Shown: positions 1 to 64,000 of the stretch, piece after piece | How the letters are laid out: each line of letters begins with the position of its first letter | How positions within the stretch are numbered: the stretch's first letter is position 1 | Source of the DNA: Chthoniobacteraceae bacterium | GTDB lineage: Bacteria; Verrucomicrobiota; Verrucomicrobiia; Chthoniobacterales; Chthoniobacteraceae | Length of the DNA: 64,000 nt | NCBI GenBank assembly: GCA_028293625.1 | Contig: JAQGOL010000030.1 | Location: forward strand, 186,001 to 250,000 | Direction of reading: 5' to 3' | Made by a program: the position numbers and the translations under genes | The notes under the pieces: model-generated | Database searches by the model: none | The model's input: the letters and a program-made list of their open reading frames with translations, nothing else | What the model was told of the DNA's origin: nothing

Positions 1-1387
1 GATCGGCGGCCAAAAAAAGTTGCCCGACACCGGGCTTCACACTCCGTTTAATAACGCGAAACCAAATGGGGGCAAAAAACTGTGCTTCGTCGATAAAAAC
101 AAAATCGTAAAGCGGTGGACTTAAATGCCCGCACTCCACCTTTGCCCAAACTGCCGCCGCGGCGCCCGGCCAGTCTTCCAGACCGCGGCGGTCGAGCTCG
201 GCCCGGTAATTTTCAAGAAGCAAAAAAACGCCGGCGCGTTGTTCATCCTGCAAGGCGCGTTTCCGGCCGAGGCGAGTCACGGCGCAATACGCTTCCCGGG
301 TTGCCAGGCCGTGATCGCGAATCCAGTCAATTTCCTCGGTCAGAAAGTTGAGCGGCAATTTCGCCAACGCCGAATTTGCGCCAGCCAGATCGCGCAGCAG
401 TCTCTCCCGATCGTGCAGTTTAATAATTTCCCATCGCGCTCCGCTAAACTCGCGGCACCATTGGTAAAAGGTCGACCATTGCACCGTCGAATTGGGACAG
501 AGTCTGCGAAACCGTTCCCGCAGTTCTCCATTGAGCGGCCGGTTGTGAGTAAGCACCAGAATGCGCGCCTTTGGATAAAGCTTCGCTTGAATCATTGCCC
601 GATAAAGCAGGATCAACGATTTGCCACTGCCGGCCACCCCGGTTACCAGGCGCAGCCGCATTTCGCGCAAAACCGTGCCGGCCTCTTCCGATAACGAAAG
701 ATCTTCTTTGGTCAGAAACTCCTGATCAAGATCAAGAAGAAATCCAGTCAGCCGTGCGCCTACGGTCCGGTCCGGCTTTTCCCGCACTCTCGGTATGAGC
801 GACTCGGGAATCCCAATCTCGGGGCTGAATTTTTCACGAAGCGCATTGACCATTGCCTCCGGCAGTTTCATTTGGTCAAGCCCATCGTGTTCAATCCGGC
901 GAATCAATGGTTCGGAGCGAATCGTTTCACGCCCCCAAAATTGGACATCGTGAATTTGCCCGCGATCCCCAATTTCATCGAGCTGCGCTTGCGGAACATT
1001 GGGAAATGCGACAGCCAGGAAGATCGGCAGCCGGTCTCCTCCATACTCAAGGCCGGCTTCCGCCAACGCTTCAGCACGAAAAAACGCGAGCCGCTCGCGA
1101 TCCAAAAGTACAAAGGAGCCCGGAACAAACCCGGTCGTTTCCGGTCCGGCAAACAAATCGACCTGAAGCATGGCTTCCGCCTGCGCTTCGCTCAAATCGG
1201 AGACCGCGATCAAATGGCAGCTTTGCTCCTCCTGCATCACCATCAAAGCCGGACGCCATTGCTCTCCCAATGGAAGAGCGAGCCAGACCCGCAAATTTTC
1301 TCCGGGAATGCGCCGCAATGCATGGAGCACCTTGGCCGTTTCAGGAGAAACGTTGCCGGCAGGTTTATTCGGAAAAAGGCGGGCCAT
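1..1387 (-). CDS. SF1 (UvrD-like) helicase, 3' end cut by window edge
   Basis: The reading frame is open from an ATG at 1387 down to the left edge, giving about 462 residues with no stop. Residues 250-257 read GVAGSGKS, a Walker A motif. It is followed by a motif-Ia-like VLTHNRPL stretch and a Walker B FIDEAQ around residues 431-436. That order is typical of superfamily 1 DNA helicases, nearest to UvrD/Rep in style. The first ~240 residues match no domain I can name. The ATG lies one nucleotide after the stop of the upstream helicase, so the two are almost certainly co-transcribed and translationally coupled. The motor C-terminus (motifs IV-VI) lies outside the window. The family is secure; substrate and pathway are unknown. 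Confidence 0.8.
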   Translation of the reverse strand, partial: MARLFPNKPAGNVSPETAKVLHALRRIPGENLRVWLALPLGEQWRPALMVMQEEQSCHLIAVSDLSEAQAEAMLQVDLFAGPETTGFVPGSFVLLDRERLAFFRAEALAEAGLEYGGDRLPIFLAVAFPNVPQAQLDEIGDRGQIHDVQFWGRETIRSEPLIRRIEHDGLDQMKLPEAMVNALREKFSPEIGIPESLIPRVREKPDRTVGARLTGFLLDLDQEFLTKEDLSLSEEAGTVLREMRLRLVTGVAGSGKSLILLYRAMIQAKLYPKARILVLTHNRPLNGELRERFRRLCPNSTVQWSTFYQWCREFSGARWEIIKLHDRERLLRDLAGANSALAKLPLNFLTEEIDWIRDHGLATREAYCAVTRLGRKRALQDEQRAGVFLLLENYRAELDRRGLEDWPGAAAAVWAKVECGHLSPPLYDFVFIDEAQFFAPIWFRVIKRSVKPGVGQLFLAAD

Positions 1388-1388
1388 C

Positions 1389-3116
1389 TTAAAGGCGAAT
1401 GACGTGGCAGGCAGCCCGGAACGTCTTCCAAAGAGCGATCAAATCGAGCGCTTCAGGATCAAAACTTTCGGCCTGCGCAAGTTGTTCACTCGCCAGGACA
1501 ATGACCTTGCTGCGCGCCCGGGTGACCGCAACATTCAAACGCTGCGGCTGCAAAATAAAATCAAGGAGTCGCGTTACATAGTCAGGCTCCGAGGCCGTCA
1601 TCGAGACAATCACCAGCTCCCGCTCCTGCCCTTGCATCCGATCCACGGTATCAATCACACATTCCGAAGCGTCGTGAAGCGCGCTCCGGGTTTTTAAAAA
1701 AAGCCGGATCTGGCGCGCCTGCCGCCGGAACGGAACAACCACCGCCACTTGCCTCATTGAGAATCCGGCGTGCTGCAAATCGACAAGAAGATCGGCCACC
1801 AGGATTGCCTCATCATTTGAAAACCGTTTGGCGTTGCGATGCTCCATTTCCACAAAGACGAGTGGATTTTCCGGAGCGAAAATCTCGCCGAAACTGCGCG
1901 CCACCTGTGGCAACGCCAGCCGGCGCCCCGCGTTCTCCCGCGCAGGATGCAGTTTGCCATTGTAAAACGATTCGGCCGGCCAGCGCGCCAGCTCCGCGTT
2001 CATCCGATACGTAATCTCGAGCATCGTTTCAAAACCGCGTCCGCTTAACCTGCCGAACACCGAGCAAAGGCCCGCGTCCTTTGCCGGCACGCTCTGCAGG
2101 ACCGGAGGCAGCTGCCTGTGATCGCCGATGAAAATGTAAGCCTCTGCCGAAAGCATTGCCATCAAAGCGAGCGGCAAAGTCACCTGCCCGGCCTCATCGA
2201 TAATCACGGAATCAAACTCGATTCCACGCATCCGGCGGCTTCGTAACGAGAACGGGGTGGCGCCCACCACGTAACCACCCTCGTGCTGGGTCAATGGCGA
2301 AGCCGAAAAAGCTTCATATTGTTGCACGCGCAATTCGGGGTCGTAAATTTCCTTGCCGATTTTGACAATGGCTTCGATCTCAGGCGCCACTCGCTGGATC
2401 ATATTAAGAGCATTATGGATGGCACGATGCGTGGCCGCCGTAATCAAAACACGTTCCCCGCGCGCCACCTTCTGCTTAACCACTTGGGCAAGCACGAATG
2501 TTTTCCCCGTGCCCGGCGGCCCCTGCACCAAATGAGAAAGATCCGTGGCGACGGCTTGGGCTATCGCTTCCGCCTGGCTTTCATTCACCCCCTCCTCTTC
2601 CGCCTTCGCGCAAGCCTCTTCAAAACGCTCCAGGTCGACCTGTGGTTTTAAGTCACCCGCGAGCAGCGGCAGAATCCTCTCCCGGCCGCGTGCGGTCTCG
2701 CTGAGATCGGTGAGCGCTTTGCGATAAAACGATTCGAGATCAAGATACGAGCGGTCCAGCACCCAGTGCCCGCGGCCAAGCTCCTGGGCCACCTTTTGCC
2801 AGCCTTTCTCCGGCTCAAGCCATACCTCGTCGTCTTCCACCCGGAAGAGGTTGCCGGTCAGGATCGGCAGCGCAGGATCGCCCCGGCTTAATCTCACCAA
2901 ATCGCCTTCACGCAGATCTGAGTTGTTTCCCGCTACACACCGGAACCGGACAAAGCGGTCAGGTGGAATGGAAGAAAACTCAAGCGCGTCGATGCACCGG
3001 CCTCGCGCCACGCGTTCAACCACCGGCAAACTCCAGAGTTCAGCAAAGAAGCGGCGCGTTGCTTCGCTTTCCCGAATCACGAGACCAGTTAATTCATGGA
3101 CAAAATCCTCGAGCAT
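1389..3116 (-). CDS. SF1B AAA-type helicase (UPF1/IGHMBP2/DNA2-like)
   Basis: This 575-aa protein carries the full motor motif set: Walker A GPPGTGKT (199-206), Walker B IIDEAG (305-310), motif III GDHRQLPP (331-338), motif V VDRMQGQE (491-498) and motif VI NVAVTRARSK (528-537). These are hallmarks of the 5'-3' SF1B group (UPF1, IGHMBP2, DNA2), which acts on RNA or DNA. Residues 60-110 resemble the small beta-barrel inserted before the motor in this group. No nuclease domain is visible. The gene is followed at one nucleotide by a second helicase, so a common function on nucleic acid is likely. Repair, RNA metabolism and defence are all possible roles. Confidence 0.85.
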   Translation of the reverse strand: MLEDFVHELTGLVIRESEATRRFFAELWSLPVVERVARGRCIDALEFSSIPPDRFVRFRCVAGNNSDLREGDLVRLSRGDPALPILTGNLFRVEDDEVWLEPEKGWQKVAQELGRGHWVLDRSYLDLESFYRKALTDLSETARGRERILPLLAGDLKPQVDLERFEEACAKAEEEGVNESQAEAIAQAVATDLSHLVQGPPGTGKTFVLAQVVKQKVARGERVLITAATHRAIHNALNMIQRVAPEIEAIVKIGKEIYDPELRVQQYEAFSASPLTQHEGGYVVGATPFSLRSRRMRGIEFDSVIIDEAGQVTLPLALMAMLSAEAYIFIGDHRQLPPVLQSVPAKDAGLCSVFGRLSGRGFETMLEITYRMNAELARWPAESFYNGKLHPARENAGRRLALPQVARSFGEIFAPENPLVFVEMEHRNAKRFSNDEAILVADLLVDLQHAGFSMRQVAVVVPFRRQARQIRLFLKTRSALHDASECVIDTVDRMQGQERELVIVSMTASEPDYVTRLLDFILQPQRLNVAVTRARSKVIVLASEQLAQAESFDPEALDLIALWKTFRAACHVIRL

Positions 3117-3192
3117 TTCCGCGCATCGTTATGCGGGCTTAAAAACGCGGCGGCGATCCCGAAAATCCGCGAAAACGGACTCTGACTGCCAA

Positions 3193-3223
3193 GGTACAAA
3201 CCCTGCTTTCTCAAGCTTGTACC
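3193..3223. promoter_or_regulatory. Inverted repeat between divergent helicase and pilin genes
   Basis: GGTACAA at 3193-3199 is the reverse complement of TTGTACC at 3217-3223, separated by 17 nt. It lies in the 141-nt spacer between the divergent helicase pair and the pseudopilin gene, where an operator would be expected. No regulator is known; a 7-bp repeat can occur by chance. Confidence 0.25.
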
Positions 3224-3257
3224 GAAATCAAAATCGGATAATCAAACTCATTATACT

Positions 3258-3665
3258 ATGTTAGACAAAAGATCCAAAGCTCAACAAGGCTTTACGCTTG
3301 TTGAAATCATGATTGTGGTCGCGATCATCGCCTTGCTGGCCTCGATTGCCGTCCCCAATTTCGTGCGTTCAAGAAAACGCGCGCAAGCAACCCGCATATT
3401 GCAGGATCTGCGTGCCATTGATGCCGCGATGGACTTGTATGCAATTGAAGCAAACAAAACGACCGGCTCCACGGTCACGTGGTCACAGGTAAAGCTCTAC
3501 CTCAAAACCGGCACTCCATTATATGTGACTGGCAAAAGCATCCTCTCCGACAGTTATCCTACGAGTTTCACGGTTGACTCGCCTGTCGCCACCCCGGTCG
3601 GCACCAGCGCCGCTTTGAGCGACGTCGCCCCACCCTCTTTCTGGTCGCCGTATACGCTCCAATAG
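3258..3665 (+). CDS. Type IV pilin-like (pseudopilin) protein
   Basis: The 135-aa protein has a classic class III signal: a short basic leader ending at Gly11, then Phe12 and the FTLVEIMIVVAIIALL hydrophobic helix with Glu at mature position +5. Prepilin peptidase would cleave after Gly11 and N-methylate Phe. The mature part is small (about 124 aa), like the G-type pseudopilins or minor pilins abundant in Verrucomicrobiota and Planctomycetes. The rest is short, Ser/Thr-rich and not otherwise recognisable. It stands alone, with no assembly ATPase or secretin nearby, and is closed by its own terminator. Export to the inner membrane and a fibre is expected; which machine uses it is unknown. Confidence 0.9.
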   Translation: MLDKRSKAQQGFTLVEIMIVVAIIALLASIAVPNFVRSRKRAQATRILQDLRAIDAAMDLYAIEANKTTGSTVTWSQVKLYLKTGTPLYVTGKSILSDSYPTSFTVDSPVATPVGTSAALSDVAPPSFWSPYTLQ

Positions 3666-3687
3666 CGCATCAGCTCCTTCCAAAACA

Positions 3688-3721
3688 GCCGTCCGGATTT
3701 AAAATCTCCGGGCGGCTTTTT
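3688..3721 (+). terminator. Rho-independent terminator of the pilin gene
   Basis: A 10-bp stem (GCCGTCCGGA with TCCGGGCGGC, one G-U pair) and a 9-nt A/T-rich loop are followed by five T. It begins 22 nt after the pilin stop codon. Confidence 0.88.
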
Positions 3722-3990
3722 AGTTTCCTGAATGTTCCTCAGACTTTGCACGGGCGGAACGTTGCACTTGAAGAATGAATCCGAATAAGCGCATGCCACA
3801 CGAGACTTAGAAAGATCCCTTTGCTACGCGCGTAAGGTTTCCATTACCCATTTTCGCAAATTATAAATTTGTTTTTGAGTATATTGCCGCCACGGAACCG
3901 ACAAACCAGAGAGGCCCAGACATTCGAGAGATGCGCCCCCAAAGTAACCTGGCAGCTTTCGTCCCCGGAAACTTGTTTCCTCCCAGGCAC
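3722..3990. other. Intergenic region without recognised gene
   Basis: Lies between the pilin terminator and the tRNA terminator. I found no open frame with protein-like composition, no RNA gene and no repeat here. Confidence 0.6.
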
Positions 3991-4022
3991 AAAAAAACCC
4001 TCCGAATGCTTGATTCAGAGGG
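3991..4022 (-). terminator. Terminator of the tRNA-fMet transcript
   Basis: Read on the minus strand, CCCTCTGAAT pairs with ATTCGGAGGG (one G-U) around a CAAGC loop and is followed by seven T. It starts 11 nt beyond the tRNA 3' end, so the tRNA is probably a single-gene transcript. Confidence 0.9.
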
Positions 4023-4033
4023 CTTAACGAACG

Positions 4034-4107
<74 letters not shown>

Positions 4108-4185
4108 TTTCGTAGGGGGCTAAGTTAACCGACATGCCCGGATGCACAAGACAAATCTCGCGAAATTACGCATTCTTTTTTGGAC

Positions 4186-4602
4186 TCACCCTTTATCGAT
4201 GCTGAATTTGCCCGGGCCGATGAAAAGCAGGCTCAAGACAAGAATGGCCAGTTGAACGGCATTGGAGAGTTTTCCAAGGCTCGACCCGGTTTCAAGTCCG
4301 ATGGAAAGCATCACAATCAGGACGAGGAAGATGTAGAGGCAAGCCGGCCGGAACCAAAAGCCGAGGATGACGAGCGCTACCGCGAGCGTTGACGCCATCG
4401 CTCCCATAAATCCCCAGGCTTCCGGGGCAAAGCTGATTCCCACATCCTTCATCACGCGGCCCGCCTGCTTCCAGGTGGCGATCGCCCCGGCTTTGCCGCC
4501 CACCAGCCGGGACCAGCCATGGAGCCAGATGTAAAACGTGCCTAATCCGACTCGGAGAAAGAGGAGTGCACCGTCGCGATAATTGCTTAATGAAGACCAC
4601 AT
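4186..4602 (-). CDS. DoxX family membrane protein
   Basis: The 138-aa product begins MWSSLSNYRDGALLFLRVGLG and has four hydrophobic segments with the DoxX pattern: an early LRVGLGTFYIWLHGW helix, a Gly-rich loop, then three further helices. DoxX proteins are small inner-membrane proteins tied to thiol/oxidative stress and terminal oxidases; the exact activity is unclear. An in-frame ATG at 4656 would add 18 basic residues and overlap the upstream gene by 14 nt. I prefer 4602 because the family usually starts just before the first helix, but neither start has a convincing ribosome site. It follows the TSUP gene on the same strand and is probably co-transcribed with it. Confidence 0.75.
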   Translation of the reverse strand: MWSSLSNYRDGALLFLRVGLGTFYIWLHGWSRLVGGKAGAIATWKQAGRVMKDVGISFAPEAWGFMGAMASTLAVALVILGFWFRPACLYIFLVLIVMLSIGLETGSSLGKLSNAVQLAILVLSLLFIGPGKFSIDKG

Positions 4603-4642
4603 GGGCGGCGACGCTAGCGTTCCTTTTCCCGCTCGAAAACGC

Positions 4643-5395
4643 CTAAAAGAGGCCAATCAGATAGAGCGCGGCGATGGAGGCAAATCCAAGCAGCAGCCGC
4701 TCAAAAACGGTTTGAGGAATAAGATGGATAAGGCGGCGTCCGAAGAAGATGCCTCCCGCCACAATGGGCAGCAGAAGCAGATTAAAAAGGAGCGTGCTTG
4801 AATTGATCAGTCCGAGATGGGCGCTGAATGGCACTTTAAAGACGTTGACCAGGAGAAAAAACCAGCCGCTCGTGCCGACCAGCTCATACTTGGGCACCGC
4901 GATCGCCAATAAGTAGAGCGACATAATCGGGCCGGCTGCATTGGCGAGCATGGTGGCGATCCCAGCCCACCCGCCCATCGTCCAGGCAAACCACCCGGCA
5001 TGGGGCACATGGGTAAACGCGCGGGGCGCAATCTGACGCGCGGCCTGGAGGATCACCATCAAAAGTACAATCCATCCAATAAGGGGCCGGAATGCCACGC
5101 CCGGGATATGCTGCATGACAACATACCCGGCCAAAATCCCGAGAATGGTTGGAGGCAACATTCTCCATATATGGCTCCATCGCGCGTGCTGATGGAACAC
5201 AATGACTGAAAGGATGTCGCCCGCGATCAGGAGCGGCAAAAGAATCCCGGTCGATTCCTTGGAAGGAAAAAGCCGGGCCATAATAATTACCGTCAAAAGG
5301 CCAACCCCGGAAAATCCGCTTTTCGACAGGCCAATGCAAAATGCCGCGACGACGGCCAGAAACCATTGAAAGAGGGTAAAGGTCTGGCAAATCAT
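4643..5395 (-). CDS. TauE/SafE (TSUP) family permease
   Basis: A 250-aa, eight-helix protein with the TSUP signature near the N-terminus (FCIGLSKSGFSGVGLLTV) and its internal repeat in the second half (GWAGIATMLANAAGPIMSLY). Family members export or import sulfite, sulfoacetate and related organosulfur anions across the inner membrane. Length is normal for the family. Its 3' end touches the DoxX gene, so the two probably form an operon. The substrate cannot be read from sequence; a sulfur compound is the default expectation. Confidence 0.85.
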   Translation of the reverse strand: MICQTFTLFQWFLAVVAAFCIGLSKSGFSGVGLLTVIIMARLFPSKESTGILLPLLIAGDILSVIVFHQHARWSHIWRMLPPTILGILAGYVVMQHIPGVAFRPLIGWIVLLMVILQAARQIAPRAFTHVPHAGWFAWTMGGWAGIATMLANAAGPIMSLYLLAIAVPKYELVGTSGWFFLLVNVFKVPFSAHLGLINSSTLLFNLLLLPIVAGGIFFGRRLIHLIPQTVFERLLLGFASIAALYLIGLF

Positions 5396-5488
5396 CGATG
5401 CGGAGGGGAAGAGAAGCTTTCAGCCGCAAAGAGTGGAAGCAAGCCGATCCGCCCGCGAGGCAGCGGATAGAGAAATACCAGGACCCGG

Positions 5489-5530
5489 AAAAAGATTCAG
5501 CCCCCCGCAACCGACTAGTTGCGGAGGGCT
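5489..5530 (-). terminator. Hairpin with short T-run downstream of holA
   Basis: On the minus strand AGCCCTCCGCAAC pairs with GTTGCGGGGGGCT (12 of 13 positions) around a 6-nt loop, then GAATCTTTTT. It lies 106 nt after the holA stop and about 95 nt before the TSUP start. The delayed, short T-run makes termination plausible but not certain. Confidence 0.5.
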
Positions 5531-5635
5531 GGTGTTCCCCCCAGAACAATCTTCGAAAGACAAGAATTAGTTAAGCTGATAGATGAAAGCTCGCAACCGG
5601 AATTTTCGAAATATTAGCAAAACTCATTCAATCGC

Positions 5636-6754
5636 TCATGCCGCCACGATCCGAACGACGAGCTGGCTGAGCACCGTCTTTGCTTCCAGACTGGAAGTGA
5701 CCATCTGCACGTTGGCCGCCAGGCACGCAGCGAACGCAGCGCGCAGCTCCTCGCCTCGATAACGGTGAGCATGAGCGGCCGCCAGGCCAAGGGCGAACGC
5801 GTTAACCGTGCCATCTTTTTTCCGCGGCAGATGAGCTGTCGCATCGGGCGGCAGGCGGTCGAGGGTTTTGCCAAAAAAGAAAGGCTGCGCGGGCCGGCTC
5901 AACTTGTGACGCGTCATGAGATCTTTGACGACGAGGAGGTTGCGAACCGTTGGAATAATCGCCACCAGGAGGATGCCGACCGCGGTTTCGCCCTGAAATA
6001 AAAGCTGCTCAAGCAATGAGAGTGACCGTCGCAGATTGCGTTCTGCGATCGCGTTGCCTAATTCAAAAATAATTCCGACGCGGGAAAGCGGCACGAGCAG
6101 CCGCACATCCTCCACACTGATCTCCCGCCGGGCGAGGCCGAGGTAAAGATCGAGTTTTTCAATCTCGTTCTGCAAAACCCGGCGATCGCCCCCGGTGAAA
6201 AGCGCGAATAACTCGAGGGCCTCGGCATCAAAACGAAGGTTGCGATCTTCTGCGGAACGGCGTGCCATCTGGGCGGCGTCCTCCTCCCAGCCCGCCTTGC
6301 CGGTGTCCACTTTGTCAAAGACGGTCACTTTGGCCAATTTGGGGAGCGTTTTGTAAAAAGAACGCCGTTTATCGACATCGATCGCGCTGAGCAGAAATCG
6401 GGTGCTGGCGGGAATGCCGGCGGAAATTGTCTCAACGAGTTTTTCGAGCGCTTCGACCACGGCGGCGGCGCGGCCGGTGGGATTATCAGCCAGAAACGTA
6501 GTGTTCTTGAGCCAGACCAGCTTTTCGCCTCCGAAAAATGGGAACGTCAGCAGCGCCTCAATGGTTTGATGGATTCGGGTTGCCGCCTGATCGGCGTTAT
6601 CCGCGCTGCCATCAATGATATCGACGCCAAAATCGCCACCCGGCGAAAGTTGGTCGGCGAGTTCGCGAGCAGCCCGTTTGACTTCCGATTCATCGGAGCC
6701 AAGAACAGCGTGGAAAGCAGCGTTTTGGACAGGTTTGGTTTTGGCGGCGGCCAT
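5636..6754 (-). CDS. holA: DNA polymerase III subunit delta
   Basis: The 372-aa protein matches HolA in layout. There is an AAA-like N-terminal domain without Walker motifs, with a characteristic LLTFPFFGGEKLVWLKN segment (residues ~67-83). A middle lid with GGDRRVLQNEIEKLDLY follows (~208-224), then an all-helical collar domain (~240-372). Delta is the wrench of the clamp loader: it opens the beta sliding clamp during loading onto primed DNA. Length is close to the usual ~340 aa. It is followed by a hairpin and preceded at 24 nt by the minus-strand protease gene, so the two may be co-transcribed. Confidence 0.9.
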   Translation of the reverse strand: MAAAKTKPVQNAAFHAVLGSDESEVKRAARELADQLSPGGDFGVDIIDGSADNADQAATRIHQTIEALLTFPFFGGEKLVWLKNTTFLADNPTGRAAAVVEALEKLVETISAGIPASTRFLLSAIDVDKRRSFYKTLPKLAKVTVFDKVDTGKAGWEEDAAQMARRSAEDRNLRFDAEALELFALFTGGDRRVLQNEIEKLDLYLGLARREISVEDVRLLVPLSRVGIIFELGNAIAERNLRRSLSLLEQLLFQGETAVGILLVAIIPTVRNLLVVKDLMTRHKLSRPAQPFFFGKTLDRLPPDATAHLPRKKDGTVNAFALGLAAAHAHRYRGEELRAAFAACLAANVQMVTSSLEAKTVLSQLVVRIVAA

Positions 6755-6778
6755 CTCTTAGTTGGTAAAATTAACCGT

Positions 6779-7702
6779 TCAATCCAAAGCGGGGAAGCCA
6801 TGATCTTTGACGGCGTATTCCTTAAACTGGCGCTCCAATTCCTCCAAGGTCGAAAAACGCCCGGCAAACCCTTTGCCCAACGCGCTCTCGATCCGGTTGC
6901 CTTTTGCCAGCGCCTCGAAAAACAGGTTGAACCCGCGCTTGTCCGCCGCGCTTAAAAAACGCACCAGCCGCTCCGATTCTCCATAAAAAGCGGCCACCCC
7001 CTCTAATTCACGCGGGTAGGTTGCCGCCGCCGACAAATCCGCAAGCGCGATGAAATGGGCCGGATCAACCGATTGCGACCGGGGCCGGGCATTGTAGCCG
7101 CGCGCCCTGTTAAAAGCCGCGTATCCACGCGACGCGGCATATTCGGCGTATCCTTCGTTCAGCCAAAGCGGGACACCTGCCCCGAAAAACCGGTGCACGA
7201 CGAGGTGCGCGATTTCGTGTCCGAGCGTATTTCCCTTAAATTTCAGCTCGGGATTGCGTTGAATGAAGAGTTCGCCGCCGGCGTGAATGCCGCCGGTCCA
7301 AGGATCGAGCGCTGCGCGTTTTTGAAATTCCGCCCAATCGGCCGGTTTTTCGAAAATGAAAATGTGCGCCTTGCGCTCCCACTGCGCGGTCTCCTTTTCG
7401 AGTTCCTTTGAAATAACGCCGTAATAAAACTCGGCCTCCACTGAGACCGGCGTGGCGATGAAGCTCTGGAAAAAATGGTAAACGAAGTTTTTACTTTCCG
7501 CGTGTTTCCATTCGCTAAACCGGATGCCGAGCGCCGCCTGACCCAGCAGTGTGATTGAGCGGTCTGAAAGCTGGCCCACTGCCACCTCTGTCAGCGCGCC
7601 CAAGCCGGGTTCCGCGGCTCGCGCGCTCGCAAAGCAAAGCAGCAACAGACCAAAAAGCCAAAGGCAGCGCCGATTGAATTTGCGAAAAATTTTGAAGTTC
7701 AT
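6779..7702 (-). CDS. Secreted gluzincin-type metalloprotease (DUF1570-like)
   Basis: I start at the ATG at 7702, which gives a clear signal peptide (MNFKIFRKFNRRCLWLFGLLLLCFASARAA split by the core hydrophobic helix) and a 307-aa product; an upstream ATG at 7810 would add 36 residues before it. The zinc site is explicit: HEIAH in the stretch LGHEIAHLVVHRFFG, followed about 20 residues later by LNEGYAEY, whose Glu is the likely third ligand (gluzincin pattern). Similar lone exported proteases are common in Verrucomicrobiota and Planctomycetes. Substrate unknown. It precedes holA by 24 nt. Confidence 0.78.
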   Translation of the reverse strand: MNFKIFRKFNRRCLWLFGLLLLCFASARAAEPGLGALTEVAVGQLSDRSITLLGQAALGIRFSEWKHAESKNFVYHFFQSFIATPVSVEAEFYYGVISKELEKETAQWERKAHIFIFEKPADWAEFQKRAALDPWTGGIHAGGELFIQRNPELKFKGNTLGHEIAHLVVHRFFGAGVPLWLNEGYAEYAASRGYAAFNRARGYNARPRSQSVDPAHFIALADLSAAATYPRELEGVAAFYGESERLVRFLSAADKRGFNLFFEALAKGNRIESALGKGFAGRFSTLEELERQFKEYAVKDHGFPALD

Positions 7703-7767
7703 GGGAAAAACCGGGGAAGCAGATGCACAAAAGCTTTCCGCGGCGGTTTTAAAGCCTCTTTGGGTGA

Positions 7768-8484
7768 ATGAAAATCGCAACCATTGAAAAAGCTTTTGCA
7801 CCGGCGCCAACCGGAGTCGTATCTACAAGCATGTCCAACAACGAGGAGCCTGAAAAAATCTGGGACGAATATGATTGGGAGCGGTTTCTCCAGCAGCAGG
7901 ACCGTAAAACAGAAAAATACATGGAGCTGCTTGAGCGCTACATGGATGACCCAAACCGCGACCAGATTATCGCCAAGGAAATGGGCTGGTTCCACTTGCT
8001 CGATAAAGACGGCGAAAAGTGGGCCGAAAATGTCGACACACTCTTTGATCAGGAACTTGATGCGGAAGCGGAGAATGAAAGCAGTGAGGACGAGGAGGAA
8101 AGCTTTGAGGTGCATCCGCTCTACAAAGCTTCCTTCGCACTGACGATTTGGGTGGACCAACTCTTTGAGGAAGTCGGCGACCTTCAAAATCAGCCATCGG
8201 CTGTTAAACTTTCCACGCAGGCCTCCATCGCCAGCGCAAAACTGGCCGCCGCGCTTAGCGACGACGACGTCGACGAAATCGGGATGACGATCGCGTATCT
8301 CAAACGCGCTCTGAAAGCGATCATGCTCGGCCTCGATGCGGCGGTGCAGTTGCGCAAGGAAATCGCTCTCGATAATGAACGGTTCGGGATGCTCAATCAG
8401 CGCCTCTTCCAGATCCGCGATGGCATTATCGAACTGATGGGAAGCTATCGCGCCGAGTGGCGGCGCCGGTTTAAGAAGGAATAA
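7768..8484 (+). CDS. Conserved-looking acidic hypothetical protein
   Basis: A 238-aa soluble protein I do not recognise. The N-terminal half is very acidic (runs such as SSEDEEESFEVH near residues 104-115) and rich in Trp/Tyr; the C-terminal half is helical, alternating acidic and basic residues, ending RAEWRRRFKKE. No signal peptide, membrane segment or catalytic motif is visible. An internal ATG at 7831 (MSNNEEPEK) may be the real start, since the first 21 residues are of low complexity. A long minus-strand frame over the same DNA looks like a mirror image and was rejected. Next downstream is an ECF sigma gene, 97 nt away. Confidence 0.6.
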   Translation: MKIATIEKAFAPAPTGVVSTSMSNNEEPEKIWDEYDWERFLQQQDRKTEKYMELLERYMDDPNRDQIIAKEMGWFHLLDKDGEKWAENVDTLFDQELDAEAENESSEDEEESFEVHPLYKASFALTIWVDQLFEEVGDLQNQPSAVKLSTQASIASAKLAAALSDDDVDEIGMTIAYLKRALKAIMLGLDAAVQLRKEIALDNERFGMLNQRLFQIRDGIIELMGSYRAEWRRRFKKE

Positions 8485-8581
8485 AAGCACTCTCCGTCGG
8501 TTGAAGCGCGGCGGGATTCCGGCCAATTCATTGTGCCGCGCCTCGTGAACTTCCTGCCGGCCGCTTTTCAAGGCACTTTTA

Positions 8582-9226
8582 TTGAATGCATCTGCCGTGA
8601 CTTCGTCCAATCGCATATCCACGGAGCCTGACACCGATGCAGTCGACCCCCGCGACGATTTGGAGTTGGTCGCGCGCTGTCAAACCGGGGATCAAGACGC
8701 CTTTAACCAACTCGTGATTCGCTACCGCCAACGCGCTTTTGCCATGGTTTATAACATGGTTCGCAATGAGCATGACGCCTGGGATTTGACCCAGGACGGT
8801 TTCCTCAAGGCATGGAAGTCGATCGACCGGTTTCGAGGGCAGTCATCTTTTTATACCTGGCTTTATCGGATCTTAATGAACGTTGGCATCGATTGGATGC
8901 GTCGCAAACACGTTCAGGGCGCCTCGGAATTTGATGACTCCCTGGGAATGCGAAACGTCGAGCCTGCCGCCGCGACCGTCCCGAAGAGCGAATTGGCGCC
9001 ACTTTTAAAAATCTCCGATAAAGAGATCCGCGCCCGCATCGATGAGGCGCTCCTGAAACTTTCTCCCGAACACCGGGCAGTCATCGTTTTACGCGAGATC
9101 GATGGCATGGATTACCAGGAGATCGCCGACTCACTTGAGTGCTCAATCGGCACCGTAATGTCGCGGTTATTTTACGCGCGCAAAAAACTCCAAACCATAC
9201 TGCGGGATATTTATGAAAACCTTTGA
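8582..9226 (+). CDS. ECF-type RNA polymerase sigma factor
   Basis: The 214-aa product has sigma region 2 (DAFNQLVIRYRQRAFAMVYN and DLTQDGFLKAWKSIDRFRG, ~44-95) and region 4 with a helix-turn-helix (LSPEHRAVIVLREIDGMDYQ through IGTVMSRLFYARKKL, ~160-205). The pattern is that of ECF sigma factors, which redirect RNA polymerase to stress or envelope genes. The frame opens with TTG at 8582; a GTG at 8597 is an alternative. Its 3' end overlaps the next gene by 14 nt. That gene encodes a one-span anti-sigma-like protein, the usual arrangement for a membrane-controlled sigma factor. Confidence 0.9.
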   Translation: MNASAVTSSNRISTEPDTDAVDPRDDLELVARCQTGDQDAFNQLVIRYRQRAFAMVYNMVRNEHDAWDLTQDGFLKAWKSIDRFRGQSSFYTWLYRILMNVGIDWMRRKHVQGASEFDDSLGMRNVEPAAATVPKSELAPLLKISDKEIRARIDEALLKLSPEHRAVIVLREIDGMDYQEIADSLECSIGTVMSRLFYARKKLQTILRDIYENL

Positions 9227-9707
9227 GGAACGATATACCGCCTGGATTGATGGAAAATTAAGCGGCTCGGAACTGGCCTGTTTCGAACGCGAACTTGACG
9301 CCACCGCCCCACCCGACAAGGCAAGCGCCCAGCAACTCGGCGATCTGCTGCGGCATCATTCAGACGCGCCCGCGCTGCCGAATGCCGATTTTTTCACCCA
9401 CCAGATCATGCACCGGATCGCGAGCGAAAATCCGGAACCGCAACGGCGCCGCTCGTGGAGCTGGTCGATTCCCCGGCTTGCCTGGGCCGGCGCACTGAGC
9501 CTGCTGCTGGCGGGCGCTTTATTTAAAACAATCATTTTGCCGGACGTGCCGAAACCGGTCGTTGATCCTTATTTTGCGGAAATCGTTGATGTGCGGACAT
9601 TTGATCCGAATATCTCGGCAACCCCGGTCTACAATCCCAAAGACAACGTGACAGTTCTTTGGATTGAAGGGCTCGACTATTTACCGGCGAGCTACAAGCT
9701 TCAGTGA
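9213..9707 (+). CDS. Putative membrane anti-sigma factor
   Basis: A 164-aa single-span protein. The cytoplasmic N-terminal ~85 residues contain an ERYTAWIDGKLSGSELACFE segment that resembles the helical anti-sigma domain. A hydrophobic helix follows (~88-106), then a ~55-residue extracytoplasmic tail. No HxxxCxxC zinc motif is present, so it would be a zinc-free type. The 14-nt overlap with the sigma gene and 4-nt overlap with the following gene mark a translationally coupled three-gene operon. Function is inferred from position, topology and the N-terminal resemblance. Confidence 0.7.
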   Translation: MKTFEERYTAWIDGKLSGSELACFERELDATAPPDKASAQQLGDLLRHHSDAPALPNADFFTHQIMHRIASENPEPQRRRSWSWSIPRLAWAGALSLLLAGALFKTIILPDVPKPVVDPYFAEIVDVRTFDPNISATPVYNPKDNVTVLWIEGLDYLPASYKLQ

Positions 9708-10165
9708 CCGTGAAAATTCTTCGGTCCGCACTGTTTCTCATTCTGCTTGCAAGCGTATCAGCGCGGGCGGAGGACAAGATCTGGAGCGCTGTTGTCATTG
9801 CCTCTAATGTCGGCACGCCCCGGGAAGCGCCGACGCAGCTATTGCCGGTTATCAACCGGTTAAAGCGGGTATTCGGATATAACCAGTTTGAGATTCTCGG
9901 CAGCACGACCACCACCATCGACGATCAGGTCGAACGCTGGCTGATTCCCACCGAACATTTCTGGCTCAATGTTAAAGCCCGCCACGCCAGCGCCAAGGAG
10001 GCCCGCGGCGGTTATCTGCTTAACCTGCAGCTCTTTCACGACAAACGGCAATTGGTGGAAACCGAAGCCAAGCTTGCCCCGGACAGCCCGCTTTTTATCC
10101 GCGGCCCGCTCCATGCCCGCGGTCAGATTCTGATCGTGCTCCAAGTCCAGCCGCCTGCCAATTGA
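9704..10165 (+). CDS. Secreted hypothetical protein of the ECF operon
   Basis: The start is a GTG that overlaps the previous stop codon (GTGA). The 153-aa product has a signal peptide (ILRSALFLILLASVSARA) and a mature domain of about 130 residues with alternating beta-like segments and no cysteines. I recognise no family. As the third gene of a sigma/anti-sigma operon it probably works in the periplasm or envelope. It could be a sensor or partner of the anti-sigma factor, or simply a target of the regulon. Confidence 0.7.
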   Translation: MTVKILRSALFLILLASVSARAEDKIWSAVVIASNVGTPREAPTQLLPVINRLKRVFGYNQFEILGSTTTTIDDQVERWLIPTEHFWLNVKARHASAKEARGGYLLNLQLFHDKRQLVETEAKLAPDSPLFIRGPLHARGQILIVLQVQPPAN

Positions 10166-10171
10166 CTCTCT

Positions 10172-11428
10172 TTATCTGACGCCGGTCACCAACGGCTGCG
10201 TCCACGCGTGTTCCAATTCGCCCTCGCAATACGGATCCTTCTTCAACCGGTTCGAGCTCACTTTCGCCCGGACATAGATTTCGTCGCCCTTGAGCGTATA
10301 GCTTGCTGAATTACCGTGCACGGTGGCGAGGACGGCGCCGATTTCATCACTGTAACGGCGGGTCACACGCAAGGTCTGGCCGTTCTCGCCAAATAGTTGC
10401 TCGCTGGAACGCTCATAACCCTTCCGCGTCCCAATAAATTCGGTCGTGTAAACGACATTCGGTTCGGACTCAATGGTGATCGAAATACCCTCTTTGGCAC
10501 GCACGACCTCGCTGAGTGTTACGCCGGATGAGGCATAAAAATCGCCCGCTTCCATCGCTGCAATGAGCGCTTCGACATTAAGGCTGGCCGCCCGCACCAT
10601 GATCCAGCCGCGTCCGGGATGACTCTGCTTTTTGGGCTCGGAATGGTAGTTATGCGAATCATCGCAGCCCATCCCAAAGAGCGGCTCCTTTCCCAGTTCA
10701 GCAAGCCGCTCGGTGAGCACGATATCCCAGACCCGATCAGTGCTCGCATGCTTGAGGTCGCCCTCGTTGTGCACCATCGGATGGCCATTGTAGACTTCAA
10801 AAAAACGGTCATTTTCAACCTGCATCAGCTCTTCGGCCGTGATTGCCCAGCCGAAGTTGGGATGGTTGATATGCGCGAACATCGGCACGCCCGTCCGCTT
10901 CCTTTGCGCGGCCACGGCATCAAGCGTTTTCTGCATCACTTCCACAATGCCACCGCCACTCTGGGGCTCGATTTTCTCCACCAGGTTTGTCGCGTTGATA
11001 TGAATGGGCGCCGTCAGATAACGCCCGGTGATTTCCTCACTCCGAATCAGAAGAAACCGGCCTGGCTCTTCAAACGGCACGCGAAACTCACTCAGCATCT
11101 TAAGCCGTACTTCGCGCACCCCATCCGTGTCGCGCTCTTCCACCCACGGCTTCCCAAAACGCGCCAGATATTTGGCAAACGCAGCCTCGCCGCTTTTCAC
11201 CACCCCAATCCAGCGCTCGTGATCAGCCAGAATATTGTGATCCGACAGCGCGAGAAAATCGTATCCGTGCTGTTTGTACCAATCGACAATCATTTCCGGA
11301 TAATCATCTCCATCACTCCAAAGCGAGTGCGTGTGCAGATTCCCCTTCCACCAACGAAGGTCTTGATCGGCAGCCGTGGCGGAATAAAGTGTCGTGTACG
11401 AAACAAAAAGGATCACGAGAAAACGCAT
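10172..11428 (-). CDS. Exported PHP-domain phosphoesterase-like protein
   Basis: Starting at the ATG at 11428, the 418-aa protein has a signal peptide (MRFLVILFVSYTTLYSATAA) followed directly by the PHP hallmark KGNLHTHSLWSDGDD. More metal-ligand motifs follow: DFLALSDHN, FAHINHPNFGW and a late GMGCDDSHNYH. PHP proteins hydrolyse phosphate esters with two or three metal ions; exported forms like this one have no assigned substrate. The C-terminal ~100 residues look like a beta-sandwich. An upstream ATG at 11464 reads through a short GGGGAACCTT direct repeat and is unlikely. It ends 7 nt from the convergent ECF operon. Confidence 0.8.
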   Translation of the reverse strand: MRFLVILFVSYTTLYSATAADQDLRWWKGNLHTHSLWSDGDDYPEMIVDWYKQHGYDFLALSDHNILADHERWIGVVKSGEAAFAKYLARFGKPWVEERDTDGVREVRLKMLSEFRVPFEEPGRFLLIRSEEITGRYLTAPIHINATNLVEKIEPQSGGGIVEVMQKTLDAVAAQRKRTGVPMFAHINHPNFGWAITAEELMQVENDRFFEVYNGHPMVHNEGDLKHASTDRVWDIVLTERLAELGKEPLFGMGCDDSHNYHSEPKKQSHPGRGWIMVRAASLNVEALIAAMEAGDFYASSGVTLSEVVRAKEGISITIESEPNVVYTTEFIGTRKGYERSSEQLFGENGQTLRVTRRYSDEIGAVLATVHGNSASYTLKGDEIYVRAKVSSNRLKKDPYCEGELEHAWTQPLVTGVR

Positions 11429-11523
11429 CGGCTGGGGGAACCTTGGGGGGAACCTTGGGGACATGGAAAACCTGGAGGCAGCGAGAAGCCGGACCGATTT
11501 AAGGCGATGAATCGGAGGCTGGA

Positions 11524-12894
11524 TTATCCGTAACGCAACGCTTCGATCGGGTCGAGCCGGCTCGCTTTGATGGCGGGGTAAAATCCGCTCACGACACCAA
11601 TGATTAAAGCGAAACTAAAGCTGATCAGGACTGCCGGAAGCTCCACCACCGGCGCGTTCTTATCGGAAATCATGACCAGAATCTTCATGATCCCAAAACT
11701 CGCCGCCAATCCGAGAACGCCGCCGATGAAGCCGATCACTGCGCTTTCCACCACGATTTGCATAAAGATATCGCGCCCCTTCGCGCCAACGGCCCGGCGT
11801 ACACCGATTTCGCGGATTCGCTCACTGATACTGGCCAGCATGATATTGGTGATGCCAATGCCGCCGACCAGCAGCGAGATTCCCGCGATCATGCCGCCGC
11901 TTAAGCGCGTGCTCTGGACGCTCTCCTCAATGGTGTCAAACCACTCCTGCTTGGTATCAAATGTGAAATCCTCAATGCCTCGATGGGTGGCGCCGACGAT
12001 GGCTTGCACCTGATTCATGGTTTGCTGAAAAGCAGCCGTATCCGCCACCTGGAATGAAAGTTGGTCGAGCTTGTAATTAGGCCCCTGATCGACCAGGCCG
12101 ACCACGCTGGCGCTCTTGAATTCGTAAAACATCGTGCTGATCGGAATCAGGATCATGGCGTTCTTGCGGTCGAACATTCCGCCCCCGGATCCCCCGCCCC
12201 GCCCGCCACCAGGAGCACCACCCGGCGGTTTTCTCTTCGTACGATCCCGTTCCACCGGAGGCGCTTTTGCTGCTTGCTCGCGCCGGCGTTTGTCCTCCTC
12301 GCGTTCGTAATGGGTAAATTCGCCAACGACCGTAAATGGACAGCCATTGAGCATGATCGATTGGCCAATGGGGTTGAAATGCGGCAGCTCAGGCCAGAGC
12401 CGTTGCGAGATCCCGTCGCCGATGACGCAGACATGTTGGGCGTTTTCAACATCCATCAGGCTCAGGTTCCGGCCCCGGGCCACCTCATGTTTATTGATCG
12501 GCACAAAATCCGGCCATGCACCGACAACAAAAGAACGGAAGAGCTGGTTTGCGCGTGTGATTGCGCAACTCTGCAGTTCGGAAACGGGCGTCACATAAGA
12601 AACCAGATCCGCCGATTTAAGGATTGCCTCCGCATCGGCCACCGTCCGCCCCGGCGAGATCTCGGCATACCCTTCCTGCTCGATCGGCACGTCCTGAGTG
12701 ATGATACCAACCTTCTCAATCCCGCCGACCTGCTGCATGTATTCGCGCATGCCTTTCGCCATTCCCGCGGTAAGCGAAAACATGCTCAGAAGCGATGCCA
12801 CGCCGAGAATGATCCCGAGCATCGTGAGGAAACTGCGGAATTTGTGGGAAGAAATTTCTTTTAACCCAAGGAGGAGTCCGAGCCAAAGATTCAT
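11524..12894 (-). CDS. MacB-like ABC transporter permease (FtsX type)
   Basis: The 456-aa protein has the MacB topology: one N-terminal helix (~21-41), a periplasmic domain of ~280 residues, then three C-terminal helices with the FtsX-type ERIREIGVRRAVGAKGRDI loop (~360-380). The MacB_PCD region opens with ADAEAILKSADLVSYVTPV. Unusually, the periplasmic domain carries a basic, Pro/Gly-rich insertion (about 215-245, with GGGRGGGSGGG). It overlaps the ATPase gene by 4 nt; the adaptor gene lies upstream. The three should form a mechanotransmission exporter for peptides, lipids or antibiotics. Confidence 0.88.
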   Translation of the reverse strand: MNLWLGLLLGLKEISSHKFRSFLTMLGIILGVASLLSMFSLTAGMAKGMREYMQQVGGIEKVGIITQDVPIEQEGYAEISPGRTVADAEAILKSADLVSYVTPVSELQSCAITRANQLFRSFVVGAWPDFVPINKHEVARGRNLSLMDVENAQHVCVIGDGISQRLWPELPHFNPIGQSIMLNGCPFTVVGEFTHYEREEDKRRREQAAKAPPVERDRTKRKPPGGAPGGGRGGGSGGGMFDRKNAMILIPISTMFYEFKSASVVGLVDQGPNYKLDQLSFQVADTAAFQQTMNQVQAIVGATHRGIEDFTFDTKQEWFDTIEESVQSTRLSGGMIAGISLLVGGIGITNIMLASISERIREIGVRRAVGAKGRDIFMQIVVESAVIGFIGGVLGLAASFGIMKILVMISDKNAPVVELPAVLISFSFALIIGVVSGFYPAIKASRLDPIEALRYG

Positions 12895-13556
12895 ACAATT
12901 TTGCCGTCTTGGATTTCAATCCGGCGCGGAGTTTGGGCGGCGATCTTGTTGTCGTGTGTCACCAGCACAATTGTGCGGCCTTGTTCGCTAAGTTCACGAA
13001 AGAGCTCCAGAATGGTGGCGCCGGTTTTGGAATCCAGATTCCCCGTTGGTTCATCCGCAAACACGATTCGCGGATCGTTGACCAAGGCGCGCGCAATGGC
13101 GACCCGCTGCATCTGCCCGCCGCTCAACTGCAAAGGGGTGTTTTTTACGCGGTTGGAAAGGCCCACGCGTTCCACCGCGGCCAGGGCGCGGGTGCGGCGT
13201 TCCTGAGCGGTCACGCCAGCGTAGATCATCGGCAGCTCCACGTTTTGCAGCACGGTAAACTTCGCGAGAAGATTGAAGGACTGGAAGACGAACCCGATCT
13301 TCTGGTTGCGCATCTCGCTCAATTTATTGGCGCTCGCGCGGCTTACGTCGATGCCGTCGATGCGCATCATTCCGGAAGTCGGCGTGTCGAGGCAGCCGAG
13401 CAAATGCATCAAAGTCGACTTGCCGCTGCCGCTTGGACCGATGATGGCGGCGTATTCGCCTTGTTCAATCACAAGATCGATCCCATCAAGGGCGACGATA
13501 TCCTGCGAACCAACACGGTAACGCTTGGTGACGTTGGTTAATTCAATCAGCGCCAT
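12891..13556 (-). CDS. MacB/LolD-type ABC transporter ATPase
   Basis: A 221-aa ATPase of the MacB/LolD class with Walker A GPSGSGKST (~40-48), signature LSGGQMQRV (~143-151), Walker B RIVFADEPTG (~163-172) and the family DNKIAAQTPRRIEIQDGK C-terminus. It powers the FtsX-type permease encoded 4 nt downstream. Length and motif spacing are normal. Confidence 0.93.
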   Translation of the reverse strand: MALIELTNVTKRYRVGSQDIVALDGIDLVIEQGEYAAIIGPSGSGKSTLMHLLGCLDTPTSGMMRIDGIDVSRASANKLSEMRNQKIGFVFQSFNLLAKFTVLQNVELPMIYAGVTAQERRTRALAAVERVGLSNRVKNTPLQLSGGQMQRVAIARALVNDPRIVFADEPTGNLDSKTGATILELFRELSEQGRTIVLVTHDNKIAAQTPRRIEIQDGKIV

Positions 13557-13644
13557 AAGGGACCCTTGTTGAAAACGCGGCTTTTTCCTGGAGAGACGCC
13601 GTTCCTGCGTTCTCCGGACCGATCCACTCCTGCGGGAATTAAAA

Positions 13645-14739
13645 TCACGATTTCTTTTCCGGGGTGCGCGACGGCTCCACCATAAGGATCTCTTCGCCTT
13701 CTTTTAAGCCGGTGAGAATCTGGGCGAAGTCGACGTTGGTCACCCCGACTTTGACCTGGCGCTTTTCAGAGCTCTCACCACTGCGCACATAAACCACCTT
13801 CGACATCCCGTCGCCTTTGAACACGGCGGCAATGGGAACCGCGATGGCGTCGTCGGCGCGGGCAATTGGAACTTTCACGCTCACCGTCATTCCCGGGCGC
13901 AGCTGGGCAACGGGCTTTTCGATCAACGCCCTGACCTGAAATCCCTTCACATTTGTTTTAATACTGGCCACGGGCGCAATAAAAATAATGCGCGCCTCCA
14001 ACTCGGAATCCTTAAGAGACTCGGCACGCAGTTGAACCACCTGATTGAGCTCGATCCGGGCGACATCAATCTGGTTGATATGCGTCTCAACAAGCAGCCT
14101 TGAGAGGTTGGCGATGGTCATCAGCGTGGTCCCGCTATTGACGCTGGCCGCCGCGATCACAACCTGGCCTTCACTCACGGGCCGCGTCAGCACAGTCCCG
14201 GCCATCGGCGCGAGCACCTTGGTCTTGCTCAGGCGATCATCCACGAGCTGCAGCTTGCGCATCGCCTTGGAATAAGAATTCTCGGAAATCGCGAGCGTTG
14301 AGGAAAGGTTATCAAAAACTTCAAGGCTGATAAGCTTGGCATCAAAAAGGTCTTTTCCACGGGTGAAATTCTTCTTGTCCCGGTCGACCTGAAGTTTTGT
14401 TCCTTCAATTTCCGCGAGGGCCGTTTCCCGCTCGCTTAAAAGATCATGATCGTCAATTTCGACCAGCAAATCGCCTTCCTTCACCACCGCTCCGGCCTCG
14501 ATATGGAGCCCTTTGATTTTGCCACCGACCTCTGACTTCACATCCAGCGTGATTTCCGGCGCCACATCCCCACTGATCTCCACCGTAAGATCAATGTCGC
14601 GTTTTTCCGCCCGGGTCACTCGCCGATCCGCGCGCTCGGCTGTTTTAGGAGCCTGCGCTGCGACCGGGCGAATCCGGGCATACCAATAGCCGCCCCCGGC
14701 GAGCGCGGTGAAAAGGAGGAGAATAACGAGTTTCTTCAT
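13645..14739 (-). CDS. MacA-like periplasmic adaptor (HlyD/RND membrane fusion protein)
   Basis: The 364-aa protein has one N-terminal membrane anchor (KKLVILLLFTALAGGGYWYA), a split lipoyl domain (around KGLHIEAGAVVKEGDLLVEI and APMAGTVLTRPVSEGQVV), a short coiled-coil hairpin between the halves (~95-165) and beta-barrel plus membrane-proximal domains to the C-terminus. This is the adaptor that links an inner-membrane MacB pump to an outer-membrane TolC duct. It precedes the ATPase by 88 nt in the operon. No TolC gene is in the window, so the duct must be encoded elsewhere. Confidence 0.9.
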   Translation of the reverse strand: MKKLVILLLFTALAGGGYWYARIRPVAAQAPKTAERADRRVTRAEKRDIDLTVEISGDVAPEITLDVKSEVGGKIKGLHIEAGAVVKEGDLLVEIDDHDLLSERETALAEIEGTKLQVDRDKKNFTRGKDLFDAKLISLEVFDNLSSTLAISENSYSKAMRKLQLVDDRLSKTKVLAPMAGTVLTRPVSEGQVVIAAASVNSGTTLMTIANLSRLLVETHINQIDVARIELNQVVQLRAESLKDSELEARIIFIAPVASIKTNVKGFQVRALIEKPVAQLRPGMTVSVKVPIARADDAIAVPIAAVFKGDGMSKVVYVRSGESSEKRQVKVGVTNVDFAQILTGLKEGEEILMVEPSRTPEKKS

Positions 14740-14890
14740 GAAGAGGGGGCTTGAAGTTCGCCACTATGGCGAAAAGAGTGCAAGGCGCAATAATACGCCT
14801 GCGTAGGAAATCCACACGGTAGACGCTTCTTAGAAGTAAGCGCCACTTTTAACGGTTCCTCACTTGCAAGACGGGTAATGACCGGGCGTT

Positions 14891-15571
14891 TTATTCGCCA
14901 AACCACTGCTGCAGCCGTGCGACCTCAAGTTCATCAAAGCACTCCACCACCGCGTCCGCTTTGGTCAATTCCTCTCGCGGATGCGTCGTGGCGACGGCCA
15001 CCACCCGCATCCCTCCCGCACGCGCCGCCGCAATCCCCACGTGAGCGTCTTCAAAAACAACGCACTGCGACGGCGGCCGGTTGATCCGCTTTGCAGCCAA
15101 TAGGAAAACCTGCGGGTCGGGCTTGCCCGCCGTGACATCTTCAGCGGTTACAATCGCGTCGAAAAACTCTGCCAATCCGATCAGTCCCAGGGAGAGATCG
15201 ATGTTTTCACGATGGGTGGAGGAGCCTATCGCACAAGAAACGCCAGCCGCACGAAGGCGTTCCATCCAGCTGCGAACCCCGGGCAAAGCCTTCAATCCCC
15301 GCTCCCGCACCACTTCACGATAAAGCTCCTCTTTTCTCAAGGAGAGCCGCTGAATCTCCAAAGGATCCGTGGTCCATGCGAGGATTTCAGGAATGATGAA
15401 ATCGTTTTTCCGCCCGAACCCTTTTAGAAAATGACCCGCCGGCAGGATGCGGCCCCCTTCCGCGGCCAGGCGCTCCCAGCTCTCTTCATGATGAATGCGC
15501 GAATCGATAATGACGCCGTCCCAATCAAAGAGGGCGCCCCAGTTGGCCTGACGAGGGAGAGAAGAGATCAC
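14891..15571 (-). CDS. HAD family phosphatase (beta-phosphoglucomutase-like)
   Basis: The protein has the HAD motif I ALFDWDGVIIDS near its N-terminus, motif II CAIGSSTHREN, and the motif III/IV region GKPDPQVFLLAAKR ... VVFEDAHVGIAAARAGGM, with the alpha-helical cap of the beta-PGM/phosphoglycolate group. I start at GTG 15571 (226 aa): it places motif I at the usual distance from the start and lies 45 nt after the upstream NDH-2 stop. An ATG at 15766 would run 150 nt into the NDH-2 gene. Likely a small-molecule phosphatase or phosphosugar mutase; substrate unknown. Confidence 0.82.
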   Translation of the reverse strand: MISSLPRQANWGALFDWDGVIIDSRIHHEESWERLAAEGGRILPAGHFLKGFGRKNDFIIPEILAWTTDPLEIQRLSLRKEELYREVVRERGLKALPGVRSWMERLRAAGVSCAIGSSTHRENIDLSLGLIGLAEFFDAIVTAEDVTAGKPDPQVFLLAAKRINRPPSQCVVFEDAHVGIAAARAGGMRVVAVATTHPREELTKADAVVECFDELEVARLQQWFGE

Positions 15572-15615
15572 GTTCCATCCACATTCAAAGAACGGCCACG
15601 AGGCAAGCGGGAACC

Positions 15616-16893
15616 TTAAAAGTCGCTCGATTGCCGGGCGCTTTTGGTGATCAGCCGGGCGCCCCGTCCATAAAAGACGTAAGCGTAAGCCCAGCTGAAG
15701 AGCACCATGAGCTTGTTGCGAAAGCCGACCAAAAAAATCAGATGCACAAAAAGCCAGGCAAGCCACGCCGGGTAGCCGCTGAAGCGAAGGAATCCGACAT
15801 CGGCAACAGCCGAATGGCGGCCGATGGTAGCCATCATTCCTTTATCGGAATAAACAAATGGCTTTGGCCGACCCTCAAGGATCATTGCCGAGATATTGGC
15901 GGCCGCATGGCGCCCCTGCTGCATGGCAACCGGCGAGACGCCGGGAAGAAGAGTGCCGTCTTCGAGCTCAAAATGCGCCAGGTCGCCAATCACCATCACT
16001 TCCCGATGCCCGGGAATGGTGAGATCGGCTCCGATGATGACGCGTCCCTGCCTGTCGACGGGCACGCCGAGGCTTGCCCCCAATGAAGAGGCGGCATTTC
16101 CGGCGGCCCAAATGATCGTCTGTGCTTCGATAAACTCGCCACCTTTCAACGTGACCCCATCAGCTGACACCTGCTCGACAGCGGCCTGGAGACGCAAATT
16201 GACGCCGATCGCGACGAGCTGTTCCTGCGCGCTTTCGGAAAGATCGGGCGCAAACGTCGGCAATGCGCGACTGGCCGCATCAAGGAGAATCACGCGAGCC
16301 TGCGAAGGGTCGATATGGCGAAAATCACGCACCAATGTCACCCTTGCAATCTCCGCGATGGCGCCCGCCATCTCCACCCCGGTCGGACCAGCGCCGATGA
16401 CAACAAAACTCATTGCCGCCTTTCGCACGGCGTCATCAGTGGTTTTTTCCGCGATTTCAAAAGCAAGCAACATCCGGCGCCGGATCTCAACCGCGTCTTC
16501 GAGACTTTTAAGGCCGGGAGCAAACTGTTCCCATTCCGGATGCCCGAAATAGGAATGACGCGCACCGGCGGCGACAATCAGGAAGTCGTACCCGACCTCG
16601 CCATCGCTCGTGAGCACCTTTTTCGCCACGGGATCAATCCGCTCCACGATAGTCATGATGACCTCAATATTTTCCTGCTTCCGCAAAACATGACGTAGCG
16701 GCTCGGCGATATCAGCGGGAGAAAGCGCGGCCGTGGCAACCTGATAAAGGAGCGGCTGAAAAAGGTGATGATTCTGCCGGTCAAGCAAGGTCACGCGCAC
16801 ATCGGTTTTTCGTAAAGCTTTGGCAGCCTCAAGCCCTCCGAATCCGCCGCCAATAATTACAACACGGGGAAGATTACGCTGATGGATTTTCAT
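15616..16893 (-). CDS. Type II NADH dehydrogenase (NDH-2)
   Basis: The 425-aa flavoprotein starts with an FAD-binding Rossmann motif (VVIIGGGFGGLEAAKAL, ~11-27) followed by the NDH-2 signature HHLFQPLLYQVATAALSP (~42-59). The second Rossmann motif for NADH is FVVIGAGPTGVEMAGAIAE (~163-181). A GDLAHFE-type FAD contact appears near 300, and the tail is hydrophobic with a membrane-associating LVHLIFLVGFRNKLMVLFSW segment. NDH-2 passes electrons from NADH to quinone without proton pumping. Length is typical for the family. Confidence 0.9.
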   Translation of the reverse strand: MKIHQRNLPRVVIIGGGFGGLEAAKALRKTDVRVTLLDRQNHHLFQPLLYQVATAALSPADIAEPLRHVLRKQENIEVIMTIVERIDPVAKKVLTSDGEVGYDFLIVAAGARHSYFGHPEWEQFAPGLKSLEDAVEIRRRMLLAFEIAEKTTDDAVRKAAMSFVVIGAGPTGVEMAGAIAEIARVTLVRDFRHIDPSQARVILLDAASRALPTFAPDLSESAQEQLVAIGVNLRLQAAVEQVSADGVTLKGGEFIEAQTIIWAAGNAASSLGASLGVPVDRQGRVIIGADLTIPGHREVMVIGDLAHFELEDGTLLPGVSPVAMQQGRHAAANISAMILEGRPKPFVYSDKGMMATIGRHSAVADVGFLRFSGYPAWLAWLFVHLIFLVGFRNKLMVLFSWAYAYVFYGRGARLITKSARQSSDF

Positions 16894-17006
16894 TAATAAA
16901 ACCTTGGGAAGGTCCGATCACCATAGTGTTGCTCATTTTTTGGGCAAGCTCGCGGAACTCGCTCCTGGCTCTGGTCTTCGGCCACGCTCTTCGATAGCAA
17001 CACGCC

Positions 17007-18377
17007 ATGCTTAACTGGATCTGGCTCTCATTTCTCCTTATCGCGGTCATTGTCGGCGGATTTACTGGAAAATTGCCGGAGCTGACCAAGGGCGCGTTTG
17101 AGACAGCGGAGACGGCCGTCATGAAGATCGCGCTCCCATTAATTGGATTGATGGCGATCTGGCTTGGCATCATGCGCCTGGCTGAGCGCTCGGGCCTGGT
17201 GCAGATCATCGCACGCGCGTTGCAACCGTTGATGCGCCGGCTTTTTCCGGAAGTGCCTCCGGAACATCCGGCCATGGGCGCAATGGTCATGAATATGGCG
17301 GCCAATATGCTCGGCCTTGGAAACGCCGCCACACCGCTTGGGTTGCGCGCGATGACCTATCTTGAAAAGCTGAATCCCAATCCGGGCACGGCCACCAACG
17401 CAATGTGCACGTTCCTGGCCATCAACACCGCGTCGATCCAGCTTTTGCCAACCATGGCGATCAGCCAGCTGGCACTCGCCGGATCGCAAAACCCCACGGC
17501 GATCGTCCCGGCGGCATTCGCGGCAAGCTGTTGCGCCGCGTTTTCCGGAGTTTTCACCGCAAAATTGCTTGAGCGGCTTCCGATGTTCCGCATCGAGGCG
17601 ACTGCGATCAAGCCGCTTGAACGGCAGGAAACGGATCTCGTCGAGGAAGAAACCGAGATTGAAAAAATTTCCGCTCCGCCTCTGACACGCACGGGACGGA
17701 TCTCTCTCTGGCTGCTCTTTTTCTCATTTGGCGCCATGTTTTTTTGCACCGCATTCACATCACAGACCAATGCCCTCCTTGCAGGCTTGAACACCGGCTT
17801 GGCATTTCCCGCTCCGCCAGCGGAAGTGGCCGACAGAGGTCCCGTCCTTCGATCCCTCTCAGCCATCTCAATCCTTGCGGTGCCATTCCTGCTTACGTTT
17901 TTTCCCCTCTATGCAGCGCTCAGAAAGGTAAAAGTGTATGAGCAATTCGTGGAAGGCGCAAAAGAGGCGTTTGGCGTGGCCCAACGGATTGTCCCATTTC
18001 TGGTCGCAATGCTTGTGGCGGTAAGAATGCTGCGCGAAGCCGGTGTGATCGACTTGGCCACCCGCGCGCTCCGGCGGATCCTTGATCTCATCCATTTTCC
18101 CGCCGACCTGCTCCCGATGGTGCTGATGCGCCCCTTGAGCGGAAGCGCGACCCAGGGTATTTTTGTCGAACTTATCAACCGCCTCGGTCCCGATACGCTC
18201 GTGAGCCGGATTGCGGCCACGGTTTACGGCAGCACGGAGACCACTTTTTATGTGCTCGCGGTTTACTTCGGCGCGGTGGCGGTAAAAAGAACCCGTCACG
18301 CGGTCATCGCCGGACTCACTGCCGACACTGTGGCCGTGATCGCTTCAATTGTGATCTGCCGGTTGATGTTTGCCTGA
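17007..18377 (+). CDS. Fused SpmA-SpmB nucleoside-recognition-domain protein
   Basis: The 456-aa protein is two related membrane units in one chain. Residues 1-200 match SpmA (MKIALPLIGLMAIWLGIMRL and NMAANMLGLGNAATPLGLRAM), and ~220-456 match SpmB (FVEGAKEAFGVAQRIVPFLVAML and GTSxTE-like YGSTETTFYVLAVY). In Bacillus the separate genes affect spore core dehydration; fused forms are common in non-sporulating Gram-negatives and have no settled function. Transport of a small molecule is the usual guess for these Gate-domain proteins. It is monocistronic here and convergent with the PstS-like gene, 15 nt away. Confidence 0.87.
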   Translation: MLNWIWLSFLLIAVIVGGFTGKLPELTKGAFETAETAVMKIALPLIGLMAIWLGIMRLAERSGLVQIIARALQPLMRRLFPEVPPEHPAMGAMVMNMAANMLGLGNAATPLGLRAMTYLEKLNPNPGTATNAMCTFLAINTASIQLLPTMAISQLALAGSQNPTAIVPAAFAASCCAAFSGVFTAKLLERLPMFRIEATAIKPLERQETDLVEEETEIEKISAPPLTRTGRISLWLLFFSFGAMFFCTAFTSQTNALLAGLNTGLAFPAPPAEVADRGPVLRSLSAISILAVPFLLTFFPLYAALRKVKVYEQFVEGAKEAFGVAQRIVPFLVAMLVAVRMLREAGVIDLATRALRRILDLIHFPADLLPMVLMRPLSGSATQGIFVELINRLGPDTLVSRIAATVYGSTETTFYVLAVYFGAVAVKRTRHAVIAGLTADTVAVIASIVICRLMFA

Positions 18378-18392
18378 AAACACCGCCGCCAT

Positions 18393-19328
18393 TTACGGTT
18401 CGGAACTGCTCTGAAGCGGTACCAGGGATGCTTTGCGTACCCATTCCTGTCCGCGATCGCTCGATAAAAAATCAAACACTTTTTTGATCGCGCCCGTTGG
18501 CGGATCCCCGGAGACCAGCGTGATCGGACGCATCATCGGATACTTGCCACTTGTGATCTCTTCAGGAATCGGCCGGACGATCTGGCCGCCGGGAAGTTGA
18601 ATCCCGAGAGCAAACACTCTTTTCCCATCAACAAACTTTGGCGGCACCAGAGAAATTGCGCCGGCATGAAACTCCACCTGGTCGCGAGCCTCCTGTGGCT
18701 CGCCAACGATCTCGAATTTTCCAATGGGTGCCGTGCGCACATCGCCATATAACCAACGCGCAAGATGTTCCCAGGCGCTTTTGCTTGGTTGCGGGCAATA
18801 AAATTGGATGGCTCGATCTTCTCCTCCCAACGCCTTCCAATTTGCCACCCGCCTCTCGTAGAGACTCGTCATCTGTTCCCGGGTTAAAGCATGAACGCCC
18901 GAGTTCCAAACGTCGCTTGCCACGACAAGCGCGAACGCCTCGGATCCAATCCGAAGCTCCGTAAAGGTTCTGGCCGGAAAGGCGGCTCGATCCGAGGCGG
19001 TTAAAGGACGTGCCGAAATCGCTATATTGGCGATTTTGACTCCAACCGCGTTGATGGCTTGCGAACTGCCGCCCTCGTTGGAAATCTGGATATCAAGGCC
19101 GAACTCCGAGCGCATCAGCGGCGTGATCAAGGTGAACACCTGGGTCACCGACGCCGAGCCTTGCACGCTCACAACCTCGACTCCAAACAATGAACTCGTC
19201 AGCGCCGCAAATCCAAGCAGCGCGCAGAGTGCGACCCTCTTTAAAGCGTCGCTACTCGGTATGAAACCAGGCCGGCAAACCGGCAAAGAATGCGAAGGTG
19301 GAAAGGTAGGAGGGGAAATCTTTTCCAT
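18393..19328 (-). CDS. PstS-like phosphate-binding protein
   Basis: The body shows the PBP-like phosphate-binding pattern: VVSVQGSASVTQVFTLITPL, then NEGGSSQAINAVG and the late IKKVFDFLSSDRGQEWVRK typical of PstS C-termini. A hydrophobic export helix (VALCALLGFAALTSSLFG) precedes it. ATG codons at 19391 and 19328 are possible starts; both leave an unusually long Pro-rich segment before the signal helix, so the true start is uncertain. No pstCAB or phoU genes are nearby, so it may be an orphan scavenging or sensing protein. Confidence 0.75.
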   Translation of the reverse strand: MEKISPPTFPPSHSLPVCRPGFIPSSDALKRVALCALLGFAALTSSLFGVEVVSVQGSASVTQVFTLITPLMRSEFGLDIQISNEGGSSQAINAVGVKIANIAISARPLTASDRAAFPARTFTELRIGSEAFALVVASDVWNSGVHALTREQMTSLYERRVANWKALGGEDRAIQFYCPQPSKSAWEHLARWLYGDVRTAPIGKFEIVGEPQEARDQVEFHAGAISLVPPKFVDGKRVFALGIQLPGGQIVRPIPEEITSGKYPMMRPITLVSGDPPTGAIKKVFDFLSSDRGQEWVRKASLVPLQSSSEP

Positions 19329-19413
19329 ACGCTGGGTGCAGATTTCGAAGAAATAGACAGCCTGCAAAGAAAGGTCGAGTCCCCTTCTCAATCCAATTCC
19401 GATTCTCCTGCCG

Positions 19414-19462
19414 AAAAAAAGAAAACCCGCGCTGCGCGCATTTGGGGGGCGCGCAGCGCGGG
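19414..19462 (-). terminator. Terminator of the rplM-rpsI operon
   Basis: Perfect 14-bp stem CCCGCGCTGCGCGC / GCGCGCAGCGCGGG with a 9-nt loop. On the minus strand it is followed by TTTTCTTTTTTT, and it lies 38 nt after the rpsI stop. Confidence 0.92.
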
Positions 19463-19499
19463 CTTCGAGGAGGAAAGCTTTCCGGGGAGCTTTCTAAAA

Positions 19500-19889
19500 T
19501 TAGCGCTTGGAGAACTGGAAGCGTTTGCGGGCACCGGGCTGACCGGGCTTTTTACGCTCTTTCATCCGGGGATCACGGGTGAGAAGCCCATCGGCTTTCA
19601 GCACACCGCGCAGTTCAGGATTACTCTCTGTCAACGCACGGGCGATTGCCAGGCGAATCGCTCCGGCCTGGCCGGTTACACCGCCGCCATGCGCATTGAC
19701 CGAAACATCAAAGGTATTTTGCGTCTTGGCCACTTCAAAAGGCTCAAGCACCGCATTCTGCAAATCGACCGTCTTGAAATACTCGTCAAAAGGCTTGCCG
19801 TTGACTTGGATCTTTCCGCTGCCAGCCGACATGCGGATCCGTGCAACTGCGGTTTTGCGACGGCCGGTGGTGATAAATTCCTGGGACAT
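19500..19889 (-). CDS. rpsI: Ribosomal protein S9 (uS9)
   Basis: The 129-aa product carries the uS9 signature GRRKTAVARIRMSAGSGKIQ at the N-terminus, the GGGVTGQAGAIRLAIARAL core and the conserved basic tail ending in KR that reaches into the P site of the 30S subunit. Length is normal (~130 aa). It follows rplM by 12 nt in the canonical L13-S9 operon and is closed by a strong terminator. No Shine-Dalgarno is obvious (AGAGTTTTTTT before ATG), so coupling to rplM may drive initiation. Confidence 0.97.
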   Translation of the reverse strand: MSQEFITTGRRKTAVARIRMSAGSGKIQVNGKPFDEYFKTVDLQNAVLEPFEVAKTQNTFDVSVNAHGGGVTGQAGAIRLAIARALTESNPELRGVLKADGLLTRDPRMKERKKPGQPGARKRFQFSKR

Positions 19890-19901
19890 AAAAAAACTCT
19901 G

Positions 19902-20336
19902 TTACTTGATGCTCGTGACCGCCTGAGGCTGCTGGGCAAAGTGCGGATGCTCCGAACCCTTGTATACCTTTAGCTTCGTGAAAGTGGTCCGGCCAAGCCG
20001 ATTGTGCGGAATCATTCCTTTAACCGCGTGCTCAATCAAAAGTTCAGGACGGCGTGCACGACGCGACTTAACCGTCTCGGTTTTATGACCACCGACATAG
20101 CCCGAAAAGCTCATGTAGCTCTTCTGCTCTTCTTTTTTACCAGTCACACGCACCTTGTCGGCATTGATCACGATGACGAAATCGCCAGTGTCGCAGTGTG
20201 AGGTGAAAATGGACTTCTCCTTGCCACGGAGCAGGTTGGCGGCTTTGACGGCGACGCGTCCGAGCACTTGATCGGCGGCGTCGATGACCCACCACTGGCG
20301 TTTAACTTCGTTTGCTTTAGCTGAAAATGTTCTCAT
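19902..20336 (-). CDS. rplM: Ribosomal protein L13 (uL13)
   Basis: The 144-aa protein begins MRTFSAKANEVKRQWWVIDA and contains the L13 landmarks LGRVAVKAANLLRGK and KGMIPHNRLGRTTFTKLKVY. I choose ATG 20336: it has TAGGACCC before it, fits the usual length of ~142 aa, and lies about 28 nt downstream of the expected transcription start of a strong promoter. An in-frame extension to 20573 would run across that promoter and is not real. First gene of the rplM-rpsI operon of the large and small ribosomal subunits. Confidence 0.96.
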   Translation of the reverse strand: MRTFSAKANEVKRQWWVIDAADQVLGRVAVKAANLLRGKEKSIFTSHCDTGDFVIVINADKVRVTGKKEEQKSYMSFSGYVGGHKTETVKSRRARRPELLIEHAVKGMIPHNRLGRTTFTKLKVYKGSEHPHFAQQPQAVTSIK

Positions 20337-20370
20337 GGGTCCTAGCTCGTTTTGTCGGAAAAGGGTGCGC

Positions 20371-20399
20371 AAATTAGTGAACCCCCTATGAGGTGTCAA
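20371..20399 (-). promoter_or_regulatory. Sigma70-type promoter of rplM-rpsI
   Basis: On the minus strand a consensus -35 box TTGACA (20399-20394) is separated by exactly 17 nt from TAATTT (20376-20371), a good -10 box. Transcription would start near 20364 and leave a short leader of about 28 nt before the rplM ATG, too short for a structured ribosomal-protein autoregulation site. Confidence 0.8.
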
Positions 20400-20559
20400 C
20401 GGATTTGTCATCAACTTGCGATTGAATCGGCAATCCAGAGGTTTGATCACTTCGCCCCCAGTTAGCGCCAACAAAATGCCGGCGCATGCAGCAAAGATCG
20501 GCCTCCAAATAGATGGCATCATCCGCGCGGGGTCCGCAGGTTTTACCAGCAGGCGCTCC

Positions 20560-21150
20560 TCACACCTGCTCAATCAGCGGCTCGACCTTCCAGCGCGACA
20601 GGCGTTCCCTTAAAAGATGGCGCGCTCGGTAAAGCCGCATCTCAACTGCTTTGACCGTGCAGCCAAGGATATGCGCGATCTGTTCCTGGCTAAGTCCTTC
20701 GTAATCGAAAAGGAGCACAGCGCTTTTCAAATCGTGAGGCAGAGCCTGGACATGTTGACGCACGGCACTGGCCAGATCATTTCGCGCCGCGTTGTCGGCC
20801 GGCGAACGCTCTTCGCTGACAAAGGTCTCCCGCTCGTTTTCCAGCTCGTCATTCTGAACGGTCGGATGTCGGGACTGCCAGCGCGCATGATTGCGGCAGA
20901 GATTGCTCGCAATGGCAAAGAGCCACGTGGAAAACCGGGCAGCCGGCTCATAGCGCAAACGATTCTCATATAAACGCACGAATGTCTCCTGCGCCAGATC
21001 CCGGGCATCCTCCAGATTGCCTGTATACCGCAACGCAAAGGAAACCACCGGCTTCTGCCAAAGCCGCATCAACGCATTAAGCGCCAAATCATCGCCCGCC
21101 TTGAGCCGAAGCATCAAAGCGACGCTTTCATCACTCTCCTGAACACGCAC
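20560..21150 (-). CDS. ECF-type RNA polymerase sigma factor (second)
   Basis: The GTG at 21150 has an AAGGAG five nucleotides upstream, one of the best ribosome sites in the window, and gives 196 aa. Region 2 is RYTGNLEDARDLAQETFVRL with RFSTWLFAIASNLCRNHARW (~50-95). Region 4 is LPHDLKSAVLLFDYEGLSQE through CTVKAVEMRLYRARHLLRE (~145-185). The sigma factor is unlinked to a complete anti-sigma gene: only a 63-aa protein resembling an anti-sigma N-terminus is encoded just upstream. The rplM operon begins 160 nt downstream with its own promoter. Confidence 0.9.
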   Translation of the reverse strand: MRVQESDESVALMLRLKAGDDLALNALMRLWQKPVVSFALRYTGNLEDARDLAQETFVRLYENRLRYEPAARFSTWLFAIASNLCRNHARWQSRHPTVQNDELENERETFVSEERSPADNAARNDLASAVRQHVQALPHDLKSAVLLFDYEGLSQEQIAHILGCTVKAVEMRLYRARHLLRERLSRWKVEPLIEQV

Positions 21151-21222
21151 GCAACTCCTTGATTTGGGAAACGCCCAGGCTGATCTCACGGGCCCGCCGT
21201 TTCTTATTAAATCATATCGAGT

Positions 21223-21414
21223 TTACTGCGGATTTGAGTCGTGGGCGTCGCGCCGAGGTTCGAGATTAAACAAAGCAGCCCTCCAAAGCGCCTCCCGCCG
21301 AGGCTCCTTGCGCTGGGCAATCCGTTGCCAAACTTCGCGCTCAAATCCCGGCGCATCGCTTGGATTAACCTGCCAGGCACGCAGCTTGATGGAAAGATCA
21401 TCGGATTGGCTCAT
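21223..21414 (-). CDS. Small anti-sigma-like protein, apparently truncated
   Basis: The 63-aa frame begins MSQSDDLSIKLRAWQVNPSD and continues PGFEREVWQRIAQRKEPRRE, a layout like the cytoplasmic start of the short anti-sigma factors paired with ECF sigma genes in this phylum (LxxW ... P.F..xVWxRIA). It stops after 63 residues, where such proteins usually enter a membrane helix. It sits 72 nt upstream of the sigma GTG rather than downstream. It may be a deletion remnant, a small soluble anti-sigma factor, or a chance frame. The similarity is judged by eye. Confidence 0.4.
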   Translation of the reverse strand: MSQSDDLSIKLRAWQVNPSDAPGFEREVWQRIAQRKEPRREALWRAALFNLEPRRDAHDSNPQ

Positions 21415-21579
21415 CGGCAGGTTAAACACCGGAACGCATTTAGATCCCTCTCTTTTTCTTCAACAATCTGGGCGTCGGCGCCGGCGCGAAAATATCGTGA
21501 GGGCTTCAAAGAACGGGCGGTGTTTTACCCTTCACGGAGCCTGCCCCCATCGTGCTCCCACAAAAAAAACCACACGATT

Positions 21580-21852
21580 ATGAACATTTTAATGAAAGTC
21601 TCTCTCGCGAGCGCCGCTCTATTGAGTTCCGCAGTGGCCGCCGATGTGAATCCCGCCGGTGGATACAATCGCAACCTGGTTATGATCCGGCATGGAAATG
21701 GACAGCCCATCTTTGCTTATATCCCTGCTCCACCAAGCACGACCATTGCCATCTATACGGCGCGCGGACTCGGAAGCCGCACCGTGATTGAACAGCCTTA
21801 TTATGATTGGGGTCCGGTCAGGATAGAGCGTCCCTCCTGGAGCAGCCGTTAA
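21580..21852 (+). CDS. Small secreted hypothetical protein
   Basis: A 90-aa product with a clean signal peptide (MNILMKVSLASAALLSSAVAA) and a ~69-residue mature part rich in Tyr, Ile and Pro (YNRNLVMIRHGNGQPIFAYI). No cysteines or known motif. It is transcribed divergently from the second sigma factor region and could belong to its regulon. The frame extends upstream of 21580, but only this start gives an export signal. Confidence 0.6.
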   Translation: MNILMKVSLASAALLSSAVAADVNPAGGYNRNLVMIRHGNGQPIFAYIPAPPSTTIAIYTARGLGSRTVIEQPYYDWGPVRIERPSWSSR

Positions 21853-21941
21853 AGCGGGGCGCCGCTTTTCAGCTTCGAGAACCTGGAAAAATCGCACGCG
21901 TATTTTTTGCGCCCACGCGGACATCTGCTAAAGGCGGACGC

Positions 21942-22754
21942 GTGCGTTTTCGAACTCTGTTTCTCTTAATTCTTGGACTTGGTTGGGCAGGCAATCCGGT
22001 GCGTGGCGCCACTGAATTGCCCTTCAGCTTCATCGACGGAATGATCTGGTTGAAAATCAACGTCCCCACCTCGGCGCTTCCGTTGAATTTCCTGCTCGAT
22101 TCCGGGGCAAGCTCCACGGTCCTTGATCTTAAAAGCGGAATACGCCTCGGGGCCGCCCTGGGACGCCGCGAAACCGCCCAGGGCGCTGCGGGTCAGATTG
22201 AGACGTATCAAATCAAGGATTTCAGGGGAACGTTTGGCGCCATGGCGCTCCCTCGTTCGATTCTGGCAGTCGACTTGCGAGCAGTGAGCGGCGGGCTCCA
22301 TCAAAAAATTGACGGCCTGCTCGGCGCTGATTTCCTCAAGGATCGGATTGTGCAGGTTGATTTCCGGACGCGGAAAATCCGTTTCCTGGAATCAAATGAA
22401 CTCTCCGAGGCGGGCATGGAGATTCTGCCCCTTAAAAGACGCAACGATGTGCTTTGCGTGGAAGTCTCCGTGGCAGGCCAGCCGCACGAATGGATGCGCC
22501 TGGACACAGGTTGCCGGGACGCGCTCCAATGGGTATCCAAAACCGCAATGAACGAAGCGGTCAAAAGCAACGTAACGGCGCCCAGTATCAAAACCGATGT
22601 CCGGCTTGGCTCTTTGAAACTTCAGTCAGTCCCCACCGGGCTGCATGAAAAACCGATGTTCCGAGGCGAGGCGGGGCTGCTGGGCAACGGATTGCTTTCA
22701 AAATTCACGTTCACCATCGACTCGGTTCGAGGACGCCTGCTTCTTTTAAAATAA
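21942..22754 (+). CDS. Secreted retropepsin-like aspartic protease with two lobes
   Basis: GTG 21942 is preceded by AAAGGCGG and gives 270 aa with a signal peptide (RTLFLLILGLGWAGNPVRGA). The first half holds a retropepsin active-site motif LDSGASSTVLD (~50-60) with downstream GLLGADFL. The second half repeats the plan with LDTGCRDALQW (~187-197) and GLLGNGLL. So both halves keep the catalytic D-[ST]-G, as in a pepsin-like single-chain enzyme, rather than a homodimeric retropepsin. Exported aspartic proteases of this kind have no known substrate. A good terminator follows. Confidence 0.82.
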   Translation: MRFRTLFLLILGLGWAGNPVRGATELPFSFIDGMIWLKINVPTSALPLNFLLDSGASSTVLDLKSGIRLGAALGRRETAQGAAGQIETYQIKDFRGTFGAMALPRSILAVDLRAVSGGLHQKIDGLLGADFLKDRIVQVDFRTRKIRFLESNELSEAGMEILPLKRRNDVLCVEVSVAGQPHEWMRLDTGCRDALQWVSKTAMNEAVKSNVTAPSIKTDVRLGSLKLQSVPTGLHEKPMFRGEAGLLGNGLLSKFTFTIDSVRGRLLLLK

Positions 22755-22788
22755 GAGGGCCGGCAAAACGCAACAGCGGTCCTGGCTC

Positions 22789-22835
22789 AGAATCGCGACA
22801 ACAATTGCCTGCATTAAGGAATGCGATTCTTTTTT
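22789..22835 (+). terminator. Terminator of the retropepsin-like gene
   Basis: AGAATCGC (22789-22796) pairs with GCGATTCT (22823-22830), with an inner ATTGCCT/AGGAAT mini-stem, followed by five more T. It starts 35 nt after the stop codon. Confidence 0.7.
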
Positions 22836-22860
22836 GTTCCCGCGGGGTCAGCCCTAAATC

Positions 22861-23874
22861 CTATGGCTTGATTGGCACATCGCCGCTCGCCTTCGCCGGT
22901 TTTGGCTCAGCCGGCTTGGAGATGTCCGCCTTTTTCACGGTGACTTTGGGCACCGGCTCGTTTGTACCGGCAAACTCGTTGTAAGCTTTCTCAATGAGTT
23001 CAGTTGGAAGCATTTCGCCTTTGGAAATCAAAAAGCGCACCCGAACCGTCTGCTCGCCTCCGGCAGGGATCGTCCCCTTGAACCAGGCGCCGAACCGCCC
23101 GTAATCGCGGTAAGCAGAATAGACGGCATCCTTCGAGTTGGTGGGATGATTGAGAAATACCACGCTGTAACGTTCTCCACGCAGCGTGAAACTCTCGCCT
23201 ACCCACGGATAATCACGGTCTTTTTTGGCATCGGCGCCTTCCTTTGGAAAAACGTAAACGGTTTCAAGCAGAGCCACATCGTTGGCCGGACGAAATTGAA
23301 GTCCGGAGTGCTCGGGATCGCCATCGAGCTTAGTTTCGCCGCCCACCGCCTTCAGTTTCGAATCCATTTCAATCAACGCATACGCCTCCTTGGGCGGCGT
23401 CATGAAAATGAGGGTGCGTTCCTCTTCGAGCACGGGCGCGGCGGTCTCACCTGCCCAGGAGACCAGCGAAGTAAAGCTGGCATGATCTCCTTTTGTTTCC
23501 TGGGAAAGAAACCTGGTATGAACCTGCTCGCCGCCCTTCATATGCCAGCGATCGTAGGTTTTGCCTGCCACTGTCAGCTTATTCCATCCAATAAACATCC
23601 CGTGATGATGTGGAAAAAGGCCGCCACCGCCCTTGGTGATCGGTTGTTTGCCTTCAGCGTCGAAGACATGCAGATACGGTTTGAAATTTTCGTTCCGTTT
23701 CTCGGGGGTTGAGAAATCGGTTGAATACATGTAGCGGGCAACCGGTTTGCCGTTGGTGAGAATGTCGAGATACTGGCCGGCCTCATCATGAAATGAGAAA
23801 GTGGCATTCTCGGAATGCGCAAGCGTGGCCGCCATGCATGCCGCGGCGAACAGAGGGAGGGGGGAGCGAAACAT
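22861..23874 (-). CDS. Exported DUF6807 (PmoA-like) family protein
   Basis: From ATG 23874 (GGAGGGC directly before it) the 337-aa protein has a signal peptide (FRSPLPLFAAACMAATLAHS). The family signature GLFPHHHGMFIGWNK follows (~89-103), then long beta segments, ending in a Lys/Pro-rich tail (KPAEPKPAKASGDV). The family is often annotated 'methane oxygenase PmoA', but it is not a monooxygenase; it is common in Verrucomicrobiota and Planctomycetes, often near sugar-related genes. The HHH cluster may bind a metal or ligand. Function unknown. Confidence 0.8.
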   Translation of the reverse strand: MFRSPLPLFAAACMAATLAHSENATFSFHDEAGQYLDILTNGKPVARYMYSTDFSTPEKRNENFKPYLHVFDAEGKQPITKGGGGLFPHHHGMFIGWNKLTVAGKTYDRWHMKGGEQVHTRFLSQETKGDHASFTSLVSWAGETAAPVLEEERTLIFMTPPKEAYALIEMDSKLKAVGGETKLDGDPEHSGLQFRPANDVALLETVYVFPKEGADAKKDRDYPWVGESFTLRGERYSVVFLNHPTNSKDAVYSAYRDYGRFGAWFKGTIPAGGEQTVRVRFLISKGEMLPTELIEKAYNEFAGTNEPVPKVTVKKADISKPAEPKPAKASGDVPIKP

Positions 23875-24089
23875 GCCCTCCAGATTGCGTGGAGGCGGTC
23901 TAAAAACGAGCATTTTCATCTAATTGCCTCGCCCGATCCGCTTCGCCGCGCGGCTTCCTTTGCGCAGAGCCTGAAAGCCCGCGACAAGCGCGGCAATCGT
24001 GGCACACCGGCGTTTTCCTCGAGGTTTGACATCGCATCAACAGCCCGCTAGCCGTTGCACGGTTTGTGACAGCTTCGGTTTCATTGATT

Positions 24090-24650
24090 ATGGAAAACTT
24101 TCTACTCGGAATTAAGGCGCTGTTTCGGATCTGGGGCGACAAACTCTTCGGTGACCAGGTAAAACAACTTCTCGAAGGCCATATCGCTCCCGCCGCCCCG
24201 CCTCCGGTTGAACAAAAACCGGTCGAACCGCCTCCAGCCGCGCCCGCGCCGGTTAAAGAAGCGCCTGCGCGAAGTGAAGCCGTCACTTTGCTCACGGTGC
24301 TTCAACGCGAGGCGCGTTTTGTCGATTTCATCAAGGAACCGATCAACGATTATACCGATGCCCAGATCGGCGCCGCGGTGCGAAGCGTGCATAAGGAGTG
24401 CGGCGCCGTGCTCGACCGGCTCTTTGGCATTGAAACTTTGAAAACCGAGGCCGAGGGCGCCAAAGTGGAGGTTCCCTCGGGATTCGATCCCGCGCAGATT
24501 CGATTAACGGGCAGCATTCCCGAGCATGGCCCGTTTCGCGGCACGCTGAATCATTCCGGATGGAAAGCGAGCCGGTGCGAGATTCCGCAGTGGAGCGGAC
24601 TCAAAGAATCCGCGCTGGTGATCGCGCCGTGCGAAGTGGAACTCAAATAA
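24090..24650 (+). CDS. DUF2760 family protein of the Hsp70 island
   Basis: The 186-aa protein starts MENFLLGIKALFRIWGDKLF. A Pro/Ala-rich linker follows (about 35-60), then a compact domain of ~120 residues with LLTVLQREARFVDFIKEPIN and DAQIGAAVRSVHKECGAVLD, the DUF2760 hallmark. The C-terminus, with SALVIAPCEVELK, is also typical. DUF2760 genes are recurrently found immediately before YegD-like Hsp70 genes. Here the Hsp70 follows by 20 nt, so co-expression and a partner role (co-chaperone or substrate adaptor) are inferred. Confidence 0.82.
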   Translation: MENFLLGIKALFRIWGDKLFGDQVKQLLEGHIAPAAPPPVEQKPVEPPPAAPAPVKEAPARSEAVTLLTVLQREARFVDFIKEPINDYTDAQIGAAVRSVHKECGAVLDRLFGIETLKTEAEGAKVEVPSGFDPAQIRLTGSIPEHGPFRGTLNHSGWKASRCEIPQWSGLKESALVIAPCEVELK

Positions 24651-24670
24651 ATCAGAGCAAGGAATGCATT

Positions 24671-26470
24671 ATGAGCGCAAACGCATCGGCCAAATACGCC
24701 ATCGGCATTGATCTCGGCACCACCAACAGCGTCGTCGCATTTACCAGGCTGAGTGATGACTCCCGGGCAGTGGAACTGTTGAGCCTGCCGCAAATTGTCG
24801 CGCCGGCTACTATTGAACCGCGTCCTGCGCTCCCTTCGTTTCTCTATCTGGCGAGCGAAAGCGAGGGTGCAGCCGGCACTTACGATCTGCCTTGGGCAAA
24901 AGGCGCGCGCTTCGCCGTGGGCGAGTTTGCGCGCAAACAATCGGCTGATGTGCCAACGCGCACCGTGGCAAATGCCAAGTCGTGGCTCTGCCATAATCGA
25001 GTCGACCGCCGCCAGCCAATCCTGCCATGGAACGCGCCTGCTGAGGTGCCAAAAATCAGTCCGGTGGAAGCCTCCCGGCGTTACCTGGCTCAGATGGCCG
25101 CCGCATGGAACCACGCGCACGCGGACGCGCCGATCGCCAAACAAAAAGTGGTCCTCACCGTGCCCGCCTCTTTCGATGCGAGCGCTCGCGAATTGACCCG
25201 GGAAGCCGCGCTCGCGGCCGGGCTGCCGGAAAACCTCGTTTTGCTCGAGGAACCACAAGCGGCACTCTACGCATGGCTTGCCGATGCCGGCCAATCGTGG
25301 CGCCGGCAACTCAAAGAAGGCGATACCCTGCTTGTCTGCGATATCGGCGGCGGCACCACCGACTTTTCCCTGATCCGCGTCACTGCCGAGGCGGGTCAGC
25401 TTGAGTTAAAACGGATAGCAGTAGGCAATCACATCCTGGTGGGCGGCGATAACATGGATCTCACCCTTGCCCATTCGGCTCAAAGCGCGTTTGGCGAAAA
25501 AGGAGTGGAAGTCGATCCGTGGCAATCGGTGGCACTCTGGCATGCATGCCGGGCGGCCAAGGAAACCTTGTTGAGCGTGGGCGGACCGCGCACCCAGCCG
25601 GTTGCCATCCTTGGCCGGGGCAAAAAACTCATCGGCGGCACGATTTCGGTCGACCTCGTGCGTGAAACAATCCTTGCCGCGCTGCTCGATGGCTTTTTTC
25701 CTCCCTGCAAATTGAGTGATCAGCCCGCGAGCCGGCGCGCATCGGGTTTTCGCGAGATCGGCCTTCCGTATGAAACCGATGCGGCCATCACACGCCATCT
25801 CGCGCGGTTTTTAACCCAGCAAAGCGGTACCGATTCCGAGACGACCCGTCCCACCCATGTCCTTTTCAACGGCGGCGTGCTCAAGGCGACGGCATTAAGA
25901 GAACGGCTTTTGGAAGTGATTGGTTCCTGGTTTCCAGGCGGCGCGCCGACGGTTCTGGAAGGGAATAACGACTTCGATTTCGCCGTGGCACGCGGGGCCG
26001 CCTATTATGCGGCGGCAAAGGAAGGCAAAGGAATGCGCATCCGGGGCGGCACCGCGCGCTCTTATTATGTCGGCATTGAAACCGCCGGCTTGGCCATCCC
26101 CGGAGCCATGCGTCCCTTGCGCGCTTTGTGCGTGGTCCCTTTTGGTATGGAAGAAGGAACCGAAACCACCGTGCCGGGCGAGGAAATCGGACTCGTGGTC
26201 GGCGAACCCGGCCATTTCCGCTTTTTTGCCTCGGCCGTGCGCAAAGAAGATCAACCCGGCCAGATGCTCAATCGCTGGAGTGAAGACGAATTAACCGAGA
26301 GTGACCCCCTTGAAACCACGCTCAGCGCGGCGGAAGGGGCGGAAGATGGTTTTGTGCCGGTCCATTTTGAATCGCGCATCACCGAGTTGGGAATGCTGGA
26401 GCTTTGGTGCGTCAGCACGGTCAGCGATGAACGGTGGAAGCTCGAATTCAGCGTGCGCGAGGAAACGTAA
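24671..26470 (+). CDS. Non-canonical Hsp70 family chaperone (599 aa)
   Basis: ATG 24671 has AAGGA eight nucleotides upstream. The actin-like ATPase shows phosphate-1 IGIDLGTTNSVVAF (11-24), phosphate-2 CDIGGGTTDFSLI (~222-234) and the adenosine-site LFNGGVLKATALRERL (~398-413). It is longer than a DnaK nucleotide-binding domain because of insertions. About 130 residues of beta-rich sequence follow, but there is no helical lid and no EEVD-type tail, so substrate binding must differ from DnaK. It belongs to the YegD-like lineage found beside DUF2760 genes. Probably acts with the 937-aa Hsp70 encoded 2 kb downstream. Confidence 0.9.
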   Translation: MSANASAKYAIGIDLGTTNSVVAFTRLSDDSRAVELLSLPQIVAPATIEPRPALPSFLYLASESEGAAGTYDLPWAKGARFAVGEFARKQSADVPTRTVANAKSWLCHNRVDRRQPILPWNAPAEVPKISPVEASRRYLAQMAAAWNHAHADAPIAKQKVVLTVPASFDASARELTREAALAAGLPENLVLLEEPQAALYAWLADAGQSWRRQLKEGDTLLVCDIGGGTTDFSLIRVTAEAGQLELKRIAVGNHILVGGDNMDLTLAHSAQSAFGEKGVEVDPWQSVALWHACRAAKETLLSVGGPRTQPVAILGRGKKLIGGTISVDLVRETILAALLDGFFPPCKLSDQPASRRASGFREIGLPYETDAAITRHLARFLTQQSGTDSETTRPTHVLFNGGVLKATALRERLLEVIGSWFPGGAPTVLEGNNDFDFAVARGAAYYAAAKEGKGMRIRGGTARSYYVGIETAGLAIPGAMRPLRALCVVPFGMEEGTETTVPGEEIGLVVGEPGHFRFFASAVRKEDQPGQMLNRWSEDELTESDPLETTLSAAEGAEDGFVPVHFESRITELGMLELWCVSTVSDERWKLEFSVREET

Positions 26471-26529
26471 AGCGCGCTTTTATCCGCAGCGTTAAAAGAG
26501 ACCGCAGGAAAGGCAGATCACGCATCCTG

Positions 26530-27189
26530 TCATGGCGTTTTAGCAGGCTCGGGTGCTTCGGCCGTTTCAAGATGCGGCATTGAAGAGATAAATGCCTCGG
26601 CAAAGTCCGCCGGATCCTCCGGACCCGTGCTTCTAAAGAGGAAAAGCCACCCATTCATCCACCAAAGCCGCGCATGTTCATTTCCACTGGCAACGACATG
26701 GGTGCGGTTTCCAATCGTAATGACCGAATGCGTGTTGTTGACGGTAAATGTGACGTGATCATTGAGATGTGTCGTTGTTCGTGAGCCAAGTTTCGCCACC
26801 AGCGAATCCGTCGCCGTTTTGATCAACCCAGCCTTCTCCGTCTCATTGACTGCAAAGATTGTGACCTGCACAGCGCGGCCGTTTGGATTGCTGTAGCTCC
26901 CTGAAACGCCGGGGCGCGGCAAATCGAGTTCAGGAACCGGATCCACCCTGAATACCGCGCCCCGCGTCCAATCGCCCGCCTTGGATGGGAACCAACTTTC
27001 CTGAATATTCTCCGCAGGCGGCTGCCAGCTGTTTTCAATCGCAGAAAGCCGCTTCGATTCCGCCACCTGCGCGGTGAACCATCCTTTCCCCCTTCTCACG
27101 AGATACGGCGATGCGATAACCAACGTTCCAATCGCAACAGCAATCACTAAGAGGACGACGCCGCACCCGATGAGAATTTTCTGTTTCAT
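26530..27189 (-). CDS. Membrane-anchored hypothetical protein
   Basis: A 219-aa protein with one strong N-terminal helix (ILIGCGVVLLVIAVAIGTLVI) and an extracytoplasmic domain of ~185 residues that I do not recognise. It is rich in Thr, Asn and Val with beta-like alternation (HLNDHVTFTVNNTHSVITIG) and contains SWFPSKAGDWTRGAVFRVDP. It is the only minus-strand gene inside the Hsp70 island and is convergent with the first Hsp70 gene (60 nt between stops). Nothing links it functionally to the chaperones. Confidence 0.65.
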   Translation of the reverse strand: MKQKILIGCGVVLLVIAVAIGTLVIASPYLVRRGKGWFTAQVAESKRLSAIENSWQPPAENIQESWFPSKAGDWTRGAVFRVDPVPELDLPRPGVSGSYSNPNGRAVQVTIFAVNETEKAGLIKTATDSLVAKLGSRTTTHLNDHVTFTVNNTHSVITIGNRTHVVASGNEHARLWWMNGWLFLFRSTGPEDPADFAEAFISSMPHLETAEAPEPAKTP

Positions 27190-27719
27190 TCAAAGCCCGG
27201 CCTATCGCGCAGGAAGCCGAATGTCGATTGAAAGGCACGCAACGGCATTGCAACTTTCCCGCAAAGAAAGCCATTGGCGCAGCGGAAAGCGGCAAATGGC
27301 AAATCGCGCCACGGCTTACGAACGGCAACTTGGAAATTGCTGCTCAACGAAGAGCAGAAAGCCGTTTCAAATCGCGGTTTTAGTGTGCAAATCGGGCATT
27401 ACACCGCGTCAGTTCGATGCAACCCTGCGCCAGATGACTGATTAAGGCTTCAAACAGCGGATTCCCTGCGTCAGACGAGCCCGGAAGCATATAAATCGGG
27501 CATTAGGTGGGATAAGCGCGCCGTTTGAACGCGTCTGCTGCACTTTTACCCGCGTCAACGTCGAGCGCGTGGCATCGGAAAACGTTTTGAGGAAACAAAT
27601 CAAGGGTTATCCCTGATCTACGGGTCGTCTCTCTGTTCACCCTAGGATTTATGAACGGACATGCTCATTCTTTGGCTGCTCTCACAACGCTTGATCAATT
27701 CACTTAAAGAATTCCCTTC
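27190..27719. other. 530-nt intergenic region with a direct repeat
   Basis: No open frame here has protein-like composition. The region separates a minus-strand gene from a plus-strand gene, so it should hold two promoters. The 13-mer AAATCGGGCATTA occurs twice in the same orientation (27389-27401 and 27493-27505, 104 nt apart). I cannot assign a regulator or an RNA gene. Confidence 0.5.
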
Positions 27720-28454
27720 ATGAACAATCACGAGACCCGCCGATACGACTCTTTTACCCGTGTCCGTGCGTTTGGCTTGAATCATTCGGAGGATTTCCTG
27801 CCGGCAAGCAAGGCAGGCGGTCACTTTTCCAATGTTGCACGGATCATCAAGGAGCTGGAGGCAGCCAGACTTGCCCAGCACGCCAACGGATTGCATTCCA
27901 CAGAACCGCTGGCGGAACGGCTGCGGTTGATGTTGCAGGATCTAACCCGCACAGCGCGCGCCATCGCCCAGGATGAGCCGGGATTTGCTGATCCTTTCCG
28001 GCCGCCTGAAAATGCGGGCCAGAGCGCCCTTCTTGCCGCAGTGGACGCCATCCTCCTGAAACTGCTTGAAGCACCCGATGACACGAAAGCGATCAAAGCT
28101 GCCAAAGCCGCTTTGATTGCCCGGTTTGTTCAGCACGAGATGCCGGCCGATTTTGTCACGCGCATCGCCGCCGACCGCGCCGCCATTAACAGTGCAAAAG
28201 CTGCCCAGGAAAGCGGTGAAAATGAAACGGTGCAAAGCACGGCCGCAGTCGGACGACTGGTGCGGGATGGAACAAAGGAAGTCATCTATCTCGATGCGAT
28301 TGTGCGGAACAAATACGCACGCAATCCCGATAAACTGCGGGCATGGATAAGCGCAAGCCATGTGGAACGCCCCAGGCGGCTCTCAAAAAAACTGCCGCAA
28401 GCGAGCGTCTCCGCTCTCATTGCCGGGCCGCTCGAGCAGGAAGTGATTTCATAA
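27720..28454 (+). CDS. Uncharacterised protein of a soil-bacterial family (VRxFG type)
   Basis: The 244-aa protein is all-helical and soluble. It begins MNNHETRRYDSFTRVRAFGL. Its middle has RTARAIAQDEPGFADPF, and the tail has VIYLDAIVRNKYARNPDKLR. From memory, this pattern (R.-.-F.RVR.FG at the start, a GF..-F segment, and LD.IV.N near the end) recurs in uncharacterised proteins of Acidobacteria and Verrucomicrobiota. No catalytic motif is visible. It sits 88 nt before the second Hsp70 gene on the same strand, but its wide occurrence elsewhere argues against a dedicated chaperone role. Confidence 0.7.
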   Translation: MNNHETRRYDSFTRVRAFGLNHSEDFLPASKAGGHFSNVARIIKELEAARLAQHANGLHSTEPLAERLRLMLQDLTRTARAIAQDEPGFADPFRPPENAGQSALLAAVDAILLKLLEAPDDTKAIKAAKAALIARFVQHEMPADFVTRIAADRAAINSAKAAQESGENETVQSTAAVGRLVRDGTKEVIYLDAIVRNKYARNPDKLRAWISASHVERPRRLSKKLPQASVSALIAGPLEQEVIS

Positions 28455-28541
28455 GCGATTGCGGAATCGGGAGGCGCGTTTTTACGCTGTGAAGCTTTAC
28501 AAAGGGATGAGAACCCTTCGGACTCCGGAAAAGAGAACGCT

Positions 28542-31355
28542 TTGTCCCTCGAAACGCCTCACTCCCCTACCAGCACCGCGCGATTTGTTGTCGGGATTGA
28601 TCTCGGCACGACAAATTCAGCGGTTGCATACGTCGAGACGGAGAAGGGGGCGATCCGCACTTTCACGATCCCGCAACTCGTCGCGCCGGGCGAGATCGAG
28701 GCGCGGGAAACCTTGCCATCGTTTCATTACGAGCCGGCTGAATCGGAATTCAGCACATTGCGTTTGCCGTGGGAAACGGGTCAGGCCGCCGGGCACGTCG
28801 TTGGCGTCTTTGCCCGGGATCACGGCGCGGTTGTCCCGGGACGCCTGGTTGTCTCAGCCAAATCGTGGCTTTCCCATTCGGGAGTGGATCGGACCGCGGA
28901 CCTTCTGCCCTGGCACAGCGGGCCCGGAGTGAGAAAAATTTCACCGGGAGAAGCGAGCGCGCGTTATCTGGGCCATATCCGGGCGGCTTGGAATCATCGC
29001 TGGCCGGATGAACCGCTCGAAAAGCAGGAGGTGATCATCACGATTCCCGCTTCCTTTGATGAAGTGGCGCGGGAACTGACCGTGGCGGCCGCACGCCGGG
29101 CCGGATTGCCGCGCGTGGTTCTTTTGGAAGAACCGCAAGCCGCTTTCTACGCGTGGGTGGAGGCAAACGGCAAGGAATGGGACAAAAAACTCCACGCGGG
29201 CCAGACGATCCTGGTCTGTGACATCGGCGGCGGCACTTCGGATTTCACCCTGATCGAGGTGCGTCGCGGCAAGGGCCGCCAGGTGCGCTTTCACCGGGTG
29301 GCAGTTGGCAACCATCTGATCCTGGGAGGCGACAATCTTGATCTCGCCCTGGCCGGTTTTGTTGAGAATCGTTTGCGGGAGAACAATCCGCGCCTTGGCC
29401 AGCTTGAGCCGCGTCAATGGAGCGTGCTGGTGCGCCGCTGCCAGCAGGCGAAGGAGATATTGCTTGGAAATTCCGCGCCTGAGCGGCTGACATTGAGCGT
29501 GCCGGCTGCCGGGTCAAAGTTGATCGGCGGCGCGTTGCAGATTGAGATCACACGCGAGGAAGTCGCCACGTTGCTTGTGGATGGTTTTCTTCCATTCACA
29601 AGTTTTGATGAAGAGCCGATTAAACGGAGCTCCGGGTTCCAGGAATTCGGCCTCCCTTACGCTGCCGACCCGGCGATCACACGTTATCTGGCCGCTTTTT
29701 TGAAAAAGCAGGGCCACACTTCAGAACACGGCACGGCGGCAGCCGAAGAAAATGCCCGGCCTGACGTGATTCTTCTCAATGGCGGACTGTTTGAATCGCC
29801 ATTGATGCGCCAGCGGCTTCTCGACGTGCTCGGCGCGTGGTTTGATCGACCGGAGCATCCGTGGAGCCCGGTCATTTTGGAAAACCAGCGGCTTGATCTC
29901 GCTGTTGCATACGGAGCGGCACAGTTTGGGATGGTCCGGCGCGGCGCCGGGTCCCGGATCTCGGGAGGTGTTGCGCGTTCTTATTACATTGGCGTAAAAA
30001 AGCGGAATGAAGAGACCGCCGCAGTTTGCCTGGTGCCCGCGGGATTGGAGGAAGGCGAGACGGTTGACCTTTTAAATCAACGCTTTGAGCTTCTGGTGCG
30101 GCAACCGGCCGAATTCCCGCTTTATCTCTCGAGTGTGCGGACCGGCGATGCACCCGGGGCCATGGTGCCGGTGAATTCCGAGGAATTTTCCGCGCTGCCA
30201 CCGATCCGGACGGCGTTACGGGCAAAAAATGAGGAAGCCGGGACGGTATCGGTCTTTTTGCACGCGCGTCTGACCGAAATCGGCACATTGGAAGTCTGGT
30301 GCAGCGAAGCGGAGGGCACGCGAAAGTGGAGGCTTCAGTTTGACGTGCGCGCGGCCAATCGGAGTGGCATCCAGCCGGCATCAACAGGGCAGGAGGCTGT
30401 GTTGCTCGATGAAGAATCGATAAAACGGTGCGTGGATTTGATCGAGCAAACCTTCAGCCCTGGTTCGCCGCCGGCGCTCGCGGAATCGCTCGTTAAACGG
30501 ATGGAGGAAATCACCAATGCCGCGGGCGCGGGCAATCGCCTCGATTGGTCCCCCGCCCTGCTCCGGCGTTTCTGGGATGAACTGCTGCAGGCTGAGCCCG
30601 GTCGCGCATTAAGCCCCATTCATGAAGCGCGCTGGCTCAATTTGCTCGGGTTTTCGCTCCGCCCGGGATACGGCGTCGCGGTGGACGACTGGCGGGTGGC
30701 GCAGACGTGGCGGCTGGCGACGCAGGAGCGTAAAGTCGTCCATTTGCGCAATGAATTATGCGGGGCGGAATGGTGGGTATTGTGGCGGCGCATCGCGGGC
30801 GGCCTCAATGCGGGCCAGCAAAAAACGCTGGCCGATCCGCTCATCGCGCAATTGAAAAAAAGCCACTCGCGTCTTCCCTGGGGCTCCCATGAAACGGCCG
30901 AGGTCTGGCGAATGCTCGGCGCCTTTGAATTGCTCGATGCCAGCGTAAAGATTCTCCTGGGCGGGATCCTTTTGGGCCAGATCAAAGAAAACATGGCAGC
31001 CTCCCGTGCATTTCTTTGGACGCTTGGCCGGTTCGGCGCGCGGGTGCCGATGTATGGGCCGCTTAACACGGTGATTCCGCCTGAAATCGTCGAAAAATGG
31101 GTCGAAGAAGCCGGTGCGCGAAGACCCGATGCTGCGCGCGAAGAACTTTTTTTCGCGCTCACGCAAATGAGCCGGCTGACCGGGGATCGCTATCGCGACA
31201 TTTCCGAGCCGATTCGCGAATGGGTCATTCATGCGATGCGGGGCGCTCCGGAACGTTATCTGGAACTCATCAGAACCGGCGGTCTGCTGCAGGAAGACGA
31301 GCAGAACCTGGCATTTGGCGAAGCGCTTCCGCATGGGTTGCAGGTGAGCGCTTAA
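28542..31355 (+). CDS. Giant Hsp70 with C-terminal DUF3731-like domain (937 aa)
   Basis: Starts at TTG 28542, after GGAAAAGAG. The ATPase has VVGIDLGTTNSAVAYV (16-31), CDIGGGTSDFTLIEV (~227-241) and LLNGGLFESPLMRQRLLDVL (~411-430). It is closely parallel to the 599-aa Hsp70 along its first ~600 residues. A further ~320 helical residues follow (Trp/Arg-rich, for example WSPALLRRFWDELLQ and EARWLNLLGFSLRPGYG), corresponding to the DUF3731 C-terminus of such proteins. It lacks a DnaK lid. The pair of an Hsp70 without tail and one with a long tail, next to DUF2760, suggests a dedicated two-Hsp70 machine. Confidence 0.9.
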   Translation: MSLETPHSPTSTARFVVGIDLGTTNSAVAYVETEKGAIRTFTIPQLVAPGEIEARETLPSFHYEPAESEFSTLRLPWETGQAAGHVVGVFARDHGAVVPGRLVVSAKSWLSHSGVDRTADLLPWHSGPGVRKISPGEASARYLGHIRAAWNHRWPDEPLEKQEVIITIPASFDEVARELTVAAARRAGLPRVVLLEEPQAAFYAWVEANGKEWDKKLHAGQTILVCDIGGGTSDFTLIEVRRGKGRQVRFHRVAVGNHLILGGDNLDLALAGFVENRLRENNPRLGQLEPRQWSVLVRRCQQAKEILLGNSAPERLTLSVPAAGSKLIGGALQIEITREEVATLLVDGFLPFTSFDEEPIKRSSGFQEFGLPYAADPAITRYLAAFLKKQGHTSEHGTAAAEENARPDVILLNGGLFESPLMRQRLLDVLGAWFDRPEHPWSPVILENQRLDLAVAYGAAQFGMVRRGAGSRISGGVARSYYIGVKKRNEETAAVCLVPAGLEEGETVDLLNQRFELLVRQPAEFPLYLSSVRTGDAPGAMVPVNSEEFSALPPIRTALRAKNEEAGTVSVFLHARLTEIGTLEVWCSEAEGTRKWRLQFDVRAANRSGIQPASTGQEAVLLDEESIKRCVDLIEQTFSPGSPPALAESLVKRMEEITNAAGAGNRLDWSPALLRRFWDELLQAEPGRALSPIHEARWLNLLGFSLRPGYGVAVDDWRVAQTWRLATQERKVVHLRNELCGAEWWVLWRRIAGGLNAGQQKTLADPLIAQLKKSHSRLPWGSHETAEVWRMLGAFELLDASVKILLGGILLGQIKENMAASRAFLWTLGRFGARVPMYGPLNTVIPPEIVEKWVEEAGARRPDAAREELFFALTQMSRLTGDRYRDISEPIREWVIHAMRGAPERYLELIRTGGLLQEDEQNLAFGEALPHGLQVSA

Positions 31356-31407
31356 ACGCGTTTTTTGTCGCGATGAAGGCAAGGGTCGCTGAGAACGTAT
31401 CCCCTTC

Positions 31408-32313
31408 ATGCATCCACGCCTCCGCACCTGGCTTCAGCTCTTTCGCGCCCCGAACCTTTTCACAGTCCCCGGCGACCCATTGGCCGGGTTTCTTATCGCA
31501 AACTATGGAGTGCTTTCGATTGAAATGCTCTTCGTCATTGGAGCGAGCCTCTGCTTTTACGCAGCTGGCCTGCTCGACAATGATCTCGCCGATTTAGCCG
31601 AAGATCGCGCTGAACGTCCAAACAGGCCATTGCCCAGCGGCGCAGCCACGATCCGCTCGGTCTGGATCGCGACATGCGGGCTGACTCTCCTCGGTTTGTT
31701 CCTGTGCGTTTTGGCCGGGGGCCGGGCTCCCGTGGTCGGCTGCGCAATCGTCGTCGCCGTGGGCCTTTACAATCACGGGGTGAAGCGCGTGCCGGTTCTC
31801 GGCGCCCTCAACATGGGTCTCTGCCGCGCATTAAGCGTGATTCTGGGCGCAAGCACGGTCCCGGTCGCAGTATTTCCCAGAGAAGCGATTGCAGCAGCGA
31901 CGGTGATCGGGCTTTTCATCGCGGCGGTGACCAACCTCGCACGATTCGAGACACGTGTTGCAACTCCGCTAACGGCGAAATGGCTCCCTCCCCTCGTTTT
32001 ATTATGCAGTTGGTTTGCGGCGTGGATTTGCATCTCCGTGCGGACGCCCGATCTTTTTTTACTTCATACCATGACATTCCAGGGGCTGTTGGCATGCGCG
32101 ATGGCCTTAAGCATCACCATTGCCGCGGGTTTGACACGCAAAATTTCGCCCGCGCCTGTGCCGCCATCGATCGGCAAATTCATTCGTCTTCTGTTGCTGA
32201 TCCAGGCGGCGTTTTGCGCGCACACAGGCACAAAGGGGCTTATAATCGCCGGGTTTCTGCTGGCGCTTTATCCAATCAGCCGCGCCGTGGGGAAACGCTT
32301 TTACGCGAGCTAA
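31408..32313 (+). CDS. eboC: UbiA-family prenyltransferase, EboC-like
   Basis: A 301-aa, eight- to nine-helix protein with the UbiA motif NDLADLAED (58-66) extending to RPNRPLPSG. The second Asp-rich motif of UbiA enzymes is replaced by NLARFETR after FIAAVT, a feature I associate with EboC rather than UbiA or MenA. It would transfer a prenyl chain from a diphosphate to an unknown acceptor in the inner membrane. The ebo identity rests mainly on context: an EboF-like phosphodiesterase and an EboD-like dehydroquinate synthase follow on the same strand. Confidence 0.75.
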   Translation: MHPRLRTWLQLFRAPNLFTVPGDPLAGFLIANYGVLSIEMLFVIGASLCFYAAGLLDNDLADLAEDRAERPNRPLPSGAATIRSVWIATCGLTLLGLFLCVLAGGRAPVVGCAIVVAVGLYNHGVKRVPVLGALNMGLCRALSVILGASTVPVAVFPREAIAAATVIGLFIAAVTNLARFETRVATPLTAKWLPPLVLLCSWFAAWICISVRTPDLFLLHTMTFQGLLACAMALSITIAAGLTRKISPAPVPPSIGKFIRLLLLIQAAFCAHTGTKGLIIAGFLLALYPISRAVGKRFYAS

Positions 32314-32507
32314 AGCCTGCAACCCGGTTCTGGTGCAATTTGGATATTCAGAGCGGCACGGCGGGGGAGACGGGCGTTTTCACGGCAAACCCGGCCATAA
32401 ACACCACAAACGCTTTCCTCTTAGACAATATTTCCCAAGGGGCTGCGGGCACTCGCCATTTGAAAAAATCGTGCTTCTCTTGTCGTCCCCCAATCGCCCT
32501 GACCACT

Positions 32508-33791
32508 GTGCCTACCTCGAAAAAGCTTCTTATTGTCGACATCGCCGCGTTCGGATCGAACATGGTTTCCCATCTGCCGGAGTTCCAATCCGCGCAGACC
32601 TTCTTTCCGGCTGTCACCAGCGTATTTCAGGCCGGATTCCGCACGGGAGTCGAGGTTGGGGGGCATGGATTGGTGGCAAACGGCCTTTTCTTTCGCGATT
32701 TGAACAAGGTGCTCTTCTGGGAGCAATCGAGCGCGCTGGTGCAAGGCCCGCGCATCTGGGATGCCTTCCGGGCACGGGGAAAAACGGTTGGGATGATGTT
32801 CTGGCAGCAGAGCATGGGCGAAAAGGTCGATTTGGTGGTGACCCCTGCCCCGATCCATAAGCACAGCGGCGGGATGATCCAGGCATGTTACACGCAGCCC
32901 GCTTCGCTTGAAGCGCGGCTTAATGAAACGATCGGCCGTTCATTTAATCTGATGAATTACTGGGGGCCACTGGCCAACTACAAGTCGAGTGACTGGATTG
33001 TAGACGCGACCTGCGCCGTCATGGGGATGCCCGATGTGGCGCCTGATCTGCTGCTCACTTACATCCCGCATCTTGACTACGATCTGCAACGGTACGGCCC
33101 AAACAGCGAGCAGGCAAAAAAAGCGCTCGATGTGCTCCTTGGCCATCTGACCCGGATCAAGGCCGCGTGCCGCGACTTCGGCTACGACTGGATTTTTGTC
33201 GGTGATTACGCGATTGAACAGGTTAAGCGCGGCGCGATTTTCCCCAACCGTGCGTTGCGGGAAGCCGGGCTCTTTTCAGTGCGCGACATTCGCTCGATGG
33301 ATTACACCGATTTTTTTACAAGCGGCGCGTTTGCCGTGGTGGATCATCAGGTGGCCCACGTCTATTGCCGCGATGCGGACTCGACCCGGCGCGCGGCCAT
33401 GGTGCTCAAAACGTTGCCCGGCGTGACCGAGGTCCTTGATAAGGAAGCACAGGCGGCTCGCGGTTTGGCGCATGCCCGCAGCGGAGATCTCCTGATTGTG
33501 GCCGAGGATGGCGCCTGGTTTGCCTATCCATGGTTTGAAAAGGATCATGCGCCTGATTACGCCAGCCACGTTGATATCCACAACAAACCCGGATACGACC
33601 CGTGCGAACTTTTCTTCGGCTGGCCCCCATTGAGCGTTAGTTTCGACACCTCAAAAATCCGCGGATCGCATGGAAATAACGGCGCCGGGTATGAAATTGC
33701 CTGGTCCTCGTCGCTCGCTTTTGCAGAGAAACCCCAAAACGCCCTCGATCTGGTGCGCGCGACCGAGCGCTGGATGGAAGCTCAGCCATGA
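32508..33791 (+). CDS. eboF: Alkaline-phosphatase superfamily protein, EboF-like
   Basis: GTG 32508 gives 427 aa. Metal and catalytic elements of nucleotide pyrophosphatase-type phosphodiesterases can be followed: Asp11 in LLIVDIAAF, candidate nucleophile Thr37 in FPAVTSVFQAGFRTG, HGLVANGLFFRDLNKVLFW, a YIPHLDYDLQRYGP metal site (~182-195) and DHQVAHVY late. The HGLVANG...FW and DHQVAHVY blocks fit EboF-type proteins. No signal peptide, so it is probably cytoplasmic. It overlaps the next gene by 4 nt. The frame extends upstream through 31674 inside eboC, which is not credible. Confidence 0.75.
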   Translation: MPTSKKLLIVDIAAFGSNMVSHLPEFQSAQTFFPAVTSVFQAGFRTGVEVGGHGLVANGLFFRDLNKVLFWEQSSALVQGPRIWDAFRARGKTVGMMFWQQSMGEKVDLVVTPAPIHKHSGGMIQACYTQPASLEARLNETIGRSFNLMNYWGPLANYKSSDWIVDATCAVMGMPDVAPDLLLTYIPHLDYDLQRYGPNSEQAKKALDVLLGHLTRIKAACRDFGYDWIFVGDYAIEQVKRGAIFPNRALREAGLFSVRDIRSMDYTDFFTSGAFAVVDHQVAHVYCRDADSTRRAAMVLKTLPGVTEVLDKEAQAARGLAHARSGDLLIVAEDGAWFAYPWFEKDHAPDYASHVDIHNKPGYDPCELFFGWPPLSVSFDTSKIRGSHGNNGAGYEIAWSSSLAFAEKPQNALDLVRATERWMEAQP

Positions 33792-35068
33792 ACAAGACTT
33801 TTACCGGCCTTCTTGATAATGTGAAGGAAGCGACGGCCGCGATGGCCTCTTCGAGCGGCAAACTTGGCACGGCATCCCTTTCACAACCCTCCTCGGCACC
33901 TGTGCCGCATTCGATCCGCCAGCAGATCAGTGTGACCTGGGATTTTCCCGTCGTCTTTACCCACGATCTTTTCAGCGCCGACAACCCGGTCCTCGTTGAT
34001 ACCCTTAACCGGCTTCAGGATCAGAAAAAACACCGCGCGATGGTGTTCATCGACTCGTTTGTGGCGAAAAACCGCCCTGAACTGCTGAAAACCGTCCCGG
34101 CTTATTTCGAAACGCATTCTGAGACACTCGAATTGGCCGCACCGCCGCAGATTGTGACCGGAGGCGAGGCAGCCAAAAACAACTTCTCGCTGATTGAAGG
34201 GTTCATGCATCTGCTGCTCGAAAAGCGGATGGACCGGCACTCGTTTGTGATTATTGTCGGCGGAGGCGCCGTCATGGATTCAGTGGGCCTGGCGGCGGCG
34301 CTGGTCCATCGCGGACTGCGCCAGGTTCGCGTGCCAACCACGGTTCTTGGCCAGAACGACGCCGGTGTGGGAGTTAAAAACGGGGTCAATTTCGCGGGCG
34401 GCAAAAATGCGATCGGCACATTCGCGCCGCCGTTTGCCGTGCTCAATGATTTCAACTTCCTCCTCTCGCTTAACGATCGCGACTGGCTCTGCGGCGTGGC
34501 GGAAGCCTTCAAGGTCGCCATCATTCGCGACCGGATCTTTTTCGACTGGCTGCTTGAGCACGCCAAAAACTTTCCGGAACGCGATTTGGAGTCGATGCGG
34601 CTCCTGGTTGAGCGTTGCGCGGAAATCCACATTGAGCATATCCGCACCACGGGCGATCCGTTTGAATATGGCCGGGCGCGTCCCCTTGATTTTGGACATT
34701 GGTCGGCGCACAAGCTGGAGCTGATGTCCGGCTTTGCGATCTCCCATGGAGAAGCCGTGGCCTCGGGGGTACTTGTCGACTCCATTTACGCCCAAATGCA
34801 GGGATGGATCAGCGAGGCTGAGCTGGCTCAAATTGAAACGGGACTCAAGGAGAGCGGGTTCCGGCTTTGGTTTGAAGAGCTCGATCAACGCGATTCAAAC
34901 GGAGTCCGCGTGATCTTCGGCGGGCTGCGCGATTTCCAGGAACATCTCGGAGGCGAACTTTGCGTAACCTATCCGACCCGGATCGGCGCGCGCCACGAGG
35001 TGCACGAGATTGACCTCATTAAAATGGAAACCGCCTTCCAGGAACTGCGCCGGGTGGTTTTGGAATAA
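33788..35068 (+). CDS. eboD: Dehydroquinate synthase-like enzyme, EboD-like
   Basis: The 426-aa protein has the sugar-phosphate cyclase fold signature: NAD-binding IVGGGAVMDSVGLAAAL (~157-173), then VPTTVLGQNDAGVGVKNGVN with GKNAIGTFAPPFAVLNDF. The zinc ligands are Glu in GVAEAFKVAIIRD (~239), His in DFGHWSAHKLE (~302) and His in AISHGEAVASG (~319). GVGVKNG in place of the GVGGKTG of AroB, and the longer C-terminus, point to the EboD branch rather than shikimate synthesis. It would cyclise a heptulose phosphate or a similar substrate. Coupled to the previous gene by ATGA. Confidence 0.8.
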   Translation: MNKTFTGLLDNVKEATAAMASSSGKLGTASLSQPSSAPVPHSIRQQISVTWDFPVVFTHDLFSADNPVLVDTLNRLQDQKKHRAMVFIDSFVAKNRPELLKTVPAYFETHSETLELAAPPQIVTGGEAAKNNFSLIEGFMHLLLEKRMDRHSFVIIVGGGAVMDSVGLAAALVHRGLRQVRVPTTVLGQNDAGVGVKNGVNFAGGKNAIGTFAPPFAVLNDFNFLLSLNDRDWLCGVAEAFKVAIIRDRIFFDWLLEHAKNFPERDLESMRLLVERCAEIHIEHIRTTGDPFEYGRARPLDFGHWSAHKLELMSGFAISHGEAVASGVLVDSIYAQMQGWISEAELAQIETGLKESGFRLWFEELDQRDSNGVRVIFGGLRDFQEHLGGELCVTYPTRIGARHEVHEIDLIKMETAFQELRRVVLE

Positions 35069-35080
35069 ACCTAGGCGGTC

Positions 35081-36547
35081 TTACAAACCGCTTTTGCGCA
35101 GGAGCTCTTCCAATGTGCGCTGGCGGTCGCGCTCCCGGGCATACGCCTTTGCCCATTCCTCACGGGGAATCACCGGCTCGCCCAGCGAGGCCACAGGAAT
35201 GGCGATGCCAAGCTTTTCCAGGACGTAAATAGCCGCCCCGCGGATTGAAGCCTCGGGTTCGTCATTGGGATAAAGCGGCTGGCCAAGCACATCGGCGAGC
35301 CGTTGGAGAGAAGAGGGCGATTTCTGGATTCCACCCGAGACGATGATCTTTGGCGCTTCCTTTTCGGTGGAGGGAAGCATTCCGGCAATGAGCGCGATCC
35401 GATGGTAAGTGGCCTCGGTGATGGCCTGAAGCAACTCCAGGGCGGTTGTCTGCTGTGTCAGCCCGTGGATGGCCCCGCGATCCTCTTCGTTCCAAAACGG
35501 AGCGCGTTCAGGCGTCCAAAATGGGAGCAGCGTGAGTCCCGTCACGGGCCCGGGCCGTTGGGCAAGGTGCGCTTCGATTGCGGCCTCGTCCGGGAGCTGC
35601 AATTCGCGCACCGCCCAGGCGCGAAGATTGCCCGCGTTGCTGACCGGCCCCCCTACCAGATACCGTTTCGCATCGACTCGATAACAAAAGAGCCCAAACG
35701 GCGCCTGCGCCTTTTCGCCTTCCCTCATTACGCGGAAAGCGGCGCTCGTGCCGACATTGATGGCCGCAAAGCCCGGACGGGTAGCGCCTGAACCGAGATT
35801 ACTTGCTGCTCCATCGCCAATTCCCGGGAACCATGGCACCTGGTTCAATTCAGGGAATTCTTTGATCAGCACGTTTCCGCACATTAAAGGCGAATCGCTC
35901 AGGGGCCGCATCTCTTCCTCGTCCACCTCGCACAACGCCATCATCTCAGGATTCCATTCGAGCCGGCTTGGATCAAAAAGCCCGGTGCCCGTGGCCATGG
36001 CGATCGCGCAATTGGCTTCCCCGCAGAATTGAATCTGGAGCCATTCCGCGGCCGACATCCATTTCGAGACGCCGTTAAAAAGCTCCTCCCGGGTCCGCCG
36101 CAGCCACGTCAGTTTTGCCGTCCAATAAGAAGCGCGCAGCATGCAGCCGGTCAGCGCGTGCACTTCGGTCTCGGAAACCTCTTCCCGCAACGCCGCGCTG
36201 TCCTCCCTTGGCCGCGCGTCCGCCCAGGTGATGATCCGGGTGAGCGGATCCCCCTGCGCATCGCATCCGAGAAGGCTATGCCAGAAACACGAGACGCCGA
36301 TTCCGCCAATTGGACGGCCACGCAGGGTGGAATCGGCCCGATAAGCGCCGAGTGTTTCGGCCAGGCATTGGGTAATGGCGCGCAACAGGACCGCGGGATC
36401 AAGTTCGGCGGCGCCATCGGCATCGGTCAAAAGCGGGTAACTCTGTTGCGCGGTGGTACCGGCAATCCGGTTGGCCTCGGCATCAAAAAGAGCCGTTCGG
36501 GATGATGAAGTGCCAATATCGATGGCAAGAATGAGAAGCGAATCCAT
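35081..36547 (-). CDS. FGGY-family carbohydrate kinase (gluconokinase-like)
   Basis: From ATG 36547 the 488-aa protein shows the FGGY fold: N-terminal phosphate motif ILAIDIGTSSSRTALFD (6-22), substrate-side ITWADARPRED (~106-116), second-domain INVGTSAAFRVM (~270) and the C-terminal IIVSGGIQKSPSSLQRLADVL (about 407-427, FGGY signature region). The kinase phosphorylates a sugar, polyol or sugar acid; gluconate kinases share the short SRTALFD style. It is last in an operon behind an SDR and a LarA-like enzyme (22 nt from LarA), supporting an aldonate as substrate. Confidence 0.85.
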   Translation of the reverse strand: MDSLLILAIDIGTSSSRTALFDAEANRIAGTTAQQSYPLLTDADGAAELDPAVLLRAITQCLAETLGAYRADSTLRGRPIGGIGVSCFWHSLLGCDAQGDPLTRIITWADARPREDSAALREEVSETEVHALTGCMLRASYWTAKLTWLRRTREELFNGVSKWMSAAEWLQIQFCGEANCAIAMATGTGLFDPSRLEWNPEMMALCEVDEEEMRPLSDSPLMCGNVLIKEFPELNQVPWFPGIGDGAASNLGSGATRPGFAAINVGTSAAFRVMREGEKAQAPFGLFCYRVDAKRYLVGGPVSNAGNLRAWAVRELQLPDEAAIEAHLAQRPGPVTGLTLLPFWTPERAPFWNEEDRGAIHGLTQQTTALELLQAITEATYHRIALIAGMLPSTEKEAPKIIVSGGIQKSPSSLQRLADVLGQPLYPNDEPEASIRGAAIYVLEKLGIAIPVASLGEPVIPREEWAKAYARERDRQRTLEELLRKSGL

Positions 36548-36569
36548 GGAAAAACGCGTTCCTTGACTC

Positions 36570-37859
<1,290 letters not shown>

Positions 37860-37907
37860 TGGAGGAATCAGCCGGGAGCGAGTCGTAGCGTCGGGAGGTG
37901 GTAAATT

Positions 37908-38717
37908 TCAGATGGTCTGGCTCAGGAACCCGCCATCCACGCGCAGATCAATCCCGGTGACGAAGCTGGCGGCGCGTGCGCTGGCAAGAAAGACGGCGGC
38001 CCCAATCAGTTCACTTGAATCACCAAAGCGTCCCATCGGCGTGTGGCCAAGGATCGCGTTGGTGCGGGCAGTGGGCGAGCCATCCTCGTTAAAGAGGAGC
38101 TTGCGGTTCTGTTCCGCGGGAAAAAAACCGGGTGTCAGCGAATTTACGCGCACCCCTTTGGTGGCCCATTCTCTCGAAAGAAATTGAGTCAGGCTCAGAA
38201 CGGCTGCTTTCGATGCCGAATACGTCACGACACGGGAGAGCGGCAGATGCGCCGAAACACTCGCAATATTAATGATGCTCCCCTTCCCGCGTGTACACAT
38301 GGCCGGACCAAATTCCTGACACGGCAACAATGCTCCTCCCACGAGGTTCAAATCGAAGTTCGCACGCCAGTCTTCGGCCGTGATTGATTCAAAAGAGCGC
38401 TCCGGCGTGACCGTGACTTTCGGATCGTTACCGCCCGCCGCATTAACCAAAATGGACGGCGCCCCCAGCTCCGCAGCGATGGCCTGATGCGCGGCCGCAA
38501 GACTCGATCGGTCAATCGCGTCGGTTGAAAAGAACCGCGCTTTCCCGCCCGCTTCAATGATCTTGTTCACACGAGCCTCACCACGCTCCCGATTCCGGCC
38601 AAGAATGGCAATGGCCGCGCCCGCGGCTGCGAGCCCTTCGGCCAGCGCGCCTCCAAGAACGCCAGTGGCGCCTATAACGACGGCGACTTCATCGGAAAGA
38701 TCAAAAAGATTGCTCAT
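37908..38717 (-). CDS. SDR family oxidoreductase (aldonate/mannonate type)
   Basis: A classical 269-aa short-chain dehydrogenase: NAD(P) motif VVIGATGVLGGALAEGL (~13-29), NAG-like ILVNAAGG (~88-95), catalytic Ser in IINIASVSAH (~147-156) with YSASK (about 167-171), and C-terminal VTGIDLRVDGG. The insert RSFESITAEDW and the PGFFPAEQNR loop resemble mannonate/fructuronate-type SDRs. First gene of a three-gene operon with the LarA-like enzyme and the kinase. Reduction of a keto-acid sugar or oxidation of an aldonate is inferred. Confidence 0.85.
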   Translation of the reverse strand: MSNLFDLSDEVAVVIGATGVLGGALAEGLAAAGAAIAILGRNRERGEARVNKIIEAGGKARFFSTDAIDRSSLAAAHQAIAAELGAPSILVNAAGGNDPKVTVTPERSFESITAEDWRANFDLNLVGGALLPCQEFGPAMCTRGKGSIINIASVSAHLPLSRVVTYSASKAAVLSLTQFLSREWATKGVRVNSLTPGFFPAEQNRKLLFNEDGSPTARTNAILGHTPMGRFGDSSELIGAAVFLASARAASFVTGIDLRVDGGFLSQTI

Positions 38718-38765
38718 GGTGGGGAGGCCACCTCAGCGAAGAAGCAGGGAGTTGGCAAGTTTTGG

Positions 38766-38905
38766 CTTCTCCCTCTCTCCCCCTCTTAATCTTAATCTTA
38801 TCTTAATCTTAATCGCTGCCTTTCGTAACACATATCAAATCGGCCACAGAACGCCGTGAGATTAAGATTACGATTACGATTAAGAGTAAGAGAAGAGGAA
38901 GAGAG
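38766..38905. repeat. Interspersed hexamer hairpin, locus A
   Basis: A pyrimidine tract (38766-38785) leads into five TTAATC-like units (38786-38814; the third is TTATC). After 45 nt of ordinary sequence come GATTAA, GATTAC, GATTAC, GATTAA (38860-38883) and a purine tract (38884-38905). The two arms are imperfect reverse complements, so the unit can fold into a long hairpin. It fills the spacer between the SDR gene start and the ABC permease stop. Two more copies of this plan occur at 57.1 and 60.4 kb. Confidence 0.8.
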
Positions 38906-38915
38906 CCATCCGGCT

Positions 38916-39683
38916 TTATGCGTTGACCGTTCCCCAGCGCCGGTGAAGGAAGCGTTCCCAGGGAGAGAACAAAATCTTATCGGCGAGCAACCCGACCAAA
39001 ACGATCACAAGCATGATGCCAAAGACCTGATCGATTGCGTTGAGATCGCGCCCGAAGTTGAGCAATTGGCCAAGACCAAACCCGGTCAGGATCGTGACAT
39101 AGATTTCCGCGGCCATGAGCGAACGCCAGGCGAACGCCCAGCCTTGTTTGATCCCGCTGACAATGAAAGGAAGCGAAGCGGGCAGAATGACCTGAATCCA
39201 CGTATGCATTCCGCGGGAACCCATCGTGCGGGCGGCGCGGACATACATGGGCGGCACATTTCGCACGCCGTTGTCAGTGGCAAGGGCGACGGACCAGACG
39301 GTTCCCATCACGACGACAAAAAGCATCGCTGTTTCGGTCTGTCCGAACCAGAGCAGAGCCGGTGGCACCCAGCAGACGCTCGGCAGAGTCTGCAGCCCGA
39401 GACCGGTGACGCCAATCGTGTCGCTGGCCCATTGGAAACGCGCGGTGATCAATCCCAATGGGACGCCGGTCACGACACCGATCAAGTAACCGATCATCAG
39501 GCGCCGGGTGGTCACGCCGAGAGCTTCAAACAGAGTGCGATCCTCCACCGCACTCACCAGATATTCCCAAACCCGCATCGGGGCAGGGAAAAGAACCGGA
39601 GACCAGCGGCCCGACATCGCAAGCAAATGCCAGACCCCGATGAGGCCCGCGAAAAAAAGCAAGGCAGTGAACGCGCGTTTCAT
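38916..39683 (-). CDS. ABC transporter permease (SsuC/TauC type)
   Basis: A 255-aa, six-helix permease of the nitrate/sulfonate/taurine class, with the coupling EAA loop in YVRAARTMGSRGMHTWIQVI (~155-175) and the helix pair AFTALLFFAGLIGVWHLLAM at the N-terminus. It starts immediately after the ATPase stop codon (TAG then ATG). With the ATPase and binding protein encoded upstream it should form an importer for an aliphatic sulfonate, taurine or a related oxyanion. Confidence 0.9.
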   Translation of the reverse strand: MKRAFTALLFFAGLIGVWHLLAMSGRWSPVLFPAPMRVWEYLVSAVEDRTLFEALGVTTRRLMIGYLIGVVTGVPLGLITARFQWASDTIGVTGLGLQTLPSVCWVPPALLWFGQTETAMLFVVVMGTVWSVALATDNGVRNVPPMYVRAARTMGSRGMHTWIQVILPASLPFIVSGIKQGWAFAWRSLMAAEIYVTILTGFGLGQLLNFGRDLNAIDQVFGIMLVIVLVGLLADKILFSPWERFLHRRWGTVNA

Positions 39684-40490
39684 CTAATCGTTTTCCTCAG
39701 TTTTGCGATAAGCTTTCAAAGCCGTGGTAATCTCGCTCGCGTAATTGGCGAGACTCGCGCTGTTGATATCCCGGGGACGCGGCAGCTCAATTTTGAATTC
39801 CTCGCGGATCCGGCCCGGATGCGGCGAAAAAAGGACGACACGGTCTCCGAGGCAGGCCGCTTCACGCACATTGTGGGTGACGAAGACGATGGTTTTTTTG
39901 CGCGCCTCCCAGATTGTCTGGATATCGCCATACAGCTGCTCGCGAGTCATCGCATCGAGGGCGGCAAACGGTTCATCCATCAAAAGGACCCGCGGATTGG
40001 GAGCGAGCGAACGAGCCAGGGCGACGCGCTGGCGCATTCCGCCGGAGAGCTCGTGGATATTGGACTTCGCATAGCGGGCCAGTCCGACGAGTTGGATGTA
40101 ATACATCGCGACTTCGAGGCGCTCTTTTTCCTTCAGACCTGGCTTGAGCTTTAAGCCAAAGAGCACGTTGCCAATGACGTTGAGCCACGGGAAGAGTGCC
40201 GATTCCTGGAACATGACCATGCGGTCGCGGCCCGGTTCAGTCACTTTGCGTCCTTCGGTCAGGACGGTGCCTGAATCAGGAAACTCGAGGCCGGCAATCA
40301 TATTGAGCAGCGTCGATTTGCCGCATCCACTCGGCCCCACAAGGCAAACAAATTCACCCTCATCCACGCTCAGGCTCACGTCGTCGAGTGCGTGCGTTTG
40401 CACAACCCCTTCCCGGAACCATTTTGAGACGTGCTCAATGGAAAGCTTGGCCGGCGTGACCTGCCTCAGTTCTTCAGCAACAGTGCTCAT
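39684..40490 (-). CDS. ABC transporter ATPase (SsuB/TauB type)
   Basis: From ATG 40490 (GGAAAA five nucleotides before it) the 268-aa ATPase has Walker A GPSGCGKST (~50-58), signature LSGGMRQRV (~148-156) and Walker B VLLMDEPFAALD (~168-179), the last typical of the nitrate/sulfonate/bicarbonate class. Length is normal. It energises the adjacent permease. A TTG at 40502 is possible but unnecessary. Confidence 0.92.
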   Translation of the reverse strand: MSTVAEELRQVTPAKLSIEHVSKWFREGVVQTHALDDVSLSVDEGEFVCLVGPSGCGKSTLLNMIAGLEFPDSGTVLTEGRKVTEPGRDRMVMFQESALFPWLNVIGNVLFGLKLKPGLKEKERLEVAMYYIQLVGLARYAKSNIHELSGGMRQRVALARSLAPNPRVLLMDEPFAALDAMTREQLYGDIQTIWEARKKTIVFVTHNVREAACLGDRVVLFSPHPGRIREEFKIELPRPRDINSASLANYASEITTALKAYRKTEEND

Positions 40491-40532
40491 TATGTTTTCC
40501 AATAGGCTTCATAGGGGGGCGCAAACCATTTT

Positions 40533-40547
40533 CGGGAGCGCCTCCCG
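40533..40547. other. Intercistronic stem-loop in the ABC operon
   Basis: CGGGAG-CGC-CTCCCG forms a compact 6-bp hairpin with a 3-nt loop in the 84-nt spacer between the binding-protein gene and the ATPase gene. It lacks a T-run, so it may serve as an mRNA-stabilising or partial-attenuation hairpin that keeps binding-protein levels above those of the membrane components. That role is inferred. Confidence 0.5.
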
Positions 40548-40574
40548 GAGCAAGTCTCAAATTCACCGCGTTTC

Positions 40575-41543
40575 TTACTTCGGAATCTGAACAAGGCGGC
40601 TCAAATCGGCCGAACCTTTAAGAAAACCGACTTCCTGGGCCTCTTTAAGCAACGTGTCAAAAGTGGCGCGCGCAATGTCGCTTGTGAATTTCAAGCGCGG
40701 CCACGCGTGATCGGCGGTCGCGGCGGGGAAATCGCGTTTGGTCAGCTCTTTGAGTTCTGCTCGCACCAGCTGCTTTGCTTCATCGGGGTGCTCGTTGATC
40801 CACTGGGTCAGCTCCGCGTGCGCGGCCACGAATTTTTTCACCAGATCGGGTTTCTCTTTGAGCATCTTGACGCTGGAGGCGAGCACGGTGGTGATGGCGT
40901 CCTTCTCCTCCAGGTAAATCTTCCCTTTGCTTTCCAGCTCAAGGCGCGAGATCCACGGTTCAACCGTCCAGACACCGTCAATCTGGCCGGTTTGAAACAA
41001 AGCGAGTTGATCAGGGTTGGCTGTTGGCAACAGGATGACATCACCGCCAAGCTGGGTGATGCGATAGCCCTGCTTTTTAAGCCAAACACGCGCAGCGACA
41101 TCCTGTGTATTGCCGAGTTGCGGTGTGGCGATCTTTTTGCCTTTGAAATCGGCTGCCTTGCTGAGGCGTCCATCGCCTTGCACGACGAGTGCGGAACCGC
41201 CATTCGCGGCACCTGAGATCACGCGGATTTCATTCCCCTGCGCCTTAAGATAAGCATTCAACACCGGTCCGGGTCCGACATAAGTAAGATCAATTGATCC
41301 CGCGAAGATCGCTTCCATCGCCGAGGGCCCGGCATTGTAGACAAACCACTGGATGTCGACATCGGGGCCGAGCCGTTCCTGAAACCAGCCTTTGCCCTGG
41401 CGCTGCAACTGGCTGGCAACGAGCGCCTGGGCATGCGTGATATTGGGGAAATGGCCCACGCGCAGCGTCACTTTTTCGGCAAGCAACGAAGGGACCACGA
41501 CAAGAAGCGCGGCGAACGAGAGAGCAATGCGAATCAATTTCAT
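40575..41543 (-). CDS. Sulfonate/taurine-type ABC substrate-binding protein
   Basis: From ATG 41543 the 322-aa protein has a signal peptide (MKLIRIALSFAALLVVVPSL to LAE) and the SsuA/TauA pattern: TLRVGHFPNITHAQALVA, then AGPSAMEAIFAGSIDLTYVG and a DGVWTVEPWISRLE block. The family binds sulfonates, taurine, nitrate or thiamine precursors; the substrate cannot be fixed here. An in-frame ATG at 41651 would put 36 extra residues before the signal peptide and cross the candidate operator. First gene of a three-gene importer operon. Confidence 0.88.
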   Translation of the reverse strand: MKLIRIALSFAALLVVVPSLLAEKVTLRVGHFPNITHAQALVASQLQRQGKGWFQERLGPDVDIQWFVYNAGPSAMEAIFAGSIDLTYVGPGPVLNAYLKAQGNEIRVISGAANGGSALVVQGDGRLSKAADFKGKKIATPQLGNTQDVAARVWLKKQGYRITQLGGDVILLPTANPDQLALFQTGQIDGVWTVEPWISRLELESKGKIYLEEKDAITTVLASSVKMLKEKPDLVKKFVAAHAELTQWINEHPDEAKQLVRAELKELTKRDFPAATADHAWPRLKFTSDIARATFDTLLKEAQEVGFLKGSADLSRLVQIPK

Positions 41544-41565
41544 AGAGATGGGGTTGATGTAATCA

Positions 41566-41585
41566 CTACCGACGAGGTCGGGTAT
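41566..41585 (-). promoter_or_regulatory. Candidate operator upstream of the sulfonate-type importer
   Basis: An imperfect palindrome, CTACCGAC-GAG-GTCGGGTAT on the plus strand, lies 22 nt before the ATG of the binding-protein gene. On the minus strand it overlaps a plausible -10 (TATACC) whose -35 would be TTGCGT 16-17 nt upstream. The half-site style (TACC-GAC/GTC-GG-TA) recalls Rrf2-type regulator sites. The factor is unknown and the match is by eye. Confidence 0.45.
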
Positions 41586-41692
41586 AGACAGCCGTCCTCC
41601 ACACGCAACCCGAAAGTGCGCCCGTTCTTCTCTGCGCCTCCGAACGGACATCTATTAAAAAACCGGCCAGCGGATCTATTCCGCCTTCACTC

Positions 41693-42274
41693 TTACTTAG
41701 GCAGGATCGTGATACCGGCGCGAGCAGGCAAATTTCCTATCTGCGTATTAAAACACTCCGGGCAGATACCGTGGCTGAAGTTCGTGCCGGTATGCGCGTG
41801 AATATAACCTTCCACCTGCTGCCAGTAATCCTGATCGTCGCGCACCCGCTTGCAATACATGCAGATCGGGATGAGTTCCTTCAACTGCCGGATTTGTTTG
41901 GTGAACTCCAGAATTCGCTCTGCCACTCGCAGCCGCATAAGAACCGCCTCGCGATCGAGCGGTTTGGAAAGAAAATCATCAATGCCGGCATCCATCGCCT
42001 TGCGCATATTGTCGCGCCCGGTATGGATGGCTGTGAGCAGGATAAAATAGGTGTAATCGGTCTTTGGACGGTTGCGAATCCGCTGGCAGAGTTCAAGTCC
42101 TTCGACATTGGGCATCATCCAATCACTGATGACCACGCGTACCGGTTCGCGATCAAAAAGCTCCCACGCCTGGGCGCCATCGGAGGCGGCGATCACTTCA
42201 TGCCCGTAATGCTCCAGGGTGAATTGGAGAATTTTGACTGAGACCGGATCATCTTCAGCAATGAGAATCTTCAT
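41693..42274 (-). CDS. Response regulator with C-terminal Cys/His domain
   Basis: Residues 1-120 form a receiver domain: acidic pair EDD (7-9), phosphoacceptor Asp in VVISDWMMPNVEGL (~51) and Lys in DFLSKPLDR (~104). The C-terminal 60 residues carry LIPICMYCKRVRDDQDYWQQ ... HTGTNFSHGICPEC, two CxxC pairs and several His that look like a small zinc-binding module; similar tails occur on other orphan response regulators. There is no DNA-binding domain, so output is probably by protein contact. Its ATG overlaps the stop of the giant hybrid kinase by 4 nt, making that kinase the likely partner. Confidence 0.88.
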   Translation of the reverse strand: MKILIAEDDPVSVKILQFTLEHYGHEVIAASDGAQAWELFDREPVRVVISDWMMPNVEGLELCQRIRNRPKTDYTYFILLTAIHTGRDNMRKAMDAGIDDFLSKPLDREAVLMRLRVAERILEFTKQIRQLKELIPICMYCKRVRDDQDYWQQVEGYIHAHTGTNFSHGICPECFNTQIGNLPARAGITILPK

Positions 42275-45200
42275 ACATTTCGGGGTGGACGCTCGCGTTC
42301 AAGAGCTAGGCGCACGTAGTTAAACTCTTTTTCAGCTTCTGCAAGAAGCTCTTCAGCGCCATCGAGCTGCTCACTGCGGGCGACTTGCTCAAGGCGCACA
42401 CACGCCTCCCGCATCCGGTCGGCGCCGAAGTTTGAACAACTCCCCTTGAGCATATGGGCGGCGCGCGCAAGCTGAGGATGATTTTTGGTCGTTACCGCTC
42501 CCTGCGCTTCATTCAGCACAACCGGCGTATTTTCAATAAAAAGGTCAATGAGCTTCCCCAGAATCGTGCCGTCCTCATCGAGTTCGCGCAAACCATTAAC
42601 CGCATGTGCATGGATGGCGGGAGGCGCGCCCTGGCCTTCCTTCTCAATCTGCTGGACTGCGCGAAACCGGTTCAACGCAAGCCGCAGATCCTCGGTACGC
42701 ATCGGTTTGCTAAGATAATCGTCCATGCCGGCGGCGATACATTTGGCGCGGTCACCTTCCAGCGAGTGGGCGGTCAAAGCGACCACCCAGGTGTGACGAC
42801 GGCCTCCTTCGATGCGGCGCAAGTGGCGGGTGGCTTCGTAACCGTCCATGACTGGCATCTGACAATCCATCAAGACCATATCGTAAGGGTGCTTGACCAT
42901 CGCTTCGAGGGCGTCGTTTCCGTTTTCGGCCGAATCGGCGACGTACCCAAGTTTTTGCAATTGATGCAAGGCGACCTTCATATTGACTACGTGGTCTTCG
43001 ACCACAAGGATGCGCACATCCTGGGCGGTTGCGGGAGTTTTGCGTTCCACAGTCAGGGCCGCCAAACCGGACTGGATGGGACGGACATGATCGCCCGACA
43101 TCGTCTTCACCAGGCAATCAAAAAGCGGCGTCTGCTTGATCGGTTTTGTGACGTACGCCTCAATGCCGATTTCGCGCATGAGCACCGGATTATCAGGGCG
43201 ATCAAGCAGCGTCATGATCACGAGCCGGATTTCAGCCAGCTTCGGCTCACGCTTGATGGCGCGCGCGACCATGATCCCGTCCATCTCGGGCATTTCCATA
43301 TCGAGGAGCGCCAGGTCAAAGCTCTTGCCCAAAGCCGCCCGCGTGCGCAATAAAGCGAGTGCCTCGGCGCCATTGGCCGCTTCCGCCGCGCGGATTCCCC
43401 AGGCCATAAAGAGATGGTTGAGGATCTTCCGATGCGCGGCGTTGTCGTCGACAATCAACACCCGCACCCCGGAGAGCGCCTTCCGCAAAAGCGGCCCCGG
43501 ATGCACGCTTGGCTGTTTGGGAAAACGAGCGGTAAACCAGAAGGTGGATCCCTGGCCGGCGACGCTATCAATCCCGATTTCGCCGCCCATCTGCAATACA
43601 AGCTGCCGGCTGATCGCCAATCCCAGGCCCGTGCCCCCATACTTGCGCGTCGTCGAGCCGTCGGCTTGCACAAATGCCTGGAAAAGGGTGGCGCTCTGCT
43701 CGGGCGAGATCCCGATGCCGGTATCGCGCACGCTAAATCGAACCACCACGTCGGTTTTTGATTCGTGTTGTTTTTGCGCGCGCACGATGACTTCCCCCTG
43801 CTCGGTAAACTTCAGCGCATTGCCGATGAGATTGGTGAGCACCTGGCGCAACCGGCCCGGATCGCCGCGAAGAGCCACCGGCACGTCGTTATGCACCAGG
43901 GAGGCGAGTTCGATATTTTTGGATAATGCGCGCGCGGCGAGCATGTCAACGGTTCCCTCCAAAACATTGCCCAGATGAAAGTCGATTTGTTCGAAAACGA
44001 GCATGCCGGCTTCAATTTTTGAAAAATCAAGGATGTCGTTGATGATGGTGAGCAGCGCCTCCGCACTCGATGAAATCGTAAGGACAAAATCGCGCTGCTT
44101 GGCGCTCAAATCCGTGTCGCTGAGCAATCCTGACATGCCAATGATGCCATTCATCGGCGTACGGATCTCATGGCTCATGTTGGCTAAAAACTCCGATTTC
44201 AAACGGACCGATTCCAAGGCCGCATCGCGTCCCTGGATAATGGCCGACTCGGCCTGCCGCTGCGCGGTGATGTCCTTGAGGGAGCCCTCCAAATAAATAA
44301 GCTGCCCCGCCGCATCCCGCACTGCCCTCAACCGTGCGGAAATGAGGATAATGGAACCATCCTTGCGATAGTTCTCAGCCTCGAAATCGGAAACCGAGTC
44401 GTGTTCAGACAACAGCGCAAGCATCTGAGCGCTCCGCTCCGGGCAGACGAAAATCTGGGTGCCAATGTCGCTTACCTCGCTGATTAGCGATTCCGGCGTT
44501 CCATAGCCGAGAATGACGGCGAGCGCCGGATTAACGCTGATGAACCGGCCGCTGGGAGTCGATTGGAAGATTCCATCGGTCGCGTTTTCGAAAATCCCGC
44601 GATATTTCTCCTCCGCCATTCGCAGTTCCTGTTCGGTATGCTTGAGGGCGCTGATGTCATGCAAGGTGGAGCGCATTCCGCGGACAGTCCCATTGGAATC
44701 GCTGATGATCTTATGCCGCATCAGCACCGGAACCGTGCTCCCATCCTTTTTCCTGAAGACACATTGGGCGGACTGCAGCCGCATCTGGACCGCTACGGAA
44801 TCGACGTTTGCATCTTCAACGACGAAATCCCAAACAGGCCGGCCGACCATTTCCGCGGCCGTATACCCAAGCATCGCCAGTTCAGTGGCATTGACCCGGG
44901 AGAAACGGTTCTCGTTATCGAGCTCGTGGTAGGCCACCGGGGCATCATCAAAAAGATCGCGAAACTGTGCCTCGCGATCCCGCAATTCCCGTTCGGCGCG
45001 TTTCTGCCGGGTAATATCCACACCGATGCCACCAATGAGCTTATTGTTGGTGGAAGTCGGCATTGGGAACCGCAGGAGAAGCCACTCCGTCGGTTCACCC
45101 TCACCCAAGGGGACCACCTCAACCATCCTTGAAGGTTCACCTGTCGCGATGACTTTTCTGTCGATCTCAGCAATGAGCCGAGCAGTTTCTCCCGGCAGCC

Positions 45201-46353
45201 ACGCCGCATCGGTGTTGCCTTTGAGTATTGACTCGAATCCGACTCCAAACTGCTCCTCAAACGGTTTATTCACATAAATATAGCGGCCTTCGCTGTCCTT
45301 GATGAAGGCCACCGTCGGGCTGTGATCCATGAACGCCTGGAAGCGCGCCTCGCTCTCCATCAACGCGGCTTCGGCTCGCTTGCGATCCGTCAGATCGCGC
45401 CAGACCGCGAGCAGAATCGGCCGCCCCCCCAGATTGAGCGGCGTAAGCGTGATTTCCACCGGATATTCCTCACCGTCGGCCCGTACAAATTGCCAGTCAT
45501 ACCGGCATTCGCCACAGACCAGGGCCGCACGGCAGTACTCCGCGTTTTTCTCAAAAGAAGAAATCCCATCGGGCTGATACTCCGGGCAGAGCAGCACAAA
45601 AGGGGTCCCCAAAAGCGCAAGTTTCTCAGCATAACGCAAGGTTGAGACCGCAGCCGGATTGCAATCGAGAACGCCGCTTTCATCAAAGAGCAGATGCGCC
45701 TCGGCCGATTGCTCGAAAAGGACACGGAACTTTTCCTCCGCCCAGAGCATCTCGGTAATGTCGCGGGAAATAACGAGCAAGCGCTCTTCAGGCAGTGGAA
45801 AAATTTTCACCTCTCGCCAGCGCTGGGTGCCGGTGAAGCTCGGACAAAAACCGCAAAAGGTGCTGCGCGAGCCAGCCCTGGCTTCTTTGAGCGCCTTGCC
45901 GGCCAGAGCGCGCGAATCATTTTTCCAAAGATCGGCCCAACAGATGGCCGTTAGCTTAAGAGTGGACGAAAGCTCCATCCGGTGAGTGGCCACGGGATTG
46001 GCCAGCACAATATGATTGTCAGGGTCAAGAAGTTCGATGCATTCGCCGCTTGATTCAAAGATGAGGCGGTTGAGTTGTTCTCCGGCAGAAGCGTGCTCGA
46101 GTGCCGTACGACAGACCGCAAGATCGCGGCGAATTGACCACCACTCCATTGCAGCCAGCACGATTGCGCCCCCGCCAATAATGGAAACCGGCCACAATCC
46201 GGCGGAACCGCCCCAATGCCAGAATGCGACGATGCCCATCGCGATCACCACGGCGAAAACGAGTGTAAATCCAACAAAATATTTTTTCTCTTGAGGGGAA
46301 GAGATCACGGCGGTCATTAAAAAAACTGGCAGGCCTCCAGCTTCTCCTTTCAT
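42271..46353 (-). CDS. Multi-PAS hybrid histidine kinase with two receivers and HPt
   Basis: A 1360-aa membrane sensor. Domains in order: two helices (25-45 and 50-69); about five PAS-type modules (~80-700) with several PAC-like tails (YPVEITLTPL, DGSTVPVLMRHKI, DGSIILISARLRAV); HisKA with MSHEIRTPMNG (His ~725); HATPase_c (~820-935, NLIGNALKF and GGTGLGLAIS); receiver 1 (~963-1080, LLDMEMPEMDG); receiver 2 (~1110-1230, LMDCQMPVMDG); and HPt (~1260-1345, AAHMLKGSCSNFGA). This encodes a complete His-Asp-His phosphorelay in one chain, lacking only a final regulator, which the coupled downstream gene provides. An ATG at 46317 is an alternative start. The signal is unknown; PAS domains suggest redox, light or small molecules. 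Confidence 0.93.
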   Translation of the reverse strand: MKGEAGGLPVFLMTAVISSPQEKKYFVGFTLVFAVVIAMGIVAFWHWGGSAGLWPVSIIGGGAIVLAAMEWWSIRRDLAVCRTALEHASAGEQLNRLIFESSGECIELLDPDNHIVLANPVATHRMELSSTLKLTAICWADLWKNDSRALAGKALKEARAGSRSTFCGFCPSFTGTQRWREVKIFPLPEERLLVISRDITEMLWAEEKFRVLFEQSAEAHLLFDESGVLDCNPAAVSTLRYAEKLALLGTPFVLLCPEYQPDGISSFEKNAEYCRAALVCGECRYDWQFVRADGEEYPVEITLTPLNLGGRPILLAVWRDLTDRKRAEAALMESEARFQAFMDHSPTVAFIKDSEGRYIYVNKPFEEQFGVGFESILKGNTDAAWLPGETARLIAEIDRKVIATGEPSRMVEVVPLGEGEPTEWLLLRFPMPTSTNNKLIGGIGVDITRQKRAERELRDREAQFRDLFDDAPVAYHELDNENRFSRVNATELAMLGYTAAEMVGRPVWDFVVEDANVDSVAVQMRLQSAQCVFRKKDGSTVPVLMRHKIISDSNGTVRGMRSTLHDISALKHTEQELRMAEEKYRGIFENATDGIFQSTPSGRFISVNPALAVILGYGTPESLISEVSDIGTQIFVCPERSAQMLALLSEHDSVSDFEAENYRKDGSIILISARLRAVRDAAGQLIYLEGSLKDITAQRQAESAIIQGRDAALESVRLKSEFLANMSHEIRTPMNGIIGMSGLLSDTDLSAKQRDFVLTISSSAEALLTIINDILDFSKIEAGMLVFEQIDFHLGNVLEGTVDMLAARALSKNIELASLVHNDVPVALRGDPGRLRQVLTNLIGNALKFTEQGEVIVRAQKQHESKTDVVVRFSVRDTGIGISPEQSATLFQAFVQADGSTTRKYGGTGLGLAISRQLVLQMGGEIGIDSVAGQGSTFWFTARFPKQPSVHPGPLLRKALSGVRVLIVDDNAAHRKILNHLFMAWGIRAAEAANGAEALALLRTRAALGKSFDLALLDMEMPEMDGIMVARAIKREPKLAEIRLVIMTLLDRPDNPVLMREIGIEAYVTKPIKQTPLFDCLVKTMSGDHVRPIQSGLAALTVERKTPATAQDVRILVVEDHVVNMKVALHQLQKLGYVADSAENGNDALEAMVKHPYDMVLMDCQMPVMDGYEATRHLRRIEGGRRHTWVVALTAHSLEGDRAKCIAAGMDDYLSKPMRTEDLRLALNRFRAVQQIEKEGQGAPPAIHAHAVNGLRELDEDGTILGKLIDLFIENTPVVLNEAQGAVTTKNHPQLARAAHMLKGSCSNFGADRMREACVRLEQVARSEQLDGAEELLAEAEKEFNYVRLALERERPPRNV

Positions 46354-46402
46354 AGCAGGTGCCGCGCGAGCACTCGTCGAGAATTCATTGGATTTGTACG
46401 TG

Positions 46403-46438
46403 AAAAACCCCGTTTCGCTGGGGGGCGAAACGGGGTTT
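46403..46438 (-). terminator. Terminator of the HU gene
   Basis: A perfect 14-bp stem AAACCCCGTTTCGC / GCGAAACGGGGTTT with a 6-nt loop; read on the minus strand the stem runs into TTTTT. It lies about 60 nt after the HU stop codon and just before the hybrid kinase gene. Confidence 0.88.
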
Positions 46439-46451
46439 CTCGGTGCGTTCT

Positions 46452-46491
46452 GGGGACCTGGGGGGGTCGGGGGGAACGGCGGGCGGGGGGG
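46452..46491 (+). other. G-run tract, potential G-quadruplex
   Basis: Within 40 nt the plus strand has runs of 4, 7, 6, 3 and 7 G (46452-55, 46460-66, 46469-74, 46481-83, 46485-91). Short loops satisfy a G-quadruplex pattern. It lies between the HU stop codon and the HU terminator, so the HU transcript carries the C-rich strand. Confidence 0.75.
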
Positions 46492-46497
46492 AAAGGA

Positions 46498-46782
46498 TTA
46501 AGCTTTTCCGAGTTTGGATTTAAGATCTTTGCCGGCTGAGAATTTCACACTCTTGGAGGCTTTGATTTTGATCTTCTCGCCGGTCTTCGGATTGATGCCC
46601 ATGCGCGCTTTTCTGCTTGCGATTTTAAAGGTGCCAAAGCCGACGAGCTGAACCGGCTTGCTCTTTTTTAAACCGCCTTTAATGCCATCGACCACAGCTT
46701 GCACGGCGCGTTCGGCCTGTGCTTTGCTTGTCTCTTTTCCAAGCGTTTTTTGAACCGCTTCAACGAGTTCTGCCTTGTTCAT
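46498..46782 (-). CDS. HU family DNA-binding protein
   Basis: The 94-aa protein begins MNKAELVEAVQKTLGKETSK and holds the HU arm motif VGFGTFKIASRKARMGINPKTGEKI (position ~47-71, quoted only for its core FGTF and NPKTGE). HU dimers bend and compact DNA and help replication, repair and transcription. Normal family length. The ATG is preceded by CTACTCCCCCC, the opposite of a Shine-Dalgarno. It is followed by a G/C-skewed tract and a strong terminator, and is divergent from the carbonic anhydrase gene with 194 nt between starts. Confidence 0.95.
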   Translation of the reverse strand: MNKAELVEAVQKTLGKETSKAQAERAVQAVVDGIKGGLKKSKPVQLVGFGTFKIASRKARMGINPKTGEKIKIKASKSVKFSAGKDLKSKLGKA

Positions 46783-46976
46783 GGGGGGAGTAGGTAACTT
46801 CGAAGTTTGTTTTGGGGAGTGCTTCCGCCCTGCGAAGGAGTGCGGAGCGCGTGTGTTCTGCCAGCGCAAAAAATCGAAGTCAACTAATTCCTCTAACATT
46901 TCGGCAACTGCAAAAATTCCTGTAAATAAGCGCCTTCCCGGTTGATTGCACCCGGCTTGCAAGTGCACGATTATCC

Positions 46977-47504
46977 ATGACTTTCGAAGAACGGGTTTCA
47001 CGTTTCCTGGGTTCAAAACCGGTGATTTCCGCCGGTGTGTTCGTGGCACCTGGAGCGAGCGTAATCGGAGACGTCCATCTTGGCGAAGAGTCGAGTATCT
47101 GGTTCCAGAGCGTGTTGCGCGCCGACATCAACCGCATTGTGATCGGCCCGCGTTCAAACATTCAGGACGGCTGCGTTATTCATCTCGCCGACGATTTTGG
47201 CACTTCTGTTGGCGAGCTTGTCACGGTTGGCCACAAAGCGATTCTGCACGCCTGCACAATCGCGGATGAAGTCCTTATCGGGATGAATGCCGTTGTTCTC
47301 GATGGCGCTGAAATCGGTGCCCGCTCCATCGTGGGAGCCGGAGCGCTAATCACCGGCGGCAAGAAATTTCCACCGGGTTCGCTCATCCTCGGGTCACCGG
47401 CCAGGCTGGTGCGTGCGCTGACACTCGAAGAACAGACCGGCATCAAGGAATGGGCGCAGAAATACGTGAAATTATCCCGTATTTACCTCGATCGCGAAGC
47501 TTGA
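46977..47504 (+). CDS. Gamma-class carbonic anhydrase family protein
   Basis: The 175-aa protein is a left-handed beta-helix of hexapeptide repeats ([IV]GDVHLGEESS ... IGARSIVGAGALI) with an alpha-helical C-terminus. The three zinc/iron ligands are present as His69, His86 and His91, with Arg48, Asp50 and Gln63 at the usual structural positions. Such CaiE/YrdA-type proteins often show weak or redox-dependent carbonic anhydrase activity, so CO2 hydration is likely but not guaranteed. Monocistronic; it ends 14 nt from the convergent DUF1552 gene. Confidence 0.88.
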   Translation: MTFEERVSRFLGSKPVISAGVFVAPGASVIGDVHLGEESSIWFQSVLRADINRIVIGPRSNIQDGCVIHLADDFGTSVGELVTVGHKAILHACTIADEVLIGMNAVVLDGAEIGARSIVGAGALITGGKKFPPGSLILGSPARLVRALTLEEQTGIKEWAQKYVKLSRIYLDREA

Positions 47505-47518
47505 GCAGACGAACCGTC

Positions 47519-48973
47519 CTATGCCTGGCTCAGACCCGGCAATTTTCCATCGTAAACCGCGCCATCGGCACCGTGGCTGTTCCCAAAACGATCGGCCTGC
47601 ACGCCCATGCGATTCATCATCTCGAGATAAAGATTCGCGACGGGCGTTTTTTTCTGGAAATCAATCTGGCGTCCGCCCTTAAGCGTGCCGCCCGCGCCTC
47701 CTACCAGCAAAGCAGGGCATTCCTCCCGGCCATGCCCGCCGTCGGCCATGTAACTCGTATAAAGGAGCATCGTGTTGTCGAGAAGCGAGGAACCGCCTTC
47801 ATCGAGCGCTTTCATTTTGCGCACCATTTCCGCGAAGAGCGACGTATACCAGGCGTGAATCTGACGGCAGGCCTCGCGGGAAATCGGATCGGCGTCGGGA
47901 ACGAAGCTCGCGTTTCCCTGATGCTCAAGGGTATGACAGTGCCGTTCGTATCCGACGGTCACCACGCCGGGGAACATCGCTTCATCGCTGCCACAGGCAA
48001 ACGTGCAGACCCGCGTTGAATCAGTCTGAAAAGCCAGGATCATCAGATCAGCCATCAGCGAGATGTATTCTCCATGACGCTCCGGGTCCTGGTGAATGCG
48101 ATTCGTGTTTTTCCAAATGTACCGGGCGGATTCGGCCGTCAGCGCGTCGGGCACGTGAATCCGGGAAGGTCCGGGGTTTTGCGAATCGAGCACGTCGAGC
48201 CGCTGGCGCGACTCGATAAAATCGATGCGTTCCTCCACTGAACGGACCGAAGCAAGGTACTCGTCGAGCCTTTGTTGATCGGCGCGGCCAAGCCTGCGTT
48301 GGAGCGATTTGGCATCATCAAGAACAAGATCAATCACGCTGCGTTCATACGAATCGCGGTTCGCGCTCCCTTGCGTCAACTCGGCAAGATTGGCAGCGCG
48401 CCGGCTCCAATTGGGCACGACCGGCTTGCGGCCCCGGAACATTCTCTCAAAAACGAGCCGCGGATCGTTCTCATACGGGGCGGTGGTGCCGTCTTTGCGG
48501 AACGAATAAACCGTTTCGTTATTGGAAAGACCAAACTCGAGCGACGGAAACATCGTCTCCTTGCCAACCGCATCGGCGACCGCCTGATCCACGGAGATCG
48601 ACGCAATGGGCCGGCCGCCGATCCGCGAGGCGTTTTGGGCGGCGGTCAAGTGCGTGAATGCGCACGATTCGTGACCGTTGAGATTCTCGCACTTCCCATT
48701 GTTAGCCAGGCCGGTCAGGAGAAGGAGGTCATCTTTGCAGAAATCAAGTGAACGCAGAATGGAAGGAAGCTTGGTCAATGCGCCACCGGAAGGCATCTTC
48801 CACGATTCCAAAACCGTGCCGCCGGTTGTGGAGAAGATCCCCATACGCAGTGGCGGCCGGGTGGCTGCGCTTGAGCCGAACGCGGAAAGGCGCCCAAGCG
48901 ATTCCATAAAAGGGAGCGTAAGAAGCGCGCCGGCTCCGCGAAGAAAATGACGGCGGGAGAGGTTCGTATTCAT
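47519..48973 (-). CDS. DUF1552 protein, Tat-exported
   Basis: The 484-aa protein has a twin-arginine-type signal (SRRHFLRGAGALLTLPFMES) and the DUF1552 pattern: a LLLLTGLANN block, AVADAVGKETMFPSLEFGLS, then DLMILAFQTDSTRVCTFACG and a late DNTMLLYTSYMADGGHG. The family resembles sulfatase/alkaline-phosphatase folds without a known substrate. It is almost always paired with DUF1592 proteins in Planctomycetes and Verrucomicrobiota. The 4-nt overlap with the upstream DUF1592 gene shows that pairing. A periplasmic complex handling polysaccharide or another substrate by electron transfer is a guess. Confidence 0.9.
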   Translation of the reverse strand: MNTNLSRRHFLRGAGALLTLPFMESLGRLSAFGSSAATRPPLRMGIFSTTGGTVLESWKMPSGGALTKLPSILRSLDFCKDDLLLLTGLANNGKCENLNGHESCAFTHLTAAQNASRIGGRPIASISVDQAVADAVGKETMFPSLEFGLSNNETVYSFRKDGTTAPYENDPRLVFERMFRGRKPVVPNWSRRAANLAELTQGSANRDSYERSVIDLVLDDAKSLQRRLGRADQQRLDEYLASVRSVEERIDFIESRQRLDVLDSQNPGPSRIHVPDALTAESARYIWKNTNRIHQDPERHGEYISLMADLMILAFQTDSTRVCTFACGSDEAMFPGVVTVGYERHCHTLEHQGNASFVPDADPISREACRQIHAWYTSLFAEMVRKMKALDEGGSSLLDNTMLLYTSYMADGGHGREECPALLVGGAGGTLKGGRQIDFQKKTPVANLYLEMMNRMGVQADRFGNSHGADGAVYDGKLPGLSQA

Positions 48974-50940
48974 CGAAGTAAAGCGGTGGCGGCAGGCTCG
49001 GCGGGGCGGCGGTTGAGAAAAGGGTAACTATTGACGATTCCAAGAACCAGGGTTGAAAACTGATGCCCCTCCTGGTCGAGACGCGCCTTGATTTTCGAAA
49101 CGGTACGCACGTCAAAGTAATCCAGCTCGCGGCCCAATCCGTAGGTGAGCAATTGGCTCACAAAGTTGCGTTCGAACTCATCGCGCCGTTTCCAGAGGAT
49201 CTGTCGAAGCTCGGTCGCGCCGCTGAATTTCTCGCCGCCAGGCAGTTCACCGCCTGTGTTAAGCGCGGCGCTTGTGGGGCGCCACGCGCCGATGGCGTCG
49301 TAATTATCGAGGCCAAACCCAAGCGGATCGAGTTTCCTATGGCATCCCGCACAAACCGCATCACTTGCGTGCTGGGCCAGCTTTTCCCGGAAATCCTTCG
49401 GCTCCTTGCTCTTTTTTTCGTCCTTGAACATTCCGGCATCGGGTGGAGGCGGCGCGGGCGGCGTGCCAAAAATAACTTCAAGCACCCATTTGCCGCGTTG
49501 CGTCGGGCTGGTGCGGTTGGTGTGCGAGGTTTCGGTGAGAATTCCAGCCATTCCCAACACCCCGCCTCGATGATCCTCCGGCTTGAGCGTCACCCGCTGG
49601 AACTCTTTTCCAGCCACTGACTGAAGCCCATAGAGTTTGCCCAGTTCTTCATTGGCAAAGGTGTAGTCCGCATCGAGCAACTCCAAAATGCTCCGGTCGT
49701 CGGCGCGCAGGTGATCGCAAAAAGTTGTCACTTCCTCCTTCATCGCCCGCTTGAGTTTGTCGTTGAATGTGGGGAAAAACTCAGTACTCGGCCTTGCGGC
49801 GGCAAGACGCTCCAGCTGCAACCATTTCAGAGTGAAATTTTCCGTCAGCGCTTCGGCCCGTGGGTCGGCCAGCATCCGTTTGACTTGCGCCTCAAGAACT
49901 TGCGAAAGGCTGTTGCTTTCCGCCAACGCAAGGAGCGGCTCGTCGGGCATGGATGCCCAAAGGAAATAAGAAAGCCGGGAAGCCAGTTCCACGTCGCTGA
50001 CTCTGGATGCGGAAACCGGCCCTGTCTGATCCGGCTGATCCTCCTCAATTCGGAAAAGGAAACTCGGCGAGACAAGGATCGGTTTGAGCACCCGCCGGAT
50101 TGCGAGAGGAAACGGATCCCCCTTCGCAGCCGATGTATCGAAAACTTTAAGCGCCCGTTCCACTTCGCTTTGAGCCACGGGCCGCCGATACGCCCGGCGC
50201 AGGAATTGGCGGATCAACGTTTCAGCAGCTGCCCGATCGGCCGTTGCATTTGAAAAGAGCGCTTTGAAGGCGGCTTGGTCCCGCCTTTTGTCGGGCGTTT
50301 TGACGTCGGGATCCGAGTAGAGCCGCGCCAGGATCGCGTCGGCGGCCATGAAATATTTTTCCATCGCGGCTCGCGGGATGATCAGCGCCGAAGCCAGATT
50401 CGCGTAACCGGTGCCGGTATTGTCCTCGGGCATCCCGACTTCTTTGCCGGCGTCAAACTCGATCCCAATCAGATCCCGAATGGTGTTGCCGTATTCAGCC
50501 CGGCTCAACCGCCGGATTGGACCTGGCCCCGGATCGAGAAGCAAAGGATGATCACTTTCCAACAGTGCGAGCGTTTGCTTCAGCCCGGCCACGAGTTTGG
50601 CTCGATCCCCCTCGCTGAGAGAGACCTTTTCATCCTCGGGCGGCATTTCATTCGTCTCGACCTGTTGAAGAACGTTGCGCCAGAGCTTGTACTTTTTAAT
50701 GACAGACTCCTGGTTAAAAAAGGAGGCAAGCTCAACTCCACCCTTTTGTTTCTTCCCGCCATGGCATTGAAAACAATTGGCATCAAGAATCGGACGCAAT
50801 TGTTCTTCAAAAACATCGGCCGCATTGGCTGCGACGGCAAAAGCGAGAGCGATCCCGAACGCAATTCGGATGAAAAAAAGAACGAAACGGGAGGCAGGAT
50901 GCACGATTTGCAGCCGGCAACCCGCGGCCGTGCAAGCCAT
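48970..50940 (-). CDS. DUF1592-type cytochrome-like exported protein
   Basis: The 656-aa protein has a signal helix (IAFGIALAFAVAANA), then a haem-binding CFQCH at the start of a cytochrome c-like domain (~55-60). The DUF1587/1592/1588/1585 block follows (RLSRAEYGNTIRDLIGIEF, then LASRLSYFLWASMPDEPLL, GVLGMAGILTETSHTNRTSP). A second CxxCH, CAGCH, sits in VCAGCHRKLDPLGFGLDNYD near 540. Two c-type haems are therefore likely in the periplasm. It is co-translated with the DUF1552 protein. The biochemical role of this very common pair is not established. Confidence 0.9.
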   Translation of the reverse strand: MACTAAGCRLQIVHPASRFVLFFIRIAFGIALAFAVAANAADVFEEQLRPILDANCFQCHGGKKQKGGVELASFFNQESVIKKYKLWRNVLQQVETNEMPPEDEKVSLSEGDRAKLVAGLKQTLALLESDHPLLLDPGPGPIRRLSRAEYGNTIRDLIGIEFDAGKEVGMPEDNTGTGYANLASALIIPRAAMEKYFMAADAILARLYSDPDVKTPDKRRDQAAFKALFSNATADRAAAETLIRQFLRRAYRRPVAQSEVERALKVFDTSAAKGDPFPLAIRRVLKPILVSPSFLFRIEEDQPDQTGPVSASRVSDVELASRLSYFLWASMPDEPLLALAESNSLSQVLEAQVKRMLADPRAEALTENFTLKWLQLERLAAARPSTEFFPTFNDKLKRAMKEEVTTFCDHLRADDRSILELLDADYTFANEELGKLYGLQSVAGKEFQRVTLKPEDHRGGVLGMAGILTETSHTNRTSPTQRGKWVLEVIFGTPPAPPPPDAGMFKDEKKSKEPKDFREKLAQHASDAVCAGCHRKLDPLGFGLDNYDAIGAWRPTSAALNTGGELPGGEKFSGATELRQILWKRRDEFERNFVSQLLTYGLGRELDYFDVRTVSKIKARLDQEGHQFSTLVLGIVNSYPFLNRRPAEPAATALLR

Positions 50941-50955
50941 TAGAAAGAAAATGGC

Positions 50956-52026
50956 TTAAGCCGGTTCCGGGACGCTGGCGATCCAAACCAGTTTCGGCGC
51001 AGGTTTAAAGAGCGCCACCAACGCGGAGCGCGTCCACGCCAGCAGCCAGGTGGCAGCCAGCAGCGCGCCGTAAAGCCGCCAGGCCATGGGGAAATCCAAT
51101 TGCGCCACGCCCCATCCAGCCACGCAGCAAATCAACACGAGATGGCCGACATACATCACAAGCGATTCGCGTCCCGCCAATTGCAACCAGCGCGGGCGGA
51201 TGCGGGAAGTCATCCATTTGGCCATCCACGCGGCGCCCAGCACCCACGCGAGCCTTTGGATAAAGAACGGGATCCCCAATGTCGCATACGGAAACGGCGC
51301 GAGGATTATGTAACCAAGGAAGAAAAACGCACCGGGCAATGCAAAATCGATCGCTGCGTTTCGAACAAAGCCGGCGCCGGGCTGTCTGCTTTTCACTCCC
51401 ACTTGAGCCGCAAGCGCTCCGGCAATCACGAACCCGGTCCAGGGAAAGAGCGGGAAAAGCGACCCGGTGCTGGCGTTAATGAAAGCACGCAATGGAACCG
51501 GAGCGCCGTGCCAATCATTTAAAACAGCCGCACATCCGACCATCAGCGCCAGGCAAACGGCGAGAACCAAAGTGCCCGCCTTGCCCGCCCAGCGTTGCAC
51601 CGCGAGCAGCAGCGCGAGAGAAACCGCCAGACATTGCAGGATATCAACTTGCGAGCCGACCCGGAGCGCCTCCGTGAATTGGCCAGTCCGCAACAGCTCC
51701 GTGGGCGCATGCAGCGCATACCCGATGGCGGCCAGACCGAGCAGCCGCAGCCATTTTTTCACCGGCACATTGCCACGGTTGCGCTGCATCCCGAGCCCTT
51801 GCAGGTACCCGGCAATGAATAAAAAGGAAGGGGCGACAAGACCGTTGAAGAAATTGAGCCAGCTAAAAAGCACGCTGCTTTTCGAGAAGTCGGAAAGGAA
51901 CGTGTTGATGACATGGGCCTCGATCATCATCACCACGGCGGCGCCGCGGAATAGATCGAGCCAAACCATCCGTTCCTTAGGAACGACGGTGGGATTTGAA
52001 AGGCTGGCGGACATCAGCCGCTGCAT
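50956..52026 (-). CDS. Heparan-alpha-glucosaminide N-acetyltransferase-like membrane protein (DUF1624)
   Basis: A 356-aa protein with about ten membrane helices and the family opening RMVWLDLFRGAAVVMMIEAH (~15-35), followed by SWLNFFNGLVAPSFLFIAGY. This group (COG3503) is related to the lysosomal acetyltransferase HGSNAT and probably acetylates a sugar across the inner membrane. A second ATG at 52014 is an equally good start. It lies 15 nt before the DUF1592 gene on the same strand and may be co-transcribed with that pair. Confidence 0.82.
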   Translation of the reverse strand: MQRLMSASLSNPTVVPKERMVWLDLFRGAAVVMMIEAHVINTFLSDFSKSSVLFSWLNFFNGLVAPSFLFIAGYLQGLGMQRNRGNVPVKKWLRLLGLAAIGYALHAPTELLRTGQFTEALRVGSQVDILQCLAVSLALLLAVQRWAGKAGTLVLAVCLALMVGCAAVLNDWHGAPVPLRAFINASTGSLFPLFPWTGFVIAGALAAQVGVKSRQPGAGFVRNAAIDFALPGAFFFLGYIILAPFPYATLGIPFFIQRLAWVLGAAWMAKWMTSRIRPRWLQLAGRESLVMYVGHLVLICCVAGWGVAQLDFPMAWRLYGALLAATWLLAWTRSALVALFKPAPKLVWIASVPEPA

Positions 52027-52096
52027 ATCGCGGGATGGCGCACTTCAGAAGAGAAATGTTTCGCCAGCCATGCCCGGCGCCCGGTTTTAACAAACC

Positions 52097-52948
52097 TCAT
52101 GCAAGGGTGATCAGATTCACTTCAGGCCGGCAATTAAACCGCATGCCATGCAGATTACCGACTCCTTTGCTGATGTGCAGCCAGCGATCGTTCCAGCGGT
52201 GCAATCCCTCGATAAAGCGCCGGTCGCGAACGGGCGCAAACGGGGCGCCAACCAGGGGAACCAGCAATTGCCCGCCGTGGGTATGGCCGCTGAGCATCAG
52301 ATCCCACGGGAAGCCTGCAAGGTCATCTTTTGTATCAGGATTATGCGAAAGGGCAATGGTGAACACGTCGTCCGCGACCGGAGAATCAGCGGGGAAGGCC
52401 AGCAGTGGAAAGAGTTCAGCCGACCACTTGTCGCCCAGGCCAACAACACGCAGCTTGCGGCCGCCGATTACCACATCGCGGTATGTATTGTGCAGCAAAT
52501 CAATTCCAGCCGTGGCGAGCATTCCGCGCACAGACTGCGAGTCCGGATAGCCATACGTGCGTCCCGCCCAGAGCCCGCCATCATGGTTGCCCAAAGTGGC
52601 GTACGTGGGCGCGTGCCGGGCGAGCTTGGCGAGAATGCCGGAATAACCATCGAATTGATCGTAAACGCTCGTAATAAAATCACCCGTCAGACAGATCAGA
52701 TCCGGCTTCTCGGCAAGTCCAAGCGCAATGGCGCTTTCAATATAGGCGAGGCTCACCACATCCGACGCGTGGAGATCGGAGAGTTGAAGCAATCTAAGAG
52801 GCGCATTGGAACCGGCTTTGCCGGTCACAATTTCCTGGCGCCGGACATGGAGCCAGTGCGGTTCCCAAAAGCGCATGTAACTCAAACCGCCAAGGGCGGA
52901 AAAAGTCAGGAAATTGCGGCGGGTAAGCTTTTTTGGAAATGTCTGCAT
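52097..52948 (-). CDS. Tat-exported metallophosphoesterase (YkuE/LpxG-like)
   Basis: Starts with GGAAAG eight nucleotides before the ATG. The 283-aa product has a Tat-like N-terminus (LTRRNFLTFSALGGLSY) and the complete calcineurin-type metal motif set: QLSDLHASD (~55), LTGDFITSVYD (~87), TLGNHDGG (~117), ALSHNPD and LSGHTHGGQL (~220). Relatives hydrolyse UDP-diacylglucosamine or other phosphodiesters. It follows the UbiA gene by 41 nt, so it may belong to the lgt-to-ubiA operon; a role in envelope lipid metabolism is reasonable but unproven. Confidence 0.88.
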   Translation of the reverse strand: MQTFPKKLTRRNFLTFSALGGLSYMRFWEPHWLHVRRQEIVTGKAGSNAPLRLLQLSDLHASDVVSLAYIESAIALGLAEKPDLICLTGDFITSVYDQFDGYSGILAKLARHAPTYATLGNHDGGLWAGRTYGYPDSQSVRGMLATAGIDLLHNTYRDVVIGGRKLRVVGLGDKWSAELFPLLAFPADSPVADDVFTIALSHNPDTKDDLAGFPWDLMLSGHTHGGQLLVPLVGAPFAPVRDRRFIEGLHRWNDRWLHISKGVGNLHGMRFNCRPEVNLITLA

Positions 52949-52989
52949 GGTATCTTTCCAAAATACGATTTTTCACCTCGCAAAGGTCC

Positions 52990-53859
52990 TCAAAGCGGGT
53001 GCATCCCTCCCCCGCTCCATAGACCGTCCGCGAAAATCGCGACGACAAACACCACGCCCACGAAGGCGTTGCTGGCGAAAAAGGCACGGTTGATCGCCGC
53101 CACATCGAGCCGGGCGGCGCTGTGATGCTCATAAATCAGGGCGCCTGTCACAAGCACGAGACTCGCATAATAAATCGCCCCCAAACCGGCCAACGCGCCA
53201 AAAGCAACCAGCAGACCGAGCATGATCCAGTGAAGTCGCTGAGCGAGAAGCAGACTTGGGCGCACACCGATTCGCACCACGAGAGAACGCAAGCTTTCGG
53301 CGCTATCAAAGTCATAATCCTGGGTGGCATAAATCAAATCGAATCCAGCTACCCAAAGCATCACCGCCAGCGCCAGGACAAGCGGCGCGAATGCAAACGC
53401 TCCTTTAACGGCAATCCACGCGCCGACCGGGGCCACGGAGAGCGCGAGTCCCAGAAAGAAATGGCTCAGCGAGGTGAATCGCTTGGTGATTGAATAAAAG
53501 AAAACGATAAACAGGGCGACTGGCGAAAGCCAGAAACAGAGCCAGTTAATCCAGAACGTCGTGGCAATAAACGCGGCGGAACTTGCGATCAGCAAAGTGA
53601 TGGCGCCTTTGCGGGTGATCAGCGTGTGCCGGTCGGCCGTCCGCGGATTACGTTGATCAATCTCCCAGTCCGCAAGCCGATTGAAGGTCATGGCGGCGGT
53701 CCGCGCAAAAACCATCGCCAAAACAATGAGGGCAATCGTCGTCAAATGCGGCAGCCCAAATGAATAACCGCGCGAGGCCGCCAGCATCGCGCCGAGCGCA
53801 AATGGGAGCGCGAAGATGGTATGCGAGAACCGGATAAACCGGAGGACGCGGCTGATCAC
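52990..53859 (-). CDS. UbiA-family 4-hydroxybenzoate/menaquinone prenyltransferase (MqnP-like)
   Basis: A 289-aa, nine-helix UbiA enzyme with motif 1 NRLADWEIDQRNPRTADR (~60-77) and motif 2 DLIYATQDYDFDSAESLRS (~174-192), both complete. The N-terminal FIRFSHTIFALPFALGAML is typical of the UbiA/MqnP clade, the short UbiA homologues found with the futalosine route to menaquinone. It would prenylate an aromatic acid at the inner membrane. The ATGA overlap ties it to the preceding hypothetical. Which quinone is made cannot be decided here, because no other mqn or ubi genes are in view. Confidence 0.87.
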   Translation of the reverse strand: MISRVLRFIRFSHTIFALPFALGAMLAASRGYSFGLPHLTTIALIVLAMVFARTAAMTFNRLADWEIDQRNPRTADRHTLITRKGAITLLIASSAAFIATTFWINWLCFWLSPVALFIVFFYSITKRFTSLSHFFLGLALSVAPVGAWIAVKGAFAFAPLVLALAVMLWVAGFDLIYATQDYDFDSAESLRSLVVRIGVRPSLLLAQRLHWIMLGLLVAFGALAGLGAIYYASLVLVTGALIYEHHSAARLDVAAINRAFFASNAFVGVVFVVAIFADGLWSGGGMHPL

Positions 53860-54398
53860 GGTTTTATATCAGTCGCGCGGGTTTCGTCCGGTTCATCAAA
53901 AATTCCGGCAAGCCGATCGTCGACGCGGAGATCGACCAGACGCCATGTAAGGTCCGGTTTGTAGAAATAAAACCGCCAGCGCAATGGGAACTCGCGGCCA
54001 AGGGAAACGTAAGTGCGCCTCAGAAGCCGTTCGCCGACCGTTTTGGATTCACACAGCTGCGAACCGAGCACGGCGCCAAAGACGTCGATTGCCTCGCGGG
54101 TCTTCGCCTTGAGCGCTTTAATCTCATCGGGTTTCGCGGCGATTTTTGAGCCCTTGGTTAGCCCATCATATGCGCCATCCACATCCCCTTTTTGTAAAAG
54201 TTCAAAAAATCGCATCGCAAACTCCTGAGGCGCTGTGTCGGCCGTCAAATCAAAGGGAGGTGCCTTCTCGACCGGAGCGGCAACAGGCGTGGCGGCACGG
54301 ACTTCAATTGCCGGAGTGGCGGCTTTGCGTGGGCCCTTCTCCTGCGCGTAAGCAGAGGCGGCTATCAGGATTGGAAAAATGGCGTGTCGAAGCTTCAT
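53856..54398 (-). CDS. Secreted hypothetical protein
   Basis: The 180-aa protein has a signal peptide (MKLRHAIFPILIAASAYA), a Pro/Ala-rich linker (~20-50) and a domain of ~120 residues opening with APQEFAMRFFELLQKGDVDG and ending in DLTWRLVDLRVDDRL. That layout resembles the small cystatin/NTF2-like folds of DUF3887/DUF4019-type exported proteins. No catalytic residues stand out. It overlaps both neighbours by 4 nt, between an MBL-fold gene and the MqnP-like gene. Confidence 0.75.
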   Translation of the reverse strand: MKLRHAIFPILIAASAYAQEKGPRKAATPAIEVRAATPVAAPVEKAPPFDLTADTAPQEFAMRFFELLQKGDVDGAYDGLTKGSKIAAKPDEIKALKAKTREAIDVFGAVLGSQLCESKTVGERLLRRTYVSLGREFPLRWRFYFYKPDLTWRLVDLRVDDRLAGIFDEPDETRATDIKP

Positions 54399-54997
54399 GA
54401 AAGCAGGGATTCGAGTGTGGGCCGGGCACGCACTACGAGCGGCAACCCGTGCGCGAATGTCATGAGATCAAATTCAAACCGCAACAGATTTCGCAACCCG
54501 GCCCGCATCGCCTTGAAATCGGCGCAATATTTCTCGGGCAGGAAACTGAATCCGAGCGGTTCAAGATGAATGAGCGCATCGCCCACCACCATCACCCCGG
54601 AAGCAAGGTGGAGCGCGATCTCGCCTGCACCCGCTCCGGGGATGCGGATTACCGTCAATCCGGGCACCACTTCATCGCCCTCGGCCAGTTCGAGGTCCGG
54701 GATGAGCCCCAGCTCCGCGACGGCATCGGAATGCGCCAGGATCGGAATGGAGAATCGCTTTTTAAACTGAACCGCCGCGCGCGCGTGATTGCCGTTGGTG
54801 ATGACGATTGCCACCGGCGCAGCGGCTTCCACCAGCTCTTCCAATGCGGGAGCGGCCAGCGGGATAGGATCAACGAAAACCAGCCCCTGCGACGTGAACA
54901 CGGCGCAGCTCGAAAGCTCGCATTTTACCGCAGGCTCAAATGCCTGCCAAAAAGCCAAACGCCGATCAACAATCTGAAATTCATCCGCCGTGGCCAT
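54395..54997 (-). CDS. MBL-fold hydrolase-like protein with degenerate metal site
   Basis: A 200-aa protein with the metallo-beta-lactamase layout: SCAVFTSQGLVFVDPIPL (~30-47), VAIVITNGNHARAA (~81-94), then GLTVIRIPGAGAGEIALHL and VMVVGDALIHLE (~133-144). The metal motif HxHxDH is reduced to NxNHxR, so a normal dinuclear zinc centre is unlikely; the Asp of VGDAL is kept. It may be an inactive or mononuclear relative. It starts 29 nt after lgt and overlaps the next gene by 4 nt. Confidence 0.75.
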   Translation of the reverse strand: MATADEFQIVDRRLAFWQAFEPAVKCELSSCAVFTSQGLVFVDPIPLAAPALEELVEAAAPVAIVITNGNHARAAVQFKKRFSIPILAHSDAVAELGLIPDLELAEGDEVVPGLTVIRIPGAGAGEIALHLASGVMVVGDALIHLEPLGFSFLPEKYCADFKAMRAGLRNLLRFEFDLMTFAHGLPLVVRARPTLESLLS

Positions 54998-55026
54998 GGC
55001 TTAAATTGGACAAATCCGCACCTGAT

Positions 55027-56025
55027 TCAAGAGTTCCCTGAGCCGGACGACTTGAGTTCGAGCGCGCTTTCGTAGTGCCGGCTCCACATTCCCCATCCGA
55101 TGAAAGCCGCTCCGATCAGCAGCATAAAAAGCGAAAGGAATTGTCCCGCTGAAAATGAGCCAACCGCCCATGCGGGATCAGGAACACGAAAAACTTCGCC
55201 CGCGATGCGAAACACGGCATAGAGGATGAAAAAGAGTCCGGTCAGCACACCACGCGGCACCCGGCATTTTGTGCGGACCAGCCAGAGAATCAGAAAGAGC
55301 AGGACGCCTTCCAAAAGAGCTTCATAGATTTGGGAGGGATGGCGTGGGGTGAGCACGTTGGCAAGGATTGCACGCACTTGCGGTTCATGCCGGGCAGCCT
55401 CAACGATGCGCTCGCTCCAGCTGGCGTGTTCGCCGCCGTATTTTTCCACCACGGCCTGGAGCGGTTCAAGGGCGTCGAAAGCGCGGCTGGTTACCGCGCT
55501 GAAACGGCTGTCAAAGAGCTCGGTCGGAAATTGCACCGCCCATGGGACTTTGGTTTCATGGCCGAAGAGTTCGCCGTTAATAAAATTGGCGCAACGCACC
55601 ACAAAAAGTCCCACCGGCGCCACCACGCAGAGGCTGTCGCCAATACTCGTCCATGAAAGTTTGTGCCGGCGTGCCCAATAAAAGGTGAAAAGCACCAAGC
55701 CAAGAATCCCGCCATGACTCGACATGCCGCCTTTCCAGACTTCAAGCGGCCACCACCACGGATCATCGGTATGATTTTCTTTAAACCCGTAAAAAAGAAT
55801 CCATCCCACACGGCCGCCGAGCATCACGCCAAAGACCGCGGCCCAGGTAATAAAATCGCTGACCTGCGCAGGAGGCATCTGAGTGTAACCCGCTTTGGCG
55901 AGCCTGTAATAAAGCTGGTGGCCGAGCAGGAATGCCAGGACATAAGCCATCCCATACCAGCGCAAACCAACGCCCGGACTAAACTCAAAGATGAATGGGC
56001 TGAGGTGGTGGACGTAGGCGAGCAT
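55027..56025 (-). CDS. lgt: Prolipoprotein diacylglyceryl transferase
   Basis: The 332-aa membrane enzyme has the Lgt landmarks: LRWYGMAYVLAFLLGHQLYY, the VFGVMLGGRVGWILFY block, GMSSHGGILGLVLF, and the signature region GLFVVRCANFINGELFGH (~157-174) with Arg and Asn in the family positions. PRHPSQIYEALLEG follows near 245. It transfers diacylglycerol to the Cys of prolipoproteins. I use ATG 56025; the frame extends upstream only into argF. An insertion of ~50 residues (SRFSAVTSRAFDALEPLQ onward) makes it longer than E. coli Lgt (291 aa). Confidence 0.93.
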   Translation of the reverse strand: MLAYVHHLSPFIFEFSPGVGLRWYGMAYVLAFLLGHQLYYRLAKAGYTQMPPAQVSDFITWAAVFGVMLGGRVGWILFYGFKENHTDDPWWWPLEVWKGGMSSHGGILGLVLFTFYWARRHKLSWTSIGDSLCVVAPVGLFVVRCANFINGELFGHETKVPWAVQFPTELFDSRFSAVTSRAFDALEPLQAVVEKYGGEHASWSERIVEAARHEPQVRAILANVLTPRHPSQIYEALLEGVLLFLILWLVRTKCRVPRGVLTGLFFILYAVFRIAGEVFRVPDPAWAVGSFSAGQFLSLFMLLIGAAFIGWGMWSRHYESALELKSSGSGNS

Positions 56026-56101
56026 GGGAAAACCGATTGAATGAACCAAAGGAAACAAGCGGCCGGGCTCGACAGCCGAGAAGGAGGCGGCCGCTTTTAA
56101 A

Positions 56102-57004
56102 TCAGCGCCGCACGAGCAGACTAAGGATCGCTTTCTGCGCGTGAAGCCGGTTTTCAGCCTGCGTAAAGATCGTCTCGGCGTGTTGTTCGAAAACGTCCGC
56201 GCTGATTTCCTTTCCCCGATATGCCGGCAGACAATGCATGACAAGCGCGCCCGGCTTCGCTTTTTCCAACAACGCGGCATTGATCTGGTATTTTTCAAGC
56301 TGCGCCATCCGATAAGCGGTTTCCGACTCGCGTCCCATGCTGACCCAGACATCGGTATAAAGCACATCGGCACCAGCCACCGCCTCCTCCACACTGGCGG
56401 TTACTTGAATGCGATCTGAGCCAAGCCGCCCGATGAACATCGGATCGGGCTGAAACGATTCAGGCGCCGCGATCCGCAAATTAAAGCCAAGACGAATGGC
56501 GGCCCAGATCCACGAACGCGGCACGTTGCAAGCGCCATCACCCACAAACGCGATCGTTTTCCCCTCAAAACTGCCAAGCTTCTCGCGAATGGTCTGCAAA
56601 TCGGCCAGGATCTGGCACGGATGCTCTTCATCGGTTAGCGCGTTGATGGTGGGAATTCCGCTGAACTGCGCGAATTGTTCGACATCGAGTTGAGCAAAGG
56701 TGCGGATGACCGCGCCATGCAGCATCCGGCCCATCACGCGTGCCGTATCCTCAATCGGCTCGCCCCGGCCAAGCTGGATGTCATTGGAAGAGAGGAACAT
56801 GACATCGCCGCCCAGCTCGCGAATGCCCACCTCAAAACTGACCCGTGTGCGCGTGGACGATTTGCTGAAGATCAACCCCCAGCATTGATGCCGAAGCGGA
56901 TGCTCGGCGTGATGGCCTCGCGTGGCTTTCATCTCAACCGCCAGGTCAAGGATTTCGTGGAGTTCCGCCGCGCTCAGCGACTCGATCGAGAGCAGATGTT
57001 TCAT
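56102..57004 (-). CDS. argF: Ornithine carbamoyltransferase
   Basis: From ATG 57004 the 300-aa enzyme has the carbamoyl-phosphate loop SKSSTRTRVSFE (~47-58), the DEEHPCQILADLQT block (~119-132), ornithine-side TDVWVSMGRE (~220) and HCLPAYRGKE (~255-264). It makes citrulline from ornithine and carbamoyl phosphate in arginine synthesis. VGDGACNVPRSW replaces the more common VGDGNNVANSW, a mild variation. It lies downstream of argD on the same strand with a hexamer-repeat hairpin between them. Confidence 0.95.
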   Translation of the reverse strand: MKHLLSIESLSAAELHEILDLAVEMKATRGHHAEHPLRHQCWGLIFSKSSTRTRVSFEVGIRELGGDVMFLSSNDIQLGRGEPIEDTARVMGRMLHGAVIRTFAQLDVEQFAQFSGIPTINALTDEEHPCQILADLQTIREKLGSFEGKTIAFVGDGACNVPRSWIWAAIRLGFNLRIAAPESFQPDPMFIGRLGSDRIQVTASVEEAVAGADVLYTDVWVSMGRESETAYRMAQLEKYQINAALLEKAKPGALVMHCLPAYRGKEISADVFEQHAETIFTQAENRLHAQKAILSLLVRR

Positions 57005-57110
57005 GAGCCGTGAAAAAGAGGATGAACCTTTATAAAACCGGTTCGCTTGACAAGCCAACTCTCGAAAATCGCCTCATTTTCTTGGCCGGGGCGGCGTATG
57101 CCCTCTGCCA

Positions 57111-57203
57111 TTCTTCTCTTAATCGTCCTTCCCCACCCGGCACCGGCCGGACGATTACGATTACGATTACGATTACGAGGGAGAGAGAAGGACGGAGGAG
57201 AGG
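57111..57203. repeat. Interspersed hexamer hairpin, locus B
   Basis: TTCTTCTC plus TTAATC (57111-57124) and GTCC face, after a short C/G-rich spacer (with CCGGCACCGGCCGG), GGAC and four perfect GATTAC units (57153-57176), then a purine tract (57177-57203). AATCGTCC pairs with GGACGATT, giving a real stem. The right arm enters the argD gene: the argD stop TAA (57175-57173) is read from a GTAATC unit on the minus strand. Confidence 0.8.
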
Positions 57204-58498
57204 ATTGCCACCGCTTCGTCTATCTCAGACTGGCTCACATTGAGCGGCGGCAGCCAGCGCACGGCTTGCGCACCGGAAGGCACCGAGAGAAGGCCCGCTT
57301 CATGCAATGCGTTGACGAGGTAAAGCGCGGCGGTTTGCCCCTTTGGAACGGCAACGCGCTCCGCAAAATCATCCGCCAATTCAAACGCAAGCAGGAGCCC
57401 GATGCCGCGCACCTCTTTAATCAGGGGTGACTCCAGCTTCTCGATGGCCGCTTTTGCATACGCACCCATTACCCGGGCGTTTTCAAGCATCCCCTCTTCT
57501 TCGATGATGGAAAGCACCTCGTTTGCGCCTGTGGAAACCAAGGGCGTCCCGCCGAACGTCGTTCCGTGGGAGCCGGGTCCAAGCAGATCGCAAAGAGGCA
57601 ATGTTGCGCCACCCTTGAGATGTACAAGGCGGTCACTGACCCAGATGGCGCCGAGCGGAAAGCCGCCCGCAATCCCTTTGGCCCAACTAATGGCATCTGG
57701 AAGCACTTCATCGGTGCCAAGGATCGACTTCCAGCCGCACCAATCGCCGGTGCGCCCGAGGCCGCATTGGACTTCATCGAACATCAACAAAAGATTATGC
57801 CGGTCGCAGAGTCCCCGCGCCTGACGCAGAAAATCGGCATCGGCGATATAAATGCCACGCTCGCCCTGCACGGGCTCAAGCAAGATAGCGACTGTTCCCG
57901 GCTCCTGTACGGCAGCCAGAAGAGCAGGCGAATCGTTAAAAGGAACGTAAGTGAACCCTTGCACCATCGGCTCGAATCCTTTTTTCACCTTCTCCTGTCC
58001 GGTGGCCGCGATGCCGGCCAGGGTGCGTCCGTGAAAAGAACCGAGCATGGTGATGATCTCGTGCCGGCTGGAGCACGGCTCGATCATTTCGCCTACGGAA
58101 TGGCGCGCCGCGGGCGGTTCGCCTTCGTTGCCGAATTTGCGAGCCAGCTTATAAAGCGCCTCATTTGCCTCCGCACCGCTATTGCAGAAAAAGACTTTGC
58201 CAGGCGCGCCGACACAATTGACGAGCCGTTCGGCCAGCACTGCCTGTGGCCGGGTATAATAAAGGTTGGACGTATGCACCAACGATGCCATCTGTTCGCA
58301 CATGACCCGAACCACCCGGGGATGACAATGGCCTACGGAGGTCACCGCGATACCGGCGCCGAAATCGAGGTAGCGTTTGGAAGCTTCATCCCAAACGTAA
58401 CTCCCTTCCCCTCGGGCAAGCTGAAGATCAAAGCGCCCATAAGTGGGAATGACGTAGCGGTCGTAAAGTTCGCGTGTGGAAAGGGTGCTGGCAGACAT
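57173..58498 (-). CDS. argD: Acetylornithine aminotransferase
   Basis: A 441-aa class III PLP aminotransferase: DFGAGIAVTSVGHCHPRV, FFCNSGAEANEALYKLAR, LGSFHGRTLAGIAATGQEK, then LLMFDEVQCGLGRTG and the PLP lysine in AISWAKGIAGGFPLGA (~270). The overall pattern fits ArgD, which makes N-acetylornithine; a broader ornithine or succinylornithine role is possible. It is ~40 aa longer than E. coli ArgD, with an insert rich in Pro/His (GEPPAARHSVGEMIEPCSSR). The last codons and the stop come from hexamer repeat locus B. Confidence 0.9.
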   Translation of the reverse strand: MSASTLSTRELYDRYVIPTYGRFDLQLARGEGSYVWDEASKRYLDFGAGIAVTSVGHCHPRVVRVMCEQMASLVHTSNLYYTRPQAVLAERLVNCVGAPGKVFFCNSGAEANEALYKLARKFGNEGEPPAARHSVGEMIEPCSSRHEIITMLGSFHGRTLAGIAATGQEKVKKGFEPMVQGFTYVPFNDSPALLAAVQEPGTVAILLEPVQGERGIYIADADFLRQARGLCDRHNLLLMFDEVQCGLGRTGDWCGWKSILGTDEVLPDAISWAKGIAGGFPLGAIWVSDRLVHLKGGATLPLCDLLGPGSHGTTFGGTPLVSTGANEVLSIIEEEGMLENARVMGAYAKAAIEKLESPLIKEVRGIGLLLAFELADDFAERVAVPKGQTAALYLVNALHEAGLLSVPSGAQAVRWLPPLNVSQSEIDEAVAILSSVLLSPS

Positions 58499-58664
58499 GG
58501 AAAGGGCGGCAGACTAATCATAGAAACGCAGTTTGCACCGCGAAAATTTTCCACTGGAACGTGCGCCGATCCGTTTCAAAAAAAGAATCCAAAAGAGCGC
58601 ATCATGCCGCGTGCACTCCACGCCTCGCCAGTATATTGATGCCGCCCCCAGTGATCGTTTCCCG

Positions 58665-59306
58665 ATGACAGAATTTCTTACTACTTATGGCCTGTGGGCC
58701 GCATTTCTCCTTGCCGTGCTGGAGAACGATGTCGCGTTTATTGCCATCGGCGTGGTTGCCAAACTCGGCGATGGCAACCCCAACACGCCGGATCTAAATT
58801 TGCTCACCGCGATCCCGGCCGCCATCGCCGGAGCGCTGCTGCATGACTCGTGTTGGTTTGCCCTGGGCCATTTCAATTCGAAATGGATCAAATCGAGCAA
58901 GGTCTATCAGCGGGTCGGCCCCGCGGTTGAACGGCTCGCCAATCGATTCGGTGTCTGGCAGATTTTTTTCGCACGCTTTATTTACGGTACCCGCAACCCG
59001 AGCTCGGTTTTCTGGGGAATACACAAACTGGCTTATCCGCGGTTTGTCGCGGTTGAACTTCTTGGCCTCTTAATCTGGGGCAACATCCTTCTCGCCATCG
59101 CTTACAATTGCACGGGCTGGGCGATGGGACTCATCGGCTCGGTCGAAAAGCGCAATCATCCGCGGATGTTGATTATCACGATCATCGTCGCGTTTCTCAT
59201 CATCGCCATTGTGCGCTGGATCAATCGGCGCCGGATTTATCGCAGCCAGACGGCGGTTCTGCCGGTGCCTGTCGAACCCAAATCGGAAATCAGCTCAGGC
59301 GAATAA
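58665..59306 (+). CDS. DedA family membrane protein
   Basis: From ATG 58665 the 213-aa protein has the DedA/SNARE-associated layout: ENDVAFIAIGVVA and NLLTAIPAAIAGALLHDSCW near the start, then the FARFIYGTRNPSSVFWGIHK block (~106-125) that matches the [FY]xRFxPxxRxxxxxxAG motif of the family in degenerate form, and a C-terminal helix. DedA proteins move phospholipid or polyprenyl-phosphate headgroups across the inner membrane. The C-terminal 17 nt overlap the end of recF on the opposite strand. Confidence 0.85.
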   Translation: MTEFLTTYGLWAAFLLAVLENDVAFIAIGVVAKLGDGNPNTPDLNLLTAIPAAIAGALLHDSCWFALGHFNSKWIKSSKVYQRVGPAVERLANRFGVWQIFFARFIYGTRNPSSVFWGIHKLAYPRFVAVELLGLLIWGNILLAIAYNCTGWAMGLIGSVEKRNHPRMLIITIIVAFLIIAIVRWINRRRIYRSQTAVLPVPVEPKSEISSGE

Positions 59307-60315
59307 TTGCAGAAGCCGGCGCATCGGTCATCCAATCAAGGTGCGTTGTGGTGATCACCTTTTGAGAGTCGTTTGGCAAAGCCGCCAGCAACGCATTACG
59401 CCGGGCCGGATCGAGTTCGCCAAAAATGTCGTCGAGCAATAGAAGCGGCGCGGTCCCAAAGTGAGCCTTTAGCAGCTGGGCGGCCCCAAGTTTTAAAGCG
59501 AGCACCACCGTGCGCTGCTGGCCTTCGGATGCCAGATCCGAGGAAAGATCGTTCAGATAAAATCCCATCTCATCGCGGTGCGGCCCGACACTGGTTTGCC
59601 GGAGCCGGGAATCGTCTTCACGAGCTGCTTTGAGAGCTTCCGCAAAATCCGCCCCGCTCCCGGGCAGATATTCGAGACGCAATGATTCCCTTGCTCCGCT
59701 GATGGCGGCATGCGCTTCGTTAACCGGTGTTTGCATCTCCTTCAGAAGATCTCCGCGCATTCTCGCCACCTGATTTCCGGCAACCATCAGAGGCTCTTCA
59801 AAGGCCTCGATTTCACGCCATCGAGGGGAAGGCGCTTTGAGCAACAGATTGCGCGATCGCAGCGCTTTTTCATAGGCCCTCAGCGCCGTGCGATAGCCGG
59901 GTTCCCGCTGCGCTGCGACAAAATCGAGAAACCGTCGTCGCACGTCACCGCCTCCGCGGACGATCTCAATGTCCGAATTGGAGAAATAGACGACGCGTCC
60001 AATCTGGAGGTATTGCTGGGCGGATTTTTGTTCGACCTCATCGAGCGCGAGTTTTTTGCGCTCTTTGCTGAAGTAAAATTGCAGGTGGCGCGCCTCGAAG
60101 TAGCCATCAAGAGCAAACCCGCGCCGGCTCTGTTGGATAACCGACGTCATTTTTGAAACCCGCGGCGATTGGAGCCTTAAAAGAATGCACGCCGCCTCCA
60201 GCAACGACGTTTTTCCCCGTGCATTGGGTCCCAGAATGAAGTTGAGCCCGGGCGAGAACTCGCTTTCAAACGCTTCAAAACAACGGAAATGACGGACTTT
60301 AAGCAAACGGAGCAC
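59290..60315 (-). CDS. recF: DNA replication and repair protein RecF
   Basis: The 341-aa protein begins with GTG 60315 and has Walker A in LGPNARGKTSLLEAACIL (~29-46), the RecF helical arm, VGPHRDEMGFYL (~248-259), the ABC-type signature SEGQQRTVVLALKLG (~268-282) and Walker B LLLLDDIFGELD (~293-304). RecF is an SMC-like ATPase that helps RecR load RecA at gapped DNA. Length is typical. Unlike the classical dnaA-dnaN-recF order, it stands alone here, facing DedA and divergent from hisS. Confidence 0.94.
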   Translation of the reverse strand: MLRLLKVRHFRCFEAFESEFSPGLNFILGPNARGKTSLLEAACILLRLQSPRVSKMTSVIQQSRRGFALDGYFEARHLQFYFSKERKKLALDEVEQKSAQQYLQIGRVVYFSNSDIEIVRGGGDVRRRFLDFVAAQREPGYRTALRAYEKALRSRNLLLKAPSPRWREIEAFEEPLMVAGNQVARMRGDLLKEMQTPVNEAHAAISGARESLRLEYLPGSGADFAEALKAAREDDSRLRQTSVGPHRDEMGFYLNDLSSDLASEGQQRTVVLALKLGAAQLLKAHFGTAPLLLLDDIFGELDPARRNALLAALPNDSQKVITTTHLDWMTDAPASAIIRLS

Positions 60316-60368
60316 GCGCCCGAGTTAAGTGAAAAACAGGAACTTGTGTTAGTCCAAAGCGGCACGCC

Positions 60369-60435
60369 TTTCTCCACCTCGTAATCGTAATCGGATCCGG
60401 AAAGGCGGGAGCGGATTAAGTATACGAAGAAGAGG
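60369..60435. repeat. Interspersed hexamer hairpin, locus C
   Basis: TTTCTCCACCTC leads into two GTAATC units (60381-60392). After a 21-nt spacer come GATTAA (60414-60419), GTATACGAAG and AAGAGGA. The arms are imperfect reverse complements with the same plan as loci A and B, but with the fewest units. It lies between the divergent starts of recF and hisS, so it cannot simply be a terminator. Confidence 0.7.
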
Positions 60436-60487
60436 AATGCGCTTCGCGCTTGAAACGAGCCGGGTGGACCCTAGCCTCTGCCGCCCA

Positions 60488-61747
60488 ATGAATTTGCTCC
60501 CTGGCTTTCGCGACTTTTATCCCGAGGACTGCGCCCGCAGGAATTACATCCTGAGTCGGTGGCGTGAAGTGGCGCGCCGGTACGGCTGCGTGGAGTACGA
60601 TGGCCCGGTCCTTGAACCGATCGATCTTTACAAAAAAAAGAGCGGTGGAGAACTGCTCGGCCAGCTTTTTGATTTTGTCGACAAAGGCGAGCGGCACGTC
60701 GCGATGCGCCCTGAAATGACCCCCACCTTAGCCAGGATGGTTGCGGCCCGGGAACGCGATTTTAAAAAGCCGCTCAAGTGGTTTTGTGTGCCTCAGTTTT
60801 TCCGGTACGAAAAACAGCAGCGCGGCCGGCTGCGCGAATTCTACCAGCTCAATTGTGACATCATTGGAGAGCCGTCGCCGGCAGCCGATGCCGAACTGAT
60901 CGCGATCGTCATCGATACATTGCGGGCTTTTGGGTTGACCAAGGAGGATTTTGTTATCCGTGTCAGCGATCGCACGGCTTGGACGCAATTTGCCATGGCA
61001 CGTGGCGTCGGCGAGGAGCAGGTGCCTGATTTTTTAAATGTCATCGACAAGCTCGAAAGGACGCCGCGCGAGGAGATCTCCAAGCGGCTTGCTCCATTCT
61101 CGATCCCGATTGAGTCCGTCGACGCTTTCCTGAGCAATCCGGCGGCCGAAGCCGCAGGCTTAAAGACGCTCACTGAAGATCTTGCTGCCCGCGGTCTTGA
61201 TGGCTTTGTCGAACTCGACCTGACAATTGTGCGCGGCCTGGCTTATTACACCGGTTTTGTGTTTGAGGTTTTTGATCGGAGAAAAAAAGAGCGCGCGCTG
61301 GCCGGTGGCGGCCGCTACGACAAGCTCCTGAGCCTCATGAGTGATAACAAGGTCGATCTACCCGCGCTCGGATTTGGGATGGGTGACGTGGTGCTCGCCA
61401 ACCTGATCCAGGATACGCCCGCCGCCAAAGCCCAGATGGATGCCTGGATGGCTCGTAATCGCGCTGTCGATCTTTACGCCATCATTGCAAAGGAAGAGCA
61501 GCGCCCCGCGGCGCTCTTCTATATCCAGCAACTGCGGGAAATCGGATACCGTGTCGATTATCCATTGGCGCCGGTGAAAATCGGCAAACAATTCCAAACC
61601 GCCGAACAGCTCGGGGCCTCACTGGCCATTGTGTTTGGGGACGAATGGCCGCAGGTAAAAGTCAAGGATCTGGCCAAACGCGAAGAGCAGCTTGTCCCGG
61701 CAACTGAGTTGCTGGCATTGCTGGAGCGAATCCTGCCTCGGGCCTAA
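60488..61747 (+). CDS. hisS: Histidyl-tRNA synthetase
   Basis: A class II synthetase of 419 aa from ATG 60488: MNLLPGFRDFYPEDCARRNY at the start, motif 2 FCVPQFFRYEKQQRGRLREF (~94-113), histidine-A motif LVRGLAYYTGFVFE-like TIVRGLAYYTGFVFEVF (~246-262), motif 3 ALGFGMGDVVLANL and a C-terminal anticodon-binding domain (~325-419). It charges tRNA-His. An in-frame ATG at 60437 would add 17 residues; it sits right on the AAGAGGA of hexamer locus C, too close for a ribosome site. The stop overlaps the convergent stop of the next gene. Confidence 0.93.
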   Translation: MNLLPGFRDFYPEDCARRNYILSRWREVARRYGCVEYDGPVLEPIDLYKKKSGGELLGQLFDFVDKGERHVAMRPEMTPTLARMVAARERDFKKPLKWFCVPQFFRYEKQQRGRLREFYQLNCDIIGEPSPAADAELIAIVIDTLRAFGLTKEDFVIRVSDRTAWTQFAMARGVGEEQVPDFLNVIDKLERTPREEISKRLAPFSIPIESVDAFLSNPAAEAAGLKTLTEDLAARGLDGFVELDLTIVRGLAYYTGFVFEVFDRRKKERALAGGGRYDKLLSLMSDNKVDLPALGFGMGDVVLANLIQDTPAAKAQMDAWMARNRAVDLYAIIAKEEQRPAALFYIQQLREIGYRVDYPLAPVKIGKQFQTAEQLGASLAIVFGDEWPQVKVKDLAKREEQLVPATELLALLERILPRA

Positions 61748-62121
61748 CGCGTCTCGCTGTCCGGTTTTCGGAAGGTAAGCGTGTCGCCGACGCTTTTAAG
61801 TTCGTACATGTTTTTTTGCACGGGCACTTCAAAAACGCGGTCATCGACACCGGCCCGGACTTTCAGCACGTATTCGCCCTCGATCTCTTTAATCCTGAGC
61901 CCTTTTCCGCCCACGGAAATCTGTTGTTCGGGCGCGGCGGTGAACTGCTTTTCAAGAATCACGCCGGTAAGCGTCGTTGAACGCGCTTGCTTGCTTTGCG
62001 ACATCATCGAGCCGATGCCGTAAATGATAAATCCGAGCACCAGCAACCCGCAAACCGCCGCGATAAATGCATCGCGTTTTGTCGTGCTCGGAATAACGAC
62101 ACGTTCCACCGGTGGTTTCAT
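61744..62121 (-). CDS. Small membrane-anchored hypothetical protein
   Basis: A 125-aa protein: short cytoplasmic N-terminus (MKPPVERVVIPSTTKRD), one helix (AFIAAVCGLLVLGFIIYGIG, ~18-37) and a ~85-residue beta-rich outer domain (STTLTGVILEKQFTAAPEQQ ... RVFEVPVQKNMYELKSVGDT). I do not know the family. It is coupled to the upstream AI-2E family gene by an ATGA overlap, so it may work with that transporter. The longer frame to 62544 lies inside that gene and is not real. Confidence 0.75.
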   Translation of the reverse strand: MKPPVERVVIPSTTKRDAFIAAVCGLLVLGFIIYGIGSMMSQSKQARSTTLTGVILEKQFTAAPEQQISVGGKGLRIKEIEGEYVLKVRAGVDDRVFEVPVQKNMYELKSVGDTLTFRKPDSETR

Positions 62122-63662
62122 GCGTCCCGAAGACTTGACCCCTGCGCCCGTTCCACCGCGGAGCTCTCCTCGGTGACAAAAACCGTTTCGCCTGCGACCA
62201 TAAATCGGCGCTTCCAGACATAACGCCGCAGCAGCACTTTGATGGTGGCGGTCATTGGGACAGCCAGAATGGCACCCAGCAAACCGCCCATCAACAAGCT
62301 CCAGACAAACACAGAGCCGATGACCGTCATGGGATGCAATCCGACGGAGCCGCCCACGATCTTGGGGGTGACAAAAAGACCGTCGATCTGCTGTACGGCA
62401 ATAAAAATGCCGGTCACGATGAGAGGAAACGCCCACCATGGGCTGCCGTGCATAAACCACGGATTCCCATGCAATGCGGCGATGATCACCGCGGGAATCC
62501 AGCAAAGGACAATGCCCAGATATGGAATCAGGCCGAGGAAACAAAGGAGCAGGCCGATGAGCAGCCCGAAATCAAGGCCTACGATCACCAATCCAATCCC
62601 GGTGGCCGTGCCATTGATCAGGCTCACAAGGAGCTGGCCGCGAAAGAAGGCGATCAGGTAGCCGTTGATCTCCTCCACCGTTGCAACCACCTCATCTTTA
62701 AAATGCGACGCGCGCAACGGCACATAATCGCCCCACGATTCCGAAATGTTCCGGCTCTCGATCAGCAAATAATAGAGGTAAATCGGCACGATCACCATGC
62801 TCAGCAGAAAGCCGAATACGCCAAGAAATCCGCCTACGCTGGTTCTGACAAAATTCCACGTGTTCCGGATGAGCGTGGATAAGAGCGTATCAAGCCGGTC
62901 CCCCTGGAAAAAATGGGTGATATCAAAAGCCTGATCAGGTTCGGCGCTCTCGCCCGCAGCCGCCAGGACTGGTTTGGGAAGGAAAAAATCCCAAAACGAA
63001 GGGCGCGGCGGGTTGACGATAACCTGGGTTGTCACCGGCACTTTGGCGGATGGCGTCACGCTGGAGATCACCGAGTCAGGCGCCGGAGCCGGCTCTGCGG
63101 GTTTCATTTCCGGTGCCATATCCTCGGAAGGAAGGTTCGGCGCAGGCGTGGCAGTTTTTAAGTCCGGCGGAGTGCGAAAAATCGGAAAATTATATTTCTC
63201 CTGCATCTCCTTGGTGAACTGCGTGGCAACCTGGCGTGCCTGTTCAATCAATTTGGGCAGTTTATGGGCAAACTGCGAGCTTTCCGCGGAAGCCGCCGGC
63301 ACCAGCCAGACCAGGATCCCCGCGAAAAAAATGGTGACAGCGGCAAACACACAGAGCACGGCCCTGTGCCGGTCGGTGCTCCATGCCACAAACCTGCCGA
63401 TGGCCGGATGCAGGCGCTTATTTTCCCTGCACCACCGGGCGGCTCGCTGACCCCAGGAAACGAGCCGGCTGACCACGGGATCGAGCAGATAAGCCATCAC
63501 TCCCGCCACGGCAAACGGGATCAGGATCGGCTGCATAAAGCCAAGCACCTGCGAAGTAAGCCAAATGAGGCCTACTGAGACAGCGCCAATCGCGACCACC
63601 GAGAGGGTCGACAAGGCGCCCCAAATGGTTTTCTGCTGCCATTCGGTGGGGTATTCGCTCAT
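62118..63662 (-). CDS. AI-2E family transporter with a Pro-rich insert
   Basis: A 514-aa member of the PerM/TqsA (AI-2E) family with about eight helices. Recognisable are FMQPILIPFAVAGVMAYLLD (~42-61), IVPIYLYYLLIESRN, YLIAFFRGQLLVSLINGTAT and GLIPYLGIVLCWIPAVIIA, ending in MGGLLGAILAVPMTATIKVL. Between the first and second helix groups it carries a Pro/Ala/Val-rich insert (~165-260), making it longer than the usual ~350-400 aa. Family members export small molecules or ions; AI-2 export is proven only for a few. Operonic with the small membrane protein downstream. Confidence 0.88.
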   Translation of the reverse strand: MSEYPTEWQQKTIWGALSTLSVVAIGAVSVGLIWLTSQVLGFMQPILIPFAVAGVMAYLLDPVVSRLVSWGQRAARWCRENKRLHPAIGRFVAWSTDRHRAVLCVFAAVTIFFAGILVWLVPAASAESSQFAHKLPKLIEQARQVATQFTKEMQEKYNFPIFRTPPDLKTATPAPNLPSEDMAPEMKPAEPAPAPDSVISSVTPSAKVPVTTQVIVNPPRPSFWDFFLPKPVLAAAGESAEPDQAFDITHFFQGDRLDTLLSTLIRNTWNFVRTSVGGFLGVFGFLLSMVIVPIYLYYLLIESRNISESWGDYVPLRASHFKDEVVATVEEINGYLIAFFRGQLLVSLINGTATGIGLVIVGLDFGLLIGLLLCFLGLIPYLGIVLCWIPAVIIAALHGNPWFMHGSPWWAFPLIVTGIFIAVQQIDGLFVTPKIVGGSVGLHPMTVIGSVFVWSLLMGGLLGAILAVPMTATIKVLLRRYVWKRRFMVAGETVFVTEESSAVERAQGSSLRDA

Positions 63663-63770
63663 CGTACGGTCTCTTTAAGCATTGAAGCGGGAGGAATGAA
63701 ACAAGGATCTCTTTACAAACTTGCAACCTTCCGAATCGGGCCCGCAGCGCTAAAGCCGCCTCACTGCCGG

Positions 63771-64000
63771 TTACATGTGAGCGATGATGTTATCACCAAA
63801 TTCCGAGCACTTGATCTCGGTGCCACCTTCCATCTGGCGGGCGAAATCGTATGTGACACGCTTGCTGCCAATGGCGCCATTAAGACCCTTAAGAATGAGG
63901 TCGGCCGCTTCGTTCCATCCCATATAACGAAGCATCATTTCGCCGCTCAAAACCACTGAGCCCGGATTGACCACGTCTTTATTGGCATACTTCGGCGCGG
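63771..64000 (-). CDS. icd: NADP-type isocitrate dehydrogenase, C-terminal end only
   Basis: The last ~76 residues of an ICDH-like protein run off the right edge: [51 protein letters not shown] and the end [15 protein letters not shown]. The NPGSVxLSGxMML block and the VTYDxARxM segment are typical of the dimeric NADP-dependent isocitrate dehydrogenases of the TCA cycle. Transcription is leftward, towards the AI-2E family gene (108 nt between). The catalytic part is outside the window, so cofactor preference cannot be checked. Confidence 0.85.

Follow-up and report, generated by a model that had tools for sequence, protein, structure and literature searches.

In the part of PMC8215388 available to us, three types of prokaryotic Hsp70 are described: DnaK, HscA and HscC. 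The Hsp70 cycle is taken there to centre on J-domain proteins and on the VLLLD linker; GrpE alone is given as the bacterial exchange factor (PMC8215388, PMC4753570, accessible sections). In DnaK the action of J-domains and of the linker runs through residues that include Arg167, Leu391 and Asp393 (PMC8215388, PMC7289447, accessible sections). Two further kinds of partner are relevant here. Hsp110, which with Grp170 represents exchange factors derived from Hsp70, is known in eukaryotes, and the armadillo-type solenoid of the exchange factors HspBP1, Sil1 and Fes1 serves an Hsp70 (PMC4753570, same sections).

The stretch of DNA analysed in this work (the window, 64,000 nucleotides) carries genes for a DUF2760 protein (D) and for two Hsp70-like proteins (A and B), all in parallel orientation (Table 1). 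The first-pass annotation had described Hsp70s of 599 and 937 amino acids, the first preceded at a distance of 20 nt by a DUF2760 gene, the second with a DUF3731-like tail, and no DnaJ or GrpE gene nearby. The ORFs were found as described (D: ATG at 24090, stop at 24648-24650; A: ATG at 24671), PF12531 (DUF3731) matched residues 691-934 of B with an E value of 1.9e-71, and genome-wide profile searches placed no J-domain or GrpE gene on the contig of the window (C31). In the nearest relative (L128) less than 200 nt separate A and B.

Table 1. Features of the D, A and B genes and the intervening reading frames, in window coordinates.
Feature	Position	Strand	Basis
D: DUF2760 protein, 186 aa	24090..24650	+	PF10816, E 1.4e-43; AF2 model
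N-terminal helices of D, residues 1-28, hydrophobic/amphipathic	24090..24173	+	model helices 2-16 and 18-28; comparison of N-termini
DUF2760 domain of D, residues 62-184	24273..24641	+	conserved across 37 aligned homologues
A: Hsp70a, 599 aa, nucleotide-binding domain and short beta-type substrate-binding region, lidless	24671..26470	+	
Interdomain linker position in A, RIRGGTARSYY	26036..26068	+	alignment; DnaK of the same genome has DVLLLDVTPL
ORF of 219 aa between A and B, without Pfam family, outside the module	26530..27189	-	
ORF of 244 aa between A and B, without Pfam/NCBIfam family, outside the module	27720..28454	+	
B: Hsp70b, 937 aa, TTG start, Hsp70 part and DUF3731 tail	28542..31355	+	
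C-terminal tail of B, residues 606-937, predicted all-helical armadillo/HEAT-like solenoid replacing the lid	30357..31352	+	AF2 model; profile and fold matches

D scored 148.1 bits against PF10816 (DUF2760) and B 241.2 bits against PF12531, at a Pfam cut-off of 25 bits in both cases. With PF00012 (cut-off 20.6) A scored 67.9 bits (E 6.9e-19) and B 70.2 bits (E 1.4e-19); the match covers part of the ATPase domain in both proteins. The NCBIfam equivalog cut-offs were not reached, neither that of DnaK (648; A 67.6, B 65.3 bits), nor a second one for DnaK (822.55; 64.1 and 62.9 bits), nor that of HscA (708.55; A 84.4, B 80.2 bits). In the gene tree A and B together are set apart from the DnaK-like sequences with a support of 100/100, and the B group has 90/96; by their sequences the two are ancient paralogues. 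They share with HscA and HscC the character of specialised Hsp70s, but differ from them in being lidless and in always occurring with a second Hsp70 and DUF2760; no HscC model was among the NCBIfam families listed for them.

The linkage of D, A and B is beyond chance, and the genes occur jointly in several phyla, as would be expected of the dedicated, conserved gene set that the first-pass annotation had suggested; conserved linkage across phyla, whose absence would have spoken against that idea, does recur. In the phylum of the window 40 of 240 sampled genomes have D, and all 40 have B and A as well, with the genes scattered in about half of them; each gene is held by 33 of the 132 genera in this sample. 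Among 398 genomes of Pseudomonadota 28 contain D and 27 contain B, all 27 B genomes hold D, and D occurs without B in one genome (G315). Where a D locus lacked B (49 genomes of several phyla), B was found elsewhere in 44, and the remaining five, which have D without B, are mostly fragmentary. Similarly, 18 of the 22 genomes with no full A beside D carry a clear A at another place. In the closed genome G083 the three genes lie far apart, at 4.16, 2.10 and 3.90 Mb, and in G127 A and B survive only as broken fragments while D is absent, which points to loss as a set. Of 80 cross-phylum loci, 59 have D and A running together, and 24 of 119 D-A pairs overlap by 4 nt. B was also detected in 48 of 282 genomes of another phylum, probably Myxococcota (that of locus L194). 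The p-values of co-occurrence (6e-45 and 5e-41) are overstated because genomes were treated as independent; the finding rests on the genus count and on the unlinked genes. Since the three genes are kept or lost together in several phyla even when they are far apart, we think it probable that they encode a single dedicated Hsp70 machine of bacteria with D, A and B as its obligate parts. Such a machine would differ from DnaK, from HscA and, by the linker and the J-domain site, from the described Hsp70s driven by J-proteins.

No conserved fourth gene was found in the loci compared; genuine neighbours are shared chiefly among close relatives, and the apparent neighbour families of 12-85 loci consisted largely of reading frames antisense to A and B. 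Two other candidates were dropped. Long open frames around D, which looked like D-A gene fusions, were upstream extensions, and a TGA that seemed to lie within the frame of A in two genomes (G208 and G226) proved to be the ordinary stop codon, past which the profile had run.

The computed gene trees agree as well. Over 74 sets the distance correlations were 0.87 for D-A, 0.85 for D-B and 0.92 for A-B, an agreement that plain vertical descent also gives. The same two cross-phylum groupings appear in the D, A and B trees, suggesting apparent transfers of the three genes between phyla. In the covariation analysis of 82 sets (about 54 effective) the observed D-A value was reached by 6 of 40 nulls and the D-B value by 1 of 40.

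Comparison with the DnaK-DnaJ-GrpE system shows what was kept and what was changed. Like DnaK, A and B have an Hsp70 ATPase domain with intact nucleotide residues and a beta-type substrate region; when 85 A and 61 B sequences were aligned with 4 DnaK-like ones, all nucleotide-site residues checked were kept in A and B, hence by their residues both look like active ATPases. Unlike in DnaK, the linker position has an RGGTARSYY-like sequence in place of VLLLD (a VLLLD-type linker was found in none of the 85 A and none of the 61 B), residues of the J-domain site are replaced and the helical lid is missing, and at the level of the locus two obligate paralogues and DUF2760 stand in place of a J-protein and GrpE. 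The position of Arg167 is occupied by V, I, T, L or N in 82 of 85 A; Arg is present there in one A and in 9 of 61 B (about one B in seven), not in the A and B of the window. Asn170 is replaced by Glu in all A and all B, and Thr173 by Gln or Leu throughout. At the position of Lys70 most A and B have Arg, as does another Hsp70 gene of the same genome (L063). The loss from A and B of the J-domain-binding residues and the linker of DnaK strengthens the proposal that a co-chaperone may have been replaced by DUF2760 or the tail.

The same alignment bears on the explanation that A and B are divergent but otherwise ordinary Hsp70s, which depend on J-domain proteins and use the DnaJ and GrpE of the host, with DUF2760 as a client or regulator. 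Elsewhere in the genome there are five J-domain matches and three GrpE matches (beside four full-length DnaK-like genes), the co-occurrence is tied to no particular co-chaperone, and besides the nucleotide-site residues A and B keep Pro143 (in all sequences) and mostly Arg151 (85 of 85 A, 51 of 61 B). The alterations at positions 167, 170 and 173 and the different linker argue against it, and we regard this explanation as unlikely, if not without merit.

The lack of a DnaK-type helical lid in both Hsp70s, noticed already in the first-pass annotation, was borne out: A ends about 133 residues past the linker position, which by sequence length is too short for a lid, and in B the lid position is occupied by the DUF3731 tail, for which a solenoid is predicted. 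The AF2 model of this tail (pLDDT 92.8, pTM 0.90) predicts with confidence an armadillo/HEAT-like solenoid. A designed armadillo protein was matched by the sequence profile (E 1.7e-4), and fold comparison gave a Z of 15.1 with both 4v3o (rmsd 5.7, 251 residues aligned) and 4fdd (rmsd 3.6, 264 aligned), values that helical repeats can reach by general arrangement; the best Foldseek E value was only 0.013. Solenoids occur in many proteins and have a wide range of binding partners. B resembles Hsp110 and Grp170 in being an Hsp70 with an enlarged C-terminal part beside a shorter Hsp70, but its enlargement is a predicted solenoid and not a variable beta insert with a helix bundle. The tail likewise recalls the armadillo-type solenoid of HspBP1, Sil1 and Fes1, although in B the solenoid is fused to the Hsp70 and no HspBP1-like protein was among the profile, Foldseek and fold matches listed. 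Pfam gave no match to the GrpE domain in either D or B.

The AF2 model of D has a mean pLDDT of 91.0 and a pTM of 0.62, and its computed fold has no match in the PDB at E <= 0.001 (best Z 3.5). D does not appear to be a J-domain protein: Pfam gave no DnaJ match, and HPD was found neither in D nor in the consensus of its homologues. Some homologues have a transmembrane helix at the place of the N-terminal helices, and 22 of 149 N-termini belong to neither the transmembrane nor the amphipathic class. The amphipathic N-termini are weak evidence of membrane association, because residues 71-133 of D (66 of 120) and unrelated neighbours (131 of 484, with a further 108 of 484 scored as transmembrane) also score often.

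Such an association would suit a role for A and B other than as folding chaperones, namely as scaffolds or regulators of actin type within the Hsp70/actin superfamily. D would then be the anchor and the solenoid a scaffold element, for instance in a signalling switch or an ATP-driven assembly bound to the membrane. The short substrate-binding region, the missing lid and the non-DnaK linker fit this explanation, as do the MreB matches of A and B in Pfam and NCBIfam, which are weak and to the same ATPase fold. It is opposed by the PDB profile search, whose best matches were DnaK and other Hsp70 ATPase domains, by the GIET-like strand that A and the DnaK-like sequences share in alignment after the linker, and by a Bradyrhizobium plasmid on which the set is followed by groES/groEL; we consider scaffolds of this kind improbable. 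A defence or conflict module is very improbable: the D-A pair on the Thiodictyon plasmid pTs485 (B is not nearby) lies amid annotated anti-phage and TIR genes, and the distribution is patchy with apparent cross-phylum transfer, but all that PADLOC gave were weak matches to generic ATPases (E 0.00077 and 0.0037), just three phage records matched A, none over 80% of the query, and no neighbour family recurs in other loci.

Returning to the dedicated Hsp70 machine, its three proteins probably need no J-domain protein and are probably anchored at the membrane, although the Arg kept at the J-domain site in about one B in seven speaks against this reading. The mechanism that we infer is the following. 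A and B would work as a pair, in which B may reset A, as Hsp110 or HspBP1 reset Hsp70 in eukaryotes; alternatively, B may be the arm for the client, which its solenoid would hold in the way that the lid does in DnaK. The cycle would not be driven by ordinary J-domain proteins, the trigger coming from D or B. D would keep A and B on the cytoplasmic side of the inner membrane, by means of its N-terminal helix and of a flexible stalk that is charged or rich in Pro and Ala, and because it would hold them there, the clients are likely to be membrane or envelope proteins. In its full form our proposal is tentative: a fourth, J-domain-independent kind of bacterial Hsp70 machine, in which DUF2760, as a co-chaperone with a fold unmatched in the PDB, might both drive two obligate lidless paralogues and position them at the inner membrane, one of the two having an armadillo-like arm that resets the partner or holds the client. 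If this is true, two domains of unknown function acquire functions, and a widespread Hsp70 pair with its ATPase residues intact but with substitutes for J-domain proteins and for the VLLLD linker would be a natural test of the purpose of the J-domain and of the linker.

In agreement with the first-pass statement that no mechanism was described, we found no paper naming DUF2760 or DUF3731 in the literature searched. The accessible part of a paper on DnaK duplication in Myxococcus (PMC11019930) does not mention either domain, and the accessible main text of a Planctopirus essentiality paper mentions neither Hsp70 nor DnaK. A lead comes from MXAN_5323 of Myxococcus xanthus, an Hsp70 of 925 amino acids with a mild deletion phenotype and a conserved nucleotide-binding domain, which lies far from DnaK in the authors' tree (PMC8265645). 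Its length falls inside the range of B (881-992), and by length and description it may be a B. The set is also carried by cultured Massilia, Bradyrhizobium and other Burkholderiales.

The DUF2760 gene and the two Hsp70 genes, Hsp70a (599 aa) and Hsp70b (937 aa, with a DUF3731 tail), are all on the plus strand of the window, and the ORF positions agree with the first-pass annotation in that Hsp70a starts 20 nt behind the DUF2760 gene. The gap of 2.07 kb between the Hsp70 genes holds two ORFs that match no Pfam family. Besides the island, the genome carries four full DnaK-like genes and, genome-wide, five J-domain and three GrpE matches. All of these are on other contigs, thus the annotation was right that no DnaJ or GrpE gene is near, and the island is not the general Hsp70 system of the cell.

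Scanned against named genomes, the DUF2760 alignment gave at least 572 candidates, the best 80 of which were used for the locus survey. Their records were titled Planctomycetota, Verrucomicrobia, Kiritimatiellae, Lentisphaeria, Fibrobacter/Chitinispirillum, Deltaproteobacteria, Massilia and others, the closest in sequence being titled Verrucomicrobia and Spartobacteria. Among these best 80 of at least 572, Hsp70a followed DUF2760 on the same strand in 59 loci, which supports the recurrent linkage across phyla proposed earlier, and both Hsp70 genes followed it in 31, many contigs being short. Hsp70b was elsewhere in the genome in 44 of the 49 genomes whose DUF2760 locus lacked it. A clear Hsp70a was present elsewhere in 18 of the 22 genomes without a full copy beside DUF2760; of the other four, one had a contig-edge fragment of Hsp70a or Hsp70b and three had Hsp70b-like matches alone. 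The DUF2760 and Hsp70a genes overlapped by 4 nt in 24 of 119 pairs and were spaced by less than 100 nt in 89. In the phylum of locus L194 (probably Myxococcota) Hsp70b was found in 48 of 282 genomes; 11 of 20 fetched loci had all three genes inside 19 kb, and one had the two Hsp70 genes.

Within the window's phylum (240 genomes) DUF2760 was present in 40 genomes and Hsp70b in 41, and all 40 DUF2760 genomes had both Hsp70b and Hsp70a. Hsp70a was seen beside DUF2760 or Hsp70b in 19 of the 40 (18 fetched loci and the window), and came from a separate whole-genome search in the remaining 21. Two of these 21 (G050, G125) are probably contig-edge breaks; DUF2760 and Hsp70a were together with Hsp70b apart in five, the two Hsp70 genes were together with DUF2760 apart in four, DUF2760 was near Hsp70b with Hsp70a apart in one, and all three were apart in nine. 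In the closed genome G083 DUF2760, Hsp70a and Hsp70b are at 4.16, 2.10 and 3.90 Mb, respectively. In Pseudomonadota (398 genomes) DUF2760 occurred in 28 and Hsp70b in 27, all 27 also having DUF2760, and neither gene was found in any of 14 control genomes. The three genes are found together despite broken gene order, therefore joint function is the best explanation, and we consider it well supported that the three proteins work together.

A tree built from 86 ATPase domains placed Hsp70a and Hsp70b together, apart from the DnaK-like genes of the window's genome (support 100/100); Hsp70b formed one group (90/96), and Hsp70a clustered, but with the root inside its cluster. The DUF2760, Hsp70a and Hsp70b trees (74 sets) were concordant, with distance correlations of 0.87 (DUF2760 with Hsp70a), 0.85 (DUF2760 with Hsp70b) and 0.92 (Hsp70a with Hsp70b); all permutations gave ≤0.17. 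Two genomes of the window's phylum (L068 and L079) were placed among Beta/Gammaproteobacteria in all three trees, and two more of that phylum (L082 and G119) joined the Alphaproteobacteria-like loci L263-265 and L267 (local support for the two groupings: Hsp70a 0.99, 1.00; DUF2760 0.93, 0.39; Hsp70b 0.65, 0.94). Because the same two cross-phylum groupings recur in the three trees, we read the set as apparently transferred as a unit. It is also found on plasmids and megaplasmids.

The nucleotide-binding residues that we checked (equivalents of DnaK D194, T199, D201 and E171, plus the DLGTTN-motif Thr) were kept in all 85 Hsp70a and 61 Hsp70b rows of the alignment. The Lys70 position was Arg in 76 and 59 of these, respectively, the Arg167 position was Arg in only 1 and 9, and the Asn170 position was Glu in all 146. 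At the Thr173 position Hsp70a had Gln (83) or Leu (2), and Hsp70b Gln (42) or Leu (19). The interdomain linker is DVLLLDVTPL in DnaK of the window's genome versus IRGGTARSYY in Hsp70a, Hsp70b being similar to the latter; no VLLLD-type linker was found in the 85 Hsp70a or 61 Hsp70b rows. According to the part of PMC8215388 available to us, R167, Q378 and L391 of DnaK are bound by the J-domain HPD motif and allostery is driven by the linker with D393; the accessible part of PMC7289447 also names R167 as a J-domain contact. With the Arg167 position and the linker altered, Hsp70a and Hsp70b should respond poorly to ordinary J-domains, and it is rather probable that the three proteins run without J-domain proteins.

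The Hsp70b tail (residues 606-937, folded with 60 sequences) was modelled as seventeen helices (pLDDT 92.8, pTM 0.90). Its profile matched designed armadillo proteins (E 1.7e-4), Foldseek gave a best E of 0.013 (armadillo, importin and similar), and VIA-align gave Z 15.1 over 251 residues of an armadillo protein and over 264 of karyopherin beta2. On this model we call the tail a predicted armadillo/HEAT-like solenoid. The portion of PMC4753570 available to us describes HspBP1/Sil1 as eukaryotic armadillo exchange factors, Hsp110 as an exchange factor derived from Hsp70, and GrpE as the sole one known in bacteria. Hsp70b resembles the first in its solenoid and the second in being an Hsp70, and by this parallel we would tentatively guess that it resets Hsp70a; equally possibly, the solenoid would grip clients.

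The DUF2760 model (two N-terminal helices, linker, three helices, beta/coil part) was confident save for domain placement (pLDDT 91.0, pTM 0.62). At E ≤ 0.001 nothing in the PDB matched the fold, the best VIA Z being 3.5, and sequence searches gave no convincing match. By our own thresholds 31 of 149 distinct N-termini were strongly hydrophobic (L224 and L228 borderline amphipathic), 96 amphipathic and 22 neither; one proteobacterial group has a long charged stalk behind the N-terminal helix. Positive charges are mostly C-terminal to the hydrophobic stretch, thus the domain would face the cytoplasm. The predicted transmembrane forms are the better membrane evidence, amphipathicity alone being unspecific, and they tip the balance slightly towards a membrane location.

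Searches by name and Pfam accession found no paper naming DUF2760 or DUF3731. The available part of PMC8265645 describes MXAN_5323 of M. xanthus as a 925-aa Hsp70 distant from DnaK, whose deletion mutant is viable with reduced sporulation and lower peroxide survival, and which failed to complement an E. coli dnaK mutant; a search on MXAN_5323 found no other paper. By its fitting length MXAN_5323 is a candidate Hsp70b. If it is one, the deletion defects would be a phenotype of the module.

Coordinates of the three genes and of other features in the window and in fetched loci
Locus	Positions	Strand	Feature
Window	22861-23919	-	DUF6807 protein, immediately upstream of DUF2760
Window	24090-24650	+	DUF2760 (PF10816)
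Window	24671-26470	+	Hsp70a
Window	28542-31355	+	Hsp70b (tail PF12531)
Window	31408-35068	+	UbiA prenyltransferase, type I phosphodiesterase, 3-dehydroquinate-synthase-like gene in a row, directly 3' of Hsp70b
Window	42274-46353	-	Hybrid histidine kinase, 1360 aa; several PAS domains, two receivers, Hpt domain
Window	47522-50940	-	DUF1552 and PSD/PSCyt (planctomycete-type cytochrome) gene pair
L127 (G127, 41st Hsp70b genome)	8287-9125		Adjoining decayed pieces of Hsp70a and Hsp70b; no DUF2760 found genome-wide
L194	10965-13780		Apparent frameshift that breaks Hsp70b into two frames
L266 (Thiodictyon plasmid pTs485)	7695-10213		DUF2760-Hsp70a amid annotated anti-phage, VapC and TIR genes; no Hsp70b nearby
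L267 (Bradyrhizobium plasmid pCB82_1, conjugative)	7761-16272		DUF2760-Hsp70a-Hsp70b, then groES/groEL

The gene order downstream of Hsp70b in the window resembles what we take to be part of the ebo gene cluster. After the hybrid histidine kinase come a stand-alone receiver gene and an NMT1-like binding protein.

Follow-up and report, generated by a model that had tools for sequence, protein, structure and literature searches.

Intergenic hexamer-repeat hairpins in a Chthoniobacteraceae genome as probable ORF-less derivatives of elements encoding a PF05635 four-helix-bundle protein

What kind of sequence forms a palindrome of short tandem repeats between two genes of a Chthoniobacteraceae bacterium, and from what does it derive? 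The structure in question, hairpin A, lies in the window analysed here (the whole stretch of 64,000 nucleotides) and is enclosed by a co-directional gene pair coding for an ABC permease and a short-chain dehydrogenase (Table 1). On the plus strand, positions 38783-38815 read CTCTTAATCTTAATCTTATCTTAATCTTAATCG, with a pyrimidine tract 5' of them from ~38768, and the right arm at 38859-38903 reads AGATTAAGATTACGATTACGATTAAGAGTAAGAGAAGAGGAAGAG. An initial annotation, made from the sequence alone, had described hexamer arms that form imperfect inverted repeats around some 45 nt, and this structure is real: the stem folds on either strand with a z of about -6.2, and 0/200 shuffles folded equally well. 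The hexamer plan also stood, but the unit proposed at the time, TTAATC/GATTAM, was too narrow, as the units are better written GATTAN/TAATCN, some being GAGTAN, and C. flavus (Chthoniobacter flavus) carries a 7-nt TTAATCN. Two more copies of the same plan, placed outside genes or at a gene edge, were likewise real, the second of them weaker (Table 1). The right arm of the stronger copy (57153) extends into the 3' end of a gene for an aminotransferase (57173-58498, minus strand), whose stop codon near 57173 falls within an arm.

Table 1. Hairpin A, its neighbouring genes and its sister copies (positions in the window).
Feature	Position	Strand	Basis or remark
Left arm of hairpin A: pyrimidine tract, then (TTAATC/TCTTAT)n	38768-38815	+	pairs with right arm in minimum-energy fold, z -6.2
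Loop of hairpin A, about 43-45 nt, without ORF	38816-38858	.	sequence, fold
Right arm of hairpin A: (GATTAM)n, then GAGTAA and purine tract	38859-38904	+	sequence, fold
ABC transporter permease (BPD_transp_1), transcriptionally upstream of hairpin A, stop codon ~12 nt away	38916-39683	-	gene call
Short-chain dehydrogenase/reductase, transcriptionally downstream of hairpin A	37908-38717	-	gene call
Second copy: CTCTTAATCG, loop, (GATTAC)4, purine tract	57110-57190	+	pattern match
Third, weaker copy: TCGTAATCGTAATC, loop, GATTAAG..	60379-60432	+	pattern match; divergent genes on both sides (RecF/SMC-like ATPase, HisRS-like)

Three familiar classes had already been set aside in the initial annotation, and we agree on each. 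CRISPR arrays consist of direct repeats of 23-50 nt with unique spacers, whereas the units here are 6 nt long, follow each other without spacers and stand in inverted arms. Intrinsic terminators have a G+C-rich stem followed by a T-run, in contrast to these arms, which are A+T-rich and give way to a purine tract on either strand. Nor are the copies ends of insertion sequences. A scan of the window against Rfam returned tRNA only, and the copies that are informative for the identity of the family lie outside the window.

Across the genome, 127 exact GATTAMGATTAM 12-mers were found as opposed to 0 for the reversed pattern, and in the window the same motif with at most one mismatch gave 10 matches, against 0.34 expected and no more than 3 in 100 shuffles. 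The strict two-armed pattern matched 35 times in the genome (overlapping matches counted, the loci being fewer), and we regard hairpin A as one of roughly 60 ORF-less copies. In the stretches fetched, all 55 clusters have the same arm order, TAATC on the left and GATTA on the right, and 44 have an opposite partner nearby. Merely 2/50 clusters scored for context lie inside a predicted gene, while 26 occupy tandem gaps, 11 convergent and 9 divergent ones. The earlier description as a dispersed, intergenic, palindromic family able to form an RNA hairpin is supported. In a scan of named genomes, the same inverted arms were seen, among the matches listed, in Verrucomicrobiota, Lentisphaerae, Planctomycetota, Desulfobacteraceae, Ignavibacteria and others.

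The position of the hairpins relative to genes could be taken to indicate domesticated regulatory structures at gene ends, either bidirectional terminators or stabilisers of mRNA 3' ends, since 20/25 of the copies in tandem gaps are closer to the neighbour's 3' end than to a 5' start and the stems are strong on both strands. The T-run is absent, however, 9/46 copies lie in divergent gaps, and congeners lack the hairpin at the same junctions (in G001 and G003 the gene pair that encloses hairpin A is present with no hairpin between). The spread is also patchy between genera, with only C. flavus (G018) and G026 rich in hairpins among 57 relatives. We therefore consider a regulatory origin unlikely, although regulation could be a secondary role of the hairpins.

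The initial annotation had named REP/MITE as a possible type and pointed to a co-occurring RAYT-type transposase as something to look for; a REP-type family with such a RAYT (Y1) transposase is not supported. The hairpins do share with REP/BIME palindromes (PMC3733652) that they are short, intergenic, present in high copy number and patchy between relatives, and Y1_Tnp genes exist in this genome. Yet Y1_Tnp was found in 29/34 relatives, nearly all of them hairpin-free and without any correlation, the copies examined in this genome (G000) and in C. flavus have no adjoining hexamer arrays, tandem hexamer arms are foreign to REP anatomy, and the ORF between the arms is of a different kind, belonging to PF05635. 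Spread of these hairpins by RAYT is accordingly very improbable.

Environmental bacteria commonly carry short, unexplained genes for PF05635 proteins, which have been read as ribosomal S23 proteins, as CRISPR accessories or as partners of diversity-generating retroelements (DGRs). We propose that the hairpins are probably ORF-less derivatives of elements with the plan (short repeat)n – four-helix-bundle ORF (PF05635) – (inverted repeat)n. PF05635 matches this genome of 6.8 Mb at one place only, C26:471001-471162, where hexamer arms at 470972 and 471233-471262, 250 nt apart, enclose a broken ORF; it reads QLDRASTSVPLNIAEDHGR and starts no more than about 20 nt from the left arm. This remnant is internally deleted and fits best to the DQLDRASTS subfamily (55% identity, E 2.8e-13). 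At the same locus (L055 7960-8300, corresponding to C26:470960-471300), a 10-nt GGTCTACCAG at the ORF start has an inverted copy, CTGGTAGACC, just beyond the right arm, possibly a foldback template switch that lengthened the palindrome. PF05635 is the family of the 23S rRNA intervening-sequence protein, with the fold of the DGR protein Avd. In a structure search, the predicted fold of the protein matched 2GSC and 2RLD (S23/IVP family), and next Avd of the DGR reverse transcriptase. Full-length relatives match TIGR02436 at 57-89 bits, while the copies in the window have no ORF.

Most PF05635 ORFs elsewhere lie between arrays of short degenerate repeats in inverted orientation; the repeat sequence differs by subfamily, the arm types seen being GTTGAGA, GTTCTTTG, GTTTTCAGTG, TTGGACAA, GTTCTC and TAATCN/GATTAN. 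A flanking inverted-repeat score of at least 15 was reached at 63/82 PF05635 loci (77%), compared with 0.08% of 6000 random positions, and in 57/63 folded elements at least 50% of the 5' arm is paired with the 3' arm; terminal inverted repeats that form a long stem are thus a feature of most of these loci as well as of the window copy. Both the ORF-bearing copies and those of the window sit between protein genes and not in rRNA helices. Among relatives of the protein, none was found on viral contigs, and only six, distant ones in cyanobacteria and Gemmatirosa, are on plasmids. A search with a small first model found no PF05635 ORF near the short-loop hairpins of 118 named stretches, as expected from a pattern that demanded short loops. 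A unit of the 3' arm (GATTAG, GATTAA or GAGTAA) often provides the stop codon at which the four-helix-bundle ORF ends (L306, L309, L312, L313, L316-L325).

The sequence of the arms follows the type of protein between them. Across non-orthologous loci, pairs with homologous flanks being left out, protein similarity and arm similarity are correlated (Mantel r 0.586, against a maximum of 0.147 in 2000 permutations), and TAATCN/GATTAN arms go with the subfamily signature EKLxVYQ..W..DQLDRASTSIPLNIAEGNGK in Verrucomicrobiota and Desulfococcaceae HSG9 alike. The short hairpins show the same association: of 10 genomes with a TAATC-armed ORF, 9 have TAATC hairpins (the sole exception, G335, has a TAATC-armed element and no short hairpin), as opposed to 0/7 of those in which this protein subfamily comes with GTTCTC or GACAAAG arms and 0/20 of those without such a protein (0/27 non-TAATC-armed genomes overall; reversed-pattern control 0), in a comparison that excludes G000, G018 and G026 and in which the arm type of G249 and G281 comes from one side or from partial arms. 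Moreover, arms pair better with their own partner than with swapped ones, both at an orthologous Opitutaceae site (4/20000 permutations) and among TAATC elements (0/20000); among the hairpins of this genome the effect is consistent but small (15.3 vs 13.2; 0/20000). Complementarity therefore exceeds what a shared consensus gives, and is kept while the sequence drifts.

This coupling bears on two further explanations. Slippage of a microsatellite, or template switching, within a chance palindrome would call for no element at all and agrees with the variable number of units and with the foldback copy at L055, whose two parts lie just within and just beyond the arms of the deleted element. It is nevertheless hard to reconcile with a GATTAN unit that recurs in several phyla, with an inverted order without exception and with hairpins tied to one type of protein and arm (9/10 versus 0/27 genomes); we consider it very improbable, while slippage may well shape the arms. 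The second explanation regards the hairpins as stand-alone MITEs on which an ordinary DDE transposase acts in trans, and the four-helix-bundle ORF as a passenger. Hairpins do lie within IS-like inverted ends such as GAATGGCGCTAAGTTAAG in other genomes (L153, L104, L112), about a dozen copies here lie within a larger repeat of 170-190 bp, and many ORF-less copies have loops in common; as in MITEs, short non-coding derivatives of a larger element have partly conserved loops. Unlike in MITEs, the parent element has PF05635 but no transposase between its arms. In addition, the arm unit is constant while the ends vary by lineage, the arm sequence tracks the four-helix-bundle subfamily, which is not expected of a passenger, and no target duplication was seen, congener sites being only ~73% identical and such empty sites not sufficing to define one. 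On balance we think this origin unlikely.

As to the surroundings of individual copies, the 170-190 bp repeat of this genome (L034, L050, L046, L035, L066, L033) carries GGCGCGCCAAAACATTGGGAACACC and GGAAGAAGCTCACCCTGAAAGCGCGC at its two sides and is a distinct dispersed family with a conserved loop, CTCCGGRCACAGGGAG. The IS-like inverted ends, within or adjoining which hairpins were found (L153, L104, L112, L120), read GAATGGCGCTAAGTTAAG/CTTAACTTAGCGCCATTC. C. flavus has the repeated TTAATCN of the 7-nt arm version (L210, L211, L212, L213) alongside 6-nt arms in one genome.

Orthologous junctions document the passage from an ORF-bearing to an ORF-less state. The operon junction at which this genome carries its PF05635 remnant is empty in 19 relatives (gap of 4-70 nt) and holds an intact element in G026, G035, G007 and G033 (545-563 nt); in this genome it measures 350 nt, with ~45 codons gone from the middle of the ORF, and in C. 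flavus a 50-nt gap contains an ORF-less hexamer remnant. A second junction, with GTTCTTTG arms, has the ORF in G020, G359, G012 and G032, is ORF-less in G030, and is empty in G024, G027, G361, G034 and others. The short form can thus arise through loss at a site. Loss of an ORF on site can account for some hairpins without being established for every one of them, hairpin A included, where G001 and G003 are simply empty and no ORF-bearing ancestor is demonstrated; the loops common to several copies suggest that the short form also spreads. A junction shared by several Opitutaceae-like genera (L317-L321, L323-L325) retains an ORF-bearing element with GTTCTC or TTTCTC arms, i.e., long vertical retention.

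How would such elements be maintained? The ORF is co-oriented with both neighbours at 49 loci and opposed to both at 5 (p 4e-10), the bias to be expected if the insert depends on read-through transcription. At somewhat less than even chances, we favour an RNA-stem element that would be carried by read-through, cut from the mRNA by RNase III, and would encode a protein recognising its own arms. Such an element would rely on read-through transcription of the host operon; its paired arms would form a long RNA stem, a putative substrate of RNase III as in 23S rRNA intervening sequences, and by leaving the mRNA through this cut the insert would burden the host little. The four-helix-bundle protein, by recognising its own kind of arm, may promote or protect the spread of the element, through a transposition step if there is one, and ORF-less hairpins, having retained the stem, could survive or multiply as non-autonomous copies. 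Within its family, hairpins are most numerous in C. flavus, a genome that has no TAATC-armed ORF, its two PF05635 genes having GTTGATA and TGCGGAATG arms, and the single TAATC-armed ORF of this genome is broken; from these two genomes it appears that the hairpins either outlived a source ORF that disappeared once they had spread, or move without it. The 7-nt units of C. flavus and one-armed arrays in G012 do not fit the overall picture either. It is conceivable, but improbable, that the four-helix-bundle protein, being Avd-like, recognises its own arms of 6-8 nt units and, with the help of a reverse transcriptase or polymerase of the host, re-creates them by templated, telomere-like addition. 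If true, this would explain the match of arm and protein, the joint change of both arms and the unit lengths of 6, 7 and 8, and would represent a distinct class of mobile element.

The read-through model draws on the 23S rRNA intervening sequence (IVS) of Coxiella burnetii, an insert of 428 nt that has been called selfish; its S23 ORF occupies the loop, and RNase III cuts the 28-bp stem (PMC4990558). Short IVS without an ORF are also known (PMC2672173). The IVS and the present elements have in common a terminal inverted-repeat stem, a PF05635-family ORF in the loop, a length of about 430-550 nt, and ORF-bearing as well as ORF-less forms, and from this shared plan we infer an mRNA-borne counterpart. 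In contrast to the IVS, the elements described here are found at gene junctions outside rRNA helices, their arms are tandem repeats of 6-8 nt that track the protein subfamily, and there are many copies per genome; excision by RNase III, known for the IVS, is predicted here from computed arm pairing. The likeness between PF05635 and Avd has been pointed out before (PMC10053308), and the predicted four-helix fold is indeed that of Avd (4DWL, 8UB7), but identity is 12-15% and the elements here have neither a reverse transcriptase nor a variable repeat. Genes labelled 23S_rRNA_IVP have been reported in cas loci (PMC3936711, PMC10910872), also between operon genes such as cmr3/cmr2, where they were read as a possible CRISPR function (PMC3936711); our data suggest that these may be operon-junction insertions in general.

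While the IVS, PF05635, IVP genes in cas loci and the likeness to Avd are already known, arms specific to the type of protein and ORF-less hairpins at gene junctions are undescribed in the literature found by limited text searches, preprints aside. If PF05635 proteins are the coding part of an intergenic stem-loop element whose short-repeat arms are cognate to them, a single explanation would cover their spread, their presence in cas loci and other operons, and the hexamer-octamer hairpins. The coupling of arm and protein also hints at the target of the PF05635 protein, for which its own arm repeat is a direct and testable guess.

Two minor observations concern variants of this architecture. 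G012 has single-armed arrays of CAAAGAAC or GTTCTTGG near stop codons, with no inverted partner (L405, L409, L410). Finally, at L329, L331 and L332, and in G132, G240 and G290, two PF05635-like domains ~400 nt apart share one open frame of 250-300 aa that arms do not flank; it may encode a double four-helix-bundle protein that has been domesticated.
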